NCBI RefSeq assembly: GCF_900104355.1
Contig: NZ_FNIY01000011.1
Span: forward strand, 62,001 to 126,000
Direction of reading: 5' to 3'
Length of the DNA: 64,000 bases
Origin: Phyllobacterium sp. OV277
GTDB lineage: Bacteria > Pseudomonadota > Alphaproteobacteria > Rhizobiales > Rhizobiaceae
The notes below the pieces were generated by a model. It had not been told where the DNA came from. It did no database searches and worked only from the letters and a program-made list of their open reading frames with translations. The translations under genes were made by a program, and so were the position numbers. This document shows, one piece after another, positions 1 through 64,000 of this stretch; positions within the stretch are counted from its first letter, which is position 1; the number at the start of each line of letters is the position of its first letter.

Positions 1-354
1 AGTGCGCAAGGCGGCAAGATCATGGCTTCAGGCACCAAGACGGCGGCCAATGGTATTATAGCACTCGCAGGCGCTGACAATGCGATCACGGAATATCCGG
101 GTTACAAGCCGCTGACCGATGAAGCAATCATCACCGCCAAGCCCGATGTCATTCTGGTCATGGACCGCGGCGGCGATCACTCATCCGACAATGCCGACCT
201 TCTTGCCAATGCGGCGATATCAGCCACACCGGCTGGCAAGGACAAGAAGATCATTCGCATGGGCGGTCAATATCTGCTGGGTTTTGGCCCGCGTGCGCCC
301 AAGGCAATCCATGAGCTGGCAGAAGCTATATACGGCAACGAACTAAGCCAATGA
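1..354 (+). CDS. hmuT: Heme ABC transporter periplasmic binding protein, C-terminal part
   Basis: The reading frame is open from the first base, so the gene starts outside the window; 117 residues are visible. It is the C-terminal lobe of a periplasmic heme-binding protein that delivers hemin to the HmuUV importer. The visible part has the PLTDEAI..AKPDVILVMDRGG segment and a closing GPRAPKAIHELAEAIY helix, both typical of HmuT/BhuT. Its TGA overlaps the ATG of the permease gene (ATGA), as expected in an hmuTUV operon. The assignment rests on these motifs and the neighbouring permease and ATPase. The symbol could equally be bhuT. Confidence 0.85.
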   Translation, partial: SAQGGKIMASGTKTAANGIIALAGADNAITEYPGYKPLTDEAIITAKPDVILVMDRGGDHSSDNADLLANAAISATPAGKDKKIIRMGGQYLLGFGPRAPKAIHELAEAIYGNELSQ

Positions 355-1472
355 GCGAGGCAATTTTGAGAAAATCTGCCGTCCTTGCCTCCGCGCGGGG
401 CGGCAAAAAACTGCGTCCGGATGGTGACAGATCTGCGCTTGCGCGTGCAGTCATTGCCTGTCTCGGCGTGGTGCTCATCGCCACTATCATTTTCAGCCTT
501 GCCTTCGGCGCCTCCGATGCGTCTGTTATCGCTGTCGTAAAGTCCCTGATTTCAGGGGCTGAGGGCACGGAAAGCGCACTTTCTGTCAGAGATCGCATCA
601 TTATCTATGATATCCGGCTGCCGCGCATTATTCTCGGCGCATTGATCGGCGCTTCGCTTGCCGTGTCCGGTGCAGTTATGCAGGGGCTGTTTCGCAATCC
701 ACTGGCAGATCCCGGCATTGTTGGCGTATCGGCGGGTGCGGGTCTGGGGGCAGTCAGCGTGATCGTATTGGGTGGAACCATTTTTGCGCCTGTTGTTGCT
801 TTGTTTGGGCTTTACGCACTGCCGCTTGCTGCTTTTTTCGGCGCCTTGGCCTTCACCCTTATTCTGTACCGTGTGGCAACGCGGCGGGGACAAACATCCA
901 TCGCCACCATGCTGCTGGCGGGGATTGCGCTTGGTGCCATGGCCGCTGCCTATATCGGGGTTCTTGTTTATGTCGCCGATGACAAGCAATTGCGTGACCT
1001 GACATTCTGGAGCCTTGGTTCGCTTGCCGGTGCCAGCTGGATCAAGATTCTTGCATCAGGGCCGTTGATTGCGTTCGCACTTGTTATTTCACCTTTCCTT
1101 GCCCGTGGCCTCAATGGTCTGGCATTGGGAGAGGCATCAGCCAGCCATCTCGGCATTCCCGTCCAGCGTTTCAAACGCATTGCCATTGTCACAGTTGCGG
1201 CGGCCACAGGCGCATCGGTTGCCGTCAGCGGTGGCATCGGCTTTGTCGGCGTTGTTGTCCCGCATCTTCTGCGCCTCGTAATCGGTCCGGATCATCGTTA
1301 CCTGCTGCCAGCGGCTGCGCTACTTGGCGCAAGCCTGCTGCTGATTGCCGATGCAGTGAGCCGCACAATCGTTGCCCCATCAGAACTGCCCATCGGCATT
1401 GTCACCGCTGCCGTTGGCGCTCCCTTCTTCCTATGGATATTGCTGCGTCGTCGCGGCATTCTGGACCTATGA
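351..1472 (+). CDS. hmuU: Heme ABC transporter permease (FecCD family)
   Basis: A 373-residue inner-membrane permease of the FecCD/BtuC family that carries heme across the inner membrane with HmuV. About nine to ten hydrophobic segments are visible. Family motifs include RLPRIILGALIGASLAVSGA (residues ~85-104), MQGLFRNPLADPGIVGVSAG just after it, and a late GFVGVVVPHLLRL segment that contacts the ATPase. The start overlaps the hmuT stop by 4 bp, and the gene ends in an ATGA overlap with hmuV. Roughly 60 residues precede the conserved core, which is common in this family. The substrate is inferred from the HmuT-like neighbour; a siderophore cannot be excluded from the permease alone. Confidence 0.9.
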   Translation: MSEAILRKSAVLASARGGKKLRPDGDRSALARAVIACLGVVLIATIIFSLAFGASDASVIAVVKSLISGAEGTESALSVRDRIIIYDIRLPRIILGALIGASLAVSGAVMQGLFRNPLADPGIVGVSAGAGLGAVSVIVLGGTIFAPVVALFGLYALPLAAFFGALAFTLILYRVATRRGQTSIATMLLAGIALGAMAAAYIGVLVYVADDKQLRDLTFWSLGSLAGASWIKILASGPLIAFALVISPFLARGLNGLALGEASASHLGIPVQRFKRIAIVTVAAATGASVAVSGGIGFVGVVVPHLLRLVIGPDHRYLLPAAALLGASLLLIADAVSRTIVAPSELPIGIVTAAVGAPFFLWILLRRRGILDL

Positions 1473-2266
1473 CCATGATCCGCGTTTCCAATGTCTCCGT
1501 GTCGCTTGGCCGAAGCAAGATTGTCGAAGACGTATCCTTTGATGCAGGGGCAGGTGAGTTCACCGTTATCGTCGGCCCCAATGGTTCGGGGAAAACGACA
1601 TTGATGCGTGCTCTCTCCGGTGATCTGCCCTATGAGGGCACAATCAGCATCAATGGCACCCTGATCAGCCAGTTGAAACTCTGGCAGATGGCGGCTATGC
1701 GGGCGATCCTGCCGCAATCAACCTCGCTGTCTTTCCCGTTCACCGTGCGGGAAATCGTCAAGCTCGGAATGACCAGTGGCCGCTCCGGCGCGGCGCGTCA
1801 TGCCGTGGATACCCTGCCGGATGAAGCACTCGTACGGGTCGACCTTGCAGGTTTTGGCGGACGTTTTTATCAGGAACTCTCAGGCGGCGAACAACAGCGG
1901 GTGCAACTGGCCCGGGTTCTCTGCCAAGTCTGGCAACCGGTGCTTGATGGCCAGCCTCGCTTCCTCTTCCTCGATGAACCGGTTTCCAGCCTCGATATTA
2001 AACACCAGCTCATTATCATGCAGATTGCCCGCGATTTTGCTGATCGTGGTGGCGGCGTCATTGCCATCCTGCACGATCTCAACCTTACGTCGATGTTTGC
2101 CGACCGCATTGTGGTTATGCATGAGGGCCGAGCTGATTGTGTGGGAACACCGACGCAAGTCTTGACGGATGACCGCATCTTGCGTGTTTATGAATGCGCG
2201 CTCAAAGTGGGTGGTCTACCCGGCAAATCCGTACCATTTGTTTTGCCTCAATCTGCGATCCTCTGA
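1469..2266 (+). CDS. hmuV: Heme ABC transporter ATP-binding protein
   Basis: A 265-residue ATPase that powers heme import. It has a Walker A motif (GPNGSGKTTL, near residue 35), an LSGGEQQRVQLARV signature, Walker B FLFLDEP followed by VSSLD, and a switch histidine in AILHDLN. The reading frame is also open upstream to 1433. The ATG at 1469 is preferred because it overlaps the hmuU stop (ATGA) and gives the normal N-terminus (MTMIRVSNVSVSLG). The spacing between signature and Walker B is a little long (LCQVWQPVLDGQP), which is seen in HmuV proteins. A hairpin follows the stop codon. Confidence 0.92.
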   Translation: MTMIRVSNVSVSLGRSKIVEDVSFDAGAGEFTVIVGPNGSGKTTLMRALSGDLPYEGTISINGTLISQLKLWQMAAMRAILPQSTSLSFPFTVREIVKLGMTSGRSGAARHAVDTLPDEALVRVDLAGFGGRFYQELSGGEQQRVQLARVLCQVWQPVLDGQPRFLFLDEPVSSLDIKHQLIIMQIARDFADRGGGVIAILHDLNLTSMFADRIVVMHEGRADCVGTPTQVLTDDRILRVYECALKVGGLPGKSVPFVLPQSAIL

Positions 2267-2278
2267 GTTAGCGAAGAT

Positions 2279-2311
2279 ATCGCCATCTACCTATTGACTG
2301 CAGATGGCGAT
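2279..2311 (+). terminator. Hairpin after hmuV, possible terminator
   Basis: Perfect 10-bp arms ATCGCCATCT (2279-2288) and AGATGGCGAT (2302-2311) enclose a 13-nt loop, 13 bp after the hmuV stop. Only TT follows directly, then GATACTAAATAT, so it is a weak intrinsic terminator at best. It may instead protect the 3' end of the hmu transcript. It separates the hmu operon from the riboswitch leader. Confidence 0.5.
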
Positions 2312-2327
2312 TTGATACTAAATATAG

Positions 2328-2533
2328 ATGTTATGGTTCTGCCGAGTCGCAAGACCGGGAGCTAAGAGGGAAGCCGGTGAGGTGTCGTTGACATTGATGC
2401 CGGCGCTGCCCCCGCAACTGTAAACAGCGAGTTGTTGTCGATAATGCCACTGAAGCCGCGCCATCAAGGTGCAATCGCTTCGGGAAGGCCGACACCAGCA
2501 CCGACCTGTGAGCCAGGAGACCTGCCCTAACAT
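2328..2533 (+). promoter_or_regulatory. Cobalamin (B12) riboswitch upstream of nrdA
   Basis: The conserved cobalamin-aptamer blocks appear in the right order: GGGAAGCCGGTGAG, then GCTGCCCCCGCAACTGTAA (~2405-2423), then GCCACTGAAG, CGGGAAGGCCG, and the B12 box AGCCAGGAGACCTGCC (~2511-2526). The outer P1 arms ATGTTA (2328-2333) and TAACAT (2528-2533) are perfectly complementary and set the boundaries. Such riboswitches lower expression when adenosylcobalamin is plentiful. The gene behind it is a B12-independent ribonucleotide reductase, which fits the known use of B12 elements to shut off class I enzymes when a B12-dependent class II enzyme can work. No class II enzyme is in the window. Confidence 0.94.
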
Positions 2534-2623
2534 GATGAACGTCCACGGGCGGGGTGTCCCGGTGTGTCGCTTGCAATGGTCAGTCCCTGACCTCTCATTT
2601 GCACGCGTGCGCTCGACCTTTGC

Positions 2624-2638
2624 CCCCAACATTTGGGG
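2624..2638 (+). promoter_or_regulatory. Hairpin covering the nrdA ribosome-binding region
   Basis: The sequence CCCCAACATTTGGGG forms a 6-bp stem with a 3-nt loop that ends 9 nt before the nrdA ATG at 2648. Its right arm is the only G-rich Shine-Dalgarno candidate in the leader. It could be the expression platform of the upstream cobalamin aptamer, blocking translation when B12 is bound. A GC-rich stretch at ~2544-2562 (CACGGGCGGGGTGTCCCGG) may be the alternative pairing partner. The role is inferred from position; no folding was computed. Confidence 0.5.
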
Positions 2639-2647
2639 TATAAGCAC

Positions 2648-5527
2648 ATGTCTCTTTCTCTTGAAACCACCCGTATCGATGGTCATGCACCTGTTCGCGC
2701 TGGCGAAACGCCATCATCCTCGACAGAACCCGGCTACCGCGTCATCCGCCGCAATGGTTCGGTGACACCGTTTGATCCCCTGAAAATCACTGTCGCGCTG
2801 ACCAAAGCCTTCATCGCTGTTGAGGGCAATATCGCCGCTGGCTCGCGCCGTGTGCATGATGTGGTTGAAGGTTTGACCTCCGACATCGTGACAACATTGA
2901 AGCGCCGCAGCAGCGAGGGCCGTCTGTTTCATATTGAGGATGTGCAGGATCAGGTTGAGCTTGCCCTTATGCGCAGCGAGAACCACAAGGTTGCACGCGC
3001 CTATGTTCTCTACCGGGAAGAGCGCACGCGGGAACGCGCCAAACTGGTTGAGCCCGTGGCTGAGACCGGCCCGTCACTCAATGTCACCCTGCTCGACGGC
3101 ACCAAGGCTCCGCTCGATGACATCCGTCTCGCCCGCATCATCAATGAAGCCTGTGAAGGTCTGGAAGGGGTCAGTGCCACACCCATTCTCAGCGAGACCC
3201 AGCGCAATCTATACGATGGTATCACGCTCGATGAGCTGTCGCTTGCGCCTATTCTGGCAGCGCGCACGCTGGTTGAAACCGAGCCGAATTACTCCTTCGT
3301 TACCGCCCGTCTGCTCCTCGACAAGCTGCGCCGCGAAGCATTGAGTTTTGTTTTCGGCAGGTCTGAACAGGCAACCCAGCATGAAATGGCGGAACGCTAC
3401 GCAGATTATTTCCCGGCCTATGTGAAGGCTGGCATCGAAGCCGAATTGCTCGACCCGGAACTGGCTCGTTTCGATCTCAAGAAGATTGCCGCTGCCTTGA
3501 AACCGGAACGCGACCTGCAATTCCAGTATCTCGGCTTGCAGACGCTTTATGATCGCTATCTCCAGCAGACACGCGGCATCCGGTTTGAATTGCCGCAAGC
3601 GTTCCTGATGCGCGTTGCCATGGGTCTTGCGATCCGCGAGATCGACCGCGAAGCGCGCGCCATCGAATTCTACGATCTGTTGTCGTCCTTCGACTTCATG
3701 GCGTCCACGCCAACATTGTTCAACTCGGGCACCTTGCGCCCGCAGCTATCCTCCTGTTTCCTGACCACCGTCGCTGATGATCTCGACGGCATCTTCAAAG
3801 CCGTGAAGGACAATGCCCTGCTGGCGAAATACTCAGGCGGTCTTGGCAATGACTGGACGCCGGTGCGCGGCCTTGGCGCCCACATCAAAGGCACCAATGG
3901 CGAAAGTCAGGGTGTGGTGCCATTCCTCAAAGTCGCCAATGACACGGCCATCGCGGTCAATCAGGGTGGCAAGCGCAAGGGTGCCGTCTGCGCCTATCTT
4001 GAAACATGGCATGTGGATATCGAAGAATTTCTCGATCTGCGCAAGAACACCGGCGATGACCGCCGCCGCACCCATGATATGAACACCGCCAACTGGGTGC
4101 CTGATCTGTTCATGAGCCGTGTTGAAGCGGATGCGCAATGGACCCTGTTCTCGCCGGATGACACGCCTGATCTGCACGATCTCTATGGCGCGGCATTCAA
4201 ATCCGCCTATGAGGCCTATGAAGCCAAGGCTGCGCGCGGTGAAATTCGTGTGTTCCGCACCATCAGGGCATTGGACCTGTGGCGCCGTATCCTGACCATG
4301 CTGTTCGAAACAGGCCATCCATGGGTGACTTTCAAGGACCCTTGCAATATCCGCTCGCCGCAGGGCCATGTCGGCGTCGTACATTCTTCGAACCTGTGCA
4401 CGGAGATCACGCTTAATACATCCAAGGACGAAGTTGCGGTCTGCAATCTGGGCTCCATCAATCTTGCCAATCACATTGGCAGTCAGGGCCTTGATCTGGA
4501 ACGTTTGGCCCGCACGGTCGCAACAGCCATGCGGATGCTCGACAATGTGATCGACATCAATTTCTACACCATTCCCGAAGCGCGCCATTCCAATCTGCGT
4601 CACCGTCCGGTTGGGCTTGGGCTGATGGGTTTTCAGGATGCCCTGCAGGCCCTGCGCATTCCCTATGCATCCAACGAGGCGGTGGCTTTCGCTGATCTGA
4701 GCATGGAAGCAATCTCCTACCATGCCATTTCGGCTTCGGTTGATCTCGCCGGCGAACGCGGCAGCTATCCAAGCTTCAGCGGCTCTCTCTGGTCAAAGGG
4801 TATTCTTCCCATCGACTCCATCGAACTGCTCGATCAGGCCCGCACGGCAGCCGGTGCCAAGCTTTCCATGGATCGCAGCACAACCCTTGATTGGGAAGCC
4901 CTGCGCAAGCGGGTGAAGAAGACAGGCATGCGCAATTCCAACACCATGGCGATTGCACCAACTGCCACGATCTCAAACATCTGCGGCGTTGCTCAATCCA
5001 TTGAGCCCGCCTACCAGAACCTGTTCGTCAAATCCAACATGTCCGGTGACTTCACCGTTGTGAATGCCGCGCTTGTGCATGATCTCAAGGCACGTGGCCT
5101 TTGGGACGAAGTGATGATCTCGGACCTCAAATATTTCGATGGTTCGGTCGGCGAGATTGACCGCATTCCCGATGATCTCAAGGCGCTCTATGCCACCGCC
5201 TTTGAAATCGACAGTGCATGGCTGATCGCAGCGGCCTCGCGCAGGCAAAAATGGATCGATCAGGCTCAGTCACTCAATCTCTACATTGCCAACCCAAGCG
5301 GCAGGAAACTGGATGAGCTTTATCGCCTCGCCTGGAACAGTGGTTTGAAGACCACCTATTACCTGCGCTCGCGATCTGCCTCGCATGTGGAAAAGTCCAC
5401 GCTGAAAGGCACGGATGGCAAGCTCAACGCCGTTGCTGCCAAGCCGATTGCCGAACCGATCATTCTTTCGGAACCAGCTGGAAATGCCTGTTCCATCAAC
5501 GATCCTGACTGTGAAGCCTGCCAGTAA
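2648..5527 (+). CDS. nrdA: Ribonucleoside-diphosphate reductase, class I alpha subunit
   Basis: A 959-residue catalytic subunit that reduces ribonucleotides to deoxyribonucleotides. Two N-terminal ATP-cone domains are visible (~29-125 and ~143-235), as in Pseudomonas-type NrdA, so allosteric control by dATP is expected. The active site includes Cys370 (SSCFL) and Cys599 (VCNLGS) as the reducing pair, and N582/C584/E586 in NLCTEI with Cys584 as thiyl radical site. The radical-path tyrosine pair is Y904-Y905 (TTYYLRS). The C-terminus carries the mobile cysteines (CEACQ). ATG 2648 is chosen over an in-frame TTG at 2633, which lies inside the leader hairpin. It sits downstream of a cobalamin riboswitch and 52 bp upstream of nrdB. 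Confidence 0.96.
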
Positions 5528-5579
5528 GCGCTCATGCGCCTGCCAACCCATGCTTTGCAATGAATTGAAGGAGACAACC

Positions 5580-6719
5580 ATGCTTGACTGGACCAATACC
5601 GAAGCTGCCGCCAATGCGGCCCGCGCTATCCATCCCGCCCTTGCGCCCGATCAGGCGCCTGCCACCGACGCCACGGGTCTTGGCGATATCGTCCGCGGTG
5701 GGGGGCGGGTGCGTGTCGATGACAAGGCGATGATCAACGCGCGCGCCGATGTGAACCAGCTCCTGCCGCTCAAATATCATTGGGCCTGGGAAAAGTATCT
5801 CAACGGCTGCAACAATCACTGGATGCCGACAGAAGTCTCGATGCAGGCTGACATTGCGCTCTGGAAATCCAAGGATGGCCTCACCGATGACGAACGGCGC
5901 ATGATCAAGCGCAATCTCGGCTTCTTTGCCGCATCGGAGTCGCTTGTCGCCAACAACATCGTGCTCGCCATCTATCGCCACCTGACCAACCCGGAATGCC
6001 GCCAATATTTGCTGCGTCAAGCTTTTGAGGAAGCGGTTCATACCCATACGTTCCAATATATCGTTGAAAGTCTTGGGCTGGATGAGGGCGAACTGTTCAA
6101 TATGTACCGTGAAGTGCCTTCCATTACCGACAAGGCGGCATGGGCGCTCAAGCACACGCAGAACCTCGACAATCCGGACTTCAAAACCGGCACACCGGAG
6201 ATGGATCAGGCATTCTTGCGCGATCTCGTCGCCTTCTATGTGATTTTCGAAGGCATGTGGTTCTATACCGGTTTTGCCCAGATTCTGTCGCTCGGACGGC
6301 GCAACAAGATGGTCGGCATTGCCGAGCAGTATCAGTACATCCTGCGCGACGAGAGCATTCACATGAATTTCGGCATCGACGTGATCAACCAGATCCGTCA
6401 CGAAAACCCGCATCTGTGGACGAAAGCCTTTACGGAAGAGCTGCGCGGAATGATCAGGGATGCGGCTGAACTCGAGGCCTCCTATAGCCGTGATACCATG
6501 CCGCGCGGTTTCCTCGGGCTGAATGCTGCCTTGTGCGAAACCTATATGCATTTCATCGCCAACCGCCGCTGCGCCCAGCTTGGCCTCGCACAGGTCTTTG
6601 CCGATACGGATAATCCGTTCCCGTGGATGTCGGAGGCGATGGATCTGAAGAAGGAAAAGAATTTTTTCGAAACGCGCGTCATCGAGTATCAGAGCGGCGG
6701 AGCACTGGCATGGGACTGA
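5580..6719 (+). CDS. nrdB: Ribonucleotide reductase beta subunit, class Ic-like (no radical Tyr)
   Basis: A 379-residue R2 subunit whose metal site supplies the radical to NrdA. The six ligand positions are E120, E151, H154, E224, E258 and H261. Their spacings (31, 3, 34, 3 residues) match E. coli D84/E115/H118/E204/E238/H241. Two substitutions stand out. The first ligand is Glu120, not Asp. The residue four after H154, where the radical Tyr belongs, is Phe158 (codon TTC at 6051). Both are hallmarks of class Ic R2 from Chlamydia, which uses a Mn/Fe centre instead of a tyrosyl radical. Tyr370, nine residues from the C-terminus, keeps the subunit-to-subunit radical path. A strong AAGGAG lies 7 nt before the ATG. 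Class Ic is inferred from residues, not measured. Confidence 0.93.
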
Positions 6720-6934
6720 TCAGCGCGATGCCAAAGCCAGAGGATGTTTTCGTTTCTTGGCTCATTCAGCAACCCCGGAACACCGATCTGGCGGCAGCCG
6801 CTGCTCTGGAGGTGGCGCGTTTGCGCCGCCACGCGGGCCATCCGGGTGTCAAACGGTTGCATGATCTCTTTTGTGCTCTGATCAGCGCAAAGGAAGCAGG
6901 GCTCCGGCCAAAAACATCGCAGTTACGGCAATGA
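6710..6934 (+). CDS. Small unknown protein between nrdB and cobF
   Basis: A 75-residue ORF starting at ATG 6710, which overlaps the nrdB end by 10 bp and itself ends in an ATGA overlap with cobF. This double overlap suggests it is translated by coupling with both neighbours. The sequence ([20 protein letters not shown], then an alanine-rich helix, [14 protein letters not shown] and a basic tail) predicts a short helical soluble protein without signal peptide or metal motif. I do not recognise a family. Its position in a B12-controlled unit hints at a role near ribonucleotide reductase or corrin synthesis, but it could simply be a coupling ORF. Confidence 0.65.
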
Positions 6935-7695
6935 AGCGAAAAGTCCTCATTATCGGCATCGGGGCAGGCAACCCCGATTATGTCACCATTCAGGCTGTGA
7001 ACGCGCTCAATCAGGTCGATGTCTTCTTTATCCCAGACAAGGGCGTCGAGAAGGAACAGTTATCACGCATTCGCCGCGAGATCTGCGAGCGTTTCATCAG
7101 GGATCATGAGTATCGCATGGTGGATTTTGAAACGCCCGTCCGCCACAAGCCATCATCGACCTATCGCTCCAGTGTCGAGGATTGGCACGACAAGGTGGAG
7201 GCAACCTATGCGCATTTGCTGATGGAGGAGCTTGGCGATGATGAGTGCGGGGCGTTTCTCGTCTGGGGTGATCCATCTCTTTATGACAGCACATTGCGGA
7301 TTCTGGATCGCCTCAATGCCAAAGGTGGCTTTGAACTCGAATATGATGTGATCCCCGGCATATCAAGCATTCAGGCGCTGACGGCCAAGCACAAGGTTGT
7401 GCTCAATCGTATCGGCGAATCCATCACTATTACGACAGGCCGCAAGCTGGAGGAGGGGTTTCCCAACAACTCCGAAAGCATTGTGGTCATGCTCGACGGC
7501 GAGGGCGCTTTCAGGAATATCAAGGAAGACGTCGATATTTATTGGGGTGCCTATGTCGGAACGGAGGACGAGATTCTTCTATCGGGCCGGTTGCGCGATG
7601 TGGTCGATGAGATCGAACGATTGCGCAACGTGGCGCGTGAACGAAAAGGCTGGATCATGGATACGTATCTGCTGAAACGAACGGGTGAAAAATAG
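6931..7695 (+). CDS. cobF: Precorrin-6A synthase (deacetylating)
   Basis: A 254-residue SAM-dependent methyltransferase of aerobic cobalamin synthesis. CobF methylates C-1 of precorrin-5 with loss of acetate. It has the tetrapyrrole-methylase fold: an N-terminal IGIGAGNPDYVTIQAVNAL loop, a WGDPSLYDSTLRILDRL segment near residue 110-125, and VIPGISSIQALTAKHKVVLN near 140-160. Length and the IPDKG/EKEQLSRIRREIC region fit CobF better than CobI, CobJ or CobM. The start is ATG 6931 in an ATGA overlap with the preceding small ORF, so it is probably expressed from the riboswitch-controlled nrd transcript. Other cob genes are not nearby. Confidence 0.9.
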   Translation: MKRKVLIIGIGAGNPDYVTIQAVNALNQVDVFFIPDKGVEKEQLSRIRREICERFIRDHEYRMVDFETPVRHKPSSTYRSSVEDWHDKVEATYAHLLMEELGDDECGAFLVWGDPSLYDSTLRILDRLNAKGGFELEYDVIPGISSIQALTAKHKVVLNRIGESITITTGRKLEEGFPNNSESIVVMLDGEGAFRNIKEDVDIYWGAYVGTEDEILLSGRLRDVVDEIERLRNVARERKGWIMDTYLLKRTGEK

Positions 7696-7775
7696 CCGTT
7701 AGGGACGGTTTTGCATCAGCATGACAAGGCGACACAGGTGCGACAGAATTTGCCGCCAATAGAATTGATTTGTTG

Positions 7776-7795
7776 ACATAAAGATATCTTTATGT
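7776..7795. promoter_or_regulatory. Perfect 20-bp palindrome upstream of metH
   Basis: ACATAAAGATATCTTTATGT is an exact 20-bp palindrome 45 bp before the metH start. It overlaps a TTGACA -35-like hexamer (7773-7778). Its form and position suit an operator for a dimeric repressor. From memory it resembles operators of ArsR-family SahR-type regulators of methionine metabolism in Proteobacteria, but I could not check that. No such regulator gene lies in the window. Confidence 0.65.
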
Positions 7796-7840
7796 GAGTT
7801 TATGCCTCCCATCCCAAGATGGCCAAGAGGCGTTTGTACG

Positions 7841-10800
7841 ATGAATATTGCAGTCGATAATCTGTTTGGTCCCATGGGCGCTCCGCGGGACGGCTCGGAA
7901 GTGTTTGAAGCGCTGACCAAGGCGGCGCAGGAACGCATCCTGATTCTCGATGGTGCTATGGGCACGCAGATTCAGGGGCTGAGCCTTAACGAGGATGATT
8001 TTCGCGGTGACCGCTTTACCGATTGCTCCTGCCACCTGCAGGGCAATAATGACCTTCTGATTCTGACCCAGCCACAGGCAATCGAGGATATTCACTACGC
8101 CTACGCCATGGCTGGCGCTGATATTCTTGAAACCAACACCTTTTCGTCCACGACCATCGCCCAGGCTGACTACAGCATGGAAGAGGTGGTTTATGAGCTT
8201 AACCGCGATGGCGCGCGCCTTGCGCGCCGTGCCGCCATCAAGGCTGAACAGAAGGATGGCAAGCGCCGCTTCGTTGCCGGTGCGCTTGGACCGACAAACC
8301 GTACTGCATCCATGTCGCCCGACGTGAACAACCCGGGCTATCGCGCTGTTACTTTTGACGACTTGCGCATTGCCTATGCGGATCAGGTGCGCGGATTGAT
8401 GGATGGCGGCGCGGATATCATCCTGATCGAAACGATTTTCGATACATTGAACGCCAAGGCCGCAATTTTCGCAACACAGGAAGTTTTTGAGGAAAAGGGC
8501 ATTACCCTGCCTGTGATGATCTCTGGCACGATCACCGATCTGTCAGGGCGCACATTGTCCGGCCAGACACCAACCGCTTTCTGGCATTCCGTCCGCCATG
8601 CGGAACCTTTCACGATAGGCTTGAATTGTGCCCTTGGTGCCAATGCGATGCGCGCTCATCTGGCAGAAATCTCCAGCGTTGCCGATACCTTTGTCTGCGC
8701 CTACCCCAATGCCGGTCTGCCGAACGAATTCGGCCAGTACGACGAGAGCCCGGAGGCGATGGCGGCCCAGCTTGAAGGCTTCGCTCAGGACGGGCTGCTG
8801 AATATCGTCGGCGGCTGTTGCGGTTCGACGCCTGAACATATCCGCGCGATTGCCGAGGCTGTTGGCAAATATCCGCCGCGTCAGATCCCCGATATATCGG
8901 TTCATATGCGGTTATCCGGCCTTGAGCCGTTCACGCTGACCAAGGATATCCCCTTCGTCAATGTGGGCGAGCGCACAAACATCACCGGTTCCGCCAAGTT
9001 CCGTAAGCTGATCACCGCGGGCGATTTCGCAGCGGCGCTGGATGTGGCGCGCGATCAGGTCGCCAATGGTGCGCAGATCATCGACGTCAATATGGATGAA
9101 GGCCTGATCGACAGCGAAAAGGCGATGGTCGAATTCCTCAACCTGATTGCCGCCGAGCCTGACATTGCCCGTGTTCCCGTCATGATCGACAGTTCCAAAT
9201 GGGACGTCATCGAGGCCGGGTTAAAATGTGTTCAAGGCAAGCCGCTCGTCAATTCGATCTCCATGAAAGAAGGCGAGGAAGCGTTCCTGCATTATGCAAA
9301 ACGCGTGCGTGCCTATGGTGCTGCCGTCGTGGTCATGGCCTTCGATACGGAAGGTCAAGCCGATACGCTGGAGCGCAAGGTTGAAATTTGTACCCGCGCC
9401 TATGAACTCCTGACCAAGGAAGCCGGTTTTCCGCCTGAGGATATTATCTTTGATCCGAATGTGTTCGCCGTTGCCACCGGTATCGAGGAGCACAATGGCT
9501 ATGGCGTCGCCTTCATCGAAGCCACACGCCAGATCACCGAAACACTGCCGCATGTGCATATCTCAGGAGGTATTTCCAACCTGTCATTCTCGTTCCGTGG
9601 CAATGAGCCGGTGCGCGAAGCCATGCATGCCGTGTTCCTCTACCATGCCATTCAGGTCGGCATGGATATGGGCATCGTCAATGCCGGACAGCTGGCAGTC
9701 TATGAATCCATCGACAGGGAATTGCGCGACGCGTGTGAAGATGTCGTGCTCAACCGGCGCGATGATGGAACGGAACGGCTGCTTGATCTTGCCGAACGCT
9801 ACAAGGGTTCGGCGGGCAAGGAAGCCCGCGAGCGCGATCTCGCCTGGCGCGAATGGAGCGTGGCTGATCGTATTTCCCATGCCCTCGTCAATGGCATCAC
9901 CGAGTTTATCGATGTCGACACCGAAGAAGCACGGCTTGGTTCCGAGCGGCCGCTGCATGTGATCGAAGGCCCGTTGATGGCGGGCATGAATGTTGTCGGC
10001 GACCTTTTCGGTGCAGGAAAGATGTTCCTGCCGCAGGTGGTGAAATCCGCCCGTGTGATGAAACAGGCCGTGGCGCTGCTTCTGCCCCATATGGAAGCGG
10101 AAAAGCTTGCCAATGGCGGCACAGGTGAACGTGAAAGCGCGGGCAAAGTGCTGATGGCAACAGTCAAGGGTGACGTCCACGATATCGGCAAGAACATTGT
10201 CGGCGTCGTGCTCGCTTGCAACAATTACGAGATCATCGATCTTGGCGTTATGGTGCCTGCCACCAAGATTCTGCAGACAGCGAAAGAGCTGAATGTCGAT
10301 ATTATCGGGCTATCAGGGCTGATCACGCCCTCGCTTGACGAGATGGTGCATGTGGCTTCCGAGATGGAGCGGGAAGGCTTTAACATTCCGCTGCTGATCG
10401 GCGGCGCAACGACAAGCCGCGTCCATACGGCGGTCAAGATCAATCCGCGCTATCATAGCGGCCAGACTGTCTATGTCACCGACGCAAGTCGCGCCGTCGG
10501 TGTGGTTTCAAACCTGCTCTCGCCAGATGCGAAAGGCGGCTTCGTCGACAATATTCGCAAAGAGTACACCAAGGTTGCCGAGACCCATGCCCGCAACGAA
10601 GCCGATAAGCAGCGGCTGCCACTCGCCAAGGCCCGTGCCAATGCGCACAAGATCGACTGGTCTGGCTATGAACCGCCAAAGCCATCTTTCCTCGGAACGC
10701 AGGTGTTTCAGAATTACGATCTTGCGGAGTTATCACGCTATATCGATTGGACACCTTTCTTCCAGACTTGGGAATTGAAGGGACGTTATCCCGCCATTCT

Positions 10801-11617
10801 CGAAGATGAACATCAGGGCGCAGCGGCGCGGCAGTTGTTTGCCGATGCGCAGGCCATGCTGACCAAGATCATTGACGAAAAGTGGTTCAATCCGAAAGCC
10901 GTCATCGGCTTCTGGCCAGCGGGCACGGTCGGCGACGATATCCGTCTGTTCACCGATGAGACGCGCGCGAAAGACCTTGCCACGCTCTATACATTGCGCC
11001 AGCAGCTCTCGAAGCGCGATGGTCGTCCGAATGTTGCCCTCTCCGATTTCGTCGCACCGGTAGACAGTGGCAAGCAGGACTATATTGGCGGCTTCGTTGT
11101 CACGGCGGGTATAGAAGAGATCGCCATCGCCGAACGTTTCGAGCGGGCCAATGATGATTACTCCTCCATTCTGGTCAAGGCTCTGGCAGATCGCTTTGCC
11201 GAAGCCTTCGCCGAATTGATGCATGAGAAGGTGCGCAAGGAATTCTGGGGCTATGCGCCTGATGAAAGCCTGCAACCGACAGAACTGATCGGCGAGCCTT
11301 ATCGCGGTATCCGTCCGGCACCCGGCTATCCGGCCCAGCCTGATCATACGGAAAAAGACACGCTGTTCCGTCTGCTCGATGCGGAAAAACAGATTAATGT
11401 ACGCCTGACCGAGAGTTATGCCATGTGGCCGGGCTCATCGGTGTCGGGGATCTATCTCGCCCATCCGGAATCCTATTATTTTGGCGTCGCCAAGGTGGAG
11501 CGCGATCAGGTTGAGGATTATTCCGAGCGCAAGGCCATGCCTGTCGAGGAAGTCGAGCGGTGGCTTGGTCCGATCCTCAATTATGTTCCTGCGCCAAGGG
11601 CTCAAGCGGCCGAGTGA
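7841..11617 (+). CDS. metH: B12-dependent methionine synthase
   Basis: A 1258-residue enzyme that moves a methyl group from methyltetrahydrofolate through methylcobalamin to homocysteine. The domain order is complete: a homocysteine module (~25-350) with zinc cysteines in GLNCALG and GGCCG; a pterin module (~365-620, [13 protein letters not shown]); a cobalamin module with the cobalt-ligand motif D778-V-H780-D-I-G783; and a C-terminal SAM-dependent reactivation domain (~930-1258) ending with [15 protein letters not shown] 7841 is chosen over 7802 because GAGG precedes it and the first 13 residues of the longer form are not conserved-looking. A 20-bp palindrome lies upstream. The 3' end overlaps the convergent AraC gene by 16 bp. 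Confidence 0.97.
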
Positions 11618-12483
11618 AGGTAATTGCGGGGAGGTGCTCCCAGCATGCGCTTGAACATGGTGGTAAAGGCCGGAACACTATTATAGCCGAGATCAAGCGC
11701 AACGCTTGTCACCGGCTCGCCTTCCGTCAAGCGCGGCAAGGCGGATAGAAGACAGGCCTGCTGCCGCCATGTCGAGAGGCTTAATCCCGTCTCGCGCCGG
11801 AAAAACCGCGTAAAGGTGCGGCGGCTCATACCCAAACGATCGGCCCAATCGTCTATATTGGTGCGCGGTGAAGGGTCTTTCAGAAAACTCCGGCAGAGCG
11901 CTGCAAGTCTCGTATCATCAGGAAAGGGCAGACCGAGCGGCTGCTCTTCCAGCATGGGAATTTCATGCAGCAGCAATCCCATCATGTAGGTGGCGCGCGG
12001 GCTTACCTGTTCCTGCTCCGGTGAAGCAACCATTTCGCGAATGAGCGTGTCCATGAGAGGTGTCAGGCTGGTTACGTGCAGGTGGCTCTTCAGCCCCTCA
12101 ACAGCATCAGGCCGCACATAGATGGAATGCATGGCCACATCACCATGCATATCCACCGCATGTCCTATTCCGGCCGGAAGCCATAAAGCGTGATGCGGCG
12201 GAACCATCCAGCGGCCAAACTTCGTTGTCACCATCGCAACACCTGTCATCGCGTGCAGAAGCTGCGACAGGCTATGGCGATGTTCAGGGATATGGCAGCC
12301 GGAAGGATAGTGCGCCAAGCCCGCAACAACATCGCCCTTGGATTGCTCAAGCCATTCAAGCCGTTGAAGATGAAGCCGCAGAAAATCTTTTGCAAAGAAG
12401 CTTGCTTCAGGAAATTTCAGATAGAGCATCAGACTTGGCCCACTTGCGAAAGAAATAGACCAAACCACGAAGGCGGGTTGCAT
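11602..12483 (-). CDS. AraC-family transcriptional regulator
   Basis: A 293-residue regulator with an N-terminal cupin-like sensor ([20 protein letters not shown] near 55-75, [16 protein letters not shown]) and a C-terminal double helix-turn-helix ([19 protein letters not shown] and [20 protein letters not shown]). This layout is common in one-component regulators of efflux genes. It is divergent from the fosmidomycin-resistance-type exporter with 78 bp between start codons, so it probably controls that gene. An alternative start at 12429 ([12 protein letters not shown]) would shorten it by 18 residues. The ligand is unknown. Confidence 0.85.
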
Positions 12484-12561
12484 GCAACAAGTATATCAGA
12501 GAGGTGAAGGGGGACGCGGCGGTCGCGATTCACCCCCTCATTCTCCGATGGAACGCCCGAT

Positions 12562-13788
12562 ATGACCGATACGTCCTTGCCTTTGCAGCGCTCAAGCGCT
12601 GAAACCACCGCCTTCGCGATCATTTTCGCCGTCAGCTTCTGCCACCTGCTCAATGATATGATGCAGTCGATGCTTTCGGCTATCTACCCGATGCTCAAGA
12701 CCAATTATGGGCTCGACTTCAAACAGATCGGTCTTCTTACCCTGACGTTTCAGGTCACTGCATCGCTGCTGCAACCCATTGTCGGCACTTACACCGACAA
12801 ACGCCCCATGCCCTATTCCCTGCCTGTTGGCATGGGCTTTTCGCTTGTCGGCCTTGGCCTTCTGTCGATTGCCACGCACTATTCGATGCTGCTCATTGGT
12901 GCTGCCTTTATCGGCATTGGCTCGTCCATCTTCCATCCGGAATCGTCGCGCGTTGCTCGTCTTGCTTCCGGTGGACGCCATGGCCTTGCCCAGTCGCTGT
13001 TTCAGGTTGGCGGCAATTTCGGCACGGCACTTGGCCCATTGCTGGCAGCATTCATCATCCTGCCGCACGGCCAGCAGAGCATTGCCTGGTTTTCGGCTGC
13101 TGCGCTGATCGGCATGATCATCCTTTATCAGGTCGGCAACTGGTATCAGCGTTATCGCGCTGCCAACTCGAAAAAGCCGCCCGCAAGCCGCGCCCTGAAA
13201 CTGCCGCGCCGCAAGGTGACAATGTCGCTGATCATTCTGACATTGCTTGTTTTCAGCAAGAACATCTATCTGGCCAGCATATCGAGCTACTACACGTTCT
13301 ACGTGATCCATAAATTCGGTATCACCGTGCAACAGTCGCAGCTGATGCTCTTCCTGTTCCTTGGTGCAGCGGCTGTCGGCATCATTGGCGGCGGGCTGGT
13401 CGGTGACAAGATCGGCGTCAAGACCGTGATCTGGTTTTCGATCCTTGGCGTCCTGCCGTTCACGCTGCTGATGCCCTATGCAAACCTGTTCTGGACGGGG
13501 GTACTGACCGTATTCATCGGCCTCATCCTGTCTTCTGCCTTCCCCGCTATCGTGGTGTTTGCACAGGAACTGGTGCCGGGACGCGTCGGCATGATTGCCG
13601 GTATCTTCTTCGGCTTCGCGTTCGGCATGGCCGGGATTGCGGCTGCGGTTCTCGGTGTTGTTGCCGACAGCAAAGGCATCGACTTTGTCTATATGATCTG
13701 CTCCTACCTGCCGTTCCTTGGCCTCCTCACCATCTTCCTGCCGAGCATGCGTGAGTTGAAGGGAGAGTCGGTGCTCGCATCGGCGTAA
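12562..13788 (+). CDS. fsr: MFS exporter, fosmidomycin-resistance (Fsr) type
   Basis: A 408-residue major facilitator protein with about twelve membrane segments. The N-terminal region (FCHLLNDMMQSMLSAIYPML) and the QVGGNFGTALGPLLAAFI segment are characteristic of Fsr proteins, which export fosmidomycin and related compounds by proton antiport in E. coli. FHPESSRVARLASGGRHGLA, just before that segment, is another family hallmark. The true substrate here is unknown. It is divergent from an AraC-family regulator, and a strong hairpin 60 bp after the stop looks like its terminator. Confidence 0.85.
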   Translation: MTDTSLPLQRSSAETTAFAIIFAVSFCHLLNDMMQSMLSAIYPMLKTNYGLDFKQIGLLTLTFQVTASLLQPIVGTYTDKRPMPYSLPVGMGFSLVGLGLLSIATHYSMLLIGAAFIGIGSSIFHPESSRVARLASGGRHGLAQSLFQVGGNFGTALGPLLAAFIILPHGQQSIAWFSAAALIGMIILYQVGNWYQRYRAANSKKPPASRALKLPRRKVTMSLIILTLLVFSKNIYLASISSYYTFYVIHKFGITVQQSQLMLFLFLGAAAVGIIGGGLVGDKIGVKTVIWFSILGVLPFTLLMPYANLFWTGVLTVFIGLILSSAFPAIVVFAQELVPGRVGMIAGIFFGFAFGMAGIAAAVLGVVADSKGIDFVYMICSYLPFLGLLTIFLPSMRELKGESVLASA

Positions 13789-13848
13789 CAGGCAGCGCTA
13801 TTGTTGCCCTAGGGCGACAGTCGTTGAAATAACAGATCACGACGACGT

Positions 13849-13883
13849 CAGGTCCGGAACAGTCATGTTTCGGGCCTGATTTC
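13849..13883 (+). terminator. Intrinsic terminator after the Fsr-type exporter
   Basis: A 13-bp stem with two G-U pairs is formed by CAGGTCCGGAACA (13849-13861) and TGTTTCGGGCCTG (13866-13878), with a 4-nt loop and a short T-rich tail (ATTTC). It lies 60 bp after the exporter stop and upstream of the next AraC gene. Confidence 0.65.
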
Positions 13884-14013
13884 AATTGGATGAATGATTT
13901 CAACAGCTAAACATGATTTCTTTATTCACATTTTTATACTTAGTGCAAAACCTTCTGGAAGCGTTCTAAATCATTGTTGTTGCGCGCTATTTCACATCAT
14001 ATTATCCAAAAGT

Positions 14014-14895
14014 ATGACGTTTCAACCGCGCATGAACACCAAGATCAATGGCTTTACAGTCGTGGGAGGCCTGCAGAGGCGTTCCTGGGACGGTATTGTC
14101 GCCGATCTTTTCAGTGTCGATTGTGCCCCCGATGCGAGTGGCCAATACCAAGCCCAGGATCCCAGGCTTTTCATCATCCTTGATGGGCTGAAGACCGGCA
14201 CCTTCAATGTGAAACTGGACCCGAAAAGCAAAGATCTCGGCAGCGAGGGCGTTGCCAATCCCATGTGCTATGTTCCGGCGGGAATGCCGCTCTGGTCCCG
14301 TCTTGATGCGATCAAACATATCAGGCATATCGACCTGCATTTCGATATCAAAGCATTGGTTAAACGCTTCGGCGAAGATGTTGATCTGGATGTGATGGCC
14401 CAGCCACGTCTGATGTTTTCCGATGCCCGCATTCTGGCGCTCGCCAATCTCCTCGCAGGGGAATGCACCAATCCGGAACCATTGCACCAGCTCTACGGGG
14501 AGAGTCTGGCAATCTCCGTTTTCTCGGTGCTGTTCGACATCAAGGCCAAGGTGGAGCGCAAGCGCAGCAAACTTGCGCCTTGGCAGTTGCGCCGTGTGAC
14601 CGATTATCTCGAAGAAAACTGGATGCATTCGATCCGTCTGCAGGAGTTGGCGGAGTTGACCGGGTTATCGCAATCGCATTTCAGCCACGCCTTCAAAGCT
14701 TCAACCGGCATGCCGCCACACCAATGGCAAATGAGCGTCCGTGTGCGGCGCATCGAGGAGATGTTGCTGCGCTCGAACCATAGTCTCAATCATATTGCGG
14801 AACTCGCGGGCTTTGCCGATCAGGCTCACTTCACACGCGTATTTCGCCAACACACCGGCGTCACACCAGCCGCATGGCAGCGCGCACAGAAGTAA
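14014..14895 (+). CDS. AraC-family regulator next to siderophore receptor
   Basis: A 293-residue regulator. The C-terminal ~100 residues form the AraC DNA-binding domain (LQELAELTGLSQSHFSHAFK, then LNHIAELAGFADQAHFTRVF, then GVTPAAWQ). The N-terminal part is an unassigned sensor domain. The frame is open back to 13894, but the upstream peptide is low-complexity; ATG 14014 (MTFQPRMNTKINGF) or ATG 14032 is more likely. It lies 156 bp upstream of a TonB-dependent siderophore receptor on the same strand. By analogy with PchR/AlcR-type AraC regulators it may activate that receptor when the ferric siderophore is present. That role is inferred only from position. Confidence 0.82.
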   Translation: MTFQPRMNTKINGFTVVGGLQRRSWDGIVADLFSVDCAPDASGQYQAQDPRLFIILDGLKTGTFNVKLDPKSKDLGSEGVANPMCYVPAGMPLWSRLDAIKHIRHIDLHFDIKALVKRFGEDVDLDVMAQPRLMFSDARILALANLLAGECTNPEPLHQLYGESLAISVFSVLFDIKAKVERKRSKLAPWQLRRVTDYLEENWMHSIRLQELAELTGLSQSHFSHAFKASTGMPPHQWQMSVRVRRIEEMLLRSNHSLNHIAELAGFADQAHFTRVFRQHTGVTPAAWQRAQK

Positions 14896-14960
14896 CCGGC
14901 GGACTTTAGCCCAAAAACGTTCAAGAATCCGCGATTTCAGACAAGACCCCACTATATAGT

Positions 14961-14975
14961 TGAGTTAAATATTCA
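14961..14975. promoter_or_regulatory. Possible iron-responsive (RirA-type) box
   Basis: TGAGTTAAATATTCA fits the TGA-N9-TCA pattern described for RirA iron-responsive operators of rhizobia. It sits 77 bp before the siderophore-receptor start in AT-rich DNA, a sensible promoter location. Only six bases are fixed, so the match alone is weak; context raises its value. Confidence 0.4.
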
Positions 14976-15051
14976 TAATATCTTTCAGGCACATGATGAT
15001 ACCAGCGCGGGTGCAGCGGCGTGCGGGATCATTGTATTTTGGGGCGACACA

Positions 15052-17241
15052 ATGACAAGAAACAACCGGACCCGCTGGGCGAGCCTTTTGCTTGCCAGCA
15101 CGACACTGGGCATTTCGATCATGCCGAATGCTGCCAATGCTCAAGAGCCCATCGTCCTGAAGGAAATCGTCATTGATGGTGGCAATGGCTCGGCAACCGG
15201 TCCCGTGAATGGATATGTAGCCAAGAAAACCGAGGCTGGCTCCAAGTCAGATATGCCGATCACTGCTATCCCGCAGTCCGTTTCGGTCGTTGGCCAACAG
15301 GAATTGCAGGACCGCGGCGTCAAGAAGGTTGATGAAGCGCTGCGCTACACGGCTGGTGTCACCGCATCGCCCTTCGGTGAAGACCCCGATACGGACTGGA
15401 TTTTCATTCGCGGTTTTCAGGCTACACAGACAGGCATATTCCTCGATGGCTTGCCGCTCTTTGGCTATGGCTTTGGCGGCTTCCAGATTGATCCATTCAT
15501 GCTTGAGCGCGTTGAAGTCCTCAAAGGCCCGGCATCCGTGCTTTATGGCGGCGCCAATCCCGGTGGCATCGTCAATATGGTGAGCAAGCGTCCGCAGAAG
15601 GACCGCTTTGGCCGTATTGAAACCGGCATCAACCAGTATGGCAATGCTTATCTCGGTGTTGATGTCGGTGACAAGATCGACGAAAACGGCGTGTGGACCT
15701 ATCGTTTCACTGGCCGCGTTGCGGGCGGCGACCAGCAGACGGATTTTGCCGAGGACCTGCGCGGCATTATCGCGCCGCAGCTGACCTATGAGCCATCGGC
15801 AGACACCAAGATCACGCTGCATGGCTACTTCTCGGCGCTCGACCAGACCCATTCCGGCGGCAGCTTCCTTCCCTATGTGGGCACGGTTGTTGATGCGCCA
15901 TTCGGCAAGATCAGCCGCGATGCGAATTTTACTGAACCCGGCATCGACAATGGCAAATACAAACAGGCCATGATCGGCTACGAAGTCGAGCACACATTCG
16001 ACAGTGGCTGGAAGCTCAGCCAGAATGTCCGCTACGGCCACATGACGAAGCAGGAAACCAGCCCTTATCCTTACGGTTATGTTGACCCGGCCTATCCTTA
16101 TGGTGGTGGTCCGAACCCGACAACGCCGGATAATCTGCTGTATCGCATTGGCTTCAATCACGACACCAGGGTCGATACATTCCTGATGGACAACCGCGCC
16201 GAGAAGGAATTCTCGACCGGACCACTCGAACACAAGTTCCTGTTTGGTGTTGACTATAAATATTACAAGATCGATCAGGTACAGGCATCAGGCGGCGCAA
16301 CGCCGATCAGTGCCAATAACCCGGTCTATGGGGCGCCGCAGGGCCCAACCAGCGTCTATCTCGATCAGGTTCTGAAGATGAACCAGATTGGCGTCTATGC
16401 GCAGGATCAGGTGCGCTTTGGCGATGGCTGGCTGGTCACGTTGAATGGCCGCTACGATTATGTGAAAATCCAATCGGATTCAGCTGAAGGTCCCTTTTTC
16501 CCGTTGGGCCCAACCTATGAATACAACAAGAGCGCTGTCAGCGGGCGTGTTGGCCTGGGCTATGAATTTCCCAACGGCGTGACGCCCTATGTCAGTGCCG
16601 CTACATTCTTCAATCCGGTGATCGGCGTAACATTGGGCGATCCTTTAAAGCCGGAGGAGGGCTATCAGTTTGAGGCTGGCGTCAAATATGTACCTGACTT
16701 TGTTGATGGCCTGCTGACTGCATCGGTGTTCCAGATCACCAAACAAAATGCTCTGTCGCGTATTCCGGGTACATTCATCGACACGCAATTGGGCGAGGTC
16801 ACATCAACGGGGCTTGAGCTGGAAGGCAAAGTCAATATCGACCAGAACTGGAAGGCTCTCGCATCACTGACCGTCCTCGACATGGAAATCACCAAGGATG
16901 AAGATGCAAAACTGATTGGCAACTGGCCGACAATCGTCCCCAAAGTGACGGCTGCTTTCTGGCTGGATTACACAGTCGATCAAGGGCCACTGGAAGGCGT
17001 AAACCTCGGTGCAGGCGTTCGCTATCAGGGTGAATCCTATGCCAATAAGAGCAATACCCTCAAAGTGCCCGGCGCAACGCTGTTTGATGCGGCGATCCGC
17101 TATGAAAAGGATAGCTGGGGCGTGGCTCTTAATGTCACCAACCTTTTCGACAAAGCCTATGTGAAGGGTTGCGACGGTGAGGCAGTGTGCGGTTATGGCG
17201 ATGGCCGGACGTTTACGCTATCCGCCCATACCAAGTGGTAG
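15052..17241 (+). CDS. TonB-dependent siderophore receptor
   Basis: A 729-residue outer-membrane receptor that imports a ferric siderophore using TonB energy. A signal peptide (about residues 1-30, cleavage after ANA) is followed by a TonB-box-like stretch (IVLKEIVIDG). The plug domain (~70-180) contains MPITAIPQSVSVVGQQEL, FIRGF and LKGPASVLYGGANPGGIVN. A 22-strand barrel follows, ending in aromatic Trp (FTLSAHTKW), as expected for outer-membrane assembly. It belongs to the FhuA/FpvA-like siderophore receptor group; the hydroxamate or catecholate substrate cannot be told. An AraC regulator precedes it, and a terminator hairpin separates it from the ABC-2 genes. Confidence 0.92.
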   Translation: MTRNNRTRWASLLLASTTLGISIMPNAANAQEPIVLKEIVIDGGNGSATGPVNGYVAKKTEAGSKSDMPITAIPQSVSVVGQQELQDRGVKKVDEALRYTAGVTASPFGEDPDTDWIFIRGFQATQTGIFLDGLPLFGYGFGGFQIDPFMLERVEVLKGPASVLYGGANPGGIVNMVSKRPQKDRFGRIETGINQYGNAYLGVDVGDKIDENGVWTYRFTGRVAGGDQQTDFAEDLRGIIAPQLTYEPSADTKITLHGYFSALDQTHSGGSFLPYVGTVVDAPFGKISRDANFTEPGIDNGKYKQAMIGYEVEHTFDSGWKLSQNVRYGHMTKQETSPYPYGYVDPAYPYGGGPNPTTPDNLLYRIGFNHDTRVDTFLMDNRAEKEFSTGPLEHKFLFGVDYKYYKIDQVQASGGATPISANNPVYGAPQGPTSVYLDQVLKMNQIGVYAQDQVRFGDGWLVTLNGRYDYVKIQSDSAEGPFFPLGPTYEYNKSAVSGRVGLGYEFPNGVTPYVSAATFFNPVIGVTLGDPLKPEEGYQFEAGVKYVPDFVDGLLTASVFQITKQNALSRIPGTFIDTQLGEVTSTGLELEGKVNIDQNWKALASLTVLDMEITKDEDAKLIGNWPTIVPKVTAAFWLDYTVDQGPLEGVNLGAGVRYQGESYANKSNTLKVPGATLFDAAIRYEKDSWGVALNVTNLFDKAYVKGCDGEAVCGYGDGRTFTLSAHTKW

Positions 17242-17276
17242 CGCGAAAACACCATTTACAAAACTGACGAATCTGG

Positions 17277-17310
17277 ACACCCGCGATGCAAATGCATGGC
17301 GGGTGTTTTC
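17277..17310 (+). terminator. Intrinsic terminator after the siderophore receptor
   Basis: Arms ACACCCGC (17277-17284) and GCGGGTGT (17299-17306) form a perfect 8-bp stem with a 14-nt loop (itself partly self-complementary, ATGCAAATGCAT), followed by TTTTCCTTT. It lies 35 bp after the receptor stop. Confidence 0.8.
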
Positions 17311-17463
17311 CTTTGCAGGTGCTCCTGACTCGATTTGTCAGGAGGTGGTTTGAAAACCTGTTCTGATCACCATATAAGGAAAACAATTCTTCCAATGATG
17401 GTTCGCATCTCCAGTTCGTTCGTCTGGAGACGCCGCGGCCGAAAATTCCGTTCGGATAGTCTC

Positions 17464-18390
17464 ATGTCATCAGCCATATCTGTTTCCAACCTGTACAAGA
17501 CCTATGGTTCAGGTTTTGAAGCATTGAAGAACATCAACCTCGATATCCATCACGGCGAGATCTTTGCACTGCTCGGACCGAATGGTGCTGGCAAGACGAC
17601 GCTGATCAGCACGATCTGTGGTATCGTCAATCCGACATCGGGAACGATCCTTGCCGATGGCCACGACATCCTGAAAGACTATCGCGCGGCGCGCACGAAA
17701 ATCGGCCTCGTCCCGCAGGAACTGACAACGGATGCTTTCGAGACCGTGTGGAACACTGTCAGTTTCAGCCGGGGCCTGTTCGGGAAACCATCCAATCCTG
17801 CTCATATCGAGAAAATCCTGAAAGAACTCACTCTGTGGGACAAGAAAGACAACAAGATCATCACCCTGTCAGGCGGCATGAAGCGCCGCGTGATGATCGC
17901 CAAGGCATTGTCGCACGAACCGGAAATTCTGTTTCTCGACGAGCCGACGGCAGGTGTCGATGTGGAATTGCGCCGCGATATGTGGAACGTGGTTCGGGCG
18001 CTGCGCGAGTCCGGCGTCACCATCATCCTGACAACCCATTATATTGAAGAAGCCGAGCAGATGGCAGACCGCATCGGTGTCATCAGCAAAGGCGAGATCA
18101 TCCTGATCGAAGAAAAAAACGAGCTGATGCGCTCGCTCGGCAAAAAGCAGCTCCGGCTGCAATTGCAGGAAGAGCATAAGACCATACCAGCGGCTTTGGC
18201 CAAATATGGCCTTGAACTGACGCCAAGCGGCTGCGAGCTGATCTACAGCTATGACGCCCATGAGGACAAAACGGGCATCGCCGCCTTGCTCAAGGATCTG
18301 GACAAGGCGGGGGTAGGGTTCAACGACATTCAGACGAAGCAAAGTTCGCTTGAGGAAATCTTCGTCAATCTGGTGAGAGAACGCAAATGA
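17464..18390 (+). CDS. ABC-2 type exporter ATP-binding protein
   Basis: A 308-residue ATPase of the NodI/YadG/DrrA group. It has Walker [11 protein letters not shown] (~residue 39), [15 protein letters not shown] signature, Walker [11 protein letters not shown], the switch region [19 protein letters not shown], and a ~70-residue C-terminal extension typical of this group. The frame runs upstream to 17335, but ATG 17464 ([15 protein letters not shown]) gives the usual N-terminus. The stop overlaps the permease start by 4 bp. Such pairs export drugs, lipids or oligosaccharides. The siderophore receptor upstream is separated by a terminator, so a siderophore role is possible but unproven. Confidence 0.88.
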
Positions 18391-19148
18391 ACCTTTATGC
18401 GATCCGCGCGATCTATCTGTTTGAAATGCATCGCACATGGCGCACGATCATGCAGAGCATCATCTCGCCCGTTATTTCCACAAGCCTGTATTTTGTTGTC
18501 TTCGGTTCGGCGATCGGGGGCCGTATCCCTGAGATCAATGGTGTCAGCTATGGTGCATTCATCGTGCCGGGGCTGGTCATGCTGTCGCTGCTGACACAAA
18601 GCATCTCCAATGCTTCCTTCGGCATCTACTTTCCCAAATTCACCGGGACGATCTACGAGTTGTTATCCGCGCCGGTCTCTTATTTCGAGATTGTCATCGC
18701 CTATGTCGGAGCGGCGGCCTCGAAATCGATTATCCTTGGAGTGATCATTCTGGCAACGGCCGCGCTGTTCGTGCCGATGCGAATCGACCACCCCTTTGTC
18801 ATGGTGCTGTTTCTGGTGCTGACGGCGGTGACCTTCAGCCTGTTCGGCTTCATTATCGGTATCTGGGCGGATGGCTTTGAAAAACTGCAGCTGGTGCCGC
18901 TGATGATTGTCACGCCGCTGACTTTTCTGGGCGGCAGCTTCTACTCCATTGATATGCTGCCACCATTCTGGCGGACCGTTACCCTGTTCAATCCGGTGGT
19001 CTACCTGATTAGCGGGTTTCGCTGGAGCTTCTACGGAGTGTCTGACGTGCATATCGGAACAAGCCTTGGGATGACGGCAGTGTTCCTCGTCGTCTGTATT
19101 CTGATTGTGCGCTGGATGTTCAAGACGGGATACAGGCTGAAAAGCTAA
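18387..19148 (+). CDS. ABC-2 type exporter permease
   Basis: A 253-residue membrane protein with six hydrophobic segments, the partner of the preceding ATPase (ATGA overlap). Features of the NodJ/YadH family include FGSAIGGRI near residue 33-42, the central [17 protein letters not shown] amphipathic coupling stretch, and [20 protein letters not shown] near 175-195. The substrate is unknown. The gene ends only 2 bp before a convergent small ORF. Confidence 0.88.
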
Positions 19149-19150
19149 GC

Positions 19151-19339
19151 CTATTCTTCCCAACGCTGCGATGGATCGCGATCATCAGTCGTATGATTGC
19201 GCTCCTCGCTGCTGAGGAAGTCAGCTGAAATCTCTTCGGATTTCAGCAACAGGCGGCCATCCTGATCAGACACAGCGCCATAGGCGACGCCGCGCTCTGG
19301 CGTGGATGGTTTGAACAAGATTTTCACTGTCGGACCCAT
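19151..19339 (-). CDS. Small unknown protein
   Basis: A 62-residue ORF (MGPTVKILFKPSTPERGVAY...) rich in charged residues, ending in SQRWEE, without signal or membrane segment. A GGGGA sequence sits about 6 nt before its ATG on the minus strand, and it fits exactly into the space between the convergent exporter permease and the next minus-strand gene. I recognise no family. It may be a genuine short protein or chance. Confidence 0.45.
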   Translation of the reverse strand: MGPTVKILFKPSTPERGVAYGAVSDQDGRLLLKSEEISADFLSSEERNHTTDDRDPSQRWEE

Positions 19340-19420
19340 AAGCGTTCCCCGTACTTAAAATCGTACGCACTACCCACGACGTGTATGATGCAGGCAAAAG
19401 CCGCTGAGAGTCGAGTCCCT

Positions 19421-19843
19421 TCAGCGGCTCCAGAGTCCATAGAGGACCAAAGCCACGAACAATGTAACGAAAGCTGCGAAAGCAATATGCAGTTTTACCA
19501 GAACACTTTTGGTTCCCGATATACGCGCATTCAGTGGCCGGGTTTTCTCCGGGCGCGTACGCAGGCGCATCCGCGCCAATATATCATCCAGCGCCTTGCA
19601 GCCGTCCAACTCATCCTCATGTGAGGCAATGAACCGGAACAACGCCGCGTCGAAAAGCAGATAGCCTGTTAAAAACAGGGTGACCAAGCCGCCAATCATC
19701 ATGAGGGGCCAAAGCCCGGCAAACAGAGCGCCACCCTTGTCAGCGATAATGGAGGTGCCGACCATAAGTATGCAGGTAAGGACGCCATAGGTTATGGCGC
19801 GCTGCCTCAAATGATGAGCAAACTCGGCAGCATCTTCCTCCAT
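19421..19843 (-). CDS. Small membrane protein of unknown function
   Basis: A 140-residue protein with three predicted membrane segments: two adjacent (~18-62) and one near the C-terminus (~115-137). They are separated by a cytoplasmic-looking region with ASHEDELDGCKALDDILARM and basic residues. No catalytic motif is visible and I do not recognise the family. It is monocistronic, between the small ORF and an MFS gene. Confidence 0.6.
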   Translation of the reverse strand: MEEDAAEFAHHLRQRAITYGVLTCILMVGTSIIADKGGALFAGLWPLMMIGGLVTLFLTGYLLFDAALFRFIASHEDELDGCKALDDILARMRLRTRPEKTRPLNARISGTKSVLVKLHIAFAAFVTLFVALVLYGLWSR

Positions 19844-19978
19844 GGCAGTCCTTTCCCAGGCCTTTGATATTATAGCCTGTGCCCACTCATTTTATGATCA
19901 TATGGGACCACCCACAATCAGAATATTGCGGAGCATCGTTCAAAGCGTTTTTCAGGAACTGGCGTTAGGGCTTTGATC

Positions 19979-21217
19979 TTATAGGGCAAAGCGCCGGAAG
20001 ACCTTTTTCAGCGTAAGGGCAGTTCCAATCGCAATAACCCCCGCGATTGCAACAGGTATGGCTGCGGCTTTCCAGCCAACGGCATCAACAAGACTGCCGA
20101 CAACGACTGGACCAATCATCTGGCCAAGATTGCTGCCCTGCATCACAAGTCCGACTGACATCGCTCCAAGTTGCGCCTCCGGCACCGCCCGTGGTGCAGC
20201 CCCCATCATCGCTGAGGGCAGACAACCGCCAACGCCTGAGAAAACAACGCAGAGACTGAAAATCAGCCATGTCGGTCCGGAAAGAGTGAACACGGCGATA
20301 CCTGTCATCGTCATGATGGCGCTTGCCACGGCAAGCAGTAACCAGCGCGGCACACCATGACGCAGCGCGATGCCAGCGCCAATATTGCCAACAATATTGG
20401 TCACAATGGCAAAGGCAGTCATCATGCCCGCAGCCGTACTTGATACACCCATCCGTTCGGCCAGAAGGACAGGCAGAAAGCTGAACAGTGCAAAAAACTG
20501 CAGGCCATACATGGCGAACATCATGGCCAGAAGCAGCGGACCAGCTGACGTAACTGTCTTGCCTGCATTCTTCGCTATCGTGTTCAGTGAAGGCTTTGCC
20601 TGCGGTGATTTCTCTTTCGGAACAAGGATTTGCAACAGGAGAGCGAACAGGCAGGCAATAATCGCATTGGCGAACCAGAAGACGCGCCAGCCATCAATGG
20701 CAAGACCAAGCAGAATTGCCAGCGCGATTCCAGCCGGCATATAGCAACTCCAGAACGCGAAAACGAGATCACGATCCCGTGCCGTGGCAATGCGGTTGAG
20801 GATGGCAGACCCGGCAATGACCACGAACAGCAAACCCGTTCCCTCCAGAACACGCGCCGCAAGCAGGATGTTGAAGGTTTCGGTCGATGCGCCAATTGCG
20901 CTACCCAATGCAATGCCAAGAAGACCCGCGACAATCAGATTTCTGTCGCCAAAGCGCGTTGTGGCCGCTCCTGCGGGAATACCGCCCACCACCGCAAGCA
21001 AGGCGAAGATCGACATTACCCATCCAGCCTGACCAAGGTTCAGGTGAAAATCATTGCGCAATGCGGGAATGGCAATAGCGGCCTTGCCCACTTGAAGCGC
21101 GGCTACGACGCCGCTTGCTATAACAAGGATTGTGGAGAGACGATCGGTTTTGAGGGTGGGCAGGCTACTGATATCAGTCACGACAGGTATCCGGGAGAAT
21201 TGCACTGCTTTGATCAT
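19979..21217 (-). CDS. MFS transporter
   Basis: A 412-residue major facilitator protein with about twelve membrane helices. The first-half motif is PAGAATTRFGDRNLIVAGLL (family loop 2-3 type), and LEGTGLLFVVIAGSAILNRI resembles antibiotic or aromatic-compound exporters and CynX-like transporters. It is divergent from a LysR-type regulator with 63 bp between starts, and a dyad at 21239-21263 lies in that gap. LysR regulators often control the divergent exporter. The substrate is unknown. Confidence 0.82.
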   Translation of the reverse strand: MIKAVQFSRIPVVTDISSLPTLKTDRLSTILVIASGVVAALQVGKAAIAIPALRNDFHLNLGQAGWVMSIFALLAVVGGIPAGAATTRFGDRNLIVAGLLGIALGSAIGASTETFNILLAARVLEGTGLLFVVIAGSAILNRIATARDRDLVFAFWSCYMPAGIALAILLGLAIDGWRVFWFANAIIACLFALLLQILVPKEKSPQAKPSLNTIAKNAGKTVTSAGPLLLAMMFAMYGLQFFALFSFLPVLLAERMGVSSTAAGMMTAFAIVTNIVGNIGAGIALRHGVPRWLLLAVASAIMTMTGIAVFTLSGPTWLIFSLCVVFSGVGGCLPSAMMGAAPRAVPEAQLGAMSVGLVMQGSNLGQMIGPVVVGSLVDAVGWKAAAIPVAIAGVIAIGTALTLKKVFRRFAL

Positions 21218-21238
21218 CGCATGCCAATTCCATCGATG

Positions 21239-21263
21239 ATATTGACAAAATATGGCTCAATAT
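21239..21263. promoter_or_regulatory. LysR-type operator candidate between MFS and LysR genes
   Basis: Arms ATATTGA (21239-21245) and TCAATAT (21257-21263) form a perfect dyad around an 11-nt spacer. This fits the dyad-with-spacer form of LysR binding sites, and it lies in the 63-bp divergent promoter region. A second dyad, TGATC...GATCA (21263-21281), overlaps the LysR start codon and could serve autorepression. Confidence 0.55.
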
Positions 21264-21280
21264 GATCGATTAAATAGATC

Positions 21281-22207
21281 ATGTTGGATGCACTCACGCT
21301 TGATCAGGTGCGCATGTTTGTTGCCGTCACCGAGACCGGCAGCTTTCGCGCGGCGGCAACACAGCTGTCGCGCGTACAGTCTGCCATCAGCCACTCAATT
21401 GCAGGCATGGAAACCCAACTCGGTGTTGCGCTGTTTGACCGTTCGGGCCATCGGCCAGTTCTGACATCGGAGGGGCAAGCACTGCTTGCCGATATCAGAG
21501 CCATCCTGTTGAAGGTGGATACGATGCGGGCCCGGGCGCGGGGTTTGGGGGAGGGGCTCGAACTTGGCATATCCATCGCGCTTGACCCGCAATTTCCCGT
21601 TGAACTTGCGGCGAGTGCCTTGAAAGCGGTGCAGGATGCCTATCCCTCCGTTGGTGTACGGCTGACCATCGCCCCCATGGGAACGCCCATCGCTGCCTTG
21701 CGCGAACGCCGATGCACGATGGCCATTATGGCGTTGGACATGCCGGATCCGATGATAGAGCTGGAAGAGCTTGCCTTTCTCTGGCGCGTGGCCGTTGTCT
21801 CGCCGCACCACCCGCTGGCGCTACGTGCTGCCCTTGGACCTGCAGTCACTGCAGCAGAGCTTGCCGATCATGTCCAGATTGTTGGTGAGGACCCCTCGCA
21901 CCTGACAGAGGGCCGCGATTTTCACGTTCTGTCGCCGCGAACCTGGCGGGTCAGCGACAATGACACCAAGCGGGTTCTCATCCTGAAAGCCATTGGTTGG
22001 GGCAACCTGCCAATCTGGCTGGTTGAGAAGGATTTGAGCGAGGGAAAGCTGGTGCGGGTGCCCACGGCCGAGTATGGCCAGAAGGGCGAAACGGTGCTGC
22101 GCGCCTATATTGCCCACCGTTCCGATGAGCCGTTAGGGCCCGCTTCGCGGCTGTTTCGCAAGGCGCTTATCGAGCAGGTTCAGCAGGAAAAAATATCCGC
22201 CCCCTGA
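21281..22207 (+). CDS. LysR-type transcriptional regulator
   Basis: A 308-residue LysR regulator. The N-terminal winged helix-turn-helix (MLDALTLDQVRMFVAVTETG, then AAATQLSRVQSAISHSIAGM, LGVALFDRSGHRPVLT) covers residues 1-65, with a periplasmic-binding-like effector domain from ~90 on. It is divergent from the MFS exporter and likely regulates it through the dyad at 21239-21263. The effector is unknown. Confidence 0.9.
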   Translation: MLDALTLDQVRMFVAVTETGSFRAAATQLSRVQSAISHSIAGMETQLGVALFDRSGHRPVLTSEGQALLADIRAILLKVDTMRARARGLGEGLELGISIALDPQFPVELAASALKAVQDAYPSVGVRLTIAPMGTPIAALRERRCTMAIMALDMPDPMIELEELAFLWRVAVVSPHHPLALRAALGPAVTAAELADHVQIVGEDPSHLTEGRDFHVLSPRTWRVSDNDTKRVLILKAIGWGNLPIWLVEKDLSEGKLVRVPTAEYGQKGETVLRAYIAHRSDEPLGPASRLFRKALIEQVQQEKISAP

Positions 22208-22454
22208 ATGTCCCGCTTTGCCATTGCTTCTGGAAAACACACTTTGGGGCTCCTCTACGGTTGTACTACCCCCTGTTCTGCACTAGGTGCTAACCGCGAA
22301 CACACGCACTCTCTTGGGGGAAATATAATGCTTTGCCCGCGCTGATGCCCAAATTCTGCAGCACCAGCGTGGAAAGCAATAATGGCCGACAGGCCCAACT
22401 GCTCGGGCTGCTTTTGCCTGAGTGGAATTAAGAAAAGAAAAGGAAAGTAACAAA

Positions 22455-23162
22455 ATGCCAGAATTCCGTTTTGCCATTGCGGCTGTCATGACCCTGTTCA
22501 TGGCCCTGACAATCTCAGCTTGCTCGGACAGCGAGGTCACCCAGCGCAAGGCATTCATCGATTTTCTGCAGACACGCATTGTCGACAAGAAGGGTGTGAG
22601 CGTCCCGCAACTCACCGCAGAAGAGACCAAATCGCTGGGTTCCTATGCTGCTCAGTACAAGGTCATCACTGATTTTCACGCGGCCATGAATGAAAAGATC
22701 AGCAAGCCGATGGAAGCCCTTACTGCCAAGGGCGCAATTACATCCATCAATGATGCCATGAATCGCAAGGAAGACATCAAGGCCGCCTTTGCTGGCCTGA
22801 GCACCCTGCGCACCGCCATGGATGAAGAGCAGGCCACCGCGGATAAGGCTCATGCGGCATTGAAGCAGCCGGAGGACCTCAAACCCGTTTTTGACAAGGC
22901 CTATGACAAGACCGTCAGCAATCTTGCCAATACCTATAAGGAAATCTTTCCGGCCACGAGCGAGACCTTTGACATTCTCCTGAAGGTTGTCGATTTCGTT
23001 GACCAGCATAAGGACAAGATCACGATTTCAGGCTCAATGTTTGAGGTGTCCGATCCCACTGTTCAAGCGCAACTGAACACTCTGCTTGAACAGGTCAATG
23101 CCAAGGGACAGGCCATGTCCCAAGCGCAGAAGAAAATGCGCACAGCAATTTACGGCAATTAA
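22455..23162 (+). CDS. DUF3053 (YiaF-like) lipoprotein
   Basis: A 235-residue predicted lipoprotein. The N-terminus has a hydrophobic signal and an ISAC lipobox with Cys at residue 22, followed by Ser and Asp. The mature part contains QRKAFIDFLQTR and AHAALKQPEDLKPVFDKAY. As far as I recall these closely match E. coli YiaF, placing it in DUF3053, whose function is not known. ATG 22455 follows AAGGAAAG and is preferred over 22422. The gene ends 4 bp into the convergent D-threonine-aldolase-like gene. The 247-bp leader upstream holds several GC-rich hairpins but no gene I can support. Confidence 0.82.
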   Translation: MPEFRFAIAAVMTLFMALTISACSDSEVTQRKAFIDFLQTRIVDKKGVSVPQLTAEETKSLGSYAAQYKVITDFHAAMNEKISKPMEALTAKGAITSINDAMNRKEDIKAAFAGLSTLRTAMDEEQATADKAHAALKQPEDLKPVFDKAYDKTVSNLANTYKEIFPATSETFDILLKVVDFVDQHKDKITISGSMFEVSDPTVQAQLNTLLEQVNAKGQAMSQAQKKMRTAIYGN

Positions 23163-24217
23163 TCGACCCGGCCACGCGCGGCGACGGGGGCAATTTCGAC
23201 CACCTCGTCGCCTGAAATCAGCACCACGCTGTCAAACAGGTTCGACACCACGCAGGCATGATTGGGGATAATCCGCACCCGATCGCCAATCTCAGGCTTG
23301 GATTTGCAACCTGATACATCGATTGTCCCATGTTCCTCGCTCAGCGATGTAATCACCGCTTCCGGGAACTCCACGATCCGCCCAAAACCTTCCATTCCAA
23401 ATGTATCGCTCGACAGCGACTTTGATCCCGCGTCGATAACCACACGGTTTTCCGTCGGGCGGCTGACAACGGTTGCAAGGACAGTCAAAGCACAATCGTC
23501 CCAGGTGCCCGCATTCTTTGCCACCTGAAACCGGTCCATATAGATATAGGTGCCGGGCCGATGTTCCGTGGCAGTTGTCACCTCATGGGCCTGCCACATA
23601 TCGGGTGAGCCGCCATTCGAGATAATGCCGGGATTAAGACCCGCATCAATGGCTTTCTGCTTTGCTGATGCCAGCCAAGCCTGATTTTCTGCAACAGCGC
23701 CCGCTTTCGGATAGGTCATGAAACCCGCAAAGGTGAGACTGTTGGCAGCATCGATTGTCTTCGCCAATGCCACGGCCTCATCGGGCGTTTGCACACCGCA
23801 GCGGCCCATGCCCGTATCGCATTCAACGAGAACTTCGAGCGGTTTTGCCGAATTGGCGAACGCAGCGGCGAGGCCACTCACCGTTGCCGCACTGTCGGCT
23901 GTCACAGCAATCTTGATACGGTAATGCAGCGCCACAAGCCGGTCGAGCTTGGCTTTGCCGATAATATTATAGGGAATAAAGATATCGGTGAGACCAGCAT
24001 CGGCCATGACCTCGACTTCACCGAGTTTCTGACAGGTGATCCCGACAGCACCGAGTTCCACCTGACGCTTGGCAAAACGCGGCAGTTTATGTGTCTTGAT
24101 ATGTGGGCGCACGGCCAACCCATGCTTGTCCGCATAGGTCTGGAAGCGCTGCAAATTGGCATCTGCCCTGTTCACATCGATAAGGACGGCAGGTGTATCA
24201 AGTTCGGACAGTTTCAA
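23159..24217 (-). CDS. D-threonine aldolase / D-hydroxyamino-acid dehydratase-like PLP enzyme
   Basis: A 352-residue fold-type III PLP enzyme (alanine-racemase-like barrel plus C-terminal metal-binding domain). The PLP lysine is probably K41 in RPHIKTHK, and the divalent-metal His and Cys are H320 and C322 in NHACVVSN. These are hallmarks of D-threonine aldolase, D-threo-3-hydroxyaspartate dehydratase and eukaryotic-type D-serine dehydratase; sequence alone does not decide between them. It is the last gene of a minus-strand group (SDR, ABC ATPase, RpiR, this enzyme) with 3 bp to the regulator gene. RidA, which destroys imines from such dehydratases, is encoded in the divergent arm. Confidence 0.85.
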   Translation of the reverse strand: MKLSELDTPAVLIDVNRADANLQRFQTYADKHGLAVRPHIKTHKLPRFAKRQVELGAVGITCQKLGEVEVMADAGLTDIFIPYNIIGKAKLDRLVALHYRIKIAVTADSAATVSGLAAAFANSAKPLEVLVECDTGMGRCGVQTPDEAVALAKTIDAANSLTFAGFMTYPKAGAVAENQAWLASAKQKAIDAGLNPGIISNGGSPDMWQAHEVTTATEHRPGTYIYMDRFQVAKNAGTWDDCALTVLATVVSRPTENRVVIDAGSKSLSSDTFGMEGFGRIVEFPEAVITSLSEEHGTIDVSGCKSKPEIGDRVRIIPNHACVVSNLFDSVVLISGDEVVEIAPVAARGRVD

Positions 24218-24220
24218 TTC

Positions 24221-25102
24221 TCAATCTCCAAGCGGAAGGTTCGGCGCATCGCTTTTTTGCATGCCCTGAAGGTTCTTGATCCGGCGCATACGTTCCACCG
24301 CCGGTGCACCGATCTTTTCCGCCACGCTCATCGCAAGCATGTCAGTGAGGGCAAGCAGCGCGTAGCGGGCGGGCGAGGGCCGGTAGATATTCGTGCCCTC
24401 TTCAATGTGAAAGGGCAAGACCAGTTGCGCCGCCGCAGCCAGCGAGGAATTCGCCGCTGTAAAGGCAATCGTTTTTGCGCCATAGCGTCCAGCAATGGTC
24501 ACCGCGTCGATAACAGGTTTCACCTCGCCGGAAAGCGAATAGGCGACAATAACCGTATCCTTGTTGCTGGTGGCGGCCGTCATCTGCTGCATCTCACCGT
24601 CAATATGTGACGACGCCAGAAGCCCCAACCGGAACAGCCGGTTTTCAAGTTCTGTTGCCGCCATCGAGGATGCACCGCCTGACCCATAGGCGCGAACCAT
24701 GCCAGCTCCGGCAACGATTGCCGCAGCACTGTCAAGATCGGCACGATTGATCAGGCCCGTCACAGTCTCGATTGCATTCATGGCGCTGCTTGCAATGATG
24801 GAAGGCACACCATTACCGGTAGAACTATCGGCGGGATTGACGGAAATGAACCGCCCGGCGATCGCCAGCGATTGTGCCAACCCGACCTTGAAGTCTCGGG
24901 TGCCTTCAAAGCCAAGCATGCGGCAGAAGCGGGTAATCGTCGGCTCGCTTACCCCCGCCTTTTCCGCCAGCCGCTCTATCGAAGCATGCGTGGCAAAATC
25001 CGCATCGGCCAGAACAGCGGCCGCCACTCTTTGATCGGATCGCTGACCGTTTTCAGCGATTTCCCGCAACCGCGCAACGATGTCGAAATGCGGCGAGGCC
25101 AT
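24221..25102 (-). CDS. RpiR-family transcriptional regulator
   Basis: A 293-residue regulator with an N-terminal RpiR helix-turn-helix (ASIERLAEKAGVSEPTITRF, ~37-56) and a C-terminal SIS sugar-phosphate-binding domain (~125-260; VRAYGSGGASSMAA, IVAYSLSGEVKPVIDAV). It lies inside the minus-strand operon between the ABC ATPase gene (5-bp gap) and the PLP enzyme gene (3-bp gap). It most likely controls the whole divergent locus through the intergenic region at 26969-27251. A SIS domain suggests a phosphorylated sugar or amino-sugar-like effector. Confidence 0.9.
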   Translation of the reverse strand: MASPHFDIVARLREIAENGQRSDQRVAAAVLADADFATHASIERLAEKAGVSEPTITRFCRMLGFEGTRDFKVGLAQSLAIAGRFISVNPADSSTGNGVPSIIASSAMNAIETVTGLINRADLDSAAAIVAGAGMVRAYGSGGASSMAATELENRLFRLGLLASSHIDGEMQQMTAATSNKDTVIVAYSLSGEVKPVIDAVTIAGRYGAKTIAFTAANSSLAAAAQLVLPFHIEEGTNIYRPSPARYALLALTDMLAMSVAEKIGAPAVERMRRIKNLQGMQKSDAPNLPLGD

Positions 25103-25107
25103 GTGCT

Positions 25108-26175
25108 CTAAATCCGGTTTCCGGTTTTCCCGTCAAAGACATGAACTTTATCAGGATTGACTGTCAGCATCATCTGGCTACCCGGTTCAGGCGCGACGCG
25201 ATCACGGAAGACTGCACGAACGCCAACACCGGCAATCGTGCCGAAGAGGTGTGTTTCCGAGCCGGTCGGTTCGATCACTGCAACCTTATAGGGGAAGCCC
25301 TGACCACTTGCAGCGAGGCGGTAATGTTCAGGCCGGATACCGACTTCAATCGGCTGTCCTGAAGCCGCAGTTGTATCCCCGACGGGAATGGTAAAGCCTT
25401 CAGCGGTCCGCATACGCACTACGCCATCGCCGCGCTCCAATGTACCCGGAATGAAGCTCATCGCGGGCGAGCCGAGGAATCCGGCAACAAATTTATTGGC
25501 AGGCCGGTCATAAAGTTCCAGCGGCGAGCCAATCTGTTCGATACGGCCACCGTTCATGACGACAATCCGGTCAGCCATGGTCATGGCTTCAATCTGGTCA
25601 TGGGTGACATAGACAATGGTGGTTTTAAGCTGCTGGTGCAACGCCTTGATTTCCGTGCGCATTTGAACACGCAGTTTGGCGTCAAGATTGGAAAGCGGCT
25701 CGTCGAAAAGGAAGAGGTCTGGTTCGCGCACAATGGTCCGCCCCATGGCAACGCGCTGGCGCTGACCACCGGAAAGCTGACGGGGCAGGCGGTCGAGATA
25801 ATCATGCAGGTTGAGTGTTTCCGCTGCCTTGTTCACCTTGGCATCGATAATGCTGCCCGCCTCCCGGCGGATTTTCGGACCGAAACCGATGTTCTTGCGC
25901 GTCGTCATATGCGGAAACAGCGCATAGCTCTGGAAAACCATGGAAATATTGCGCTGCTGCGGCGCAAGGCCATTGGTCAGGCGATTGCCAATCCACAGTT
26001 CCCCGGAGGAAATATCGTCGAGACCGGCAATCATCCGCAGAAGCGTAGACTTGCCGCAGCCCGAGGGGCCGATCAGCACAAGAAACTCGCCATCGTGTAC
26101 GTCAAGATCGATACCGTGCAGGACACTCATGGCACCGTAGGATTTGACAAGTTGTTTGATCTGCAATCCGGCCAT
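25108..26175 (-). CDS. Sugar-type ABC transporter ATP-binding protein (UgpC/MalK family)
   Basis: A 355-residue ATPase with Walker A GPSGCGKSTLLRM (~residue 40), signature [13 protein letters not shown], Walker B LFLFDEPLSNLD, and a ~120-residue C-terminal TOBE/regulatory domain, as in UgpC/MalK. ATG 26175 (MAGLQIKQLVKSYG) is chosen over 26193 because the longer form would overlap the SDR gene. It presumably energises the permeases encoded in the divergent arm at 28683-30376, which have no ATPase gene of their own. Confidence 0.92.
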   Translation of the reverse strand: MAGLQIKQLVKSYGAMSVLHGIDLDVHDGEFLVLIGPSGCGKSTLLRMIAGLDDISSGELWIGNRLTNGLAPQQRNISMVFQSYALFPHMTTRKNIGFGPKIRREAGSIIDAKVNKAAETLNLHDYLDRLPRQLSGGQRQRVAMGRTIVREPDLFLFDEPLSNLDAKLRVQMRTEIKALHQQLKTTIVYVTHDQIEAMTMADRIVVMNGGRIEQIGSPLELYDRPANKFVAGFLGSPAMSFIPGTLERGDGVVRMRTAEGFTIPVGDTTAASGQPIEVGIRPEHYRLAASGQGFPYKVAVIEPTGSETHLFGTIAGVGVRAVFRDRVAPEPGSQMMLTVNPDKVHVFDGKTGNRI

Positions 26176-26176
26176 A

Positions 26177-26968
26177 TCAGTTTTTCCCTGCAAGAACTTC
26201 GTTGATGAAACGCAGATTGCCTGCTGTCAATCCGGCATCCACGGCGAGCGCTGTACCCGTTATGCCCGATGCCGCCGAAGAGGCCAGAAAAAGCGTGGCA
26301 CTCGCCACTTCTTCCGGTGTCACCATACGCCCGAGCGGATAGTGCGGCAGGACCTTTGCCAGAAGCTCGGGATGGCCGGCAAGACGGTGATCCCATGCGG
26401 GTGTGCGTACTGAACCGGGGCAGACCGCATTGGCACGAATGCCGTAAGCGCCGCGCTCCACTGCCAGCGCCTTCACATAGGAAATCAAACCGGCCTTGGC
26501 CGCCGAATAGGCAGGATTGCCAAAATGCGAGAGGGCATTCACCGATGAGATAAACACGATATTGCCGCCACCGCGCTTGGCCATGGCCTCGACAATGGGT
26601 GTGGTTACATGAAATGCGCCATTCAGATTGATCGCAATCTCGCGATCCCAGACATCGCCGTCCACCTGATCCAGCGTTTCCCCGCGGGTAAATCCGGCAT
26701 TGTTGATCAACACATCCGGCGCGCCATTTGTCCTGATAAAGTCGCCAATAGCCTTTTCTGTTCCGGCGCGGTCTGTCAGCTCAAAAACCAGCCGGTGAGC
26801 GAGCGGCAACGCTTCCAACGCTTCAATGGTCTGGTCCGCACCGGAAACAATCGCTCCAGCTGCATCAAACGCTGATATCAGCGCCTGACCAATGCCACCG
26901 CCAGCGCCGGTGATCAGTACCTGCTTGCCCTTGAGGCCATAGAAATCATGCAAATGAGGTGAGGTCAT
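26177..26968 (-). CDS. Short-chain dehydrogenase/reductase
   Basis: A 263-residue SDR oxidoreductase. The NAD(P) motif is TGAGGGIGQ (~20-28), NNAG occurs at 89-92, and the catalytic residues are Ser141/142, Tyr154 and Lys158 (YSAAK). An acidic-type second strand is not clear, so the cofactor preference is uncertain. It is the first gene of the minus-strand operon and probably oxidises or reduces a hydroxyl group of the transported substrate. The substrate is unknown. Confidence 0.88.
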   Translation of the reverse strand: MTSPHLHDFYGLKGKQVLITGAGGGIGQALISAFDAAGAIVSGADQTIEALEALPLAHRLVFELTDRAGTEKAIGDFIRTNGAPDVLINNAGFTRGETLDQVDGDVWDREIAINLNGAFHVTTPIVEAMAKRGGGNIVFISSVNALSHFGNPAYSAAKAGLISYVKALAVERGAYGIRANAVCPGSVRTPAWDHRLAGHPELLAKVLPHYPLGRMVTPEEVASATLFLASSAASGITGTALAVDAGLTAGNLRFINEVLAGKN

Positions 26969-27111
26969 CGTCCGTTCGTCTGTTCCCGTATTATTGGCCC
27001 GCTTTGACGGGCGATTTTTTGCGGATTCTGCCCGCTTGTCATCAAGCTAACGGCCAGACATGAAAAAAAGCAACATAAAAATACACGAAACAAACCTAAA
27101 AATTCGCTTGC

Positions 27112-27128
27112 ATGAAATTAAATTACAT
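27112..27128. promoter_or_regulatory. Palindromic operator candidate in divergent promoter region
   Basis: ATGAAATTAAATTACAT is a 17-bp near-palindrome (14 of 17 positions symmetric) in the AT-rich gap between the SDR operon and the binding-protein operon. AT-rich GAAATT..AATTNC dyads suit RpiR-family regulators, and an RpiR gene lies in the left operon. It is 124 bp upstream of the binding-protein start. Confidence 0.4.
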
Positions 27129-27251
27129 TTGAAGATAGATGGGCTGGTTGGAGAGAACCGTCTTTTCGGGAAGCGCAGCGACGCATCCGCTACAGACGGT
27201 TCATGAGAAAACAAACACCGCCCGAACGCGGTGATAACAAGGGGAATGACA

Positions 27252-28481
27252 ATGACATTCAGACAGAAACTTGGCCTTCTTGCCGGAGCAAGCATCGTTG
27301 CTTTCAGCAGCAGCGCCTTTGCTGACAGCACCGTGCGCGTGACCATCGCCGAATACAGCAAGGGCACAGGACCCTATTTCCAGGAAGCTGCCAAGGCATT
27401 TGAAGCGGCTAATCCTGACGTCAAAATCCAGATCGAAGTTGTGCCATGGGACAGCCTGCAGCAGAAGCTGACCACCGATATCTCAGCCGGTGCCAATGCC
27501 GATCTTTCCATTATCGGCACACGCTGGCTGCTCGATTATGTGTCCGAGGGCATCGTTGCGCCGCTTGATGAGCACATCAAGCCCGAGTTCAAGGCCCGCT
27601 TTATCGATACATTCCTTACGCCGTCAGTCATGAACGGCAAAGTCTACGGCCTGCCAATCGCCGCCTCGGCCCGCGCCATGTATTACAACAAGGATATTTT
27701 CGCCAAGGCTGGCATCAGTGCGCCGCCAGCAACATGGGCTGATTTCAAGACCGATGCGGAAAAGATCAAGAAGCTTGGCAGCGAGACCTATGGTTTCGGC
27801 CTGCAGGGCAAGGAAATCGAGACCGACGTCTATTTCTATTACGGCATGTGGTCCAATGGCGGCGAGATCGTCAAGGACGGCAAATCCGGGCTGGATTCCA
27901 AGGCAGCCATCGAAACGGCCAAGCTTTACAAGAGCTTTATCGATGGGGGCCTGACCCAGCCGGGTGTAACTTCCTATTCGCGTGAAGACGTGCAGAACCT
28001 GTTCAAGCAGGGCAAGGTGGCAACTGTTATCACGGCTCCTTTCCTGTCAGGCCAGATCAAAACGGAAGCGCCGAAGCTGAATTATGGCGTAGCGCCAATT
28101 CCAGCCGGTCCAAACGGTGACAAGGGTACCTATGGTGTGACCGATTCCATCGTCCTGTTCGAAAACTCCAAGAACAAGGAAGCCGCGTGGAAATTCCTTG
28201 ATTTCATTTTCACCGCCGAACAGCGTACCAAGTTCGATAAGATCGAAGGCTTCCTGCCAGTTAATGCGGAAGAAGCCAAAGACCCATACTTTGCCGATAA
28301 TGCCGATCTGAAAGTGTTCACATCGCTTCTGCCCAATGCCCGCTTTGCCCCGGTTATTCCGGGCTGGGAGGATATTGCCAAGACAACCTCCAATGCCGTG
28401 CAGAAGATTTATCTCGGACAGGGTGAAGCTGAAGCGACGTTGAAAGAGGCGGCAGCCAAGATCAACGCAACGCTGAAATAA
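27252..28481 (+). CDS. ABC transporter substrate-binding protein (sugar type, family 1)
   Basis: A 409-residue periplasmic binding protein. A signal peptide (about residues 1-24, ending SSAFA) precedes a MalE/UgpB-like domain: FEAANPDVKIQIEVVPWDSL, GLPIAASARAMYYNKDIFAK and a C-terminal LKEAAAKINATLK. ATG 27252 has AAGGGG at 7 nt spacing and gives a clean signal peptide; starts at 27231 (GTG) and 27246 also exist. It is the first gene of the plus-strand arm. Family membership says carbohydrate, but the catabolic genes around it suggest a hydroxylated amino acid or glycoconjugate. The ligand is open. Confidence 0.9.
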   Translation: MTFRQKLGLLAGASIVAFSSSAFADSTVRVTIAEYSKGTGPYFQEAAKAFEAANPDVKIQIEVVPWDSLQQKLTTDISAGANADLSIIGTRWLLDYVSEGIVAPLDEHIKPEFKARFIDTFLTPSVMNGKVYGLPIAASARAMYYNKDIFAKAGISAPPATWADFKTDAEKIKKLGSETYGFGLQGKEIETDVYFYYGMWSNGGEIVKDGKSGLDSKAAIETAKLYKSFIDGGLTQPGVTSYSREDVQNLFKQGKVATVITAPFLSGQIKTEAPKLNYGVAPIPAGPNGDKGTYGVTDSIVLFENSKNKEAAWKFLDFIFTAEQRTKFDKIEGFLPVNAEEAKDPYFADNADLKVFTSLLPNARFAPVIPGWEDIAKTTSNAVQKIYLGQGEAEATLKEAAAKINATLK

Positions 28482-28519
28482 TGTGAGATGGCGATAGGGG
28501 CGGTGTGTTGTTTTACCCC

Positions 28520-28630
28520 CACCGTCGCTTCGCTCCGACCCTCTCCACAAGGGGAGGGTGAAGACAATCACCGAGTTTGCCGCTGCCTTACCCTCCCCAT
28601 CGTGGGGAGGGTCGGAGCGAAGCGACGGTG
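28520..28630. repeat. Inverted-repeat element with perfect 24-bp arms
   Basis: Arms at 28520-28543 and 28607-28630 are exact reverse complements (CACCGTCGCTTCGCTCCGAC... and its mirror). Each is followed inwards by a small GC-rich hairpin (GGGGAGGG / CCCTCCCC types). The whole lies between the binding-protein and permease genes of one operon, so it is transcribed. It looks like a dispersed palindromic intergenic element; a similar GC-rich core recurs at 42895-43091. It could also stabilise the upstream mRNA or cause partial termination. Confidence 0.8.
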
Positions 28631-28682
28631 TCGGAGTCTTCACGGATCACACCAAGAAACCTGATCGAAGGAACGCACGCTT

Positions 28683-29552
28683 ATGCAACGGGCAACAGCC
28701 CCCTATTTTCTCATCCTGCCGAGCTTTCTTCTGGCAGCCGCCATTATCCTCTGGCCGCTGAAAGAGATTGTGTCGCTCTCACTGCATGACGTGAACCGTT
28801 TCGGTATCCTTCGCGATTTCGTCGGGCTTGAGCATTTCCGTGTTCTTTTTGCAGACCCTGACTTTATCGCCGCCACATGGCGCACGCTGATCTGGACCGC
28901 CTGTGTTGTGCTTGGTACGCTCATCGTATCGGTACCCATCGCACTGATCCTCAATGAGGATTTCTACGGTCGCGGCATTGCCCGCATCCTGATCATGCTG
29001 CCTTGGGCGATTTCGCTGACCATGACCGCCGTTGTCTGGCGTTGGGCTCTGAATGGCGAAAGCGGCATGCTGAATTCAGCACTGCGCGATCTTGGTGTCA
29101 TTGGCAGCAATATTCAGTGGCTGGCCGAAGCTTCCACGGCTTTTCCAATGCAGATCCTGATCGGCATTCTCGTCTCGGTCCCGTTTACCGTCACCATCTT
29201 TCTGGGCGGTCTTTCATCGGTTCCCGAAGACCTCTACGAAGCCGCTGCCACCGAAGGGGCAGGGCGCTGGGACCAGTTTCGCCTGATTACGCTGCCGCTG
29301 CTGCGTCCATTCATCAACATCGCCTTCGTGTTGAACACCATCTATGTCTTCAATTCGTTCCCCATCATCTGGGTAACCACACAGGGCGGTCCGGCGAATT
29401 CAACCCATATTCTGGTGACCTACCTCTACGAGCTTGGGTTCCGCCTTGGCCGACTTGGCGATGCTGCGGCCATCTCATTGATCATGTTCGCGATCCTTCT
29501 CGTCTTCACCCTGATCTATGTGCGGCTTGCCATGCGCGAGGAGAAGGCATGA
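28683..29552 (+). CDS. Sugar-type ABC transporter permease (MalF-like)
   Basis: A 289-residue inner-membrane permease with six membrane segments. The cytoplasmic coupling loop reads [20 protein letters not shown] (EAA motif, ~residues 182-201), as in MalF/UgpA proteins. It pairs with the next permease through an ATGA overlap. The long inverted-repeat element lies just upstream. The ATPase is encoded in the divergent operon. Confidence 0.9.
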
Positions 29553-30376
29553 TGAACAGGAAACTCAAACGCTCGCTGCTTTTCTGGCTGTGCCTTTCGC
29601 CCATCATTGTGGTGATCCTGTTCCCTTACGCGGTCATGACCATCACCTCGCTCAAATCAGCAACAGAGGTATTGAACCCCACATGGTGGCCGGAAGAGCT
29701 GCACTGGCAGAATTTTTCCGAGATGTGGCAAACATCAGGCGTGGGTTCAGCTCTCGCCAATTCGCTCTATGTCTCCACGCTTTCAACGGCCCTGACGATC
29801 ATCGTTTCCATTCCGGCAGCCTATGCGCTAAGCCGCTACGAATTTGCGGGCCGCAATGCCTACCGGCAATTTCTGCTTGTCTCACAGATGCTGTCGCCGA
29901 TCGTTTTGGTCATCGGCCTGTTCAGGCTGGTGGCCAATGCCGGGATGATCGACAATCTGAATGTGCTTGTCATTATATATACGGGCTTCAACATCGCCTT
30001 CTGCGTGTGGATGCTGCAAAGCTATTTTTCCACCATCCCGCGTGATCTTGAGGAAGCCGCATGGATGGAAGGCGCCAATCGCTGGCGCACCTTGCGCAGC
30101 GTCTTCCTGCCGCTTGCCGTTCCGGCGATGGTCGTTACTGCCATCTTCACATTCATCAATGCGTGGAACGAGTTCGTCATCGCACTCACCATGCTGCGCA
30201 AGGAAGAGAATTATACGCTGCCCATCCGCGTGCTTTCGCTTGTTGCCGGGCGTTACACCGTCGACTGGCACTACGTCATGGCTGCGGCATTTGTAGCATC
30301 GGTTCCCGTGGCCATTCTCTTTGCCTGGCTACAGCGCTATCTGGTGCGCGGTCTTTCCATCGGCGCCGTCAAATAA
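29549..30376 (+). CDS. Sugar-type ABC transporter permease (MalG-like)
   Basis: A 275-residue inner-membrane permease with six membrane segments and the EAA-type loop [20 protein letters not shown] (~residues 168-187), typical of MalG/UgpE. The frame is open far upstream inside the previous gene, but the ATG at 29549 overlaps the previous stop (ATGA) and gives the standard N-terminus ([18 protein letters not shown]). It forms the transport channel with the preceding permease. Confidence 0.9.
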
Positions 30377-30398
30377 TTAAATATAGGACCTGAATATC

Positions 30399-30764
30399 AT
30401 GACAAAACAGCATTTCGGATCATCGCATGTACCGCTGTCGCCAGCCGTTCGCGCCGGAGATTTCATCTACATTTCCGGTCAGGTTCCTGTTGGAGCCGAT
30501 GGCACCGTCATCATTGGCGGTATTGAAGCCCAGACCAAACAGGTGATGGAAAACATCAAGGCAGCGCTGGCATTAGCGGGTGCAGAACTTTCCGATGTGG
30601 TGAAAACCTTCGTCATTCTGGAAGATGCGCGCGAGTTCGCAGCGTTCAACAAAACCTATGCCACCTATTTCACCGAAAACCCGCCAGCACGCACAACGAT
30701 TGAATCGCGCCTGATGATCGACATCAAAATCGAGATCGAAGCCATCGCATACAAGCCGCTGTGA
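30399..30764 (+). CDS. RidA family protein (reactive imine deaminase)
   Basis: A 121-residue RidA/YjgF/UK114 protein. The family signature near the C-terminus is PPARTTIESRLMIDIKIEIE, with the substrate-binding Arg in PARTT. RidA hydrolyses reactive enamines or imines released by PLP-dependent dehydratases. It is 22 bp after the permease gene and in the same direction. Its presence in a locus with a D-hydroxyamino-acid PLP enzyme fits a shared pathway. The ATG has a modest GGACC upstream. Confidence 0.9.
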   Translation: MTKQHFGSSHVPLSPAVRAGDFIYISGQVPVGADGTVIIGGIEAQTKQVMENIKAALALAGAELSDVVKTFVILEDAREFAAFNKTYATYFTENPPARTTIESRLMIDIKIEIEAIAYKPL

Positions 30765-30772
30765 ATGTGACG

Positions 30773-30898
30773 GGTTCGTGGTTCGACAAGCTCACCATGA
30801 GGGAGAGAGTTGATGTAACGATAATCACGACCGTTACAGAATAAAGCTCCCCGCAACCCATCCCTCTCCCTCATGGTGAGCTTGTCGAACCACGAACC
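30773..30898. repeat. Inverted-repeat element with perfect 35-bp arms
   Basis: Arms at 30773-30807 and 30864-30898 are exact reverse complements. The core is GTTCGACAAGCTCACCATGA. The 56-bp middle is AT-richer and unrelated. It fills the gap between the RidA gene and the M81 gene. The pattern resembles mobile or dispersed palindromic repeats found between genes in many Alphaproteobacteria. When transcribed it would fold into a very stable stem. Confidence 0.85.
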
Positions 30899-30958
30899 AT
30901 AGGGATGCAAACCGAATATCGCAGTAGCAAAGCTGCAGTCTGCCCAGAGAAAGTGACC

Positions 30959-32428
30959 ATGCGCATCTTCACCGCGTCCCTCGCCACGGAAACCAACACG
31001 TTTTCACCCGTCCCGACGGACCGCGCCAGTTTTGAAATGGCGTTCTATGCGGGACCCGGCGAACATCCTGATACGCCGACGCTCTGCTCCGCACCCATGG
31101 TGGTGCTGCGCCGCCGTGCGCGGGAAGAAGGTTTTGAACTCATCGAAGGCACCGCAACATGGGCGGAACCCGGCGGCCTGTTGCAACAGCAGGCCTATGA
31201 AGGGCTGCGCGATGAAATTCTTGATCAGTTGAAAGCCGCTTTGCCCGTCGACGGTGTGATCCTCGGCCTGCATGGCGCTATGGTTGCGCAGGGCTATGAT
31301 GATTGTGAAGGCGATCTTCTGGAGCGCATTCGCTCAATCGTCGGGCGTGATGTGCTGATAGCATCTGAACTTGATCCACACAGCCATTTGACCCGCAAGC
31401 GGGTGGAGAATTCCAACATTCTCGCCGCCTTCCTCGAATTTCCGCATACGGATTTTTACGAGCGCGGCGAGCATGTGGTCGATCTAGCCCTTCGTACGCT
31501 GCGCGGTGAGATCAAACCCATCATTTCCACCTTCGATTGCCGCATGATCGGTGTCTTTCCGACAAGCCGCGAGCCGATGCGTTCCTTCGTTGACCGCATT
31601 CAGGCCCTGCAGGGCCACCACAATATTCTCTCGATTTCCCTGATTCACGGTTTCATGGCCGGTGATGTGCCTGAGCTTGGCACGCAGGTGATGGTCGTCA
31701 CCGACAATGATGCGCCGCGCGGTGCGGCATTGGCGGAATCGCTCGGTATGGAAATTTTCGGAATGCGCGGTCGGACGGCGATGCCGATGCTTGATACGGA
31801 AGCTGGCCTCGACAAAGCCGTCGAACTTGCGGCTACGAAAAGCGGTAAACCAGTTGTTGTTGCAGACGTCTGGGACAATCCGGGTGGCGGCGTTGCGGGC
31901 GACGGCACATTGATCCTGCGCCGCATGATCGAGCGCGGCATTGACAATGTTGCCGTCGCCACAATCTGGGACCCGATTGCCGTTACCTTCTGTCTGGCAG
32001 CAGGTGAGGGCGCGAAGATTCAACTCCGCTTTGGCGGCAAGGCGGGACCGGATGGCGGCGCGCCGCTCGATGCACGCGTTGAAGTGCTGAAAGCCGTACA
32101 GGAGGGCTGGCAGAGCTTTGGCAAGAGCCGCGTCACGCTGGGGCCAGCGGCTGTAATCCGGCTTGAGGGCACCAACATAGAGGTCATCCTCAACACAAAC
32201 CGCACCCAGACTTTTGAGCCCGATATTTTTTCCAATCTTGGCATCGAACCTGCCTCGAAAGACATCCTGCTGGTCAAATCCACCAACCATTTCCATGCGG
32301 GTTTTGAGCCGGTCGCGGCGGAGATCATCTATATCGACGCGGGCGCGCCCTATCCATCCAACCCGAAGAAAACCGACTACCGCAAACTGTCGCGTGAAAT
32401 CTGGCCGCGCGTTGAGATGCCATTCTGA
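30959..32428 (+). CDS. M81-family metallopeptidase (MlrC-like)
   Basis: A 489-residue protein of the MlrC/DUF1485 group (microcystinase C family). The N-terminus RIFTASLATETNTFSPVPTD and internal SELDPHSHLTRKRVENSN, plus DNPGGGVAGDGTLILRRMI near residue 305, are characteristic; His, Asp and Glu residues here probably bind zinc. Members cleave peptides or related amide-linked compounds, but most lack known substrates. ATG 30959 (MRIFTAS) is preferred over 30905, because the upstream 18 residues derive partly from the repeat edge. It probably acts on the imported substrate or a derivative. Confidence 0.88.
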   Translation: MRIFTASLATETNTFSPVPTDRASFEMAFYAGPGEHPDTPTLCSAPMVVLRRRAREEGFELIEGTATWAEPGGLLQQQAYEGLRDEILDQLKAALPVDGVILGLHGAMVAQGYDDCEGDLLERIRSIVGRDVLIASELDPHSHLTRKRVENSNILAAFLEFPHTDFYERGEHVVDLALRTLRGEIKPIISTFDCRMIGVFPTSREPMRSFVDRIQALQGHHNILSISLIHGFMAGDVPELGTQVMVVTDNDAPRGAALAESLGMEIFGMRGRTAMPMLDTEAGLDKAVELAATKSGKPVVVADVWDNPGGGVAGDGTLILRRMIERGIDNVAVATIWDPIAVTFCLAAGEGAKIQLRFGGKAGPDGGAPLDARVEVLKAVQEGWQSFGKSRVTLGPAAVIRLEGTNIEVILNTNRTQTFEPDIFSNLGIEPASKDILLVKSTNHFHAGFEPVAAEIIYIDAGAPYPSNPKKTDYRKLSREIWPRVEMPF

Positions 32429-32443
32429 TAGGGCGGAGACCTG

Positions 32444-32911
32444 TTACCGGCCCTGCCGGTAATAGGCCTCAAGTGCCGCAAGCCCGGCCTTCAAATCCTT
32501 TGCGCCCCGTTCACCAAGCTGGGCAAAAAGTTCCGTCTCGTAATCATGCGCGAGCGTCGTCAGGCGTTGATACGCCTTGCGTCCGGCAGGTGTCAGTTCG
32601 AGATGTTCCGTGCGTCTATCCGCCTCATCGCGCTTGCGCTTGAGCCAATGGCGCTGCTCCAGTGAAAACACTGCACGGCTGACTTTCGTCTTATGCATCG
32701 AAGAATGCGCGCCAATCGCCGTAGCCGACATTGCACCGAACTGGCCAAGTGTCGCCAGCGTGCGCCACTCCGGCCGCGTCAGTCCATATTCATCCCGGTA
32801 CTGGCCGGCAAATCGCTGGCTTATCGCTTCAGCCGCCTTGTTCAACCGGTAGGGTATGAAATCCTCCAGAATAAGCGGCGCCAGCCCCACCTCGTTCTCT
32901 TTAATTGTCAT
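32444..32911 (-). CDS. MarR-family transcriptional regulator (HmgR-like)
   Basis: A 155-residue MarR protein. The winged helix is visible (LTRPEWRTLATLGQFGAMSA, ATAIGAHSSMHKTKVSRAVF, RKRDEADRRTEHLELTPAGR). ATG 32911 has AAGGAG at 6-7 nt, so it is chosen over 32953. It is divergent from the homogentisate dioxygenase gene (104 bp between starts), so it probably represses the hmgA-FAH-maiA operon until homogentisate or a related aromatic accumulates. Confidence 0.85.
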   Translation of the reverse strand: MTIKENEVGLAPLILEDFIPYRLNKAAEAISQRFAGQYRDEYGLTRPEWRTLATLGQFGAMSATAIGAHSSMHKTKVSRAVFSLEQRHWLKRKRDEADRRTEHLELTPAGRKAYQRLTTLAHDYETELFAQLGERGAKDLKAGLAALEAYYRQGR

Positions 32912-32939
32912 CTGATCTCCTTTGCCGTTGATAGTTACA

Positions 32940-32971
32940 AAATAGATCGTCACAAATGCAACTAAATAGAT
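32940..32971. promoter_or_regulatory. Direct repeat in the MarR/hmgA divergent promoter
   Basis: AAATAGAT occurs at 32940-32947 and again at 32964-32971 (24-bp spacing) in the AT-rich gap between the MarR gene and hmgA. Flanking bases GTTAC and CAACT add partial symmetry. It may be a regulator or promoter element; the support is positional only. Confidence 0.3.
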
Positions 32972-33015
32972 TGGCCGCGTTCTGCCGCCAATATCTCAGA
33001 TCGGGAGCACTGATC

Positions 33016-34332
33016 ATGACCCTTCACTACATGCCGGGCTTCGGCAATGATTTCGAAACCGAGTCTCTTCCGGGCGCCCTGCCGCAGGGGCAAAACTCGC
33101 CGCAGCGCTGTGCCTATGGGCTTTATGCCGAACAGCTGTCCGGCTCACCGTTCACCGCACCGCGCGGTATCAATGAACGCTCATGGCTTTACCGTATTCG
33201 CCCGTCGGTGAAACATTCAGGGCGATTTACGCCTACCACGCGCAAAGACTGGAAGACTGCGCCCAATCTCGATGATCACGAACTTCCCATCGGGCAGTTG
33301 CGCTGGAACCCGACACCCATGCCGAAGGAACCTGTCAATTTCATCGACGGCATCCGCACCATGACCACCGCTGGCGATGTACATGGTCAGGTTGGCATGG
33401 CGGCGCATGTCTATGCATTCAATCGCGACATGGACGATGAATATTTTTTCAATGCCGACGGCGAGATGCTGCTGGTGCCGGAAAAGGGGCGTCTGCGCGT
33501 GTTCACCGAAATGGGCATCATCCAGATCGAACCATCGGAAATCTGCATCATCCCGCGCGGCATGGTGTTCAAGGTCGCCGCGCTTGACGGCGAAGCCCGC
33601 GGCTATATCTGCGAAAATTACGGTGCAAAGTTCGCTCTGCCGGATCGCGGCCCAATCGGGGCCAATTGCCTCGCCAACCCGCGCGATTTCAAGACGCCGG
33701 TTGCCGCCTATGAGGACAAGGAAACACCGTGCCGCCTGCATGTGAAATGGTGCGGCAAGTTCTATGAAACAGGCCTTGGCCATTCGCCGCTCGATGTAGT
33801 GGCATGGCACGGCAATTACGCGCCCTATAAATATGATCTGCGCACCTTCTCACCCGTCGGTGCCATCCTCTTCGATCATCCCGATCCGTCGATCTTCACG
33901 GTGCTCACCGCTCCATCAGGCGAGGAGGGGACCGCGAATGTCGATTTCGTTATTTTCCCGCCGCGCTGGCTTGTTGCCGAGCATAGTTTCCGCCCGCCAT
34001 GGTACCATCGCAATATCATGTCGGAATTCATGGGATTGGTTTATGGTCAGTACGACGCCAAGGAAGAGGGGTTCGTTCCCGGTGGCATGAGCCTGCACAA
34101 TATGATGCTGCCACATGGACCGGATACAATGGGATTCAACAAGGCATCAATGGTGGAACTCAAGCCACACAAGCTGGAAAACACCTTGGCCTTCATGTTC
34201 GAAACGCGTTTTCCGCAGCATCTGACCCGCTTTGCGGCGGAACTGGAATCGCTGCAGGATAATTATGCCGATTGCTGGACGGACCTGAAAAAGCGGTTCA
34301 ATGGAACACCCGAGGGAGACTGGTCCGAATGA
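33016..34332 (+). CDS. hmgA: Homogentisate 1,2-dioxygenase
   Basis: A 438-residue iron dioxygenase that opens the ring of homogentisate to maleylacetoacetate in tyrosine and phenylalanine degradation. The iron ligands are H331 (WYHRN), E337 (MSEFMG) and H367 (LPHGPD), in the right spacing. The N-terminal [19 protein letters not shown] is the family hallmark. ATG 33016 follows GGGAGCAC and matches the family N-terminus; the frame also runs upstream to 32956. The stop overlaps the FAH gene by 4 bp. Confidence 0.97.
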
Positions 34333-35348
34333 AACTCGCATCACTGAACAATGGAACCCGCGACGGCAGGCTCGTCATCGTGTCCAGGGATTTGACTGGT
34401 TTTACCGACGCATCGTTTCTGACCCCAACATTGCAATCGGCACTCGACAACTGGGCGCGGATTGCACCGCATCTGGAAGCGCTCGCCGAGAGCCTCGACC
34501 ACGGCTCGGTGCCATCGGAGCGTTTTCATGAACATGAGGCGCTTTCGCCGCTGCCCCGCGCTTTTCAGTGGGCCGATGGCTCAGCTTACGTCAACCATGT
34601 CGAACTGGTGCGCAAGGCACGCGGCGCAGAAATGCCCGACAGCTTCTGGACCGATCCGCTGATCTATCAGGGCGGCTCCGACAGTTTTCTCGCACCGCGC
34701 GCACCTATTGTGATGGCTGATGAAGCCTACGGCATCGACATGGAAGGCGAAGTGGCCGTTATTGTCGATGATGTGCCGATGGGGGCAACGCCAGATCAGG
34801 CACGGGGTGCCATCCGCCTCATCATGCTGGTCAATGATGTCAGCCTTCGCGGACTGATCCCGGCTGAACTGGCAAAAGGTTTTGGCTTCTTTCAGTCAAA
34901 GCCTTCCTCCGCTTTCTCGCCTGTGGCTGTGACACCCGATGAACTCGGCGAGGCCTGGGACGGCGGCAAGGTACATCTGCCGCTGAGTGTTGATTATAAC
35001 GGCAAGCCATTCGGGCGAGCCAATGCGGGCATCGATATGACCTTTGATTTCCCTGTTCTCATTGCCCATGCAGCGAAAACCCGGCCACTTGCCGCAGGCA
35101 CGATCATCGGCTCGGGCACGGTTTCCAACAAGCTTGATGGCGGGCCGGGTAAGCCTGTTGCGGAAGGCGGAGCGGGCTATTCCTGCATCGCGGAAATCCG
35201 GATGATAGAGACGATCAGTCACGGCGTACCCAAGACTCCATTCATGGCGTTTGGCGATACGGTGCGCATCGAAATGAAAGACAAAGACGGTCATTCCGTC
35301 TTCGGGGCTATCGAGCAGCAGGTCGCTCGCTACGACGCGGGGAACTGA
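34329..35348 (+). CDS. fahA: Fumarylacetoacetate hydrolase family protein
   Basis: A 339-residue hydrolase that splits fumarylacetoacetate to fumarate and acetoacetate. The active-site core has an acidic metal motif in [18 protein letters not shown] and [20 protein letters not shown], with [12 protein letters not shown] near the C-terminal third. The length fits bacterial single-domain FAH enzymes rather than the 420-residue eukaryotic type. ATG 34329 overlaps the hmgA stop (ATGA). It is followed 3 bp later by maiA. Confidence 0.92.
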
Positions 35349-35351
35349 GGA

Positions 35352-35996
35352 ATGAGCGGGCTCATCCTCTTTGAATATTGGCGGTCATCGGCAAGCTACC
35401 GGGTGCGCATAGCACTCCAGAGCCTCAAGCTTGATTATGAGAGTGTTCCCGTGAATTTGCTCAAGGGCGAGCACAAGGACCCTGATAATCTCAGCCGCAA
35501 CCCGCAGGGCCTCGTTCCGACGTTGGCGATGGACGGGCGGATGATGACCCAGTCACTGGCGATCATCGAATATCTTGACGAGATTTACCCAGATGCTGGA
35601 TTCCTGCCGCCTGATCCCGCAGGCAGACAGCGGGTGCGCGCGTTGTCCTATGCCATAGCAATGGAAACCCATCCCGTCTGCAACACCGGGGTCATTGCGC
35701 ACGTGATGGAGATCACCGGCGGCGGCGATGCTGCACGCAGTGCATGGATGCAGAAATTTATCGCGGAAGGATTGGCGGCATTCGAAAGGCTGCTTGATAG
35801 TCCGGATACCGGCAAATTCTGCCATGGCGATAAGCCAGGAATGGCGGATTTCTGCCTTGTACCACAGGTTTATAATGCCCGCCGCTGGGGCGCGGATATT
35901 TCAGGGCTGAAGCGCGTGAACGCCATCACCAAACGCTGCGAAAAGCTGAAGGCTTTTGCTGCTGCACACCCGGATAAGGCCAAATCGAACGTATAG
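35352..35996 (+). CDS. maiA: Maleylacetoacetate isomerase (zeta-class GST)
   Basis: A 214-residue glutathione-dependent isomerase that turns maleylacetoacetate into fumarylacetoacetate. The zeta-class motif SSASYRVRI (residues 12-20) contains the catalytic serines, followed by the thioredoxin-like glutathione site (NPQGLVPTLAMDG, TQSLAIIEYLDE) and a helical C-terminal domain. It completes the hmgA-fahA-maiA operon. A toxin-antitoxin module begins 64 bp later. Confidence 0.94.
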   Translation: MSGLILFEYWRSSASYRVRIALQSLKLDYESVPVNLLKGEHKDPDNLSRNPQGLVPTLAMDGRMMTQSLAIIEYLDEIYPDAGFLPPDPAGRQRVRALSYAIAMETHPVCNTGVIAHVMEITGGGDAARSAWMQKFIAEGLAAFERLLDSPDTGKFCHGDKPGMADFCLVPQVYNARRWGADISGLKRVNAITKRCEKLKAFAAAHPDKAKSNV

Positions 35997-36002
35997 ACAT
36001 TG

Positions 36003-36050
36003 TTGACACAACAAAGCGCAATGGCTAATGTATCAACAATGATGATACAT
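36003..36050 (+). promoter_or_regulatory. Promoter and operator of the mazEF module
   Basis: TTGACA (36003-36008) is followed after exactly 17 bp by TAATGT (36026-36031), a reasonable sigma-70-type promoter. A dyad with arms ATGTATCA (36028-36035) and TGATACAT (36043-36050) and a 7-nt spacer overlaps the -10 element. This is the expected place for autorepression by the MazE-MazF complex. Confidence 0.6.
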
Positions 36051-36060
36051 GGAGCGTGTT

Positions 36061-36303
36061 ATGCGTGTAACGGTTAAAAAATGGGGCAACAGTGCTTCTG
36101 TACGCATACCGGCTGCCGTCATGGCGGCAGCTCGACTGGAGCTCGACACGTTGGTTGATGTGCGCGAAGAAGAAGGGCTGATTATTATCGAGCCAGTCCG
36201 GCAGGTCGAATATGATCTGGATCAGTTGATCGAAGGCATAACACCTGAAAATATACATTCTGAGGCCGATTTCGGCGATCCTGTCGGCAAGGAAGCACTT
36301 TAA
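36061..36303 (+). CDS. mazE: MazE-type antitoxin (AbrB fold)
   Basis: An 80-residue antitoxin with an N-terminal swapped-hairpin DNA-binding domain (MRVTVKKWGNSASVRIPAAV) and an acidic C-terminal tail that would wrap the toxin. It neutralises the MazF encoded next, and represses its own promoter. ATG 36061 has GGAG at 7 nt and is chosen over 36049. The stop overlaps the toxin start (TAATG). Confidence 0.92.
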   Translation: MRVTVKKWGNSASVRIPAAVMAAARLELDTLVDVREEEGLIIIEPVRQVEYDLDQLIEGITPENIHSEADFGDPVGKEAL

Positions 36304-36638
36304 TGCCAGCCTACGTGCCGGATGCCGGCGATGTTGTTTGGCTGCATTTCAATCCACAAGCAGGTCACGAACAAGCCGGGCATCGCCCCGCAGTTGTACT
36401 CAGTCCTGCCAGCTACAACGGCAGGATCGGTTTGATGCTTTGCTGCCCCATGACCACACAGATCAAGGGGTATCCATTCGAGGTAGCAATTGCGAGTGAT
36501 CGACCCAGCGCTGTGCTTGCCGATCAGGTCAAGAGTCTAGATTGGCGTGTCCGTCGTGCCACTTACAAAGGCAAGGTTTCCGCGAGTGAACTCGCCGAAA
36601 TTCGCAATAAAGCCGCCGCACTGATTGGTAAACGCTAG
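36303..36638 (+). CDS. mazF: MazF-type endoribonuclease toxin
   Basis: A 111-residue PemK/MazF toxin that cleaves mRNA. Family features are PDAGDVVWLHFNPQAGHEQA, HRPAVVLSPASYN (catalytic Arg in the GHRPAVV segment), MLCCPMTTQIKGYPFEV, and LADQVKSLDWR with a conserved Ser/Asp. The reading frame is full-length with no missing motif, so it should be active. It overlaps its antitoxin by 1 bp and ends 1 bp before the convergent hpd gene. Confidence 0.92.
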   Translation: MPAYVPDAGDVVWLHFNPQAGHEQAGHRPAVVLSPASYNGRIGLMLCCPMTTQIKGYPFEVAIASDRPSAVLADQVKSLDWRVRRATYKGKVSASELAEIRNKAAALIGKR

Positions 36639-36639
36639 C

Positions 36640-37752
36640 TTACTCCGCTGCATCAACCTTAATGACGCCGCGGCGAATCTGGTCTTCTTCGATTGACTCG
36701 AACAGGGCACGGAAATTGCCCTCGCCAAAGCCTTCGTCACCCTTGCGCTGGATGAACTCGAAGAAGATCGGTCCGATGACCGTCTTGGAGAAAATCTGCA
36801 ACAGGATTTTTGTCATGCCCCCATCGATGACACCTTCGCCATCGATAAGAATGCCGTGCTTCTTCATCCGTTCAATCGGCTCGTCATGGCCATGCACACG
36901 GTCATGCGACATGTCGTAATAGGTTTCGGGCGGACCCGGCATGAACTTGAGACCATTTTCGTCAAGCTTATCCGTCGCGTCATAAATACCTTCGGTGCCG
37001 ACAGCGATGTGCTGGATGCCTTCGCCCTTGTACTTACGCAGATATTCCTCGATCTGGCTCTTATCGTCAGTCGATTCATTCAAGGGAATACGGATCTTGC
37101 CGCAGGGCGAGGTGATCGCCCGGGAGACAAGGCCCGTCAGCTTACCGGCAATATCGAAAAAGTGAATCTGCTTGAAGCCAAACAATTCGCGGTAAAACGC
37201 CCACCACTTGTCCATATTGCCGCGATAGACATTATGGGTGAGGTGATCAAGGTAGTAGAAGCCAACGCCTTCAGGCTTCGGATCGCGCTCGCCCAACCAC
37301 TCGAACTCGCCCTCATAAACAGAGCCCTTCTCACCATATTTTTCGATGAAATACAGCATCGAGCCACCAATGCCGACAATAGCGGGAACATCTAGGGTCT
37401 TGTCATCGCCGGTATAGGGCGTCGCACCCTTGGCAACCGCATGATCAAAGGCGTGCTTGGCATCAACCACGCGCCAGGCCATGGATGGGGCACAGGGACC
37501 GTGCTCCCCAACGAATTTCGTCGCATGGGAACCCGGTTCAGCATTGAGGATGTAATTGATATCGCCCTGACGCCACAGCGTTATGTTTTTCGAACGATGC
37601 CGGGCAACGGGCTTGTAGCCCATGCGGGTAAAAAGTTCTTCCAGCTTTTCTGGCTCAGGATGCGCGAATTCGACAAACTCAAAGCCATCGGTTCCAGCAG
37701 GATTATCCTTGCTGATCGTGGCAACAGGTGCGTCGTGCGGAAATGGGCCCAT
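36640..37752 (-). CDS. hpd: 4-hydroxyphenylpyruvate dioxygenase
   Basis: A 370-residue Fe(II) dioxygenase that converts 4-hydroxyphenylpyruvate to homogentisate, feeding the hmgA operon. The iron ligands are H170 (YLDHLTHN), H248 (IQHIAVG) and E332 (FFEFIQRKG), spaced as in Pseudomonas HPPD. It is divergent from an Lrp-type regulator, with two palindromes between them. The gene is separated from hmgA-fahA-maiA by the inserted mazEF module. Confidence 0.97.
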   Translation of the reverse strand: MGPFPHDAPVATISKDNPAGTDGFEFVEFAHPEPEKLEELFTRMGYKPVARHRSKNITLWRQGDINYILNAEPGSHATKFVGEHGPCAPSMAWRVVDAKHAFDHAVAKGATPYTGDDKTLDVPAIVGIGGSMLYFIEKYGEKGSVYEGEFEWLGERDPKPEGVGFYYLDHLTHNVYRGNMDKWWAFYRELFGFKQIHFFDIAGKLTGLVSRAITSPCGKIRIPLNESTDDKSQIEEYLRKYKGEGIQHIAVGTEGIYDATDKLDENGLKFMPGPPETYYDMSHDRVHGHDEPIERMKKHGILIDGEGVIDGGMTKILLQIFSKTVIGPIFFEFIQRKGDEGFGEGNFRALFESIEEDQIRRGVIKVDAAE

Positions 37753-37792
37753 AACATCCTCCTCTGGCTTGCGTCATTATCGCGCAAAGCAC

Positions 37793-37855
37793 ATGCAAAG
37801 TGCTTGCATATCGACGCTCCCAAGAGGCATAATATGCATGTATCGTGCATATTAT
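37793..37855. promoter_or_regulatory. Two palindromes in the hpd/Lrp divergent promoter
   Basis: A 10-bp perfect dyad, ATAATATGCA (37829-37838) and TGCATATTAT (37846-37855), sits 17 bp before the Lrp gene start. A second, smaller dyad ATGCAA-N5-TTGCAT (37793-37809) lies towards hpd. Both share the ATGCA core. This is the arrangement expected for an Lrp-type activator that binds two or more sites cooperatively to control hpd and itself. Confidence 0.6.
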
Positions 37856-37872
37856 TGATAAGGAATGCATGA

Positions 37873-38334
37873 ATGGAACACCTTGATGCATTTGACCGCA
37901 AAATACTGTCTTCCCTGCAGGAGGACGGACGACTCACGAATAACGAACTTTCCGAACGGATCAACCTGTCGGCCTCCCAGTGCTCCCGCCGCCGTTCAAG
38001 GCTGGAGGAGGAGGGATTTATCCGCGGTTACAGGGCGGAGATTGACCGGGAGAAGCTTGGCCTTGGCATCGTCAACATCATCTCAGTGACATTGGCGACC
38101 CATAATCGGGACAACTCCCGCCGGTTTTCCGAGTTGATTTCAAAGCTGCCACAGGTGATGGAGGCCCATGCGCTCACCGGCGAGATGGATTATTTCATCA
38201 AGGTGGTCACACCTGATCTGCGCGCACTTTCCGCCTTCGTCAATGAGGTGCTGCTACCGCATGAATCCGTGCAAAACGTCAAAACCGCCATCGTGCTGGA
38301 TACGCTTAAGGAGGATGGGCGGTTGCCGATTTGA
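37873..38334 (+). CDS. Lrp/AsnC-family regulator, likely controls hpd
   Basis: A 153-residue Lrp/AsnC protein. The N-terminal helix-turn-helix (DAFDRKILSSLQEDGRLTNN, ELSERINLSASQCSRRRSRL) covers ~5-50, and the C-terminal RAM effector domain (VTLATHNRDNSRRFSELISK, VMEAHALTGEMDYFIKVVTP) follows. Divergent placement next to hpd matches HpdR/PhhR-like systems in which tyrosine or a related amino acid is the effector; that is inferred from context. Confidence 0.88.
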   Translation: MEHLDAFDRKILSSLQEDGRLTNNELSERINLSASQCSRRRSRLEEEGFIRGYRAEIDREKLGLGIVNIISVTLATHNRDNSRRFSELISKLPQVMEAHALTGEMDYFIKVVTPDLRALSAFVNEVLLPHESVQNVKTAIVLDTLKEDGRLPI

Positions 38335-38416
38335 CCGCCTCGATTTATGGCTTTATAAAAAGATCGAATTATTATACTGATATAAATACTAAATTTCGCA
38401 CTTAATGGAGATTGCC

Positions 38417-38668
38417 ATGCAACGTGTCGAAGCCTCGGTGGCGGTGACCGTATCAGACCTCAAGAAGAGTCCGACCGCAATCATGAATGAGGCGCAGGGC
38501 GAAGCGGTGGCCGTACTCAACCACAACCGCGTCATGGCTTATATGGTTCCCGCTGATGTTTACGAAGCCATGCTTGATCGACTTGATGATATTCATCTGG
38601 CTGAAATCATCAAATCCCGGTCGGATGAAAAGGGCGTTCCGGTCAATATTAATGACCTTCAAGCTTGA
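38417..38668 (+). CDS. RelB/Phd-type antitoxin
   Basis: An 83-residue antitoxin of the Phd/YefM/StbD type: EASVAVTVSDLKKSPTAIMN and AVAVLNHNRVMAYMVPADVY are the usual DNA-binding motifs, with an acidic, less ordered C-terminus. ATG 38417 has GGAG at 7 nt; ATG 38405 is an alternative. Its end overlaps the toxin start by 17 bp. The promoter region upstream is AT-rich with a TTATA-CTGA-TATAA dyad. Confidence 0.88.
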   Translation: MQRVEASVAVTVSDLKKSPTAIMNEAQGEAVAVLNHNRVMAYMVPADVYEAMLDRLDDIHLAEIIKSRSDEKGVPVNINDLQA

Positions 38669-38933
38669 GTTCCTTCCATCCGCCCGCAAGGAATGGGACA
38701 AGCTTGGCGCTACGATCCGCCAGCAACTCATCAAGAAGCTAAGAGAGCGGCTGGAGATGCCTCGCGTCCCCAGTGCCGCCCTGCATGGCATGCCTGATCA
38801 TTACAAGATCAAGCTTCGGCAGGCGGGCTACCGGCTGGTTTATCGGGTCCATGACGAAACCATAACGGTGCTCGTCGTGGCCGTAGGGAAACGGGAACGC
38901 AGCGAGGTCTATAACCTCGCGAGAAAGCGCTAA
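38652..38933 (+). CDS. RelE/ParE-type toxin
   Basis: A 93-residue RelE-superfamily toxin: LEFLPSARKEWDKLGATIRQ, a basic helix pair, KIKLRQAGYRLVYRV and a C-terminal VVAVGKRERSEVYNLARKR with Arg and Tyr residues like those used by ribosome-dependent RelE. The true start is ATG 38652, inside the antitoxin gene. Length and motifs are intact, so an active mRNA interferase is expected. The wider frame upstream has no RelE similarity. Confidence 0.88.
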   Translation: MTFKLEFLPSARKEWDKLGATIRQQLIKKLRERLEMPRVPSAALHGMPDHYKIKLRQAGYRLVYRVHDETITVLVVAVGKRERSEVYNLARKR

Positions 38934-38959
38934 GTGGGGACGGCGTGGAAGCAAATCGA

Positions 38960-39298
38960 CTATAATTTGAGGATCGCTGCTATCTTTTGCTTCACTTGTT
39001 CGAAAACCACTTCGCTGACCTGGCCCAAATGATCAGCGTGAGCGGTTTCTATAGTGGCTATTTTTGATGGTCGAATAACCGATGGAGCGGGCAATCCCGC
39101 CTCAAGGTGTAATGGGATTGAAACATCATTGTCCCATCGCTTGTTATCAGCGCTCGTAATCATGAGCACCCAAAGGAACTCTTTGTTCTCGCCGATAGCG
39201 CTGTTGGAAATCACGAGTGCTGGCCTGTGCTGCCGCGTGTTCCGATCCGTATACGGGAACGGCACGCGAACAATATCTCCTGCTTTAAAGGTCTGCAT
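38960..39298 (-). CDS. MazF/PemK-type toxin (second module)
   Basis: A 112-residue toxin-like protein. It starts FKAGDIVRVPFPYTDRNTRQ and has HRPALVISNSAIGENKEFLW, a PemK/MazF-type barrel beginning. The second half (SADNKRWDNDVSIPLHLEAG, SVIRPSKIATIETAH) is typical of the more distant type-II PemK group that substitutes DxxK/SVIR for the classic motif. ATG 39298 is used since the upstream extension overlaps the antitoxin. The antitoxin-toxin overlap is 14 bp. Confidence 0.82.
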   Translation of the reverse strand: MQTFKAGDIVRVPFPYTDRNTRQHRPALVISNSAIGENKEFLWVLMITSADNKRWDNDVSIPLHLEAGLPAPSVIRPSKIATIETAHADHLGQVSEVVFEQVKQKIAAILKL

Positions 39299-39503
39299 AG
39301 GCATTTCTGTCCGCATCACTGTCCCATTCCGAGAAGGTTGCGAATGGGTCGTCACTTACCGCCCCGGTTTCCGTTCGCATGAGAATCACACGACCATCCT
39401 CAATCTGATAGGCAATCTCATCGCCGGGTTTCAGTTTGAGCGCCGTACGCACCGCCTGCGGTATCGTCGTCTGTGCCTTGCTCGTCATTTTGCTCGTGAT
39501 CAT
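39285..39503 (-). CDS. AbrB/MazE-like antitoxin (second module)
   Basis: A 72-residue antitoxin with an AbrB-type N-terminal domain (MTSKAQTTIPQAVRTALKLK, DEIAYQIEDGRVILMR) and a short acidic tail (FATFSEWDSDADRNAYADL). AAGGAG lies 7 nt before ATG 39503. A perfect 17-bp dyad upstream is its likely operator. It partners the PemK-like toxin encoded downstream. Confidence 0.87.
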   Translation of the reverse strand: MITSKMTSKAQTTIPQAVRTALKLKPGDEIAYQIEDGRVILMRTETGAVSDDPFATFSEWDSDADRNAYADL

Positions 39504-39526
39504 AATGGGGCTCCTTATCGCGCAAT

Positions 39527-39543
39527 GTAAGGAATTTCCTTAC
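39527..39543. promoter_or_regulatory. Palindromic operator of the second mazEF-like module
   Basis: GTAAGGAATTTCCTTAC has perfect 8-bp arms around a single central base. It lies 24 bp upstream of the antitoxin start on the minus strand, the expected place for autoregulation by an AbrB-type antitoxin. Confidence 0.6.
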
Positions 39544-39570
39544 CCCATACAAGTGCGTTACGAACATTAA

Positions 39571-40287
39571 TCAGGGGTACAAGGCCTTGCGCAGCATGGG
39601 ATAGACCCTGTTGTGGCCGAGCATATAGGCCTTGAGGTTGGTACCGTCAAAGAGGCCGTGAAAGGCCCGGCCAAGAACATTCAAGCCGCCGGTATAGGCG
39701 CCAAAAGCAGGCATAATCATGCGCGTGTGATCGCTGACAAAACAGCGCCTTTGCACCGCCTGGCCACGCCTGACGACTTTTGCCGCGGGATGCAGATGTC
39801 CGGCGATTTCGCCCAAGGGGGAGCCTTTTGAAGGTTCATGGCGAAACACCAGCGAGCCGAAGGCAAGTTCCCGATAGGTATCACCGGGAAGATCAGCAGG
39901 ATGGTCAGGATCGTGATTGCCTGTAATCCATATCCAGTCGCGGCCTTGCATCAGTGCTGCAAGCTGCTGCGCGTAAATCTCGGGCAGGCGGGCGGCGGCA
40001 TCGCCATCGTGGAAACTATCGCCAAGGCTGATAACGCAGGTGGGATGATAACGGGCAATGCATGCCGCCAGCACTTTCAGTGTGGAGGCGGTGTCATAGG
40101 GCGGCAGCATCATGCCGCGCCGGGCAAAGGACGAACCTTTTTCGAAATGCAGGTCCGAGACGATGAGGATACGGTCGGCCTCGAGATAAAGCGCCCCTGA
40201 TGGATCACAGATGGCCGTGTGCCCGGCGATATCGATCTCAACCGCGCCGTGCAGCATTGTCCGTGTTGTGTGAACCGCCAGATTCAT
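39571..40287 (-). CDS. pdeM: Ligase-associated DNA damage response endonuclease PdeM
   Basis: A 238-residue calcineurin-like metallophosphoesterase. Metal-binding motifs are visible: SDLHFEKG (~45-52), GDSFHDGD, GNHDPDHP and a late GHLHPAAK. PdeM proteins sit beside a DEXH helicase, an MBL exonuclease and an ATP-dependent ligase in many bacteria, as here. The ATG overlaps the helicase stop by 4 bp, so the two are co-translated. It probably processes damaged DNA ends. Confidence 0.9.
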   Translation of the reverse strand: MNLAVHTTRTMLHGAVEIDIAGHTAICDPSGALYLEADRILIVSDLHFEKGSSFARRGMMLPPYDTASTLKVLAACIARYHPTCVISLGDSFHDGDAAARLPEIYAQQLAALMQGRDWIWITGNHDPDHPADLPGDTYRELAFGSLVFRHEPSKGSPLGEIAGHLHPAAKVVRRGQAVQRRCFVSDHTRMIMPAFGAYTGGLNVLGRAFHGLFDGTNLKAYMLGHNRVYPMLRKALYP

Positions 40288-42803
40288 TTGCCTTCCATCA
40301 TCTCGCGGGTCAACTCGTCTGCTATCTCTTCCAGAAGCGTTTCGTGGGCTTCACCCGGAACGCGTTCCTTGCCGATTTCCATCATCACGGGAACAGCGAG
40401 CGGTGATATCCGGTCGAGATCCTTATGAATGATGTGACCCTTGATTCGTCCCAGCATATCGGCAAGGCGGCGAATGTCGAGAAGCCCGGTAGCCGCATCC
40501 GCGCGCGTGGCCTGAATGAGGATATGGTCAGGCTCATGCGTGCGCAGGACGTCATAGATGAGATCCGTCGAGACCGTGACCTGCCGCCCGGTTTTCTCCT
40601 GACCCGGATGGCGCTTTTCCACCAACCCCGAAATCAACGCGCAGTTGCGGAAGGTGCGCTTCAGCATCCAGCTTTCGGACAGCCATGCTTCAAGATCATC
40701 GCCCAGCATATCCTCATCGAAAAACTCAGAAAGCGGCAACTCGCCATTCTTGAACATGCGGCCCATATCGCGCAGTCCCCAGATCGAGAGGGCGTAATCC
40801 GTCGCGACAAAGCCAAGCGGCCGGGCCTTTGCCCGTTCAAGCCGCCGTGTCAGCAGCATGCCGAGGGTCTGATGCGCAAGCCGACCTTCAAAGGGGTAGA
40901 CCACCATGTAATAGCGCTCGCCGCGCGGAAAGGTTTCAACCAGCAAACTGCCGGGATCTGGCAGCACGGATTTTTCCTTCTGGATGCGCAGCCAGTCGCT
41001 GACCTGATCGGGCAGGGCGCCCCAGCGATCAGGGTCCGCAAGCATGGAGCGGACCTGATCGGCGAGATAGGTGGTCAGCGGGAATTTGCCACCCGCATAG
41101 GCGGGGATTTTGGCGTCAAATCCTTCGGCGTTTGAAACGATACATTCGTTCTCGCGGATGCCCTCAAAGCGCAGCACGCGCCCGGAAAAGAAGAACGTAT
41201 CACCAGGCGACAGTGCCTCGAGGAACGACTCCTCGACTTTGCCAAGCACCGGGCCGCCACGCGCATTGCCGCCCTTACCGCGCTGGCGGGTAAGGCGCAC
41301 ATTGAGGCTCGGGGCTTCGATGATCGTGCCGACATTCAGCCGGTATTGCTGGGCAAAACGGGGGTGGGTGACGCGCCATGTGCCATCAGCAGTCTGGCGT
41401 ATCTTGGCAAAGCGCTCATAGCTTTTCAGCGCGTAGCCGCCGGTTGCCACAAAGTCGACAATCCGATGAAACGTTTCATATGGCAGGGTCGCATAGGGCA
41501 GGGCCGTGGTAATCTCGTCGAAAAGTGCCTGTTCATGAAACGGTTCAGCACAGGCCATCCCCAGCACATGCTGGGCAAGCACATCAAGCGAACCATCGCC
41601 AAGCGGCGGTGTGTCCTGCGCCCCGAGATAATTTGCGTCGAGTGCCGCCTGACATTCCATTACCTCGAACCGATTGGCCGGAACGAGGATGGCGCGCGAG
41701 GGTTCATCCATGCGGTGATTGGACCGTCCTATGCGCTGGGCGAGGCGGCTTGCGCCCTTTGGTGCGCCCACATGGATGACCAGATCGACATCGCCCCAGT
41801 CAATACCGAGATCCAGCGTCGACGTGGCAACAACAGCGCGCAGCGCATTGTTGGCCATGGCCTCTTCCACCTTGCGGCGCTTGCTGACATCAAGCGAGCC
41901 GTGGTGCAGTGCTATCGGCAAATTGTCGTCATTGGCCATCCAGAGATCATGGAACAGACGCTCAGCCTGACTGCGGGTATTGACAAAAATCAGCGTCGTC
42001 TTGTGCCGTTTGATCGCCTCATAGACGCCCGGCAGTGCATAGACAGCCGAATGACCGGCCCAGGGAATACGATCCGTGGATTCAAGAATGGTGATATGGG
42101 GTTTGGCTCCGCCTTCGACCTTGACGAGGCTCGCCATGGGCATGCCGTTCACCTGCGGCAACAACCAGCGCCGCAAAGCGTCAGGGTCCGCAACCGTTGC
42201 CGAAAGCCCGATCGTTTGTAGTCCCGGTTGCAGTTTTCGCAACCGGGCCAAACCGAGGGACAAGAGGTGGCCACGTTTGGATGTGACCAGTGAATGCAGC
42301 TCGTCAAAGATCACATAGCGCAAATCGGAAAAGAATCGCCCCGCATCCTTGTTGGCAATCAGCAAAGCAAGCTGTTCCGGTGTGGTCAGGAGAATATCGG
42401 GTGGAACAAGCTTCTGGCGTTGCCGCTTATGGGCAGGCGTATCGCCGGTGCGGGTTTCGATGGTGATATCAAGACCTATCTCTTCGATGGGTCGGGCCAG
42501 ATTGCGCTCGATATCAACCGCCAGCGCCTTGAGCGGCGAGATGTAGAGTGTGTGGACGCCGCGGCTGGTGGTATTGCTTTTGCCGCGCGTTGAAAGATCA
42601 ACCAGTGCAGGCAAAAAGCCCGCCAGCGTCTTGCCAGCGCCCGTCGGTGCAATGAGCAGCGCGGAATGGCCAGATTGCGCTTCCTCCAGCAATTCCAGCT
42701 GATGCGCGCGGGGCGACCAACCCTTGGCCTGAAACCAGTCCAGGAAAGGTTTTGGCAGGAGTGTGCTGTCTTCAGCAAAAAGGGGCTTTGTCTTGGTGCT
42801 CAC
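40284..42803 (-). CDS. Ligase-associated DEXH-box DNA helicase (Lhr family)
   Basis: A large helicase (839 residues from GTG 42803) of the Lhr-type, ligase-associated branch. It has Walker A APTGAGKTLAG (~K58), the DEXH box FDELHSL, LSATVADPDALRRWLLPQ, ATSTLDLGIDWGDVDLVIH, and QRIGRSNHRMDEPSRA (motif VI). A long C-terminal part includes the Lhr winged-helix and DUF4010-like regions. A TTG start at 42839 would add 12 residues; neither start has a convincing ribosome site. It ends with an ATGA overlap to pdeM. It unwinds DNA for the repair module. Confidence 0.9.
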   Translation of the reverse strand: MSTKTKPLFAEDSTLLPKPFLDWFQAKGWSPRAHQLELLEEAQSGHSALLIAPTGAGKTLAGFLPALVDLSTRGKSNTTSRGVHTLYISPLKALAVDIERNLARPIEEIGLDITIETRTGDTPAHKRQRQKLVPPDILLTTPEQLALLIANKDAGRFFSDLRYVIFDELHSLVTSKRGHLLSLGLARLRKLQPGLQTIGLSATVADPDALRRWLLPQVNGMPMASLVKVEGGAKPHITILESTDRIPWAGHSAVYALPGVYEAIKRHKTTLIFVNTRSQAERLFHDLWMANDDNLPIALHHGSLDVSKRRKVEEAMANNALRAVVATSTLDLGIDWGDVDLVIHVGAPKGASRLAQRIGRSNHRMDEPSRAILVPANRFEVMECQAALDANYLGAQDTPPLGDGSLDVLAQHVLGMACAEPFHEQALFDEITTALPYATLPYETFHRIVDFVATGGYALKSYERFAKIRQTADGTWRVTHPRFAQQYRLNVGTIIEAPSLNVRLTRQRGKGGNARGGPVLGKVEESFLEALSPGDTFFFSGRVLRFEGIRENECIVSNAEGFDAKIPAYAGGKFPLTTYLADQVRSMLADPDRWGALPDQVSDWLRIQKEKSVLPDPGSLLVETFPRGERYYMVVYPFEGRLAHQTLGMLLTRRLERAKARPLGFVATDYALSIWGLRDMGRMFKNGELPLSEFFDEDMLGDDLEAWLSESWMLKRTFRNCALISGLVEKRHPGQEKTGRQVTVSTDLIYDVLRTHEPDHILIQATRADAATGLLDIRRLADMLGRIKGHIIHKDLDRISPLAVPVMMEIGKERVPGEAHETLLEEIADELTREMMEGK

Positions 42804-42894
42804 AAGAGCGAATGTAATGATGCGCGGGAAAAGCGCCAAGTTTTCTTTCGCCTGTCTTCGTTAATGAAAGAGCATGGAGGAAATGTTGTCGGTT

Positions 42895-43091
42895 TCACCC
42901 CCCTCTGTCCTGTCGGACATCTCCCCCACAAGGGGCGAGATCAGCTGTATTACTGCCTTTGCACAATCTGCAATGCTTCCGGTTGTGGGAAAGCGCTCGT
43001 GTCAATGTGATCTCCCCCCTTGTGGGGGGTCCGAAGGACGGGCGAGACCCGTGGCTCGCCCCGGAGTCCGACAGGGCAGAGGGGGGTGTGA
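42895..43091. repeat. Imperfect inverted-repeat element between helicase and exonuclease genes
   Basis: Outer arms TCACCCCCCTCTGTCCTGTC (42895-42914, continuing to 42917) and the mirror at 43067-43091 pair with a few gaps. Inner blocks CTCCCCCACAAGGGG and ATCTCCCCCCTTGTGGGG form a second pairing. The element fills most of the divergent gap between the helicase and exonuclease genes. It resembles the GC-rich cores at 28520-28630, so it may be another copy of a related dispersed element. Confidence 0.7.
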
Positions 43092-43115
43092 CACCGCTGC
43101 ATCGAGTGTTCCCCC

Positions 43116-44135
43116 ATGCTGACCCGCCCAGAAGAACTTTTGCGATCCACGCCGGAAGGTCTCTATTCACCAGCGGGGGATTTTTATATCGATCCGGTCA
43201 GCCCGGTTGAACGCGCCTTGATCACCCATGGCCATGCGGATCATGCGAGATCGGGCCACCAGAAGGTCATGGCCACCCGTCAGACCCTTGATATTATGGG
43301 CATACGCTATGGCGATGATTTTGCCGGGTCCACGCAGACAGCCGAACTTGGCGTTGTCACCGAAATCAACGGCGTAAAAGTCAGCTTTCATCCGGCTGGC
43401 CATGTGCTCGGCTCCGCCCAGATTGCGGTTGAGAAAGATGGCATGCGTATTGTCTGTTCGGGCGACTACAAGCGGGCGGCTGATCCAACCTGTCTTGGCT
43501 TCGAGCTGGTGCCCTGCGATGTGTTCATCACCGAAGCCACATTCGCCCTACCGGTGTTCCGTCACCCCAATGCCAGGGACGAAATCGCCAAGCTTCTGAA
43601 ATCGATTGCACAGTTTCCCGAGCGGTCGCACCTTGTGGGTGCCTATGCGCTTGGCAAGGCACAGCGCGTTATCCGCATGATGCGGGATGCGGGCTATGAC
43701 AGGACAATCTACATTCACGGCGCAATGACAAAGCTTTGCGACTATTACCAGTCGCAGGGCATTGATTTGGGACCATTATCCTCCGCCACCGTGGAAACGG
43801 GCACACCGCAGGATTTCGCCGGTAGCGTTGTCGTCGGGCCACCATCGGCTTTCCTTGACCGGTGGGCGCGCCGTTTTCCTGATCCCGTATCGTGCTTTGC
43901 ATCGGGCTGGATGAGCATTCGCCAGCGGGCGCGCCAGCAGGGCGTCGAGTTGCCGATCATCCTGTCAGACCATTGTGATTGGGATGAACTTACCGGTACA
44001 ATCAAGGAGTTGGCGCCGTCGCAGATCTGGGTCACCCATGGACGCGAAGAGGCGCTTGTCAGATGGTGCGAGCTTAATGGTTTTGCCGCACGGCCGCTCA
44101 ATCTTGTCGGCTATGAGGACGAGGGAGATGGATGA
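43116..44135 (+). CDS. Ligase-associated DNA damage response exonuclease (MBL fold)
   Basis: A 339-residue metallo-beta-lactamase-fold nuclease of the SNM1/CPSF-like branch. The metal site is H38-G-H40-A-D42-H43 (THGHADHA), with HPAGHVLGSAQI (~90-101), CSGDYKRAADPT and LSDHCDWDELTGTI further on. It shares the module with the ligase (ATGA overlap) and is divergent from helicase-pdeM. It likely trims DNA ends before ligation. Confidence 0.92.
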   Translation: MLTRPEELLRSTPEGLYSPAGDFYIDPVSPVERALITHGHADHARSGHQKVMATRQTLDIMGIRYGDDFAGSTQTAELGVVTEINGVKVSFHPAGHVLGSAQIAVEKDGMRIVCSGDYKRAADPTCLGFELVPCDVFITEATFALPVFRHPNARDEIAKLLKSIAQFPERSHLVGAYALGKAQRVIRMMRDAGYDRTIYIHGAMTKLCDYYQSQGIDLGPLSSATVETGTPQDFAGSVVVGPPSAFLDRWARRFPDPVSCFASGWMSIRQRARQQGVELPIILSDHCDWDELTGTIKELAPSQIWVTHGREEALVRWCELNGFAARPLNLVGYEDEGDG

Positions 44136-45757
44136 AGGAATTTGCCGCGCTGCTTGACCGGCTGGTGCTGACGCCGCAGCGCAATGGCAAGATCACGCTG
44201 CTCGTCGACTATTTCAGGCAGACACCGGACCCGGACCGGGGCCTTGCCCTTGCTGCGATTACGCGTGATCTTGACATCGCCAATGTCAAACCCGCCATGC
44301 TGCGCGGGCTCATTGCCGAGCGCATGGATGAGCAGCTTTTTGCCTATTCCTATGATTATGTCGGCGATCTTGCCGAAACCATTTCCCTTGCCTGGGCAGC
44401 CAAAGAGCCATCGCGGGTCAACGCCATTCCGACCCTTGGTGATGTCGTCGCTTCACTGGCGCGCGCCTCACGCAGCGATGCGATAAGGCTGGTGGAAAAA
44501 TGGCTTGATCAGCTCGATGCATCCGCCCGCTATGCCCTTTTGAAGCTGGTCACCGGTGGTCTGCGCATTGGCGTTTCGGCAAGGTTGGCCAAGCAGGCAC
44601 TGGCGGATTTCGGCAAAGTGGATGTCGGCGAGATTGAAGAACTCTGGCACGGGCTGAAGCCACCCTATCAATCTCTCTTCGCTTGGCTTGAAGGAAAAGC
44701 GGAAAAGCCGGCAAGCATTGCTGCCGCGCCATTCCGCCCGGTTATGCTCTCAACCCCGCTTGAAGAGCCTGACTACGCGAAAATCATCGCAGAGGATTAT
44801 GCGGCGGAATGGAAATGGGACGGCATCCGCGTGCAATTGACCGCGGAGGCGGGGCAGCGCCGCATTTATTCGCGCACGGGCGACGATATCTCCCACGCCT
44901 TTCCGGATATTGCCGATGCCATGAATTTCGAGGGCACACTTGACGGCGAACTGCTCGTTGCACGCAGTAGCACCGACACCATAGAGATCGGTGCCTTCGG
45001 TGATCTGCAGCAACGGCTCAACCGCAAAATTGTCACGGCCAAGCAGATGGAAAGTCATCCGGCTTTCGTGCGGCTCTACGATCTGCTGTTTGATGGCGCA
45101 GAAGATATCCGGGCCTTGCCCTTCGCTGAACGACGCGAAAAACTTGAGCGTTTTGTCACCACACTCGACGCTACGCGTTTCGATTTGTCACCGCTCGTAC
45201 CCTATGAAACGTTTCATGATCTGGTGGAGCTGCGAAAAAACCCTCCGCACCCCATCATCGAAGGATTGATGCTGAAGCGGCGCGACTCCACTTACGTGCC
45301 CGGACGTCCGAAAGGACCCTGGTTCAAATGGAAACGCGATCCCTTCATCATTGACGCCGTGCTCGTCTATGCGCAGCGCGGCCATGGCAAGCGATCCAGC
45401 TTCTACTCGGATTATACTTTCGCCGTCTGGACCGGCCCCGAAGAGAACCCACATCTCGTGCCCGTCGGAAAGGCCTATTTCGGCTTTACCGACGAAGAAT
45501 TGAAACAACTCGACGCCTATGTGCGCAATAATACCACGGAGCGTTTTGGCCCGGTGCGATCAGTGCGGGCGGAGCCGGATCATGGGCTCGTGCTGGAAAT
45601 AGCCTTTGAGGGACTGAACCGGTCGAAACGTCACAAGTCAGGTGTTGCCATGCGGTTTCCGCGTATTTCGCGCCTGCGCTGGGACAAGCCGCCGATTGAG
45701 GCGGACCGGCTGGAAACACTGGAATCCTTGCTGCGCAATGCCGATCCTGTGGATTGA
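44132..45757 (+). CDS. Cisplatin-type ATP-dependent DNA ligase (LigC/LigB-like)
   Basis: A 541-residue ATP-dependent DNA ligase. The adenylated lysine is K228 in WKWDGIRVQL (KxDG), followed by GELLVARS, EGLMLKRRDSTYVPGRPKG and PWFKWKRDPF (motifs III-V). It has an N-terminal DNA-binding domain (~1-200) and a C-terminal OB-fold (~410-541). This four-gene arrangement is a known ligase-associated repair module. The start overlaps the exonuclease gene (ATGA). Confidence 0.94.
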   Translation: MKEFAALLDRLVLTPQRNGKITLLVDYFRQTPDPDRGLALAAITRDLDIANVKPAMLRGLIAERMDEQLFAYSYDYVGDLAETISLAWAAKEPSRVNAIPTLGDVVASLARASRSDAIRLVEKWLDQLDASARYALLKLVTGGLRIGVSARLAKQALADFGKVDVGEIEELWHGLKPPYQSLFAWLEGKAEKPASIAAAPFRPVMLSTPLEEPDYAKIIAEDYAAEWKWDGIRVQLTAEAGQRRIYSRTGDDISHAFPDIADAMNFEGTLDGELLVARSSTDTIEIGAFGDLQQRLNRKIVTAKQMESHPAFVRLYDLLFDGAEDIRALPFAERREKLERFVTTLDATRFDLSPLVPYETFHDLVELRKNPPHPIIEGLMLKRRDSTYVPGRPKGPWFKWKRDPFIIDAVLVYAQRGHGKRSSFYSDYTFAVWTGPEENPHLVPVGKAYFGFTDEELKQLDAYVRNNTTERFGPVRSVRAEPDHGLVLEIAFEGLNRSKRHKSGVAMRFPRISRLRWDKPPIEADRLETLESLLRNADPVD

Positions 45758-45788
45758 TCTGACTTGCCCCTGAGCATTTCGGCTCCGG

Positions 45789-46586
45789 TCATTTCTGCGG
45801 AGGCATGGGGAAAAAGATGCTGGTGCGCTGCTGATAATCCCGGAAAGCCTGACCGCGTGTCGCCAGCATATGTTCCTCCAGCGGTGGCACACCTGACGTA
45901 TGACGCAGCAGTATGTACATCAGTACAGGCGCGGCGAGCGTCAGCCAGCCATGCACATAATCACCATCGAAATCCGCCGCAATCAGCACATAGGACACCC
46001 AGCCAAGCCATTCAAAAAAATAGTTTGGATGACGCGACCAGCGCCAGAGGCCGGTGTCACATATCTTGCCGCGATTGGCGGGATTGCGGGAAAACCGCTT
46101 GAGCTGCCAATCGGCAATCGCTTCACCCGCAAGGGCAATAAGCATAACGACAAGCCCAAGATAATCCGGAAATTCGAGATCTATGTCAGGCCGGGCGGCG
46201 GCTATATAGACGCTGATGACAAGCAAAATTCCGGCGAACGCCTGGCTTTGCAGAAAAAAGAACATGCGCGAATTGGCAGCGGAACCCCACTCCCGGCGCA
46301 AGCGTGCATAACGCGGATCGTCCTCGCTGTTGAGCGTGCGAAGCAGAATATGTCCACCCAACCGCAACGACCAGAGCGCGAGCAGAATGATCACCAGCCA
46401 TTTTCGCGATGACGAGACCATATCGTTTGAAAACAAAATCGAGAGAATGCCAATTGCGCCCACACCGAACGACCAGAAAGTGTCAGCCCACCCGCTATTG
46501 CCGGTCATACGCTGCGCGAGGAACGCGCAGGCCATGACAACGCAAAGGGCGACAGCTGCAATGATGAGAATGACCGGAGCTGTCAT
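45789..46586 (-). CDS. DUF1295 membrane protein (steroid-reductase/ICMT-like)
   Basis: A 265-residue integral membrane protein with about seven hydrophobic segments. The C-terminal motif CDTGLWRWSRHPNYFFEWLG (~181-200) and SGVPPLEEHM are typical of DUF1295, related to 3-oxo-5-alpha-steroid 4-dehydrogenase and isoprenylcysteine methyltransferases. An N-terminal half-helix bundle precedes. The substrate is unknown. It is convergent with the ligase gene (31-bp gap). Confidence 0.85.
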   Translation of the reverse strand: MTAPVILIIAAVALCVVMACAFLAQRMTGNSGWADTFWSFGVGAIGILSILFSNDMVSSSRKWLVIILLALWSLRLGGHILLRTLNSEDDPRYARLRREWGSAANSRMFFFLQSQAFAGILLVISVYIAAARPDIDLEFPDYLGLVVMLIALAGEAIADWQLKRFSRNPANRGKICDTGLWRWSRHPNYFFEWLGWVSYVLIAADFDGDYVHGWLTLAAPVLMYILLRHTSGVPPLEEHMLATRGQAFRDYQQRTSIFFPMPPQK

Positions 46587-47160
46587 GCATTTGACCTGTT
46601 ATTCACGATGGAGTTTGGCTGATGTTCAAAAAGGCGGGACAACATAACATACAGGATTTTTCCAATCGGCAAATCACAACAAGGAATGGACCCATTTTTG
46701 TCCGTAGCCCCGAAACAAAGTTTGCAGTGTCTTGAAGCGGTCTTTCGAGCCGACAGTTTCCTTATCTTTTAGTCTTATATCAGATAGCAAGACAGCCAGC
46801 TCTGCTCACTAGTGCTAAAATCTGAACAGCATCCGAAACGCTTCGATAACCAAATTTCAATTTTGATGAAAAATCTCGAAACAGGTGGTGCGATAGCGCA
46901 TGAACGACGATTTTTGATCAGAAAAAGGCGAGAATTGGCCCGGCGGTCCACATCATGCACATTTTTTTTGACGTTTTCGTAAAATTGGCTTCTACGCCAA
47001 ACAGCCTGAAAATGCTGCTTATTCCCGCTCTTAACTCGATTTAGGTCATTTCGACGACTCGCACAATTCGCATAATTCGGAAAATCGACGGCTTGCGTTT
47101 GGCCAAATTTTGGCTTTTGTTCATGCCTTCATAATTCTTCAAAGGGGAAGGACTAAAAAA
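46587..47160. other. 574-bp intergenic region before the oppA cluster
   Basis: This AT-rich stretch holds no gene I can support. A T8 run (46962-46969) merges into TTGACG, with a poor -10 (TCTACG) 17 bp later, a weak promoter candidate. TTTGGCCAAA (47098-47107) is a perfect 10-bp palindrome 53 bp before oppA1. The length suggests a long 5' leader for oppA1, where small-RNA control would be possible. Confidence 0.5.
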
Positions 47161-48756
47161 ATGTCATTTATGAAACTCAATCTCCGTGCGGCACTGCTGC
47201 TTGGATCGCTGATGATAGGCGCAAGCCCGGCACTGGCTGAGACCGTGCTGCATCGCGGCAACAGCGGTGAACCGCAGACGCTTGATCAGGCACAGACCTC
47301 GATTGATATCGAGGCATTCATCGTCAAGGACCTCTATGAAGGCCTGACGATTTATGATGCCAACGGCAAGATTGTTCCGGGCACAGCCGAAAGCTGGAAA
47401 GTTTCCGATGATGGCACAGTTTACACCTTCAAGCTGCGCGACAAGGCCAACTGGTCCGATGGCACCCCTGTAACAGCCGAAGATTTTGTCTTCTCGATGC
47501 GCCGCGTCGAAGACCCCAAGACCGCTGCCGGTTATGCCAACATTCTTTATCCGATCAAGAATGCCGAAAAGGTCAACAAGGGTAATGCAAAGCTTGAAGA
47601 ACTTGGCGTAAAGGCAATTGATGCCAAGACTCTTGAAATCACGCTCGAACGTCCAACCCCGTTCTTTATCGAGCTGCTTTCGCACCAGACCGCACTGCCA
47701 ATCAACAAGGCAAGCTTTGAAAAGAATGGTGCTGATTTCGTCAAACCGGGCAAGCTGGTTGGCAATGGCGCATTCAAGCTGCTTGAGCATGTACCGAACG
47801 ACCATCTGACCGCTGCCAAGAACGAGAATTATTGGGACGCGGCAAACGTCAAATTGGACAAGGTGATTTTCTATCCTCTGGAAGATCAGGCGGCAGCCGT
47901 CCGACGATACGAAGCAGGTGAACTCGACCTCGTTTACAACTTCTCTTCTGACCAGATCGAGCGCATGCGCGCTGCCAATGCCAAGCAGGTCCACGTGACC
48001 CCGGCGATGGCGACCTATTACTACCCCTTCGATACACGTACCGCGCCATTCGATGATGTTCGCGTTCGCCGCGCTCTTTCCATGGCCGTTGACCGCGACT
48101 TCCTCGCCAAGGACATCTATAACGGCACCAAACTGCCTGTCTATTCTCTGGTTCCTCCGGGCATGGAAAATTACGGCGAGCCATCCAAGGCCGATTTTGC
48201 CGACCTGTCACAGCTTGATCGCGATGATCAGGCCGTCAAGTTGTTGAAGGAAGCGGGCTTTGGCGAAGGCGGCAAGCCGCTCAACATCGAAATCCGTTAC
48301 AACACCAACCCGAACCACGAGCGTGTGGCAACGGCGGTTGCTGATATGTGGAAGAAGACATTGGGCGCCAATGTGACGCTGATGAATCTCGATATCTCAT
48401 CGCACTACGCCTATCTGCAGGAAGGCGGCAAATTCAACGTTGCCCGTGCAGGCTGGACAGCCGACTATGCGGACCCGGAAAACTTCCTCAACCTCAATGT
48501 CAGCAGCAACAAGACTTTCAACTATGGCCATTATTCCAATCCGGAATTCGATGCGCTGATGAAGAAATCCTATGAAGAGCGCAATCCGGCAGAACGCTCG
48601 AAGATTCTGCATGCAGCAGAAGCGTTGATCATGCGCGACCAGCCGATTGCGCCTTTGATGAATGACGCCAACCTTTGGCTCGTGGCCGACAAGGTCAAGG
48701 GCTGGGGCGATAACCCCAACAACGAACATCTGAGCAAATACCTCAGCGTTGAATAG
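47161..48756 (+). CDS. oppA: Oligopeptide ABC transporter binding protein, copy 1
   Basis: A 531-residue periplasmic binding protein of the DppA/OppA family (SBP_bac_5). A signal peptide (~1-25, cleaved at ALA-E) precedes VLHRGNSGEPQTLDQAQTSI, EAFIVKDLYEGLTIYDANG, and a ligand-binding core with PFIELL.. and PVYSLVPPGMENYGEPS. The frame is open upstream to 47110; ATG 47161 gives the clean signal peptide. It is the first of four tandem paralogs and is followed by a strong terminator, so it is probably made in excess of the transporter. Confidence 0.92.
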   Translation: MSFMKLNLRAALLLGSLMIGASPALAETVLHRGNSGEPQTLDQAQTSIDIEAFIVKDLYEGLTIYDANGKIVPGTAESWKVSDDGTVYTFKLRDKANWSDGTPVTAEDFVFSMRRVEDPKTAAGYANILYPIKNAEKVNKGNAKLEELGVKAIDAKTLEITLERPTPFFIELLSHQTALPINKASFEKNGADFVKPGKLVGNGAFKLLEHVPNDHLTAAKNENYWDAANVKLDKVIFYPLEDQAAAVRRYEAGELDLVYNFSSDQIERMRAANAKQVHVTPAMATYYYPFDTRTAPFDDVRVRRALSMAVDRDFLAKDIYNGTKLPVYSLVPPGMENYGEPSKADFADLSQLDRDDQAVKLLKEAGFGEGGKPLNIEIRYNTNPNHERVATAVADMWKKTLGANVTLMNLDISSHYAYLQEGGKFNVARAGWTADYADPENFLNLNVSSNKTFNYGHYSNPEFDALMKKSYEERNPAERSKILHAAEALIMRDQPIAPLMNDANLWLVADKVKGWGDNPNNEHLSKYLSVE

Positions 48757-48764
48757 CAAAGTCT

Positions 48765-48804
48765 GACGCGCAATCTGCACTCGCAGGTTGCGCGTCTTTC
48801 ATTT
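48765..48804 (+). terminator. Strong intrinsic terminator after oppA copy 1
   Basis: GACGCGCAATCTGC (48765-48778) pairs with GCAGGTTGCGCGTC (48783-48796) as a 14-bp stem with one wobble and a tetraloop ACTC, followed by TTTCATTT. It would end or attenuate transcription between oppA copies 1 and 2. Confidence 0.85.
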
Positions 48805-48947
48805 GCCCGGCTCGTTATGTGCCACTTTTCCGACCGCAAAATCAAAAACCTGATCGACCCGCCGCTATTCTTTCACCGGATAGTGAACGGGAAAACATTG
48901 CCATTTCATACCGATCACTGACCAATCATTGGTGAGGAGACAGCCAG

Positions 48948-50546
48948 ATGACGTTTGTAAAGTTCAATTTTACCGCCGCATTGCTTGCCGGATCGCTTCT
49001 TCTGGCTGCCAGCCCGGCGCTTGCCGAAGCTGTTCTGCACCGTGGCAATAGCGGTGAACCGCAAACGCTCGACCCGTCGCAAACATCGCTTGAAATCGAG
49101 GCGTTCATCCTGAAAGACCTCTATGAGGGTCTGACAAGCTATGATCCCGCTGGCAAGATCGTTCCGGGCGCTGCCGAAAGCTGGACCGTCTCTGATGACG
49201 GTACTGTTTACACGTTCAAGATCAGAGCCAATGCCAACTGGTCCGACGGATCGCCCGTCACCGCGGATGATTTCATTTTCTCGTTCAAACGCGTCGAAGA
49301 GCCAAAGACGGCTGCTGGCTACGCCAATATGCTTTATCCGATCAAAAATGCCGAAAAGATCAACAAGGGCGAACTTCCCATCGACCAGATGGGCATGAAG
49401 GCAATCGATGCCAAAACCCTTGAGATCACGCTGGAACGGTCAACACCGTTCTTCGTCGAATTGCTGGCGCACCAGACCGCGCTGCCGGTTAACAAGGCCA
49501 GTCTTGAAAAGAACGGCGCCGAATTCATCAAACCAGGCAAACTCGTCTCCAATGGAGCGTTCCAGCTCGCTGAACACGTACAGAATGATCACCTGACCGC
49601 AGCCAAGAACCCGCATTATTGGGGTGCGGCGGATGTGAAACTCGACAAGGTGATCTTCAATCCGACCGAAGATCAGGCAGCAGCCGTGCGGCGCTTCGAA
49701 GCCAAGGAACTGGACCTTGTCTACAATTTCTCCGCCGACCAGATCGAACGGCTGCGCGCATCCATGGGTGATCAGGTTCGTATCACTCCGGCGCTGTCGA
49801 CCTATTTCTATTCATTTGACACCCGCGTTGAACCCTTCAGCGATGTGCGTGTGCGCCGCGCACTGTCCATGACCATCGATCGCGATTTCCTGTCGAAGGA
49901 AATCTACAAGGGTGCCCAGCTTCCCGCCTATTCCCTCGTACCGCTCGGCATTGCCAGTTACGGCGAACCGGCCAAATCCGATTTTGCCGACATGTCGCAG
50001 CTTGATCGCGAAGATAAGGCACTGGAGCTGATGAAAGAGGCAGGTTATGGCGAGGGCGGCAAGCCGCTCAATATCGAAATCCGCTACAACACAAATCCCA
50101 ACCATGAACGCGTTGCCATCGCGGTTGCGGATATGTGGAAAAAGGCATTCGGTGCCACTGTCACCCTGCTGCAGAACGACGTCAGCGCCCACTACGCTTA
50201 CCTGAAAGAGGGCGGCAAATTCAACGTGGCCCGCGCCGGCTGGACGGCTGATTATGCCGATGCAGAGAACTTCATGGTCATTAATCTGAGCACCAATACC
50301 ACGTTCAATTATGGCCGCTGGAACAACCCGGAATTCGATGCCCTTGTCAAAAAGTCCTATGACGAAAAAGACCCGGCTGCCCGCTCCAAAATCCTGCATG
50401 AAGCCGAAGCCTTGGTACTGCGCGAACAGCCCGTCGCGCCGATGATGAATTTTGGCCAGCTCTGGCTTGTCTCCAACCGGGTGAAGGGTTGGGCAGATAA
50501 CGGCACCAACGATCACCTCAGCAAATACCTTAGCCTTGAACAGTAA
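48948..50546 (+). CDS. oppA: Oligopeptide ABC transporter binding protein, copy 2
   Basis: A 532-residue paralog of copy 1. The signal peptide is MTFVKFNFTAALLAGSLLLA and the mature start is EAVLHRGNSGEPQTL. It diverges most in the ligand-facing part (TSYDPAGKI, IRANANWSDGSPVTADDFIF, ENFMVINLSTNTTFNYGRW) and in the C-terminus (MNFGQLWLVSNRVKGWADNG). It is preceded by a terminator and its own 140-bp leader, so it may have its own promoter. Gene order suggests it shares the OppBCDF membrane complex. Confidence 0.92.
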   Translation: MTFVKFNFTAALLAGSLLLAASPALAEAVLHRGNSGEPQTLDPSQTSLEIEAFILKDLYEGLTSYDPAGKIVPGAAESWTVSDDGTVYTFKIRANANWSDGSPVTADDFIFSFKRVEEPKTAAGYANMLYPIKNAEKINKGELPIDQMGMKAIDAKTLEITLERSTPFFVELLAHQTALPVNKASLEKNGAEFIKPGKLVSNGAFQLAEHVQNDHLTAAKNPHYWGAADVKLDKVIFNPTEDQAAAVRRFEAKELDLVYNFSADQIERLRASMGDQVRITPALSTYFYSFDTRVEPFSDVRVRRALSMTIDRDFLSKEIYKGAQLPAYSLVPLGIASYGEPAKSDFADMSQLDREDKALELMKEAGYGEGGKPLNIEIRYNTNPNHERVAIAVADMWKKAFGATVTLLQNDVSAHYAYLKEGGKFNVARAGWTADYADAENFMVINLSTNTTFNYGRWNNPEFDALVKKSYDEKDPAARSKILHEAEALVLREQPVAPMMNFGQLWLVSNRVKGWADNGTNDHLSKYLSLEQ

Positions 50547-50606
50547 CCGCTTGGCCGCTGCGCTATGCGCAACGTGTTTGGATAAAGAGTGAAAGGACGG
50601 TCGACG

Positions 50607-52199
50607 ATGTCTGTGAAATTCAATTTACGTGTTGCGGCGCTGTTGGGCACGTTGATGCTCGCTGCAAGTCCCGCCCTTGCCGAAGTGGTTCTGCATCGTG
50701 GTAATAGCGGTGAGCCCAATACGCTCGATCAGGCACAGACATCCATCGATATTGAAGCTTTCATCGTCAAGGACCTTTATGAAGGGCTGACAATCTACGA
50801 CGCCAGCGGCAAGATTGTTCCCGGTGCAGCGGAAAGCTGGAAAGTCTCTGACGATGGCACTGTTTACACCTTCAAGCTGCGCGACAGGGCCAACTGGTCT
50901 GACGGCACGCCGGTTACGGCTGAGGATTTCGTCTTCTCCTATCACCGCATCGAAGACCCGAAGACAGCGGCCAAATACGCCAATATTCTCTACCCGATCA
51001 AAAATGCCGAAAAGATCAACAAGGGTGAAATGCCCATTGATCAGCTTGGCGTGAAGGCTGTTGATGCGAAGACGCTCGAAGTCACATTGGAGCGGTCAAC
51101 ACCCTTCTTTCTGGAACTGCTGGCACACCAGACTGCGCTCCCGATCAATAAGGCGAGTTTCGAAAAGAACGGTGCTGATTTCGTCAAACCGGGCAAGCTG
51201 GTCAGCAATGGCGCTTTCAAGCTGCTTGAGCACGTGCCGAATGACCATCTGACTGCTGGAAAGAACCCCGAATATTGGGACGCTGCCAGCGTCAAGCTCG
51301 ACAAGGTGGTTTTCTATCCAACCGAGGATGATGCGGCGGCGCTTCGGCGTTTTGAAGCCAAGGAAATGGATATCGTCTTCAATTTCTCGGCGGATCAGAT
51401 CGCACGCCTGCGCAAATCATGGGGTGAGCAGGTTCATATTTCACCGCGTCTTGGAACCTATTATTACGCCTTTGACTCGCGCACCGAGCCATTCAATGAT
51501 GTTCGTGTGCGCAATGCGCTGTCCATGGCAATCGACCGCGATTTCCTAGCCAATGAAATTTACAGCGGTGCACAGCTGCCAGCCTATTCCGTTGTCGCTC
51601 CGGGTATCGCCAGTTATGGCGAGCCGGAAAAGCCGGCTTTTGCCGGCATGTCCCAGTTGGATCGTGACGACAAGGCAGTCGCTCTGATGAAGGAAGCCGG
51701 GTATGGTCAAGGTGGCAAACCGCTGAACATTGAAATCCGCTACAACACCAATGCCAACCACGAGCGTATCGCCACTGCGGTTGCTGATAATTGGAAGAAA
51801 ACCTTCGGCGCCAACGTCACCCTGATGAACCTCGATGTGTCATCCCACTACGCCTACCTGCAGGAGGGCGGCAAGTTCAACGTCGCGCGGGCCGGATGGA
51901 TTGCTGATTACGCCGATGCTGAAACCTTCCTCGCGCTCCACATGAGCACCAACAAAACCTTCAATTACGGACATTACAACAATCCGGAATATGACGCGCT
52001 GATGAAGAAATCCTACGACGAGCGCGATCCGGTGGCCCGTTCCAAAATCATGCACGAGGCGGAAGCCCTGCTGGCGCGCGACCAACCAACCACCACACTG
52101 ATGAACAGTGCCAACCTCTGGCTTATCGCCAGCAAAGTCAAAGGCTGGATTGATAATGCGCCAAACGAACATCTGAGCAAATTTCTGAGCCTTGAATAG
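50607..52199 (+). CDS. oppA: Oligopeptide ABC transporter binding protein, copy 3
   Basis: A 530-residue paralog. It starts at ATG 50607 (MSVKFNLRVAALLGTLML), preceded by GAAAGGACGG; the leader is nearly the same as that of copy 4. Marker differences are YHRIEDPKTAAKYANILYPI, LLARDQPTTTLMNSANLWLI and ADNWKKTFGAN, where copies 1, 2 and 4 have ADMWKK. Copies 3 and 4 are the closest pair. Confidence 0.92.
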   Translation: MSVKFNLRVAALLGTLMLAASPALAEVVLHRGNSGEPNTLDQAQTSIDIEAFIVKDLYEGLTIYDASGKIVPGAAESWKVSDDGTVYTFKLRDRANWSDGTPVTAEDFVFSYHRIEDPKTAAKYANILYPIKNAEKINKGEMPIDQLGVKAVDAKTLEVTLERSTPFFLELLAHQTALPINKASFEKNGADFVKPGKLVSNGAFKLLEHVPNDHLTAGKNPEYWDAASVKLDKVVFYPTEDDAAALRRFEAKEMDIVFNFSADQIARLRKSWGEQVHISPRLGTYYYAFDSRTEPFNDVRVRNALSMAIDRDFLANEIYSGAQLPAYSVVAPGIASYGEPEKPAFAGMSQLDRDDKAVALMKEAGYGQGGKPLNIEIRYNTNANHERIATAVADNWKKTFGANVTLMNLDVSSHYAYLQEGGKFNVARAGWIADYADAETFLALHMSTNKTFNYGHYNNPEYDALMKKSYDERDPVARSKIMHEAEALLARDQPTTTLMNSANLWLIASKVKGWIDNAPNEHLSKFLSLE

Positions 52200-52262
52200 C
52201 AACCGCTGCACGCCGTGCCTTAGGCAGCGTGTTCAGATAGAGAAGAGAAAGGACGGTAGACG

Positions 52263-53858
52263 ATGTCTGTGAAGTTCAATTTACGTGTCGCGGCGCTCTT
52301 GGGCGGGCTTATGCTGACGGCCAGTCCGGCCCTGGCTGAAGCGGTTCTGCATCGCGGCAATGCGGGCGAGCCCAACACGCTTGATCAGGCGCAGACATCC
52401 ATCGATATTGAAGCCTTTGTGGTGAAGGACCTTTATGAAGGTCTGACCGTTTATGACGCCCACGGCGCTATCATACCGGGTGCGGCGGAAAGCTGGAAAG
52501 TCTCCGACGATGGCACCGTCTATACGTTCAAATTGCGCGCCAATGCCAACTGGTCCGATGGCACGCCGGTGACCGCAGAAGATTTCGTGTTCTCCTACCG
52601 CCGTATCGAAGACCCGAAAACAGCGGCGAAATACGCCAACATTCTCTATCCGATCAAAAATGCTGAAAAGATCAACAAGGGTGAACTACCCACTGACCAG
52701 CTCGGCGTGAAAGCTGTCGACGCCAAGACCGTCGAGATCACACTGGAACGTGCGACGCCCTTCTTTATCCAGTTGATGGCGCACCAGACGGCGCTGCCCA
52801 TCAGCAAGGCCAGTTACGAAAAGAATGGTCCTGATTTCGTCAAGCCCGGCAAGATGGTTTCAAACGGCGCGTTTGAACTTGTCGACCATGTGCTGAACGA
52901 CCATCTGACTGTCGCAAAGAACCCCGATTACTGGGATGCGGCCAACGTCAAACTGGACAAGGTCATCTTCTATCCGCTGGAGGATGATGCGGCGGCAGTC
53001 CGGCGCTTCGAGGCGGGCGAATTGGATACAGTCTATAATTTCTCGGCTGACCAGATCGAACGGTTACGCAAATCATGGGGTGATCAGGTTCACGTCACAC
53101 CAGCGCTGGCGACGTATTACTATGCGTTCGACAGCCGCACCGAACCGTTCAACGATGTTCGTGTACGCAACGCGCTTTCCATGTCTATTGATCGCGATTT
53201 CCTTACCAAGGAAATCTATAGCGGCGCGCAATTGCCAACCTATTCGCTCGTCCCTCCGGGGCTTGCCACCTATGGCGAACCATCCAAAGCTGCTTACGCC
53301 GACATGTCGCAGCTGGACCGCGACGACAAGGCCGCCTCCCTGATGAAAGAGGCTGGCTACGGCGAAGGCGGCAAGCCGCTCAATATCGAAATCCGCTATA
53401 ATACCAATGCCAATCATGAGCGGGTTGCCACGGCTGTTGCCGATATGTGGAAAAAGGCATTCGGCGCGAAGGTCACTCTGATGAACCTCGATGTGTCATC
53501 GCATTATGCCTACCTGCAGGAGGGCGGCAAGTTCAACGTCGCCCGGGCCAGCTGGTTCGCGGATTATGCCGACGCTGAAAACTTCCTTGCCCTGAATGTC
53601 AGCAGCAACAAGACATTCAACTATGGCCACTACAACAATCCGGAATATGACGCGCTGATGAAAAAGTCCTATGACGAGCGCGATCCTGATGTCAGGTCAA
53701 AAATCATGCATGAGGCGGAAGCCCTGCTGACCCGCGATGAGCCCATCGCATCGCTGATGAACAGTGCCAATCTCTGGCTGATTTCCAAAAAGGTCAAAGG
53801 CTGGGGCGACAATCCAACCAACGAACACCTGAGCAAATATCTGAGCCTTGCGGAATAA
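52263..53858 (+). CDS. oppA: Oligopeptide ABC transporter binding protein, copy 4
   Basis: A 531-residue paralog, very similar to copy 3, including the first ten residues (MSVKFNLRVA) and the leader GAGAAGAGAAAGGACGG. Specific changes are VDHVLNDHLTVAKNPDYW, ARASWFADYADAENFLALNV and TRDEPIASLMNSANLWLISK. It is followed by oppB after 70 bp. A recent tandem duplication of copies 3 and 4 is likely. Confidence 0.92.
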   Translation: MSVKFNLRVAALLGGLMLTASPALAEAVLHRGNAGEPNTLDQAQTSIDIEAFVVKDLYEGLTVYDAHGAIIPGAAESWKVSDDGTVYTFKLRANANWSDGTPVTAEDFVFSYRRIEDPKTAAKYANILYPIKNAEKINKGELPTDQLGVKAVDAKTVEITLERATPFFIQLMAHQTALPISKASYEKNGPDFVKPGKMVSNGAFELVDHVLNDHLTVAKNPDYWDAANVKLDKVIFYPLEDDAAAVRRFEAGELDTVYNFSADQIERLRKSWGDQVHVTPALATYYYAFDSRTEPFNDVRVRNALSMSIDRDFLTKEIYSGAQLPTYSLVPPGLATYGEPSKAAYADMSQLDRDDKAASLMKEAGYGEGGKPLNIEIRYNTNANHERVATAVADMWKKAFGAKVTLMNLDVSSHYAYLQEGGKFNVARASWFADYADAENFLALNVSSNKTFNYGHYNNPEYDALMKKSYDERDPDVRSKIMHEAEALLTRDEPIASLMNSANLWLISKKVKGWGDNPTNEHLSKYLSLAE

Positions 53859-53928
53859 TGAGCCGGGTCCAATAGAGTGAGTAGGTGCAGCTACTGCGGA
53901 AGCTGCACAGAAGAGAGAGTATATCTCC

Positions 53929-54852
53929 ATGTTTCATTTCGTCCTTCGCCGACTGGCGAGTGCGGTGCCGACATTGTTTATAGTCGTCACCATTTCGTTC
54001 TTCCTGATGCGGTTTGCACCGGGCGGTCCCTTCAACCTTGAAAGACCGCTGCCGCCAGCGACGATGGAAAACCTGATGAAGGCTTACCATCTGGATCAGC
54101 CGCTCTGGAACCAGTATCTGCAATATCTCAAAAATGCAGTGACCGGCGATTTTGGACCGAGCTATATCTATAAGGACAATACGATTGCCGAGCTGATCGG
54201 CAAGGGTCTGCCTTACTCGGTGGAACTCGGCTTTTATGCCCTGCTGCTCGCGCTCTTCGGCGGCGTTATTGTTGGAACGATCGCCGCTTTGCGGCAGAAC
54301 AGCATTCTCGATTTCCTGATCATGTCCGTCGCAACCATCGGCGTGACCGTTCCTAACTTCGTTGTCGGTCCGGTGCTGACATTGATCTTTGCCGTGCTTT
54401 TGTCTCTCTTGCCTGCGGGCGGTTGGGGCGATGGCTCATGGCGCTTCCTCATTCTACCGATGATCGCTCTAGCATTGCCGCAGCTTGCGGTGTTTGCCCG
54501 CCTCACGCGTGGCTCGATGATTGAAGGTCTGCACACGGATCACATCCGCACGGCACGCGCCTACGGCTTGCCGCCAAGGACAGTCGTGATCACCCATGCG
54601 ATGCGCGGCGCGCTGCTGCCTGTTGTCTCTTATCTCGCGCCCTGCGCTGCTGCCTTGCTGACCGGTTCTGCCGTGGTCGAAACCATTTTCACCATTCCCG
54701 GCGTCGGTCGCTACTTCGTGCTGGGCGCTATCAATCGCGATTATACGCTTGTGATGGGAACCGTGGTTCTCGTGGCGATTTTCGTTATCGTTTTCAATCT
54801 CGTGGTCGATATTCTGTACGGCCTTCTTGATCCGAGGGTTCGCCATGACTGA
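53929..54852 (+). CDS. oppB: Oligopeptide ABC transporter permease OppB
   Basis: A 307-residue inner-membrane permease with six membrane segments. Family features are FVLRRLASAVPTLFIVVTIS at the N-terminus, VTVPNFVVGPVLTLIFAVLL, and the EAA-type loop TDHIRTARAYGLPPRTVVIT (~203-222). GSAVVETIFTIPGVGRYFVL is a further OppB hallmark. It forms the pore with OppC. The stop overlaps the oppC start by 8 bp. Confidence 0.94.
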   Translation: MFHFVLRRLASAVPTLFIVVTISFFLMRFAPGGPFNLERPLPPATMENLMKAYHLDQPLWNQYLQYLKNAVTGDFGPSYIYKDNTIAELIGKGLPYSVELGFYALLLALFGGVIVGTIAALRQNSILDFLIMSVATIGVTVPNFVVGPVLTLIFAVLLSLLPAGGWGDGSWRFLILPMIALALPQLAVFARLTRGSMIEGLHTDHIRTARAYGLPPRTVVITHAMRGALLPVVSYLAPCAAALLTGSAVVETIFTIPGVGRYFVLGAINRDYTLVMGTVVLVAIFVIVFNLVVDILYGLLDPRVRHD

Positions 54853-55975
54853 TGTGTCCACAACAATCATCCCAGAGGAAGAATCCAAGGGACGCAGCCT
54901 GTTTCAGCTGGCGACACTCCGCTTCCGCCGCAACCGAGCAGCGATGGCTGGTTGCGTCATGCTGTTCTTCATCACCATCTTTTCGTTCTTCGGACCGTAT
55001 TTCCTGACCCACACCTATGATCAGGTTTTCTCGTCCTATGTCACGATCCCGCCAAGCGTCGAGCCGCTTCCAAAGGCAGATACGCTCGGCGATGTCATGA
55101 AGGGCGTCGCAAGCCGCGCCAAGGTGGAGCTGAGGGAGTTTGCCGTCAGCGGCAATACATTCACGGCGACCATCCATTCGGATCAGACCATTGATCCGCG
55201 CACGACGCGCTATTTTGATCGTGCAAACGAGTTCGACGATACGCAGGTTGCCGCCACGGAAGATGATGGCAAGACCCTGAAACTCTCAGGCAACGTCAAC
55301 CGCGAATACTTCTTCTTCGGCACCGACGCCAATGGCCGCGATATGCTGGCTCGTGTCATGCTCGGCGGACAAATCTCGCTGGCTGTTGGCTTTCTCGCCA
55401 GTCTTGTCTCACTTGCTGTGGGCGTCACCTATGGGGCGATCTCGGGTTATCTCGGCGGCCGCGTCGACAATGTGATGATGCGCCTTATCGAAATTCTTTA
55501 TTCACTGCCCTTCGTGTTTCTCGTCGTGGTTCTCGTCGTCTTCTTCGGGCGAAGTTTTATCCTGATCTTTCTGGTGATCGGTGCGGTGGAATGGCTTGAT
55601 ATGGCACGTATTGTGCGCGGTCAGACCCTTGCACTCAAACGCCGGGAATTCATCGGAGCGGCGCAGGCCTTGGGGTTAACAGACTGGCAGATTATCCGCC
55701 GTCATATCATCCCCAATACAATTGGTCCGGTTATCGTGTTCGTTACGGTCGTGGTGCCGAAAGTCATTCTTCTGGAAAGTTTTCTGTCCTTCCTCGGTCT
55801 TGGTGTTCAGGCACCCCTGACCAGTTGGGGCGCACTGATTTCCGAAGGCGCAAACAAGATGCAGTCCGCACCCTGGTTGCTGATTTTCCCTGCCATTTTC
55901 TTTGTTATCACCCTGTTCTCGCTGAACTTCATCGGTGATGGCCTGCGTGATGCTCTCGACCCGAAGGACCGCTAA
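54845..55975 (+). CDS. oppC: Oligopeptide ABC transporter permease OppC, with enlarged periplasmic loop
   Basis: A 376-residue permease. The first membrane helix (~33-53) is followed by about 100 residues of polar sequence (VFSSYVTIPPSVEPLPKADT to VNREYFFFGTDANGRDML), where usual OppC has ~25-30. Then come five helices and the loop RREFIGAAQALGLTDWQIIR (EAA motif). The C-terminus (GDGLRDALDPKDR) is the standard OppC end. The insert would face the periplasm and could help dock binding proteins. ATG 54845 lies inside the oppB end. Confidence 0.93.
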   Translation: MTDVSTTIIPEEESKGRSLFQLATLRFRRNRAAMAGCVMLFFITIFSFFGPYFLTHTYDQVFSSYVTIPPSVEPLPKADTLGDVMKGVASRAKVELREFAVSGNTFTATIHSDQTIDPRTTRYFDRANEFDDTQVAATEDDGKTLKLSGNVNREYFFFGTDANGRDMLARVMLGGQISLAVGFLASLVSLAVGVTYGAISGYLGGRVDNVMMRLIEILYSLPFVFLVVVLVVFFGRSFILIFLVIGAVEWLDMARIVRGQTLALKRREFIGAAQALGLTDWQIIRRHIIPNTIGPVIVFVTVVVPKVILLESFLSFLGLGVQAPLTSWGALISEGANKMQSAPWLLIFPAIFFVITLFSLNFIGDGLRDALDPKDR

Positions 55976-55976
55976 A

Positions 55977-57581
55977 ATGACGGACAACAAAGATACTGTA
56001 TTGTCCGTACGCGGACTGAAAGTTGACTTCACCACCCCGGACGGCGATGTGAACGCCGTCAAAGGCATCGATCTCGATGTCCGGCCGGGCGAAACACTCG
56101 CCGTTGTCGGTGAATCCGGCTCCGGCAAGAGCCAGACCATGATGGGCATTATGGGCCTGCTCGCCCAGAATGGCCGCGTGACCGGCTCGGCCAAATATCG
56201 CGGCAAGGAATTGGTCGGCCTGCCAACCAAGGCGCTCAATGAGGTGCGCGGCTCAAAGATCACCATGATCTTTCAGGAGCCGATGACCTCGCTTGATCCG
56301 CTCTACACGATTGGCCGGCAGATCGCTGAACCCATCGTTCATCATAAGGGCGTCAGCTTCAAACAGGCCAAGGTTCGTGTACTGGAACTGTTGAAACTTG
56401 TCGGCATTCCCGAGCCGGAGCGACGCATCAACAGCTATCCGCATGAAATGTCGGGGGGACAACGCCAGCGTGTCATGATTGCCATGGCACTTGCCAATGA
56501 GCCTGATCTTCTGATCGCGGACGAGCCAACCACAGCTCTTGACGTGACCATTCAGGCGCAAATTCTTGATTTGCTGCGTGACTTGCAGAAGCGTTTCGGC
56601 ATGGCCATCGTGCTGATCACCCATGATCTTGGCGTGGTCAAACACTTTGCCGAACGTGTCGTTGTCATGCGGCGCGGCGAAGTGGTGGAAAAGGGTACGA
56701 TCAAGGACATTTTCGGAAACCCGAAGGAAGACTACACCAAAATGCTGCTGGCTTCCGAGCCCAGCGGCAGCAAATCGCCCCCCGAAGACAAAGCGCCGAT
56801 CATGCTGGAAGGGCGCAATGTGACGGTCGATTTTGCCATTGGCGGCGGCTTCTTCTCCAGCGCACACACGCATTTCCGCGCCGTGGACGGCGTGACGGTG
56901 AAGCTCAAGGCGCGGCAAACCATCGGTATTGTCGGTGAATCCGGTTCCGGCAAGTCAACCCTCGGCCGGGCGCTGCTGCGTCTGTTGCCGAGCAGCGGCC
57001 AGTATCATTTTGAGAAAAAGAACATTTCCAACTTCGATCGCTCGGCGATGCGTCCCTTGCGCCGGGAATTGCAGCTGGTGTTTCAGGACCCTTATGGATC
57101 ATTGTCGCCACGCCAGACTGTGGGCGAGATTATCACCGAGGGCCTGCTCATTCACGAGCCGCAATTGTCGCGGGCTGACCGCGACAAGCGAGCGATTGCA
57201 GCACTCAAGGAAGTGGGGCTCGATCCAACCGCGCGCAACCGTTATCCGCATGAATTCTCCGGCGGGCAACGCCAGCGTGTCGCCATTGCACGCGCGATGA
57301 TCCTGAAGCCGAAAGTCGTTATTCTCGATGAACCGACGTCCGCGCTCGACCGGTCCGTGCAGGGGCAGGTCATCGAACTCTTGCGGGATCTGCAGGCCAA
57401 GCATGATCTGTCCTACATTTTCATCAGCCACGACCTCGCCGTTATCAAGGCGATGTCCGATTATGTCATCGTGATGAAAAGCGGAAAGATCGTCGAAGAA
57501 GGCCAGACAGACGATATTTTTGACGCGCCCCAGCATGATTATACCAAGACACTGATCGGGGCTGCCTTCGATCTGGATTGA
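55977..57581 (+). CDS. oppDF: Fused oligopeptide ABC transporter ATPase OppD-OppF
   Basis: A 534-residue tandem ATPase with two full nucleotide-binding domains. Domain 1 has GESGSGKS at ~45-52, [12 protein letters not shown] and ADEPTTALD. Domain 2 has GESGSGKST at ~320-328, [12 protein letters not shown] and [10 protein letters not shown]-terminal Opp-type extensions follow each. The single gene replaces separate oppD and oppF, as in Gsi/Yej-type systems. ATG 55977 lies 1 bp after the oppC stop and is chosen over the in-frame 55935. Confidence 0.93.
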
Positions 57582-57650
57582 TGACTTCTCGCGTCTGGTG
57601 AGGCTATTCTGTAGACAATGCGTAAATCTATGTAAACGCGGAGCTTTAGA

Positions 57651-57878
57651 ATGGCCTTTTCCATCAAGGACGAGACAACAGATGCCGCGGTCAGGCGGCT
57701 GGCGAAAATGAAAAATACCAGCCTCACGGATGCTATTCGTGAGGCTGTCGAGAATGAATATAATTGCATCCCGTTGCAGGAGCGACTTGAAGCGCTGTCA
57801 AAGCGTTATCAATCTTATCCCGAAACCGGGTTGGACGCCGACAAGACATTTTTCGATGGTGTCTCTAACGACATCTGA
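57651..57878 (+). CDS. vapB: Orphan VapB-type antitoxin
   Basis: A 75-residue protein with the Rv0623-type VapB fold: MAFSIKDETTDAAVRRLAKM, then SLTDAIREAVENEY (ribbon-helix-helix-like), and a charged tail. This family is normally followed by a VapC PIN-domain toxin starting at the stop. Here the downstream frame at 57878 overlaps the fructokinase gene on the other strand and has no PIN Asp/Glu motif (MLSDVYAKWPETLRLK). The toxin is therefore missing. It may be a decayed module or an antitoxin retained for addiction-free protection. Confidence 0.78.
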   Translation: MAFSIKDETTDAAVRRLAKMKNTSLTDAIREAVENEYNCIPLQERLEALSKRYQSYPETGLDADKTFFDGVSNDI

Positions 57879-57919
57879 TGCTTAGTGACGTCTACGCCAA
57901 GTGGCCTGAAACGCTCCGC

Positions 57920-58852
57920 CTAAAGTTCCGAGCGCCATGGCGGGTTTGCACCTGCGCGCGAGACAGTCACCGCCGCGGCCTTGGCACCAAGCTGCAGGGC
58001 ATCGCGGATTTGCTCTTCGGTTATCGAGGTGAGGGCGTCTTTTACCAACAGGCCCGCTTCCTGCAACGACGTCAGCACACCCGCCGTAAACGTATCGCCA
58101 GCGCCGACCGTATCGACCACGGATACTTTTTGTGCGGCAACATGCACGGTTAGATCTTTGGTATAGCCGGTGACGCCCTCGGCACCGCGCGTGACGAGAA
58201 TGAGTTTTGGCCCGTGCTGGGATGCGGGGACAATCCAGCGGCGGGCGATCTCTTCCATCGAACCGCTTTCACCGAACCAGCGCATATCCTCATCGGAAAT
58301 TTTGACGATATCGGTCATGGCGATCATGCGGCGCATGCGTGCCAGATGCCTTTCCTTATCGGGGATGAAACCGGGCCGGATATTAGGATCAAGAACAATG
58401 ACACGCTTTTCGTGCTCGCGCGCCATCAGCGCCTCATAGGTAGCCCCGCAAGGCTCTGGAATGAGGCTGATCGCACCGAATTGCAGCGTCGTGACATTCT
58501 CATCCAGTTCAGGCAGATCAGTGATCGCCAGAGAACGGCCCGCGCTGTTCTCGTCGTAGAAGATATAGCTCGCCTGTCCATCGGTCAGCCGCACGAAGGC
58601 AAGCGTGGTCGGCTGGGGCGAAATATGGGCATAGCGCGTACCGACATGGTTGGCGGCAAGGCTATCACGCAACATCTGCCCGAAGAAATCCGAGGAAACA
58701 CCGGAGTAAAATTCCGTCGGCACACCGAGGCGGCCCAAAGCAATCGCCGTATTGAAAACCGCACCGCCAACATAGGGCGCGAAAGCCGGTTCGCCCGCCT
58801 CGCTCGTGCGCGGCAACATGTCGATCAGTGCTTCACCACAACATAGGATCAT
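57920..58852 (-). CDS. frcK: PfkB-family sugar kinase (fructokinase-type)
   Basis: A 310-residue ribokinase-family enzyme. The N-terminal signature CCGEALIDMLPR, GGAVFNTAIALGRLGVPTEF, and the PfkB C-terminal signature VDTVGAGDTFTAGVL (Asp catalytic base) are present. In S. meliloti the frc cluster includes a FrcK kinase, which fits this position, but a fructose kinase role is by context. Its ATG overlaps the mutarotase stop by 4 bp. Confidence 0.88.
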   Translation of the reverse strand: MILCCGEALIDMLPRTSEAGEPAFAPYVGGAVFNTAIALGRLGVPTEFYSGVSSDFFGQMLRDSLAANHVGTRYAHISPQPTTLAFVRLTDGQASYIFYDENSAGRSLAITDLPELDENVTTLQFGAISLIPEPCGATYEALMAREHEKRVIVLDPNIRPGFIPDKERHLARMRRMIAMTDIVKISDEDMRWFGESGSMEEIARRWIVPASQHGPKLILVTRGAEGVTGYTKDLTVHVAAQKVSVVDTVGAGDTFTAGVLTSLQEAGLLVKDALTSITEEQIRDALQLGAKAAAVTVSRAGANPPWRSEL

Positions 58853-59301
58853 TTGTCAGTTTCTTTCGATGGATAGATGACGCCCTTGCGGACGATAATA
58901 TTGCCGTAAAGTCTGGGTTCGCTCGTCGCGATGATGGTATGGGCATTCTTTACCCGTGTGTAGAATGCATCGCCAACCAGCGGCAAGAGCGAAAATCCAG
59001 ATGCCCGGCGGGCGCAGACTTCGACCATTTCCTCGTGCACGGGATCGAGCAGATCCGGATTACCCTTGACCGTCGCGCGGAACAACGCCGCCGGAACAAA
59101 ATCATCCACCGGCATCACTTGCAGGATCGCATCAAGGATAGGGATCAACGGCAAGCCATCGGCACGGATGAGCCTGCGGGCATGTTCCAATGCAGGATAA
59201 TTTCCATCAACCAATGCGATCTCGTCACCGTGCCCCATGGCACGCAGTGTTGCCAGAAGCTCCGGGCCCAAGATGGGCGGAATACCAATCAGCACGCTCA
59301 A
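58849..59301 (-). CDS. RbsD/FucU-family sugar mutarotase
   Basis: A 150-residue protein of the RbsD/FucU group, which interconverts anomers or ring forms of sugars. The signature HGDEIALVDGNYPA (~residues 23-36) holds catalytic His and Asp, and LFRATVKGNPDLLDPVHEEM and LYGNIIVRKGVI are FucU-like. Overlaps on both sides place it in one operon with the ROK regulator and the kinase. It may supply the anomer used by the kinase or the binding protein. Confidence 0.88.
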   Translation of the reverse strand: MSVLIGIPPILGPELLATLRAMGHGDEIALVDGNYPALEHARRLIRADGLPLIPILDAILQVMPVDDFVPAALFRATVKGNPDLLDPVHEEMVEVCARRASGFSLLPLVGDAFYTRVKNAHTIIATSEPRLYGNIIVRKGVIYPSKETDK

Positions 59302-60524
59302 TCAACCTTTCTGAATATTTTCTGTCCGATAAGAAACCGGTCTGAGAGAGCAAGACTGGCAGCGCCCAAAGCGCGGGCATGAATCCCCACCGTGCCTTCG
59401 ACGATAACGGGCAATTCGATACCCTCCAGATCAAACGTTCCAACATGATCGCGCACCGCGTCGACGATCCGCGTGCGCACCGCAGCAGGGACCCAGCCAT
59501 CAATAACCGCAGCTTCAAAATCAACCACTGAGGATGCAGCAACCACCGCCTGTGCAATGGCTTTGGCCGAACGATCAATCCATCCGTCCAGTTCGTCGCC
59601 CATCTCGCCCCAATCTTCAGGCGAGGTCCATAAGGGGGAGGGGTCGCGGCCAAGACCCGTGACGATGCGCTCCAGAGCGGTGATCGATGCAATATCGATC
59701 AGCTGTTGTGTAGTGCCATCCGGTCCGGGCACGGGCATGGAACCAAGCGCCCCGGCATTGCCTGAACGACCGGCATAGAGACTGCCATTGATAACAATGC
59801 CGCCGCCAATAAACGAACCGATATAGAAATAAACAAAATCATTAAGGTCTTTGGTTCCGCCAAAGACGAGTTCGGCACCACAGGCAGCGGTGATATCATT
59901 CTGCAGATAAACCGGAAAATCACAGATCGCGGCAATCGACGCTTTGATGTCAGACCGGCGCCACTGGTCGAGAATTTCCTGTGGCGCACCAACCGTATCG
60001 GCCCACTTCCATAGCTCGAACGGCGCTGCGATGCCAAGGCCAGCCACCTTTGAACGCTGTTTGTCATCAAGCCTATCCAGCATTTTCCTGATGCCGTCTT
60101 TGGTGAAGGTCATCACGGAATCAGGCGTTGGATAGGCATAGGGCATATGCAGCATCGACCGGATGCGTCCGACGAAATCAATCAGTACAAGATCTGCGCT
60201 GCGGCGGCCAATCTTGAGGCCAAGGAAAAAAGCGCCTTCCGGATTGAGCGACATGGGAATCAATGGCTGGCCGATGCGACCGCGCAATGGTTCTTCGCGC
60301 GAAAGCAGCTCATCGGCTTCCAGCATCCGCATGATGATCGAGATTGTCTGCGCGGAAAGACCTGTCAGCCGCGCAATGGCGGTTTTCGCCAGACTGCCAT
60401 GCTGGCGCAATAACGAAAGCACGACCCGCTCATTGTGGTCGCGCATACCGCTCTGGTTTGTTCCCTGATGGAGCGGCGGCCGTGTTCCTCCCGGACCGTG
60501 GCGCTCCGATAGTCTGATGCCCAA
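59298..60524 (-). CDS. frcR: ROK-family transcriptional regulator, FrcR-like
   Basis: A 408-residue repressor with N-terminal winged helix (NERVVLSLLRQHGSLAKTAI, ARLTGLSAQTISIIMRMLEA) and a sugar-kinase-like ROK domain (GLKIGRRSADLVLIDFVGRI, LQNDITAACGAELVFGGTKD, FYIGSFIGGGIVINGSLYAG). I choose TTG 60524: GGGAGGAC lies 8 nt upstream. The frame runs to 60707 with an ATG, but that would cross the divergent operator. It faces frcB with a symmetric operator between, so it likely represses both arms until fructose or a related sugar is bound. Confidence 0.85.
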   Translation of the reverse strand: MGIRLSERHGPGGTRPPLHQGTNQSGMRDHNERVVLSLLRQHGSLAKTAIARLTGLSAQTISIIMRMLEADELLSREEPLRGRIGQPLIPMSLNPEGAFFLGLKIGRRSADLVLIDFVGRIRSMLHMPYAYPTPDSVMTFTKDGIRKMLDRLDDKQRSKVAGLGIAAPFELWKWADTVGAPQEILDQWRRSDIKASIAAICDFPVYLQNDITAACGAELVFGGTKDLNDFVYFYIGSFIGGGIVINGSLYAGRSGNAGALGSMPVPGPDGTTQQLIDIASITALERIVTGLGRDPSPLWTSPEDWGEMGDELDGWIDRSAKAIAQAVVAASSVVDFEAAVIDGWVPAAVRTRIVDAVRDHVGTFDLEGIELPVIVEGTVGIHARALGAASLALSDRFLIGQKIFRKVD

Positions 60525-60570
60525 AAGGACGTCCTCCCTGATATAGGCGCGACAATGGAACCATCGGGCA

Positions 60571-60616
60571 AAGCTGTCAATAATAAATAAGAGTGATTTA
60601 TTAATGTTGACAGCTT
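60571..60616. promoter_or_regulatory. Symmetric operator with back-to-back -35 elements (frcR/frcB)
   Basis: Perfect arms AAGCTGTCAA (60571-60580) and TTGACAGCTT (60607-60616) flank an inner dyad AATAAAT (60582-60588) and ATTTATT (60596-60602). Each outer arm contains a TTGACA hexamer facing outward. On the minus strand CATTGT follows after 17 bp; on the plus strand TATTTT follows after 15 bp. This fits a single ROK repressor site controlling both divergent promoters. Confidence 0.7.
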
Positions 60617-60741
60617 GGCGAGGCTGGTATTTTCTAAGGGCAGCACTTGGCCGGGAGGATAACTGTCCGAGGTGTTCAAGCGAACGAATGCTGCCCATCG
60701 GCGGCACGTCGCATTATGATTAAACTCTGGGAGGAAGTGAC

Positions 60742-61776
60742 ATGCGTAAGAGCATTTATCTCAAATCAACCATTCTCGGCGCTGCTGTTGTGGCCATCGC
60801 CGCCTTCGCCGCTCCGGCACAGGCTGCAGGCGTCGGCGCCTGCCTTATCACCAAAACGGACACCAATCCGTTCTTCGTCAAGATGAAGGAAGGTGCCGTT
60901 GCCAAGGCAAAGGAACTCGGCGTTGACCTCAAGACCTATGCGGGCAAGATCGACGGCGACAGCGAAAGCCAGGTCGCGGCTATCGAAACCTGCATCGCCG
61001 ATGGCGCCAAGGGTATTCTGATCACGGCATCAGACACAGCAGGCATTGTTTCGTCGGTTAAGCAGGCACGCGATGCCGGTGTTCTGGTCATCGCACTCGA
61101 CACACCGCTTGATCCGGTTGACGCGGCTGACGCCACTTTTGCAACCGATAACCTTCTGGCGGGTGAACTCATCGGCAAGTGGGCCGCCGGAACTTTGGGC
61201 GACAAGGCCAAGGACGCAAAGGTTGCCTTCCTTGATCTGACCCCGTCGCAGCCATCGGTCGACGTTCTGCGCGATCAGGGCTTCATGAAGGGTTTTGGCA
61301 TTGATGTTGTTGACATCAACAAGATCGGTGACGAAAAAGACCCGCGCATTGTTGGTCACGACATTACCAATGGCAATGAAGAAGGTGGCCGCAAGGCCAT
61401 GGAAAACCTTCTGCAGAAGGACCCGGGCATCAATGTCGTTCACACGATCAACGAACCTGCTGCTGCCGGTGCCTATGAGGCGCTGAAAGCATTCGGCAAG
61501 GAGAAAGACGTGCTGATCGTTTCCATCGATGGCGGTTGCCCCGGCGTGAAGAATGTTGAAGCCGGTGTTATCGGCGCGACATCGCAGCAGTATCCTTTGA
61601 TGATGGCTTCGCTCGGCATTGAGGCCATCAAGAAGTTTGCTGACACCGGAGAAAAGCCGAAGCCGACAGCAGGCAAAAACTTCTTCGACACAGGCGTTTC
61701 GCTTGTCACCGATAAGCCGGTCAAGGGCGTCGAGTCCATCGATGTGAAGAGCGGCCTTGCCAAGTGCTGGGGCTGA
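60742..61776 (+). CDS. frcB: Fructose-type ABC transporter binding protein
   Basis: A 344-residue periplasmic binding protein. A signal peptide (~1-28, APAQA-AG) precedes a LacI/RbsB-type fold: [80 protein letters not shown] and [11 protein letters not shown]. This matches my recollection of rhizobial FrcB, which carries fructose, mannose and ribose. GGAGG lies 7-8 nt before the ATG. It is followed by a stable hairpin and frcC. Confidence 0.92.
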
Positions 61777-61812
61777 TCGCCGCCTGATCTGACAGAAAAG
61801 CAAGCAGGCAAG

Positions 61813-61838
61813 GAGGGGACGGTGTAAACCGTCCTCTC
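61813..61838 (+). terminator. Hairpin between frcB and frcC
   Basis: GAGGGGACGGT (61813-61823) pairs with ACCGTCCTCTC (61828-61838), an 11-bp stem with one G-U pair and GTAA tetraloop. No T run follows, so it is more likely an mRNA-stabilising or attenuating structure that raises frcB over frcCA than a full terminator. Confidence 0.6.
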
Positions 61839-61868
61839 CAAACTGCGCAAATTTCGGGGAGCCAACTC

Positions 61869-62951
61869 ATGACCGAAACCAATCCGGGATCACAACCCAA
61901 GCAGGAATTCGAGAGCGTTCTTACGCAGAGCGCGACAGCCGTTGCCAATTTCGACAGTGAGCAGAAAAGCCTTGTTGAACGGACGCGCCACTTTCTTCAT
62001 TCGAGCCCGGCAGCTGTTCCGCTGATCGTGCTTGTGTTGTCTCTGGTGGTATTCGCCGTCATCGTCGGTTCGCGTTTCTTCACACCCTTTGCCCTCTCGC
62101 TGATCCTGCAACAGGTAGCGATTGTCGGTATTGTCGGCGCGGCGCAGACACTGGTTATTCTGACCGCCGGTATCGACCTTTCCGTTGGTGCAATCATGGT
62201 TCTGACCTCGGTCGTCATGGGTCAGTTCACGTTCCGCTACGGATTGCCGGTCGAGCTTTCCATTCTGTGCGGCGTCGCTCTGGGCGGATTGTGCGGCCTG
62301 ATCAACGGCATACTGATTGCCTATGTGAAGCTGCCGCCATTTATCGTCACACTCGGCACGTGGCAGATTTTTCTGGCAACGACCTATATCTACTCTGCCA
62401 ATGAAACGATCCGGGCGCAGGACATCGAAACCAACGCACGGATGCTTCAATTCTTCGGCGAAAAAATCCAGATCGGTACCGCCACCTTCACCTATGGCGT
62501 GTTTGCCATGATCCTGTTGATCGCCATTCTCTGGTATGTGCTCCAACACACGGCATGGGGCCGCCATCTCTACGCAATCGGTGATGACCCGGAAGCGGCC
62601 GAACTTGCGGGTGTGCGCACCAAGCGCGTCCTGATTTCCGTCTACGTATTGGCCGGTTTCATCTGTGCATTGGCCGGTTGGGCGCAGATCGGCCGCAACG
62701 GCTCCGTATCGCCACAGGTTGGCCAGTTCGCCAATATTGAATCCATCACCGCTGTGGTGATCGGCGGCATGTCGCTCTTCGGTGGACGCGGATCAATCCT
62801 CGGCATGCTCTTCGGCGCACTGATTGTCGGTGTTTTCTCCTTCGGCATGCGCATGTACGGCACCGATGTCCAATGGACCTATTTGATGATCGGCGTTTTG
62901 ATCATAACGGCTGTGGCAATCGATCAGTGGATCAGAAAGGTAGCAGGCTGA
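61869..62951 (+). CDS. frcC: Fructose-type ABC transporter permease
   Basis: A 360-residue permease of the RbsC/AraH family with about nine to ten membrane segments. A ~45-residue hydrophilic N-terminus precedes the first helix. Family features are LVILTAGIDLSVGAIMVLTS (~98-117), PPFIVTLGTWQIFL, and GRHLYAIGDDPEAAELAGVR (EAA-like coupling loop, ~234-253), then ITAVVIGGMSLFGGRGSILG. The stop overlaps frcA by 1 bp (TGATG). Confidence 0.94.
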   Translation: MTETNPGSQPKQEFESVLTQSATAVANFDSEQKSLVERTRHFLHSSPAAVPLIVLVLSLVVFAVIVGSRFFTPFALSLILQQVAIVGIVGAAQTLVILTAGIDLSVGAIMVLTSVVMGQFTFRYGLPVELSILCGVALGGLCGLINGILIAYVKLPPFIVTLGTWQIFLATTYIYSANETIRAQDIETNARMLQFFGEKIQIGTATFTYGVFAMILLIAILWYVLQHTAWGRHLYAIGDDPEAAELAGVRTKRVLISVYVLAGFICALAGWAQIGRNGSVSPQVGQFANIESITAVVIGGMSLFGGRGSILGMLFGALIVGVFSFGMRMYGTDVQWTYLMIGVLIITAVAIDQWIRKVAG

Positions 62952-63730
62952 TGACACAGGAACCCCTTCTTACAGCCCGTGGTCTGGTCAAACGTTATGG
63001 CCGCGTTACGGCTCTCGATCATGCGGATTTTGATCTTTATGCCGGCGAAGTCCTCGCCGTCATCGGCGACAACGGCGCCGGAAAATCCTCTCTTATCAAG
63101 GCGATATCGGGTGCCGTTCATCCTGATGAGGGCGAAATCAAGCTCGATGGCAAGGTGATCAATTTCCGCTCTCCAATGGAAGCGCGCGATGCCGGCATTG
63201 AAACCGTTTACCAGAACCTTGCACTGTCCCCCGCACTGTCGATTGCCGACAACATGTTTCTTGGCCGCGAAATCAGAAAGCCGGGCATTCTTGGCAGTTG
63301 GCTGCGTATGCTCGATCGCAAGACCATGGAAAAGCAGGCGCGCGACAAGCTGACCGAGCTTGGCCTGATGACCATTCAGAACATCAGTCAGGCGGTTGAA
63401 ACGCTCTCGGGCGGTCAACGGCAAGGCGTCGCCGTGGCGCGTGCGGCTGCTTTCGGCTCCAAGGTCGTGATCATGGACGAACCAACGGCAGCACTTGGCG
63501 TAAAAGAGTCCCGCCGCGTTCTGGAACTCATTCAGGATGTGAAAAAGCGCGGACTACCGATTGTGCTGATCTCCCACAATATGCCACATGTTTTTGAAGT
63601 GGCTGATCGTATCCACATTCACCGGCTTGGCAAACGCCTTTGTGTCATCAACCCAAAGGAATACACCATGTCGGATGCCGTGGCATTCATGACGGGAGCC
63701 AAAGAGCCACCCGCCAGTCTTGTTGCATGA
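62951..63730 (+). CDS. frcA: Fructose-type ABC transporter ATP-binding protein
   Basis: A 259-residue single-domain ATPase. Walker A GDNGAGKSSLIKA (~40-52), signature LSGGQRQGVAVARAAAFG and Walker B VVIMDEPTAALG are present. Short FrcA-type ATPases with RQGVAVAR differ from the double-length RbsA. The true start is ATG 62951, overlapping the frcC stop, not the upstream in-frame 62873. It powers import through FrcC. Confidence 0.94.
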   Translation: MTQEPLLTARGLVKRYGRVTALDHADFDLYAGEVLAVIGDNGAGKSSLIKAISGAVHPDEGEIKLDGKVINFRSPMEARDAGIETVYQNLALSPALSIADNMFLGREIRKPGILGSWLRMLDRKTMEKQARDKLTELGLMTIQNISQAVETLSGGQRQGVAVARAAAFGSKVVIMDEPTAALGVKESRRVLELIQDVKKRGLPIVLISHNMPHVFEVADRIHIHRLGKRLCVINPKEYTMSDAVAFMTGAKEPPASLVA

Positions 63731-63746
63731 AGGACAAATTGCAAAA

Positions 63747-64000
63747 ATGAAACGCTCAGAAGTCAACGCGATCATCCGTGAAAGCGATAAGTTCATCCGC
63801 TCCTTCGGCTATGTCATGCCGCCCTTTGCCTATTGGTCGCCGGAAGAGCTGAAGGCCCGTACGTCAAGCGACACAAAAGCTATTCTCAAGGCGCGGCTAG
63901 GCTGGGATATCACCGACTATGGACAGGGCAAGTTCGATGAACTCGGCCTGTTCCTCTTCACCACCCGCAACGGCAATGCCGACGACCTGCAAAAGGGCGG
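63747..64000 (+). CDS. D-lyxose/D-mannose-family sugar isomerase, N-terminal part
   Basis: The gene runs off the window; 84 residues are visible (MKRSEVNAIIRESDKFIRSF, MPPFAYWSPEELKA, LGWDITDYGQGKFDELGLFL). This N-terminus matches the cupin-type D-lyxose ketol-isomerase family (DUF1498). It follows frcA by 16 bp, so the cluster may handle mannose, lyxose or fructose interconversion. The metal-binding His residues lie past the window edge. Confidence 0.8.
   Translation, partial: MKRSEVNAIIRESDKFIRSFGYVMPPFAYWSPEELKARTSSDTKAILKARLGWDITDYGQGKFDELGLFLFTTRNGNADDLQKG

Follow-up and report, generated by a model that had tools for sequence, protein, structure and literature searches.

Peptide importers in which several receptors serve one membrane complex have been described before. 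According to extracts of PMC4206461, Pseudomonas aeruginosa has several paralogous receptors, DppA1-A5, for DppBCDF, four of which have their genes close to a single permease-ATPase operon, and the expression of the receptors was reported to be unequal. Borrelia burgdorferi has the receptors OppA1-OppA5; its three chromosomal oppA genes are found in tandem and arose by duplication with changes in the ligand cavities, and the expression profiles are not simply polycistronic (extracts of PMC5736914). For the oligopeptide systems 65 and 73 of Brucella, two binding proteins are tabulated together with a pair of permeases and a single fused double ATPase (ABC2) (extracts of PMC2821768), and in pneumococci up to five paralogous receptors, AmiA and AliA-D, go with one peptide permease, Ami (extracts of PMC11192437).

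The published multi-receptor peptide importers cited here come from pathogens, while Phyllobacterium is a plant- and soil-dwelling genus. It belongs to the same bacterial order as Brucella. We have analyzed a stretch of 64,000 nucleotides (the window) of Phyllobacterium sp. OV277, whose 5.33 Mb assembly contains 33 SBP_bac_5 genes. With one to four tandem receptors on the same importer, this genus offers a natural series for studying the role of extra receptors, which could also inform on what sets the ratio of receptor to permease in a single operon and on paralog loss by recombination.

Organization of the locus

Four intact reading frames lie head to tail on the plus strand at 47161-53858, namely A1 (47161..48756, 531 aa), A2 (48948..50546, 532 aa), A3 (50607..52199, 530 aa) and A4 (52263..53858, 531 aa). 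They are followed on the same strand by single genes for the permeases OppB (53929..54852) and OppC (54845..55975, from ATG 54845, 376 aa) and for OppDF (55977..57581), a fusion protein of 534 aa that combines two ABC ATPase domains. The four tandem OppA-type genes of 530-532 aa that a preliminary description had placed ahead of single oppB, oppC and oppDF genes were therefore borne out in lengths and coordinates. OppB passes the curated OppB cut-off of NF007008 (398.6 vs 388 bits), and the best family of OppC is the OppC family NF011935, at 363 bits, below its curated cut-off of 433. Each of the four leaders ends in ALAE and is by eye of Sec type. The closest named cluster is that of Phyllobacterium myrsinacearum DSM 5892, with an A4 94% identical.

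The leader upstream of A1 (approximately 46960-47160) is conserved throughout the genus and carries, ahead of the ribosome-binding site, a TTTGACG-like block and a TTTGTTCATGCCTTC block; inspection by eye found none of this before A2-A4. Farther upstream, 40284-45757 contains a large minus-strand frame (851 aa) and then the frames 43116-44135 and 44132-45757, which we take, by eye, to resemble a ligase-associated exonuclease and an ATP-dependent DNA ligase. Tandem peptide-type receptors recur in the same genome, which has two more adjacent SBP_bac_5 pairs (G000:C22:461321-464053 and G000:C13:31959-35083). In Phyllobacterium sp. 628 the same oppA array is located on plasmid p_1 (L002, 611,708 bp), a large plasmid or chromid, and because of this location the array may travel between strains with a replicon of that type.

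Family and fold of the receptors

All four proteins are well over the cut-off of PF00496 (SBP_bac_5), with 306-326 bits vs 32.4 and E <= 3.7e-91. Searches against structures were carried out with A4, which matched the solved MppA and OppA structures by sequence with E values of about 1e-103 to 1e-108. Its AlphaFold model (mean pLDDT 83) had OppA and MppA as best matches in the fold search (2z23, 1ola, 3o9p), with a TM-score of about 0.86. Against the curated equivalog cut-offs the scores were low, 387-422 bits for the OppA family NF011684 (cut-off 947) and 312-326 bits for NF007287 (cut-off 1098), presumably the MppA family. A1-A4 are OppA-type relatives and predicted receptors, not enterobacterial equivalogs. 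The literature searched gave no data on the ligands, expression or transport activity of these Phyllobacterium proteins; among papers on Phyllobacterium oligopeptide substrate-binding proteins none matched this cluster, judging by the openings of the abstracts, and those on tandem receptor duplication included nothing relevant, judging by the listings.

Copy number and history in the genus

The number of oppA copies varied among 20 Phyllobacterium genomes, with four in 2, three in 3, two in 5 and one in 10, whereas every genome had a single oppB match at E <= 1e-110. DSM 5892, a further named genome beyond these 20, has three copies, A1, A2 and A4. A1 was present in 21/21 genomes, counting that of G007, where it is cut by a contig end and the two oppA genes are on different contigs. 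Whenever there is more than one copy, A2-A4 are lined up immediately before oppB (in G007 with A1 on another contig). A survey of 297 genomes of the family, in which at most four candidates per genome were scored, detected multiple matches at E <= 1e-160 in five, four of the five sampled Phyllobacterium and G277.

The 40 Phyllobacterium copies included in a 110-protein tree formed one group (SH-aLRT 91.6, not starred), divided into the clades A1 (21 rows), A2 (11) and A3/A4 (8); this and the other trees are quick searches with SH-aLRT support only. Because each clade is represented in the two main groups into which the permease tree divides, A3/A4 solely via G013, the tandem duplication most likely occurred on the stem of the genus. 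In G002, G006, G007 and G012 the A2-oppB junction resembles the short junction of the outgroups, including its stem-loop, and G013, the sister of G006, carries the A3 junction of the window's group. Copy changes at the level of the root could possibly represent loss with exchange of junctions, or an early polymorphism.

Outside Phyllobacterium, Aminobacter niigataensis (L047:8899-15620) and G277 (contig C3) have two diverged OppA copies before oppB, with about 3.4 kb of other frames between them. The L047 copies are 59% and 57% identical to the nearest window copy, and this is a separate multi-receptor case. In another relative (L137, genome G263) the oppA match contains one in-frame TAA.

Age of the copies

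The preliminary description had taken the leader and N-terminus common to A3 and A4 as the sign of a recent duplication. The likeness of the leaders is real, since the first 31 alignment columns are 83.3% identical at the DNA level (75/90) against 64.5-68.9% in the five other pairs. The duplication itself is not recent. A3 and A4 share 84.2% of their amino acids, more than A1-A4 (79.4%), A1-A3 (78.3%) and the remaining pairs (74.4-75.7%), and the nucleotide identity over the whole gene is 79.4%, falling to 57% at third positions. Their dS of 1.23 (NG86) falls inside the range found between orthologs of different species (0.58-1.54), so the copies A1-A4 are old. This value and the separate, well supported clades (SH-aLRT 99-100 for A4 and 97-98 for A3) rule out recent duplicates, and in the trees the two lineages separated before the species of the window's subgroup did. 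Over the first 60 codons the window A4 has a higher identity with the A3 of its own array (83.6%) than with its DSM 5892 counterpart, A4 (77.4%). The common leader appears better explained by a local exchange than by a recent duplication.

The third copy of G013 groups with A3 in both trees. Its placement is less sure because of its 110 diagnostic sites 55 are of A3 type, 42 of A4 type and 13 of neither, and the A3/A4 split inside the window's subgroup is independent of it.

Recombination between paralogs

We found three gene ends that look chimeric. The third gene of DSM 5892 starts with 13/13 diagnostic sites of A3 type when the A3 genes of G009 and G014 are the reference (the same start is mixed when compared with the window A3), and continues with 118 A4-type, 61 A3-type and 15 other sites. 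The A2 of G003 is A2-type at 135/149 sites; its last four sites are of A4 type and an A4-type oppB spacer comes next. Likewise, the A3 genes of the sister genomes G009 and G014 have four terminal A4-type sites and use the A4-type oppB spacer. The evidence for each of the 3' cases consists of four sites and the spacer. These three chimeric-looking gene ends look as if left by deletion through recombination between paralog ends, and the mixed sites within the genes suggest further small exchanges.

When 40 rows were divided into 32 windows of sixty codons each, the nearest relative belonged to another paralog group in 40 of the 1280 windows, 27 of them in the three A4 rows, for which few orthologs were available, and 9 in the third copy of G013. 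Local exchange between paralogs is likely for this reason. The recombination between copies that had been marked for checking thus seems likely as local events, in these windows and in the chimeric-looking ends. General gene conversion is not supported, since paralogs are about as similar within a genome as across genomes: 0.748 vs 0.745 for A1-A2 and, at the largest gap, 0.748 vs 0.734 for A2-A4.

Selection and ligand-contact positions

In nine ortholog comparisons, which covered all four copies (A4 with one), dN/dS was between 0.023 and 0.075, values that indicate strong purifying selection and hence copies that are maintained. The preliminary description had also noted that ligand-side residues differ between copies. 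We took the contact positions of the enterobacterial OppA from two computational papers (extracts of PMC9967938 and PMC6305025) and mapped 21 of them, of which 20 were counted after dropping 247, located in a gap; Arg41 and Asn506 were left out. The window copies differ at 8/20 (34, 229, 245, 269, 404, 415, 417 and 485), so that the binding pockets are not identical in the four. The observation holds to that extent, but the contacts are not more variable than the protein as a whole (175/492, Fisher p 0.64).

Six of these eight positions (34, 229, 245, 269, 404 and 485) reach a fixation of at least 80% in every paralog clade, which makes a wider ligand range for the receptor set plausible; 415 and 417 are not fixed across the three A4 rows. 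Paralog-fixed sites were found at 6/20 contacts vs 62/472 positions elsewhere (p 0.044), a post hoc count on which we do not rely. Y109, H161, N366, H371, R413, W416 and D419 are as in OppA and invariant in 48/48 rows. Asp419 is the acidic residue that holds the peptide N-terminus, with R413, W416 and Y109 at the same site (extracts of PMC9967938 and PMC6305025). The pattern fits a common grip on the backbone with altered side-chain pockets, without proving it. The OppA contact map may transfer poorly to these proteins because in almost every one of the 48 rows E32, H405, T438 and L504 of OppA are replaced by S, E, Y and N.

Codon bias and the stem-loop after A1

Codon bias decreases along the array. 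With weights from the window's own genome, where 23 genes for ribosomal proteins and translation were picked out by eye as reference, the CAI was 0.727 for A1, 0.687 for A2, 0.642 for A3 and 0.636 for A4, compared with 0.585-0.620 for the permease-ATPase genes and 0.476 to 0.776 for 21 other genes of the window, 7 of which were above A4 and one above A1. The same order appears across genomes, with A1 over A2 in 11/11 multi-copy genomes, A2 over the third copy in 6/6 and A3 over A4 in 2/2. In 3/3 species comparisons A1 had the lowest dS of the copies compared. A1 is likely made in excess and the other receptors at lower levels, which suggests an array of one abundant receptor and minor ones.

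Just past the A1 stop there is a predicted RNA stem-loop (48765..48796, plus strand, 14-bp stem and 4-nt loop, z -4.8), within the 191 bp spacer between A1 and A2 (48757..48947, plus strand), the first part of which aligns by eye with the A1-oppB spacer of single-copy relatives. Among 47 stretches folded, 29 were below z -2. They include those after A1 in 19/20 Phyllobacterium (the exception is G005), after the single oppA in 7/8 outgroups and after A2 in 3/5 cases in which oppB comes next. Where another oppA follows, none was found after A2 (0/6) or A3 (0/2). The count was also 0/6 after the last A3 or A4, where the folded 55 bases omit part of the spacer. As with the CAI, these counts are not independent, the genomes being related. 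An 8-bp stem ahead of oppB (53885..53908, plus strand) is no stronger than shuffled sequence (z -0.3), and is also present in this position in the six genomes of the subgroup and in G013. In G006 (L164) the A1-A2 spacer is 384-bp long; a short TTCGACAAGCTCA element occurs there in inverted copies and looks like a repeat that has inserted into the array.

The set of A1 stem-loops (20 sequences, 18 distinct) had changes on both sides at 8/12 consensus pairs. The covariation score was 0.420 against a shuffled mean of 0.224, reached by 0/500 shuffles and above every slid version; of the five covariation measures, the one that counts pair types was not above the shuffles (17 vs 15.7, reached by 142/500). 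Known RNA families were absent from 46400-57900 up to E 1, and a narrow literature search, in which all terms were jointly required, retrieved no paper on intergenic stem-loops setting the receptor:permease ratio. The A1 stem-loop could be a weak terminator. It may act by message protection or by partial termination.

A model for the array and its rivals

We consider it probable that the locus encodes an OppBC-DF oligopeptide ABC importer with four periplasmic OppA receptors that work as follows. Each receptor would close on a peptide and grip its N-terminus via the conserved Asp (Asp419 of OppA), all four would dock on the same OppBC pore, as their adjacency suggests, and ATP hydrolysis by OppDF would power uptake. 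A1 would be the abundant general receptor, its message protected or separated by the stem-loop, and A2-A4, at a lower level and with different side-chain pockets, would widen or tune the peptide range. One importer with several receptors, as proposed from the outset, is the best reading of a single oppB with one to four oppA in 20/20 genomes, of the purifying selection and of the published precedents, once opines and a recent duplication are taken out of it. More tentatively, the array may be a receptor bank graded by position, in which the stem-loop sets apart an abundant, always kept A1 and the other copies, expressed at lower levels, provide a reserve stock of alternative pockets, which recombination among the paralogs reshuffles and thins. 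If this were true, related species would differ in which minor receptors they hold.

The copies might instead bind the same peptides and be kept for more receptor or as back-up. The differences are not enriched at contact positions, 10/20 genomes live with a single oppA and the substrate profiles of 4/5 DppA proteins of P. aeruginosa overlap (extracts of PMC4206461), all in line with such a dosage effect. We regard it as rather unlikely, given that the pocket positions 34, 229, 404 and 485 stay at least 80% paralog-fixed across the genus and that the extra copies have the lower codon bias, odd if amount were the aim. Murein-peptide (MppA-like) uptake, in which at least one copy would return cell-wall tripeptides to the same permease, seems less probable still. 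In E. coli MppA works with OppBCDF, and it is the nearest solved structure to A4 by sequence (4toz, 3o9p) and second, third and seventh in the fold ranking, with 38% identity; against this, all four copies score higher with NF011684 (387-422 bits) than with NF007287 (312-326), both far below the cut-offs. That some copies serve other permeases, or chemotaxis or signalling, is made possible by the 33 SBP_bac_5 genes of the genome, but the row of A2-A4 directly upstream of oppB in multi-copy genomes speaks against it and we give it little credence. The opines included in the range proposed by the preliminary description, or opine-like sugar-amino-acid compounds, are the most improbable ligands of all. 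Some agrobacterial family-5 receptors (AgaA, AccA) are named opine receptors in the PDB, and yet A4 matched AgaA at 5e-26 and the AccA group at 1e-16 to 1e-18, against 1e-108 for OppA/MppA, its nearest relatives by sequence and fold, and AgaA appeared 46th in the fold search.

Comparison with known systems

Compared with the oligopeptide importer proposed here, P. aeruginosa has a receptor pair of similar divergence, DppA1 and DppA3 being 83% identical, comparable to A3 and A4. As far as the extracts of PMC4206461 go, the DppA receptors differ in belonging to the dipeptide (DppA) family, in having separate DppD and DppF and in that dppA4 is apparently co-transcribed with a porin gene; besides, their substrate profiles were measured. 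The Borrelia system differs by its two permease pairs and two plasmid-borne receptors (extracts of PMC5736914). The Brucella systems have two receptors instead of four, and the likeness is one of tabulated composition (extracts of PMC2821768). In the pneumococcal case AmiA is described as a lipoprotein, AliA and AliB have locus tags away from the Ami genes, and AliC and AliD are confined to non-encapsulated strains (extracts of PMC11192437). The arrangement is thus of a known kind, and what is distinctive here is the number of tandem OppA genes, its variation within a single genus and the gradation of signals along the array.
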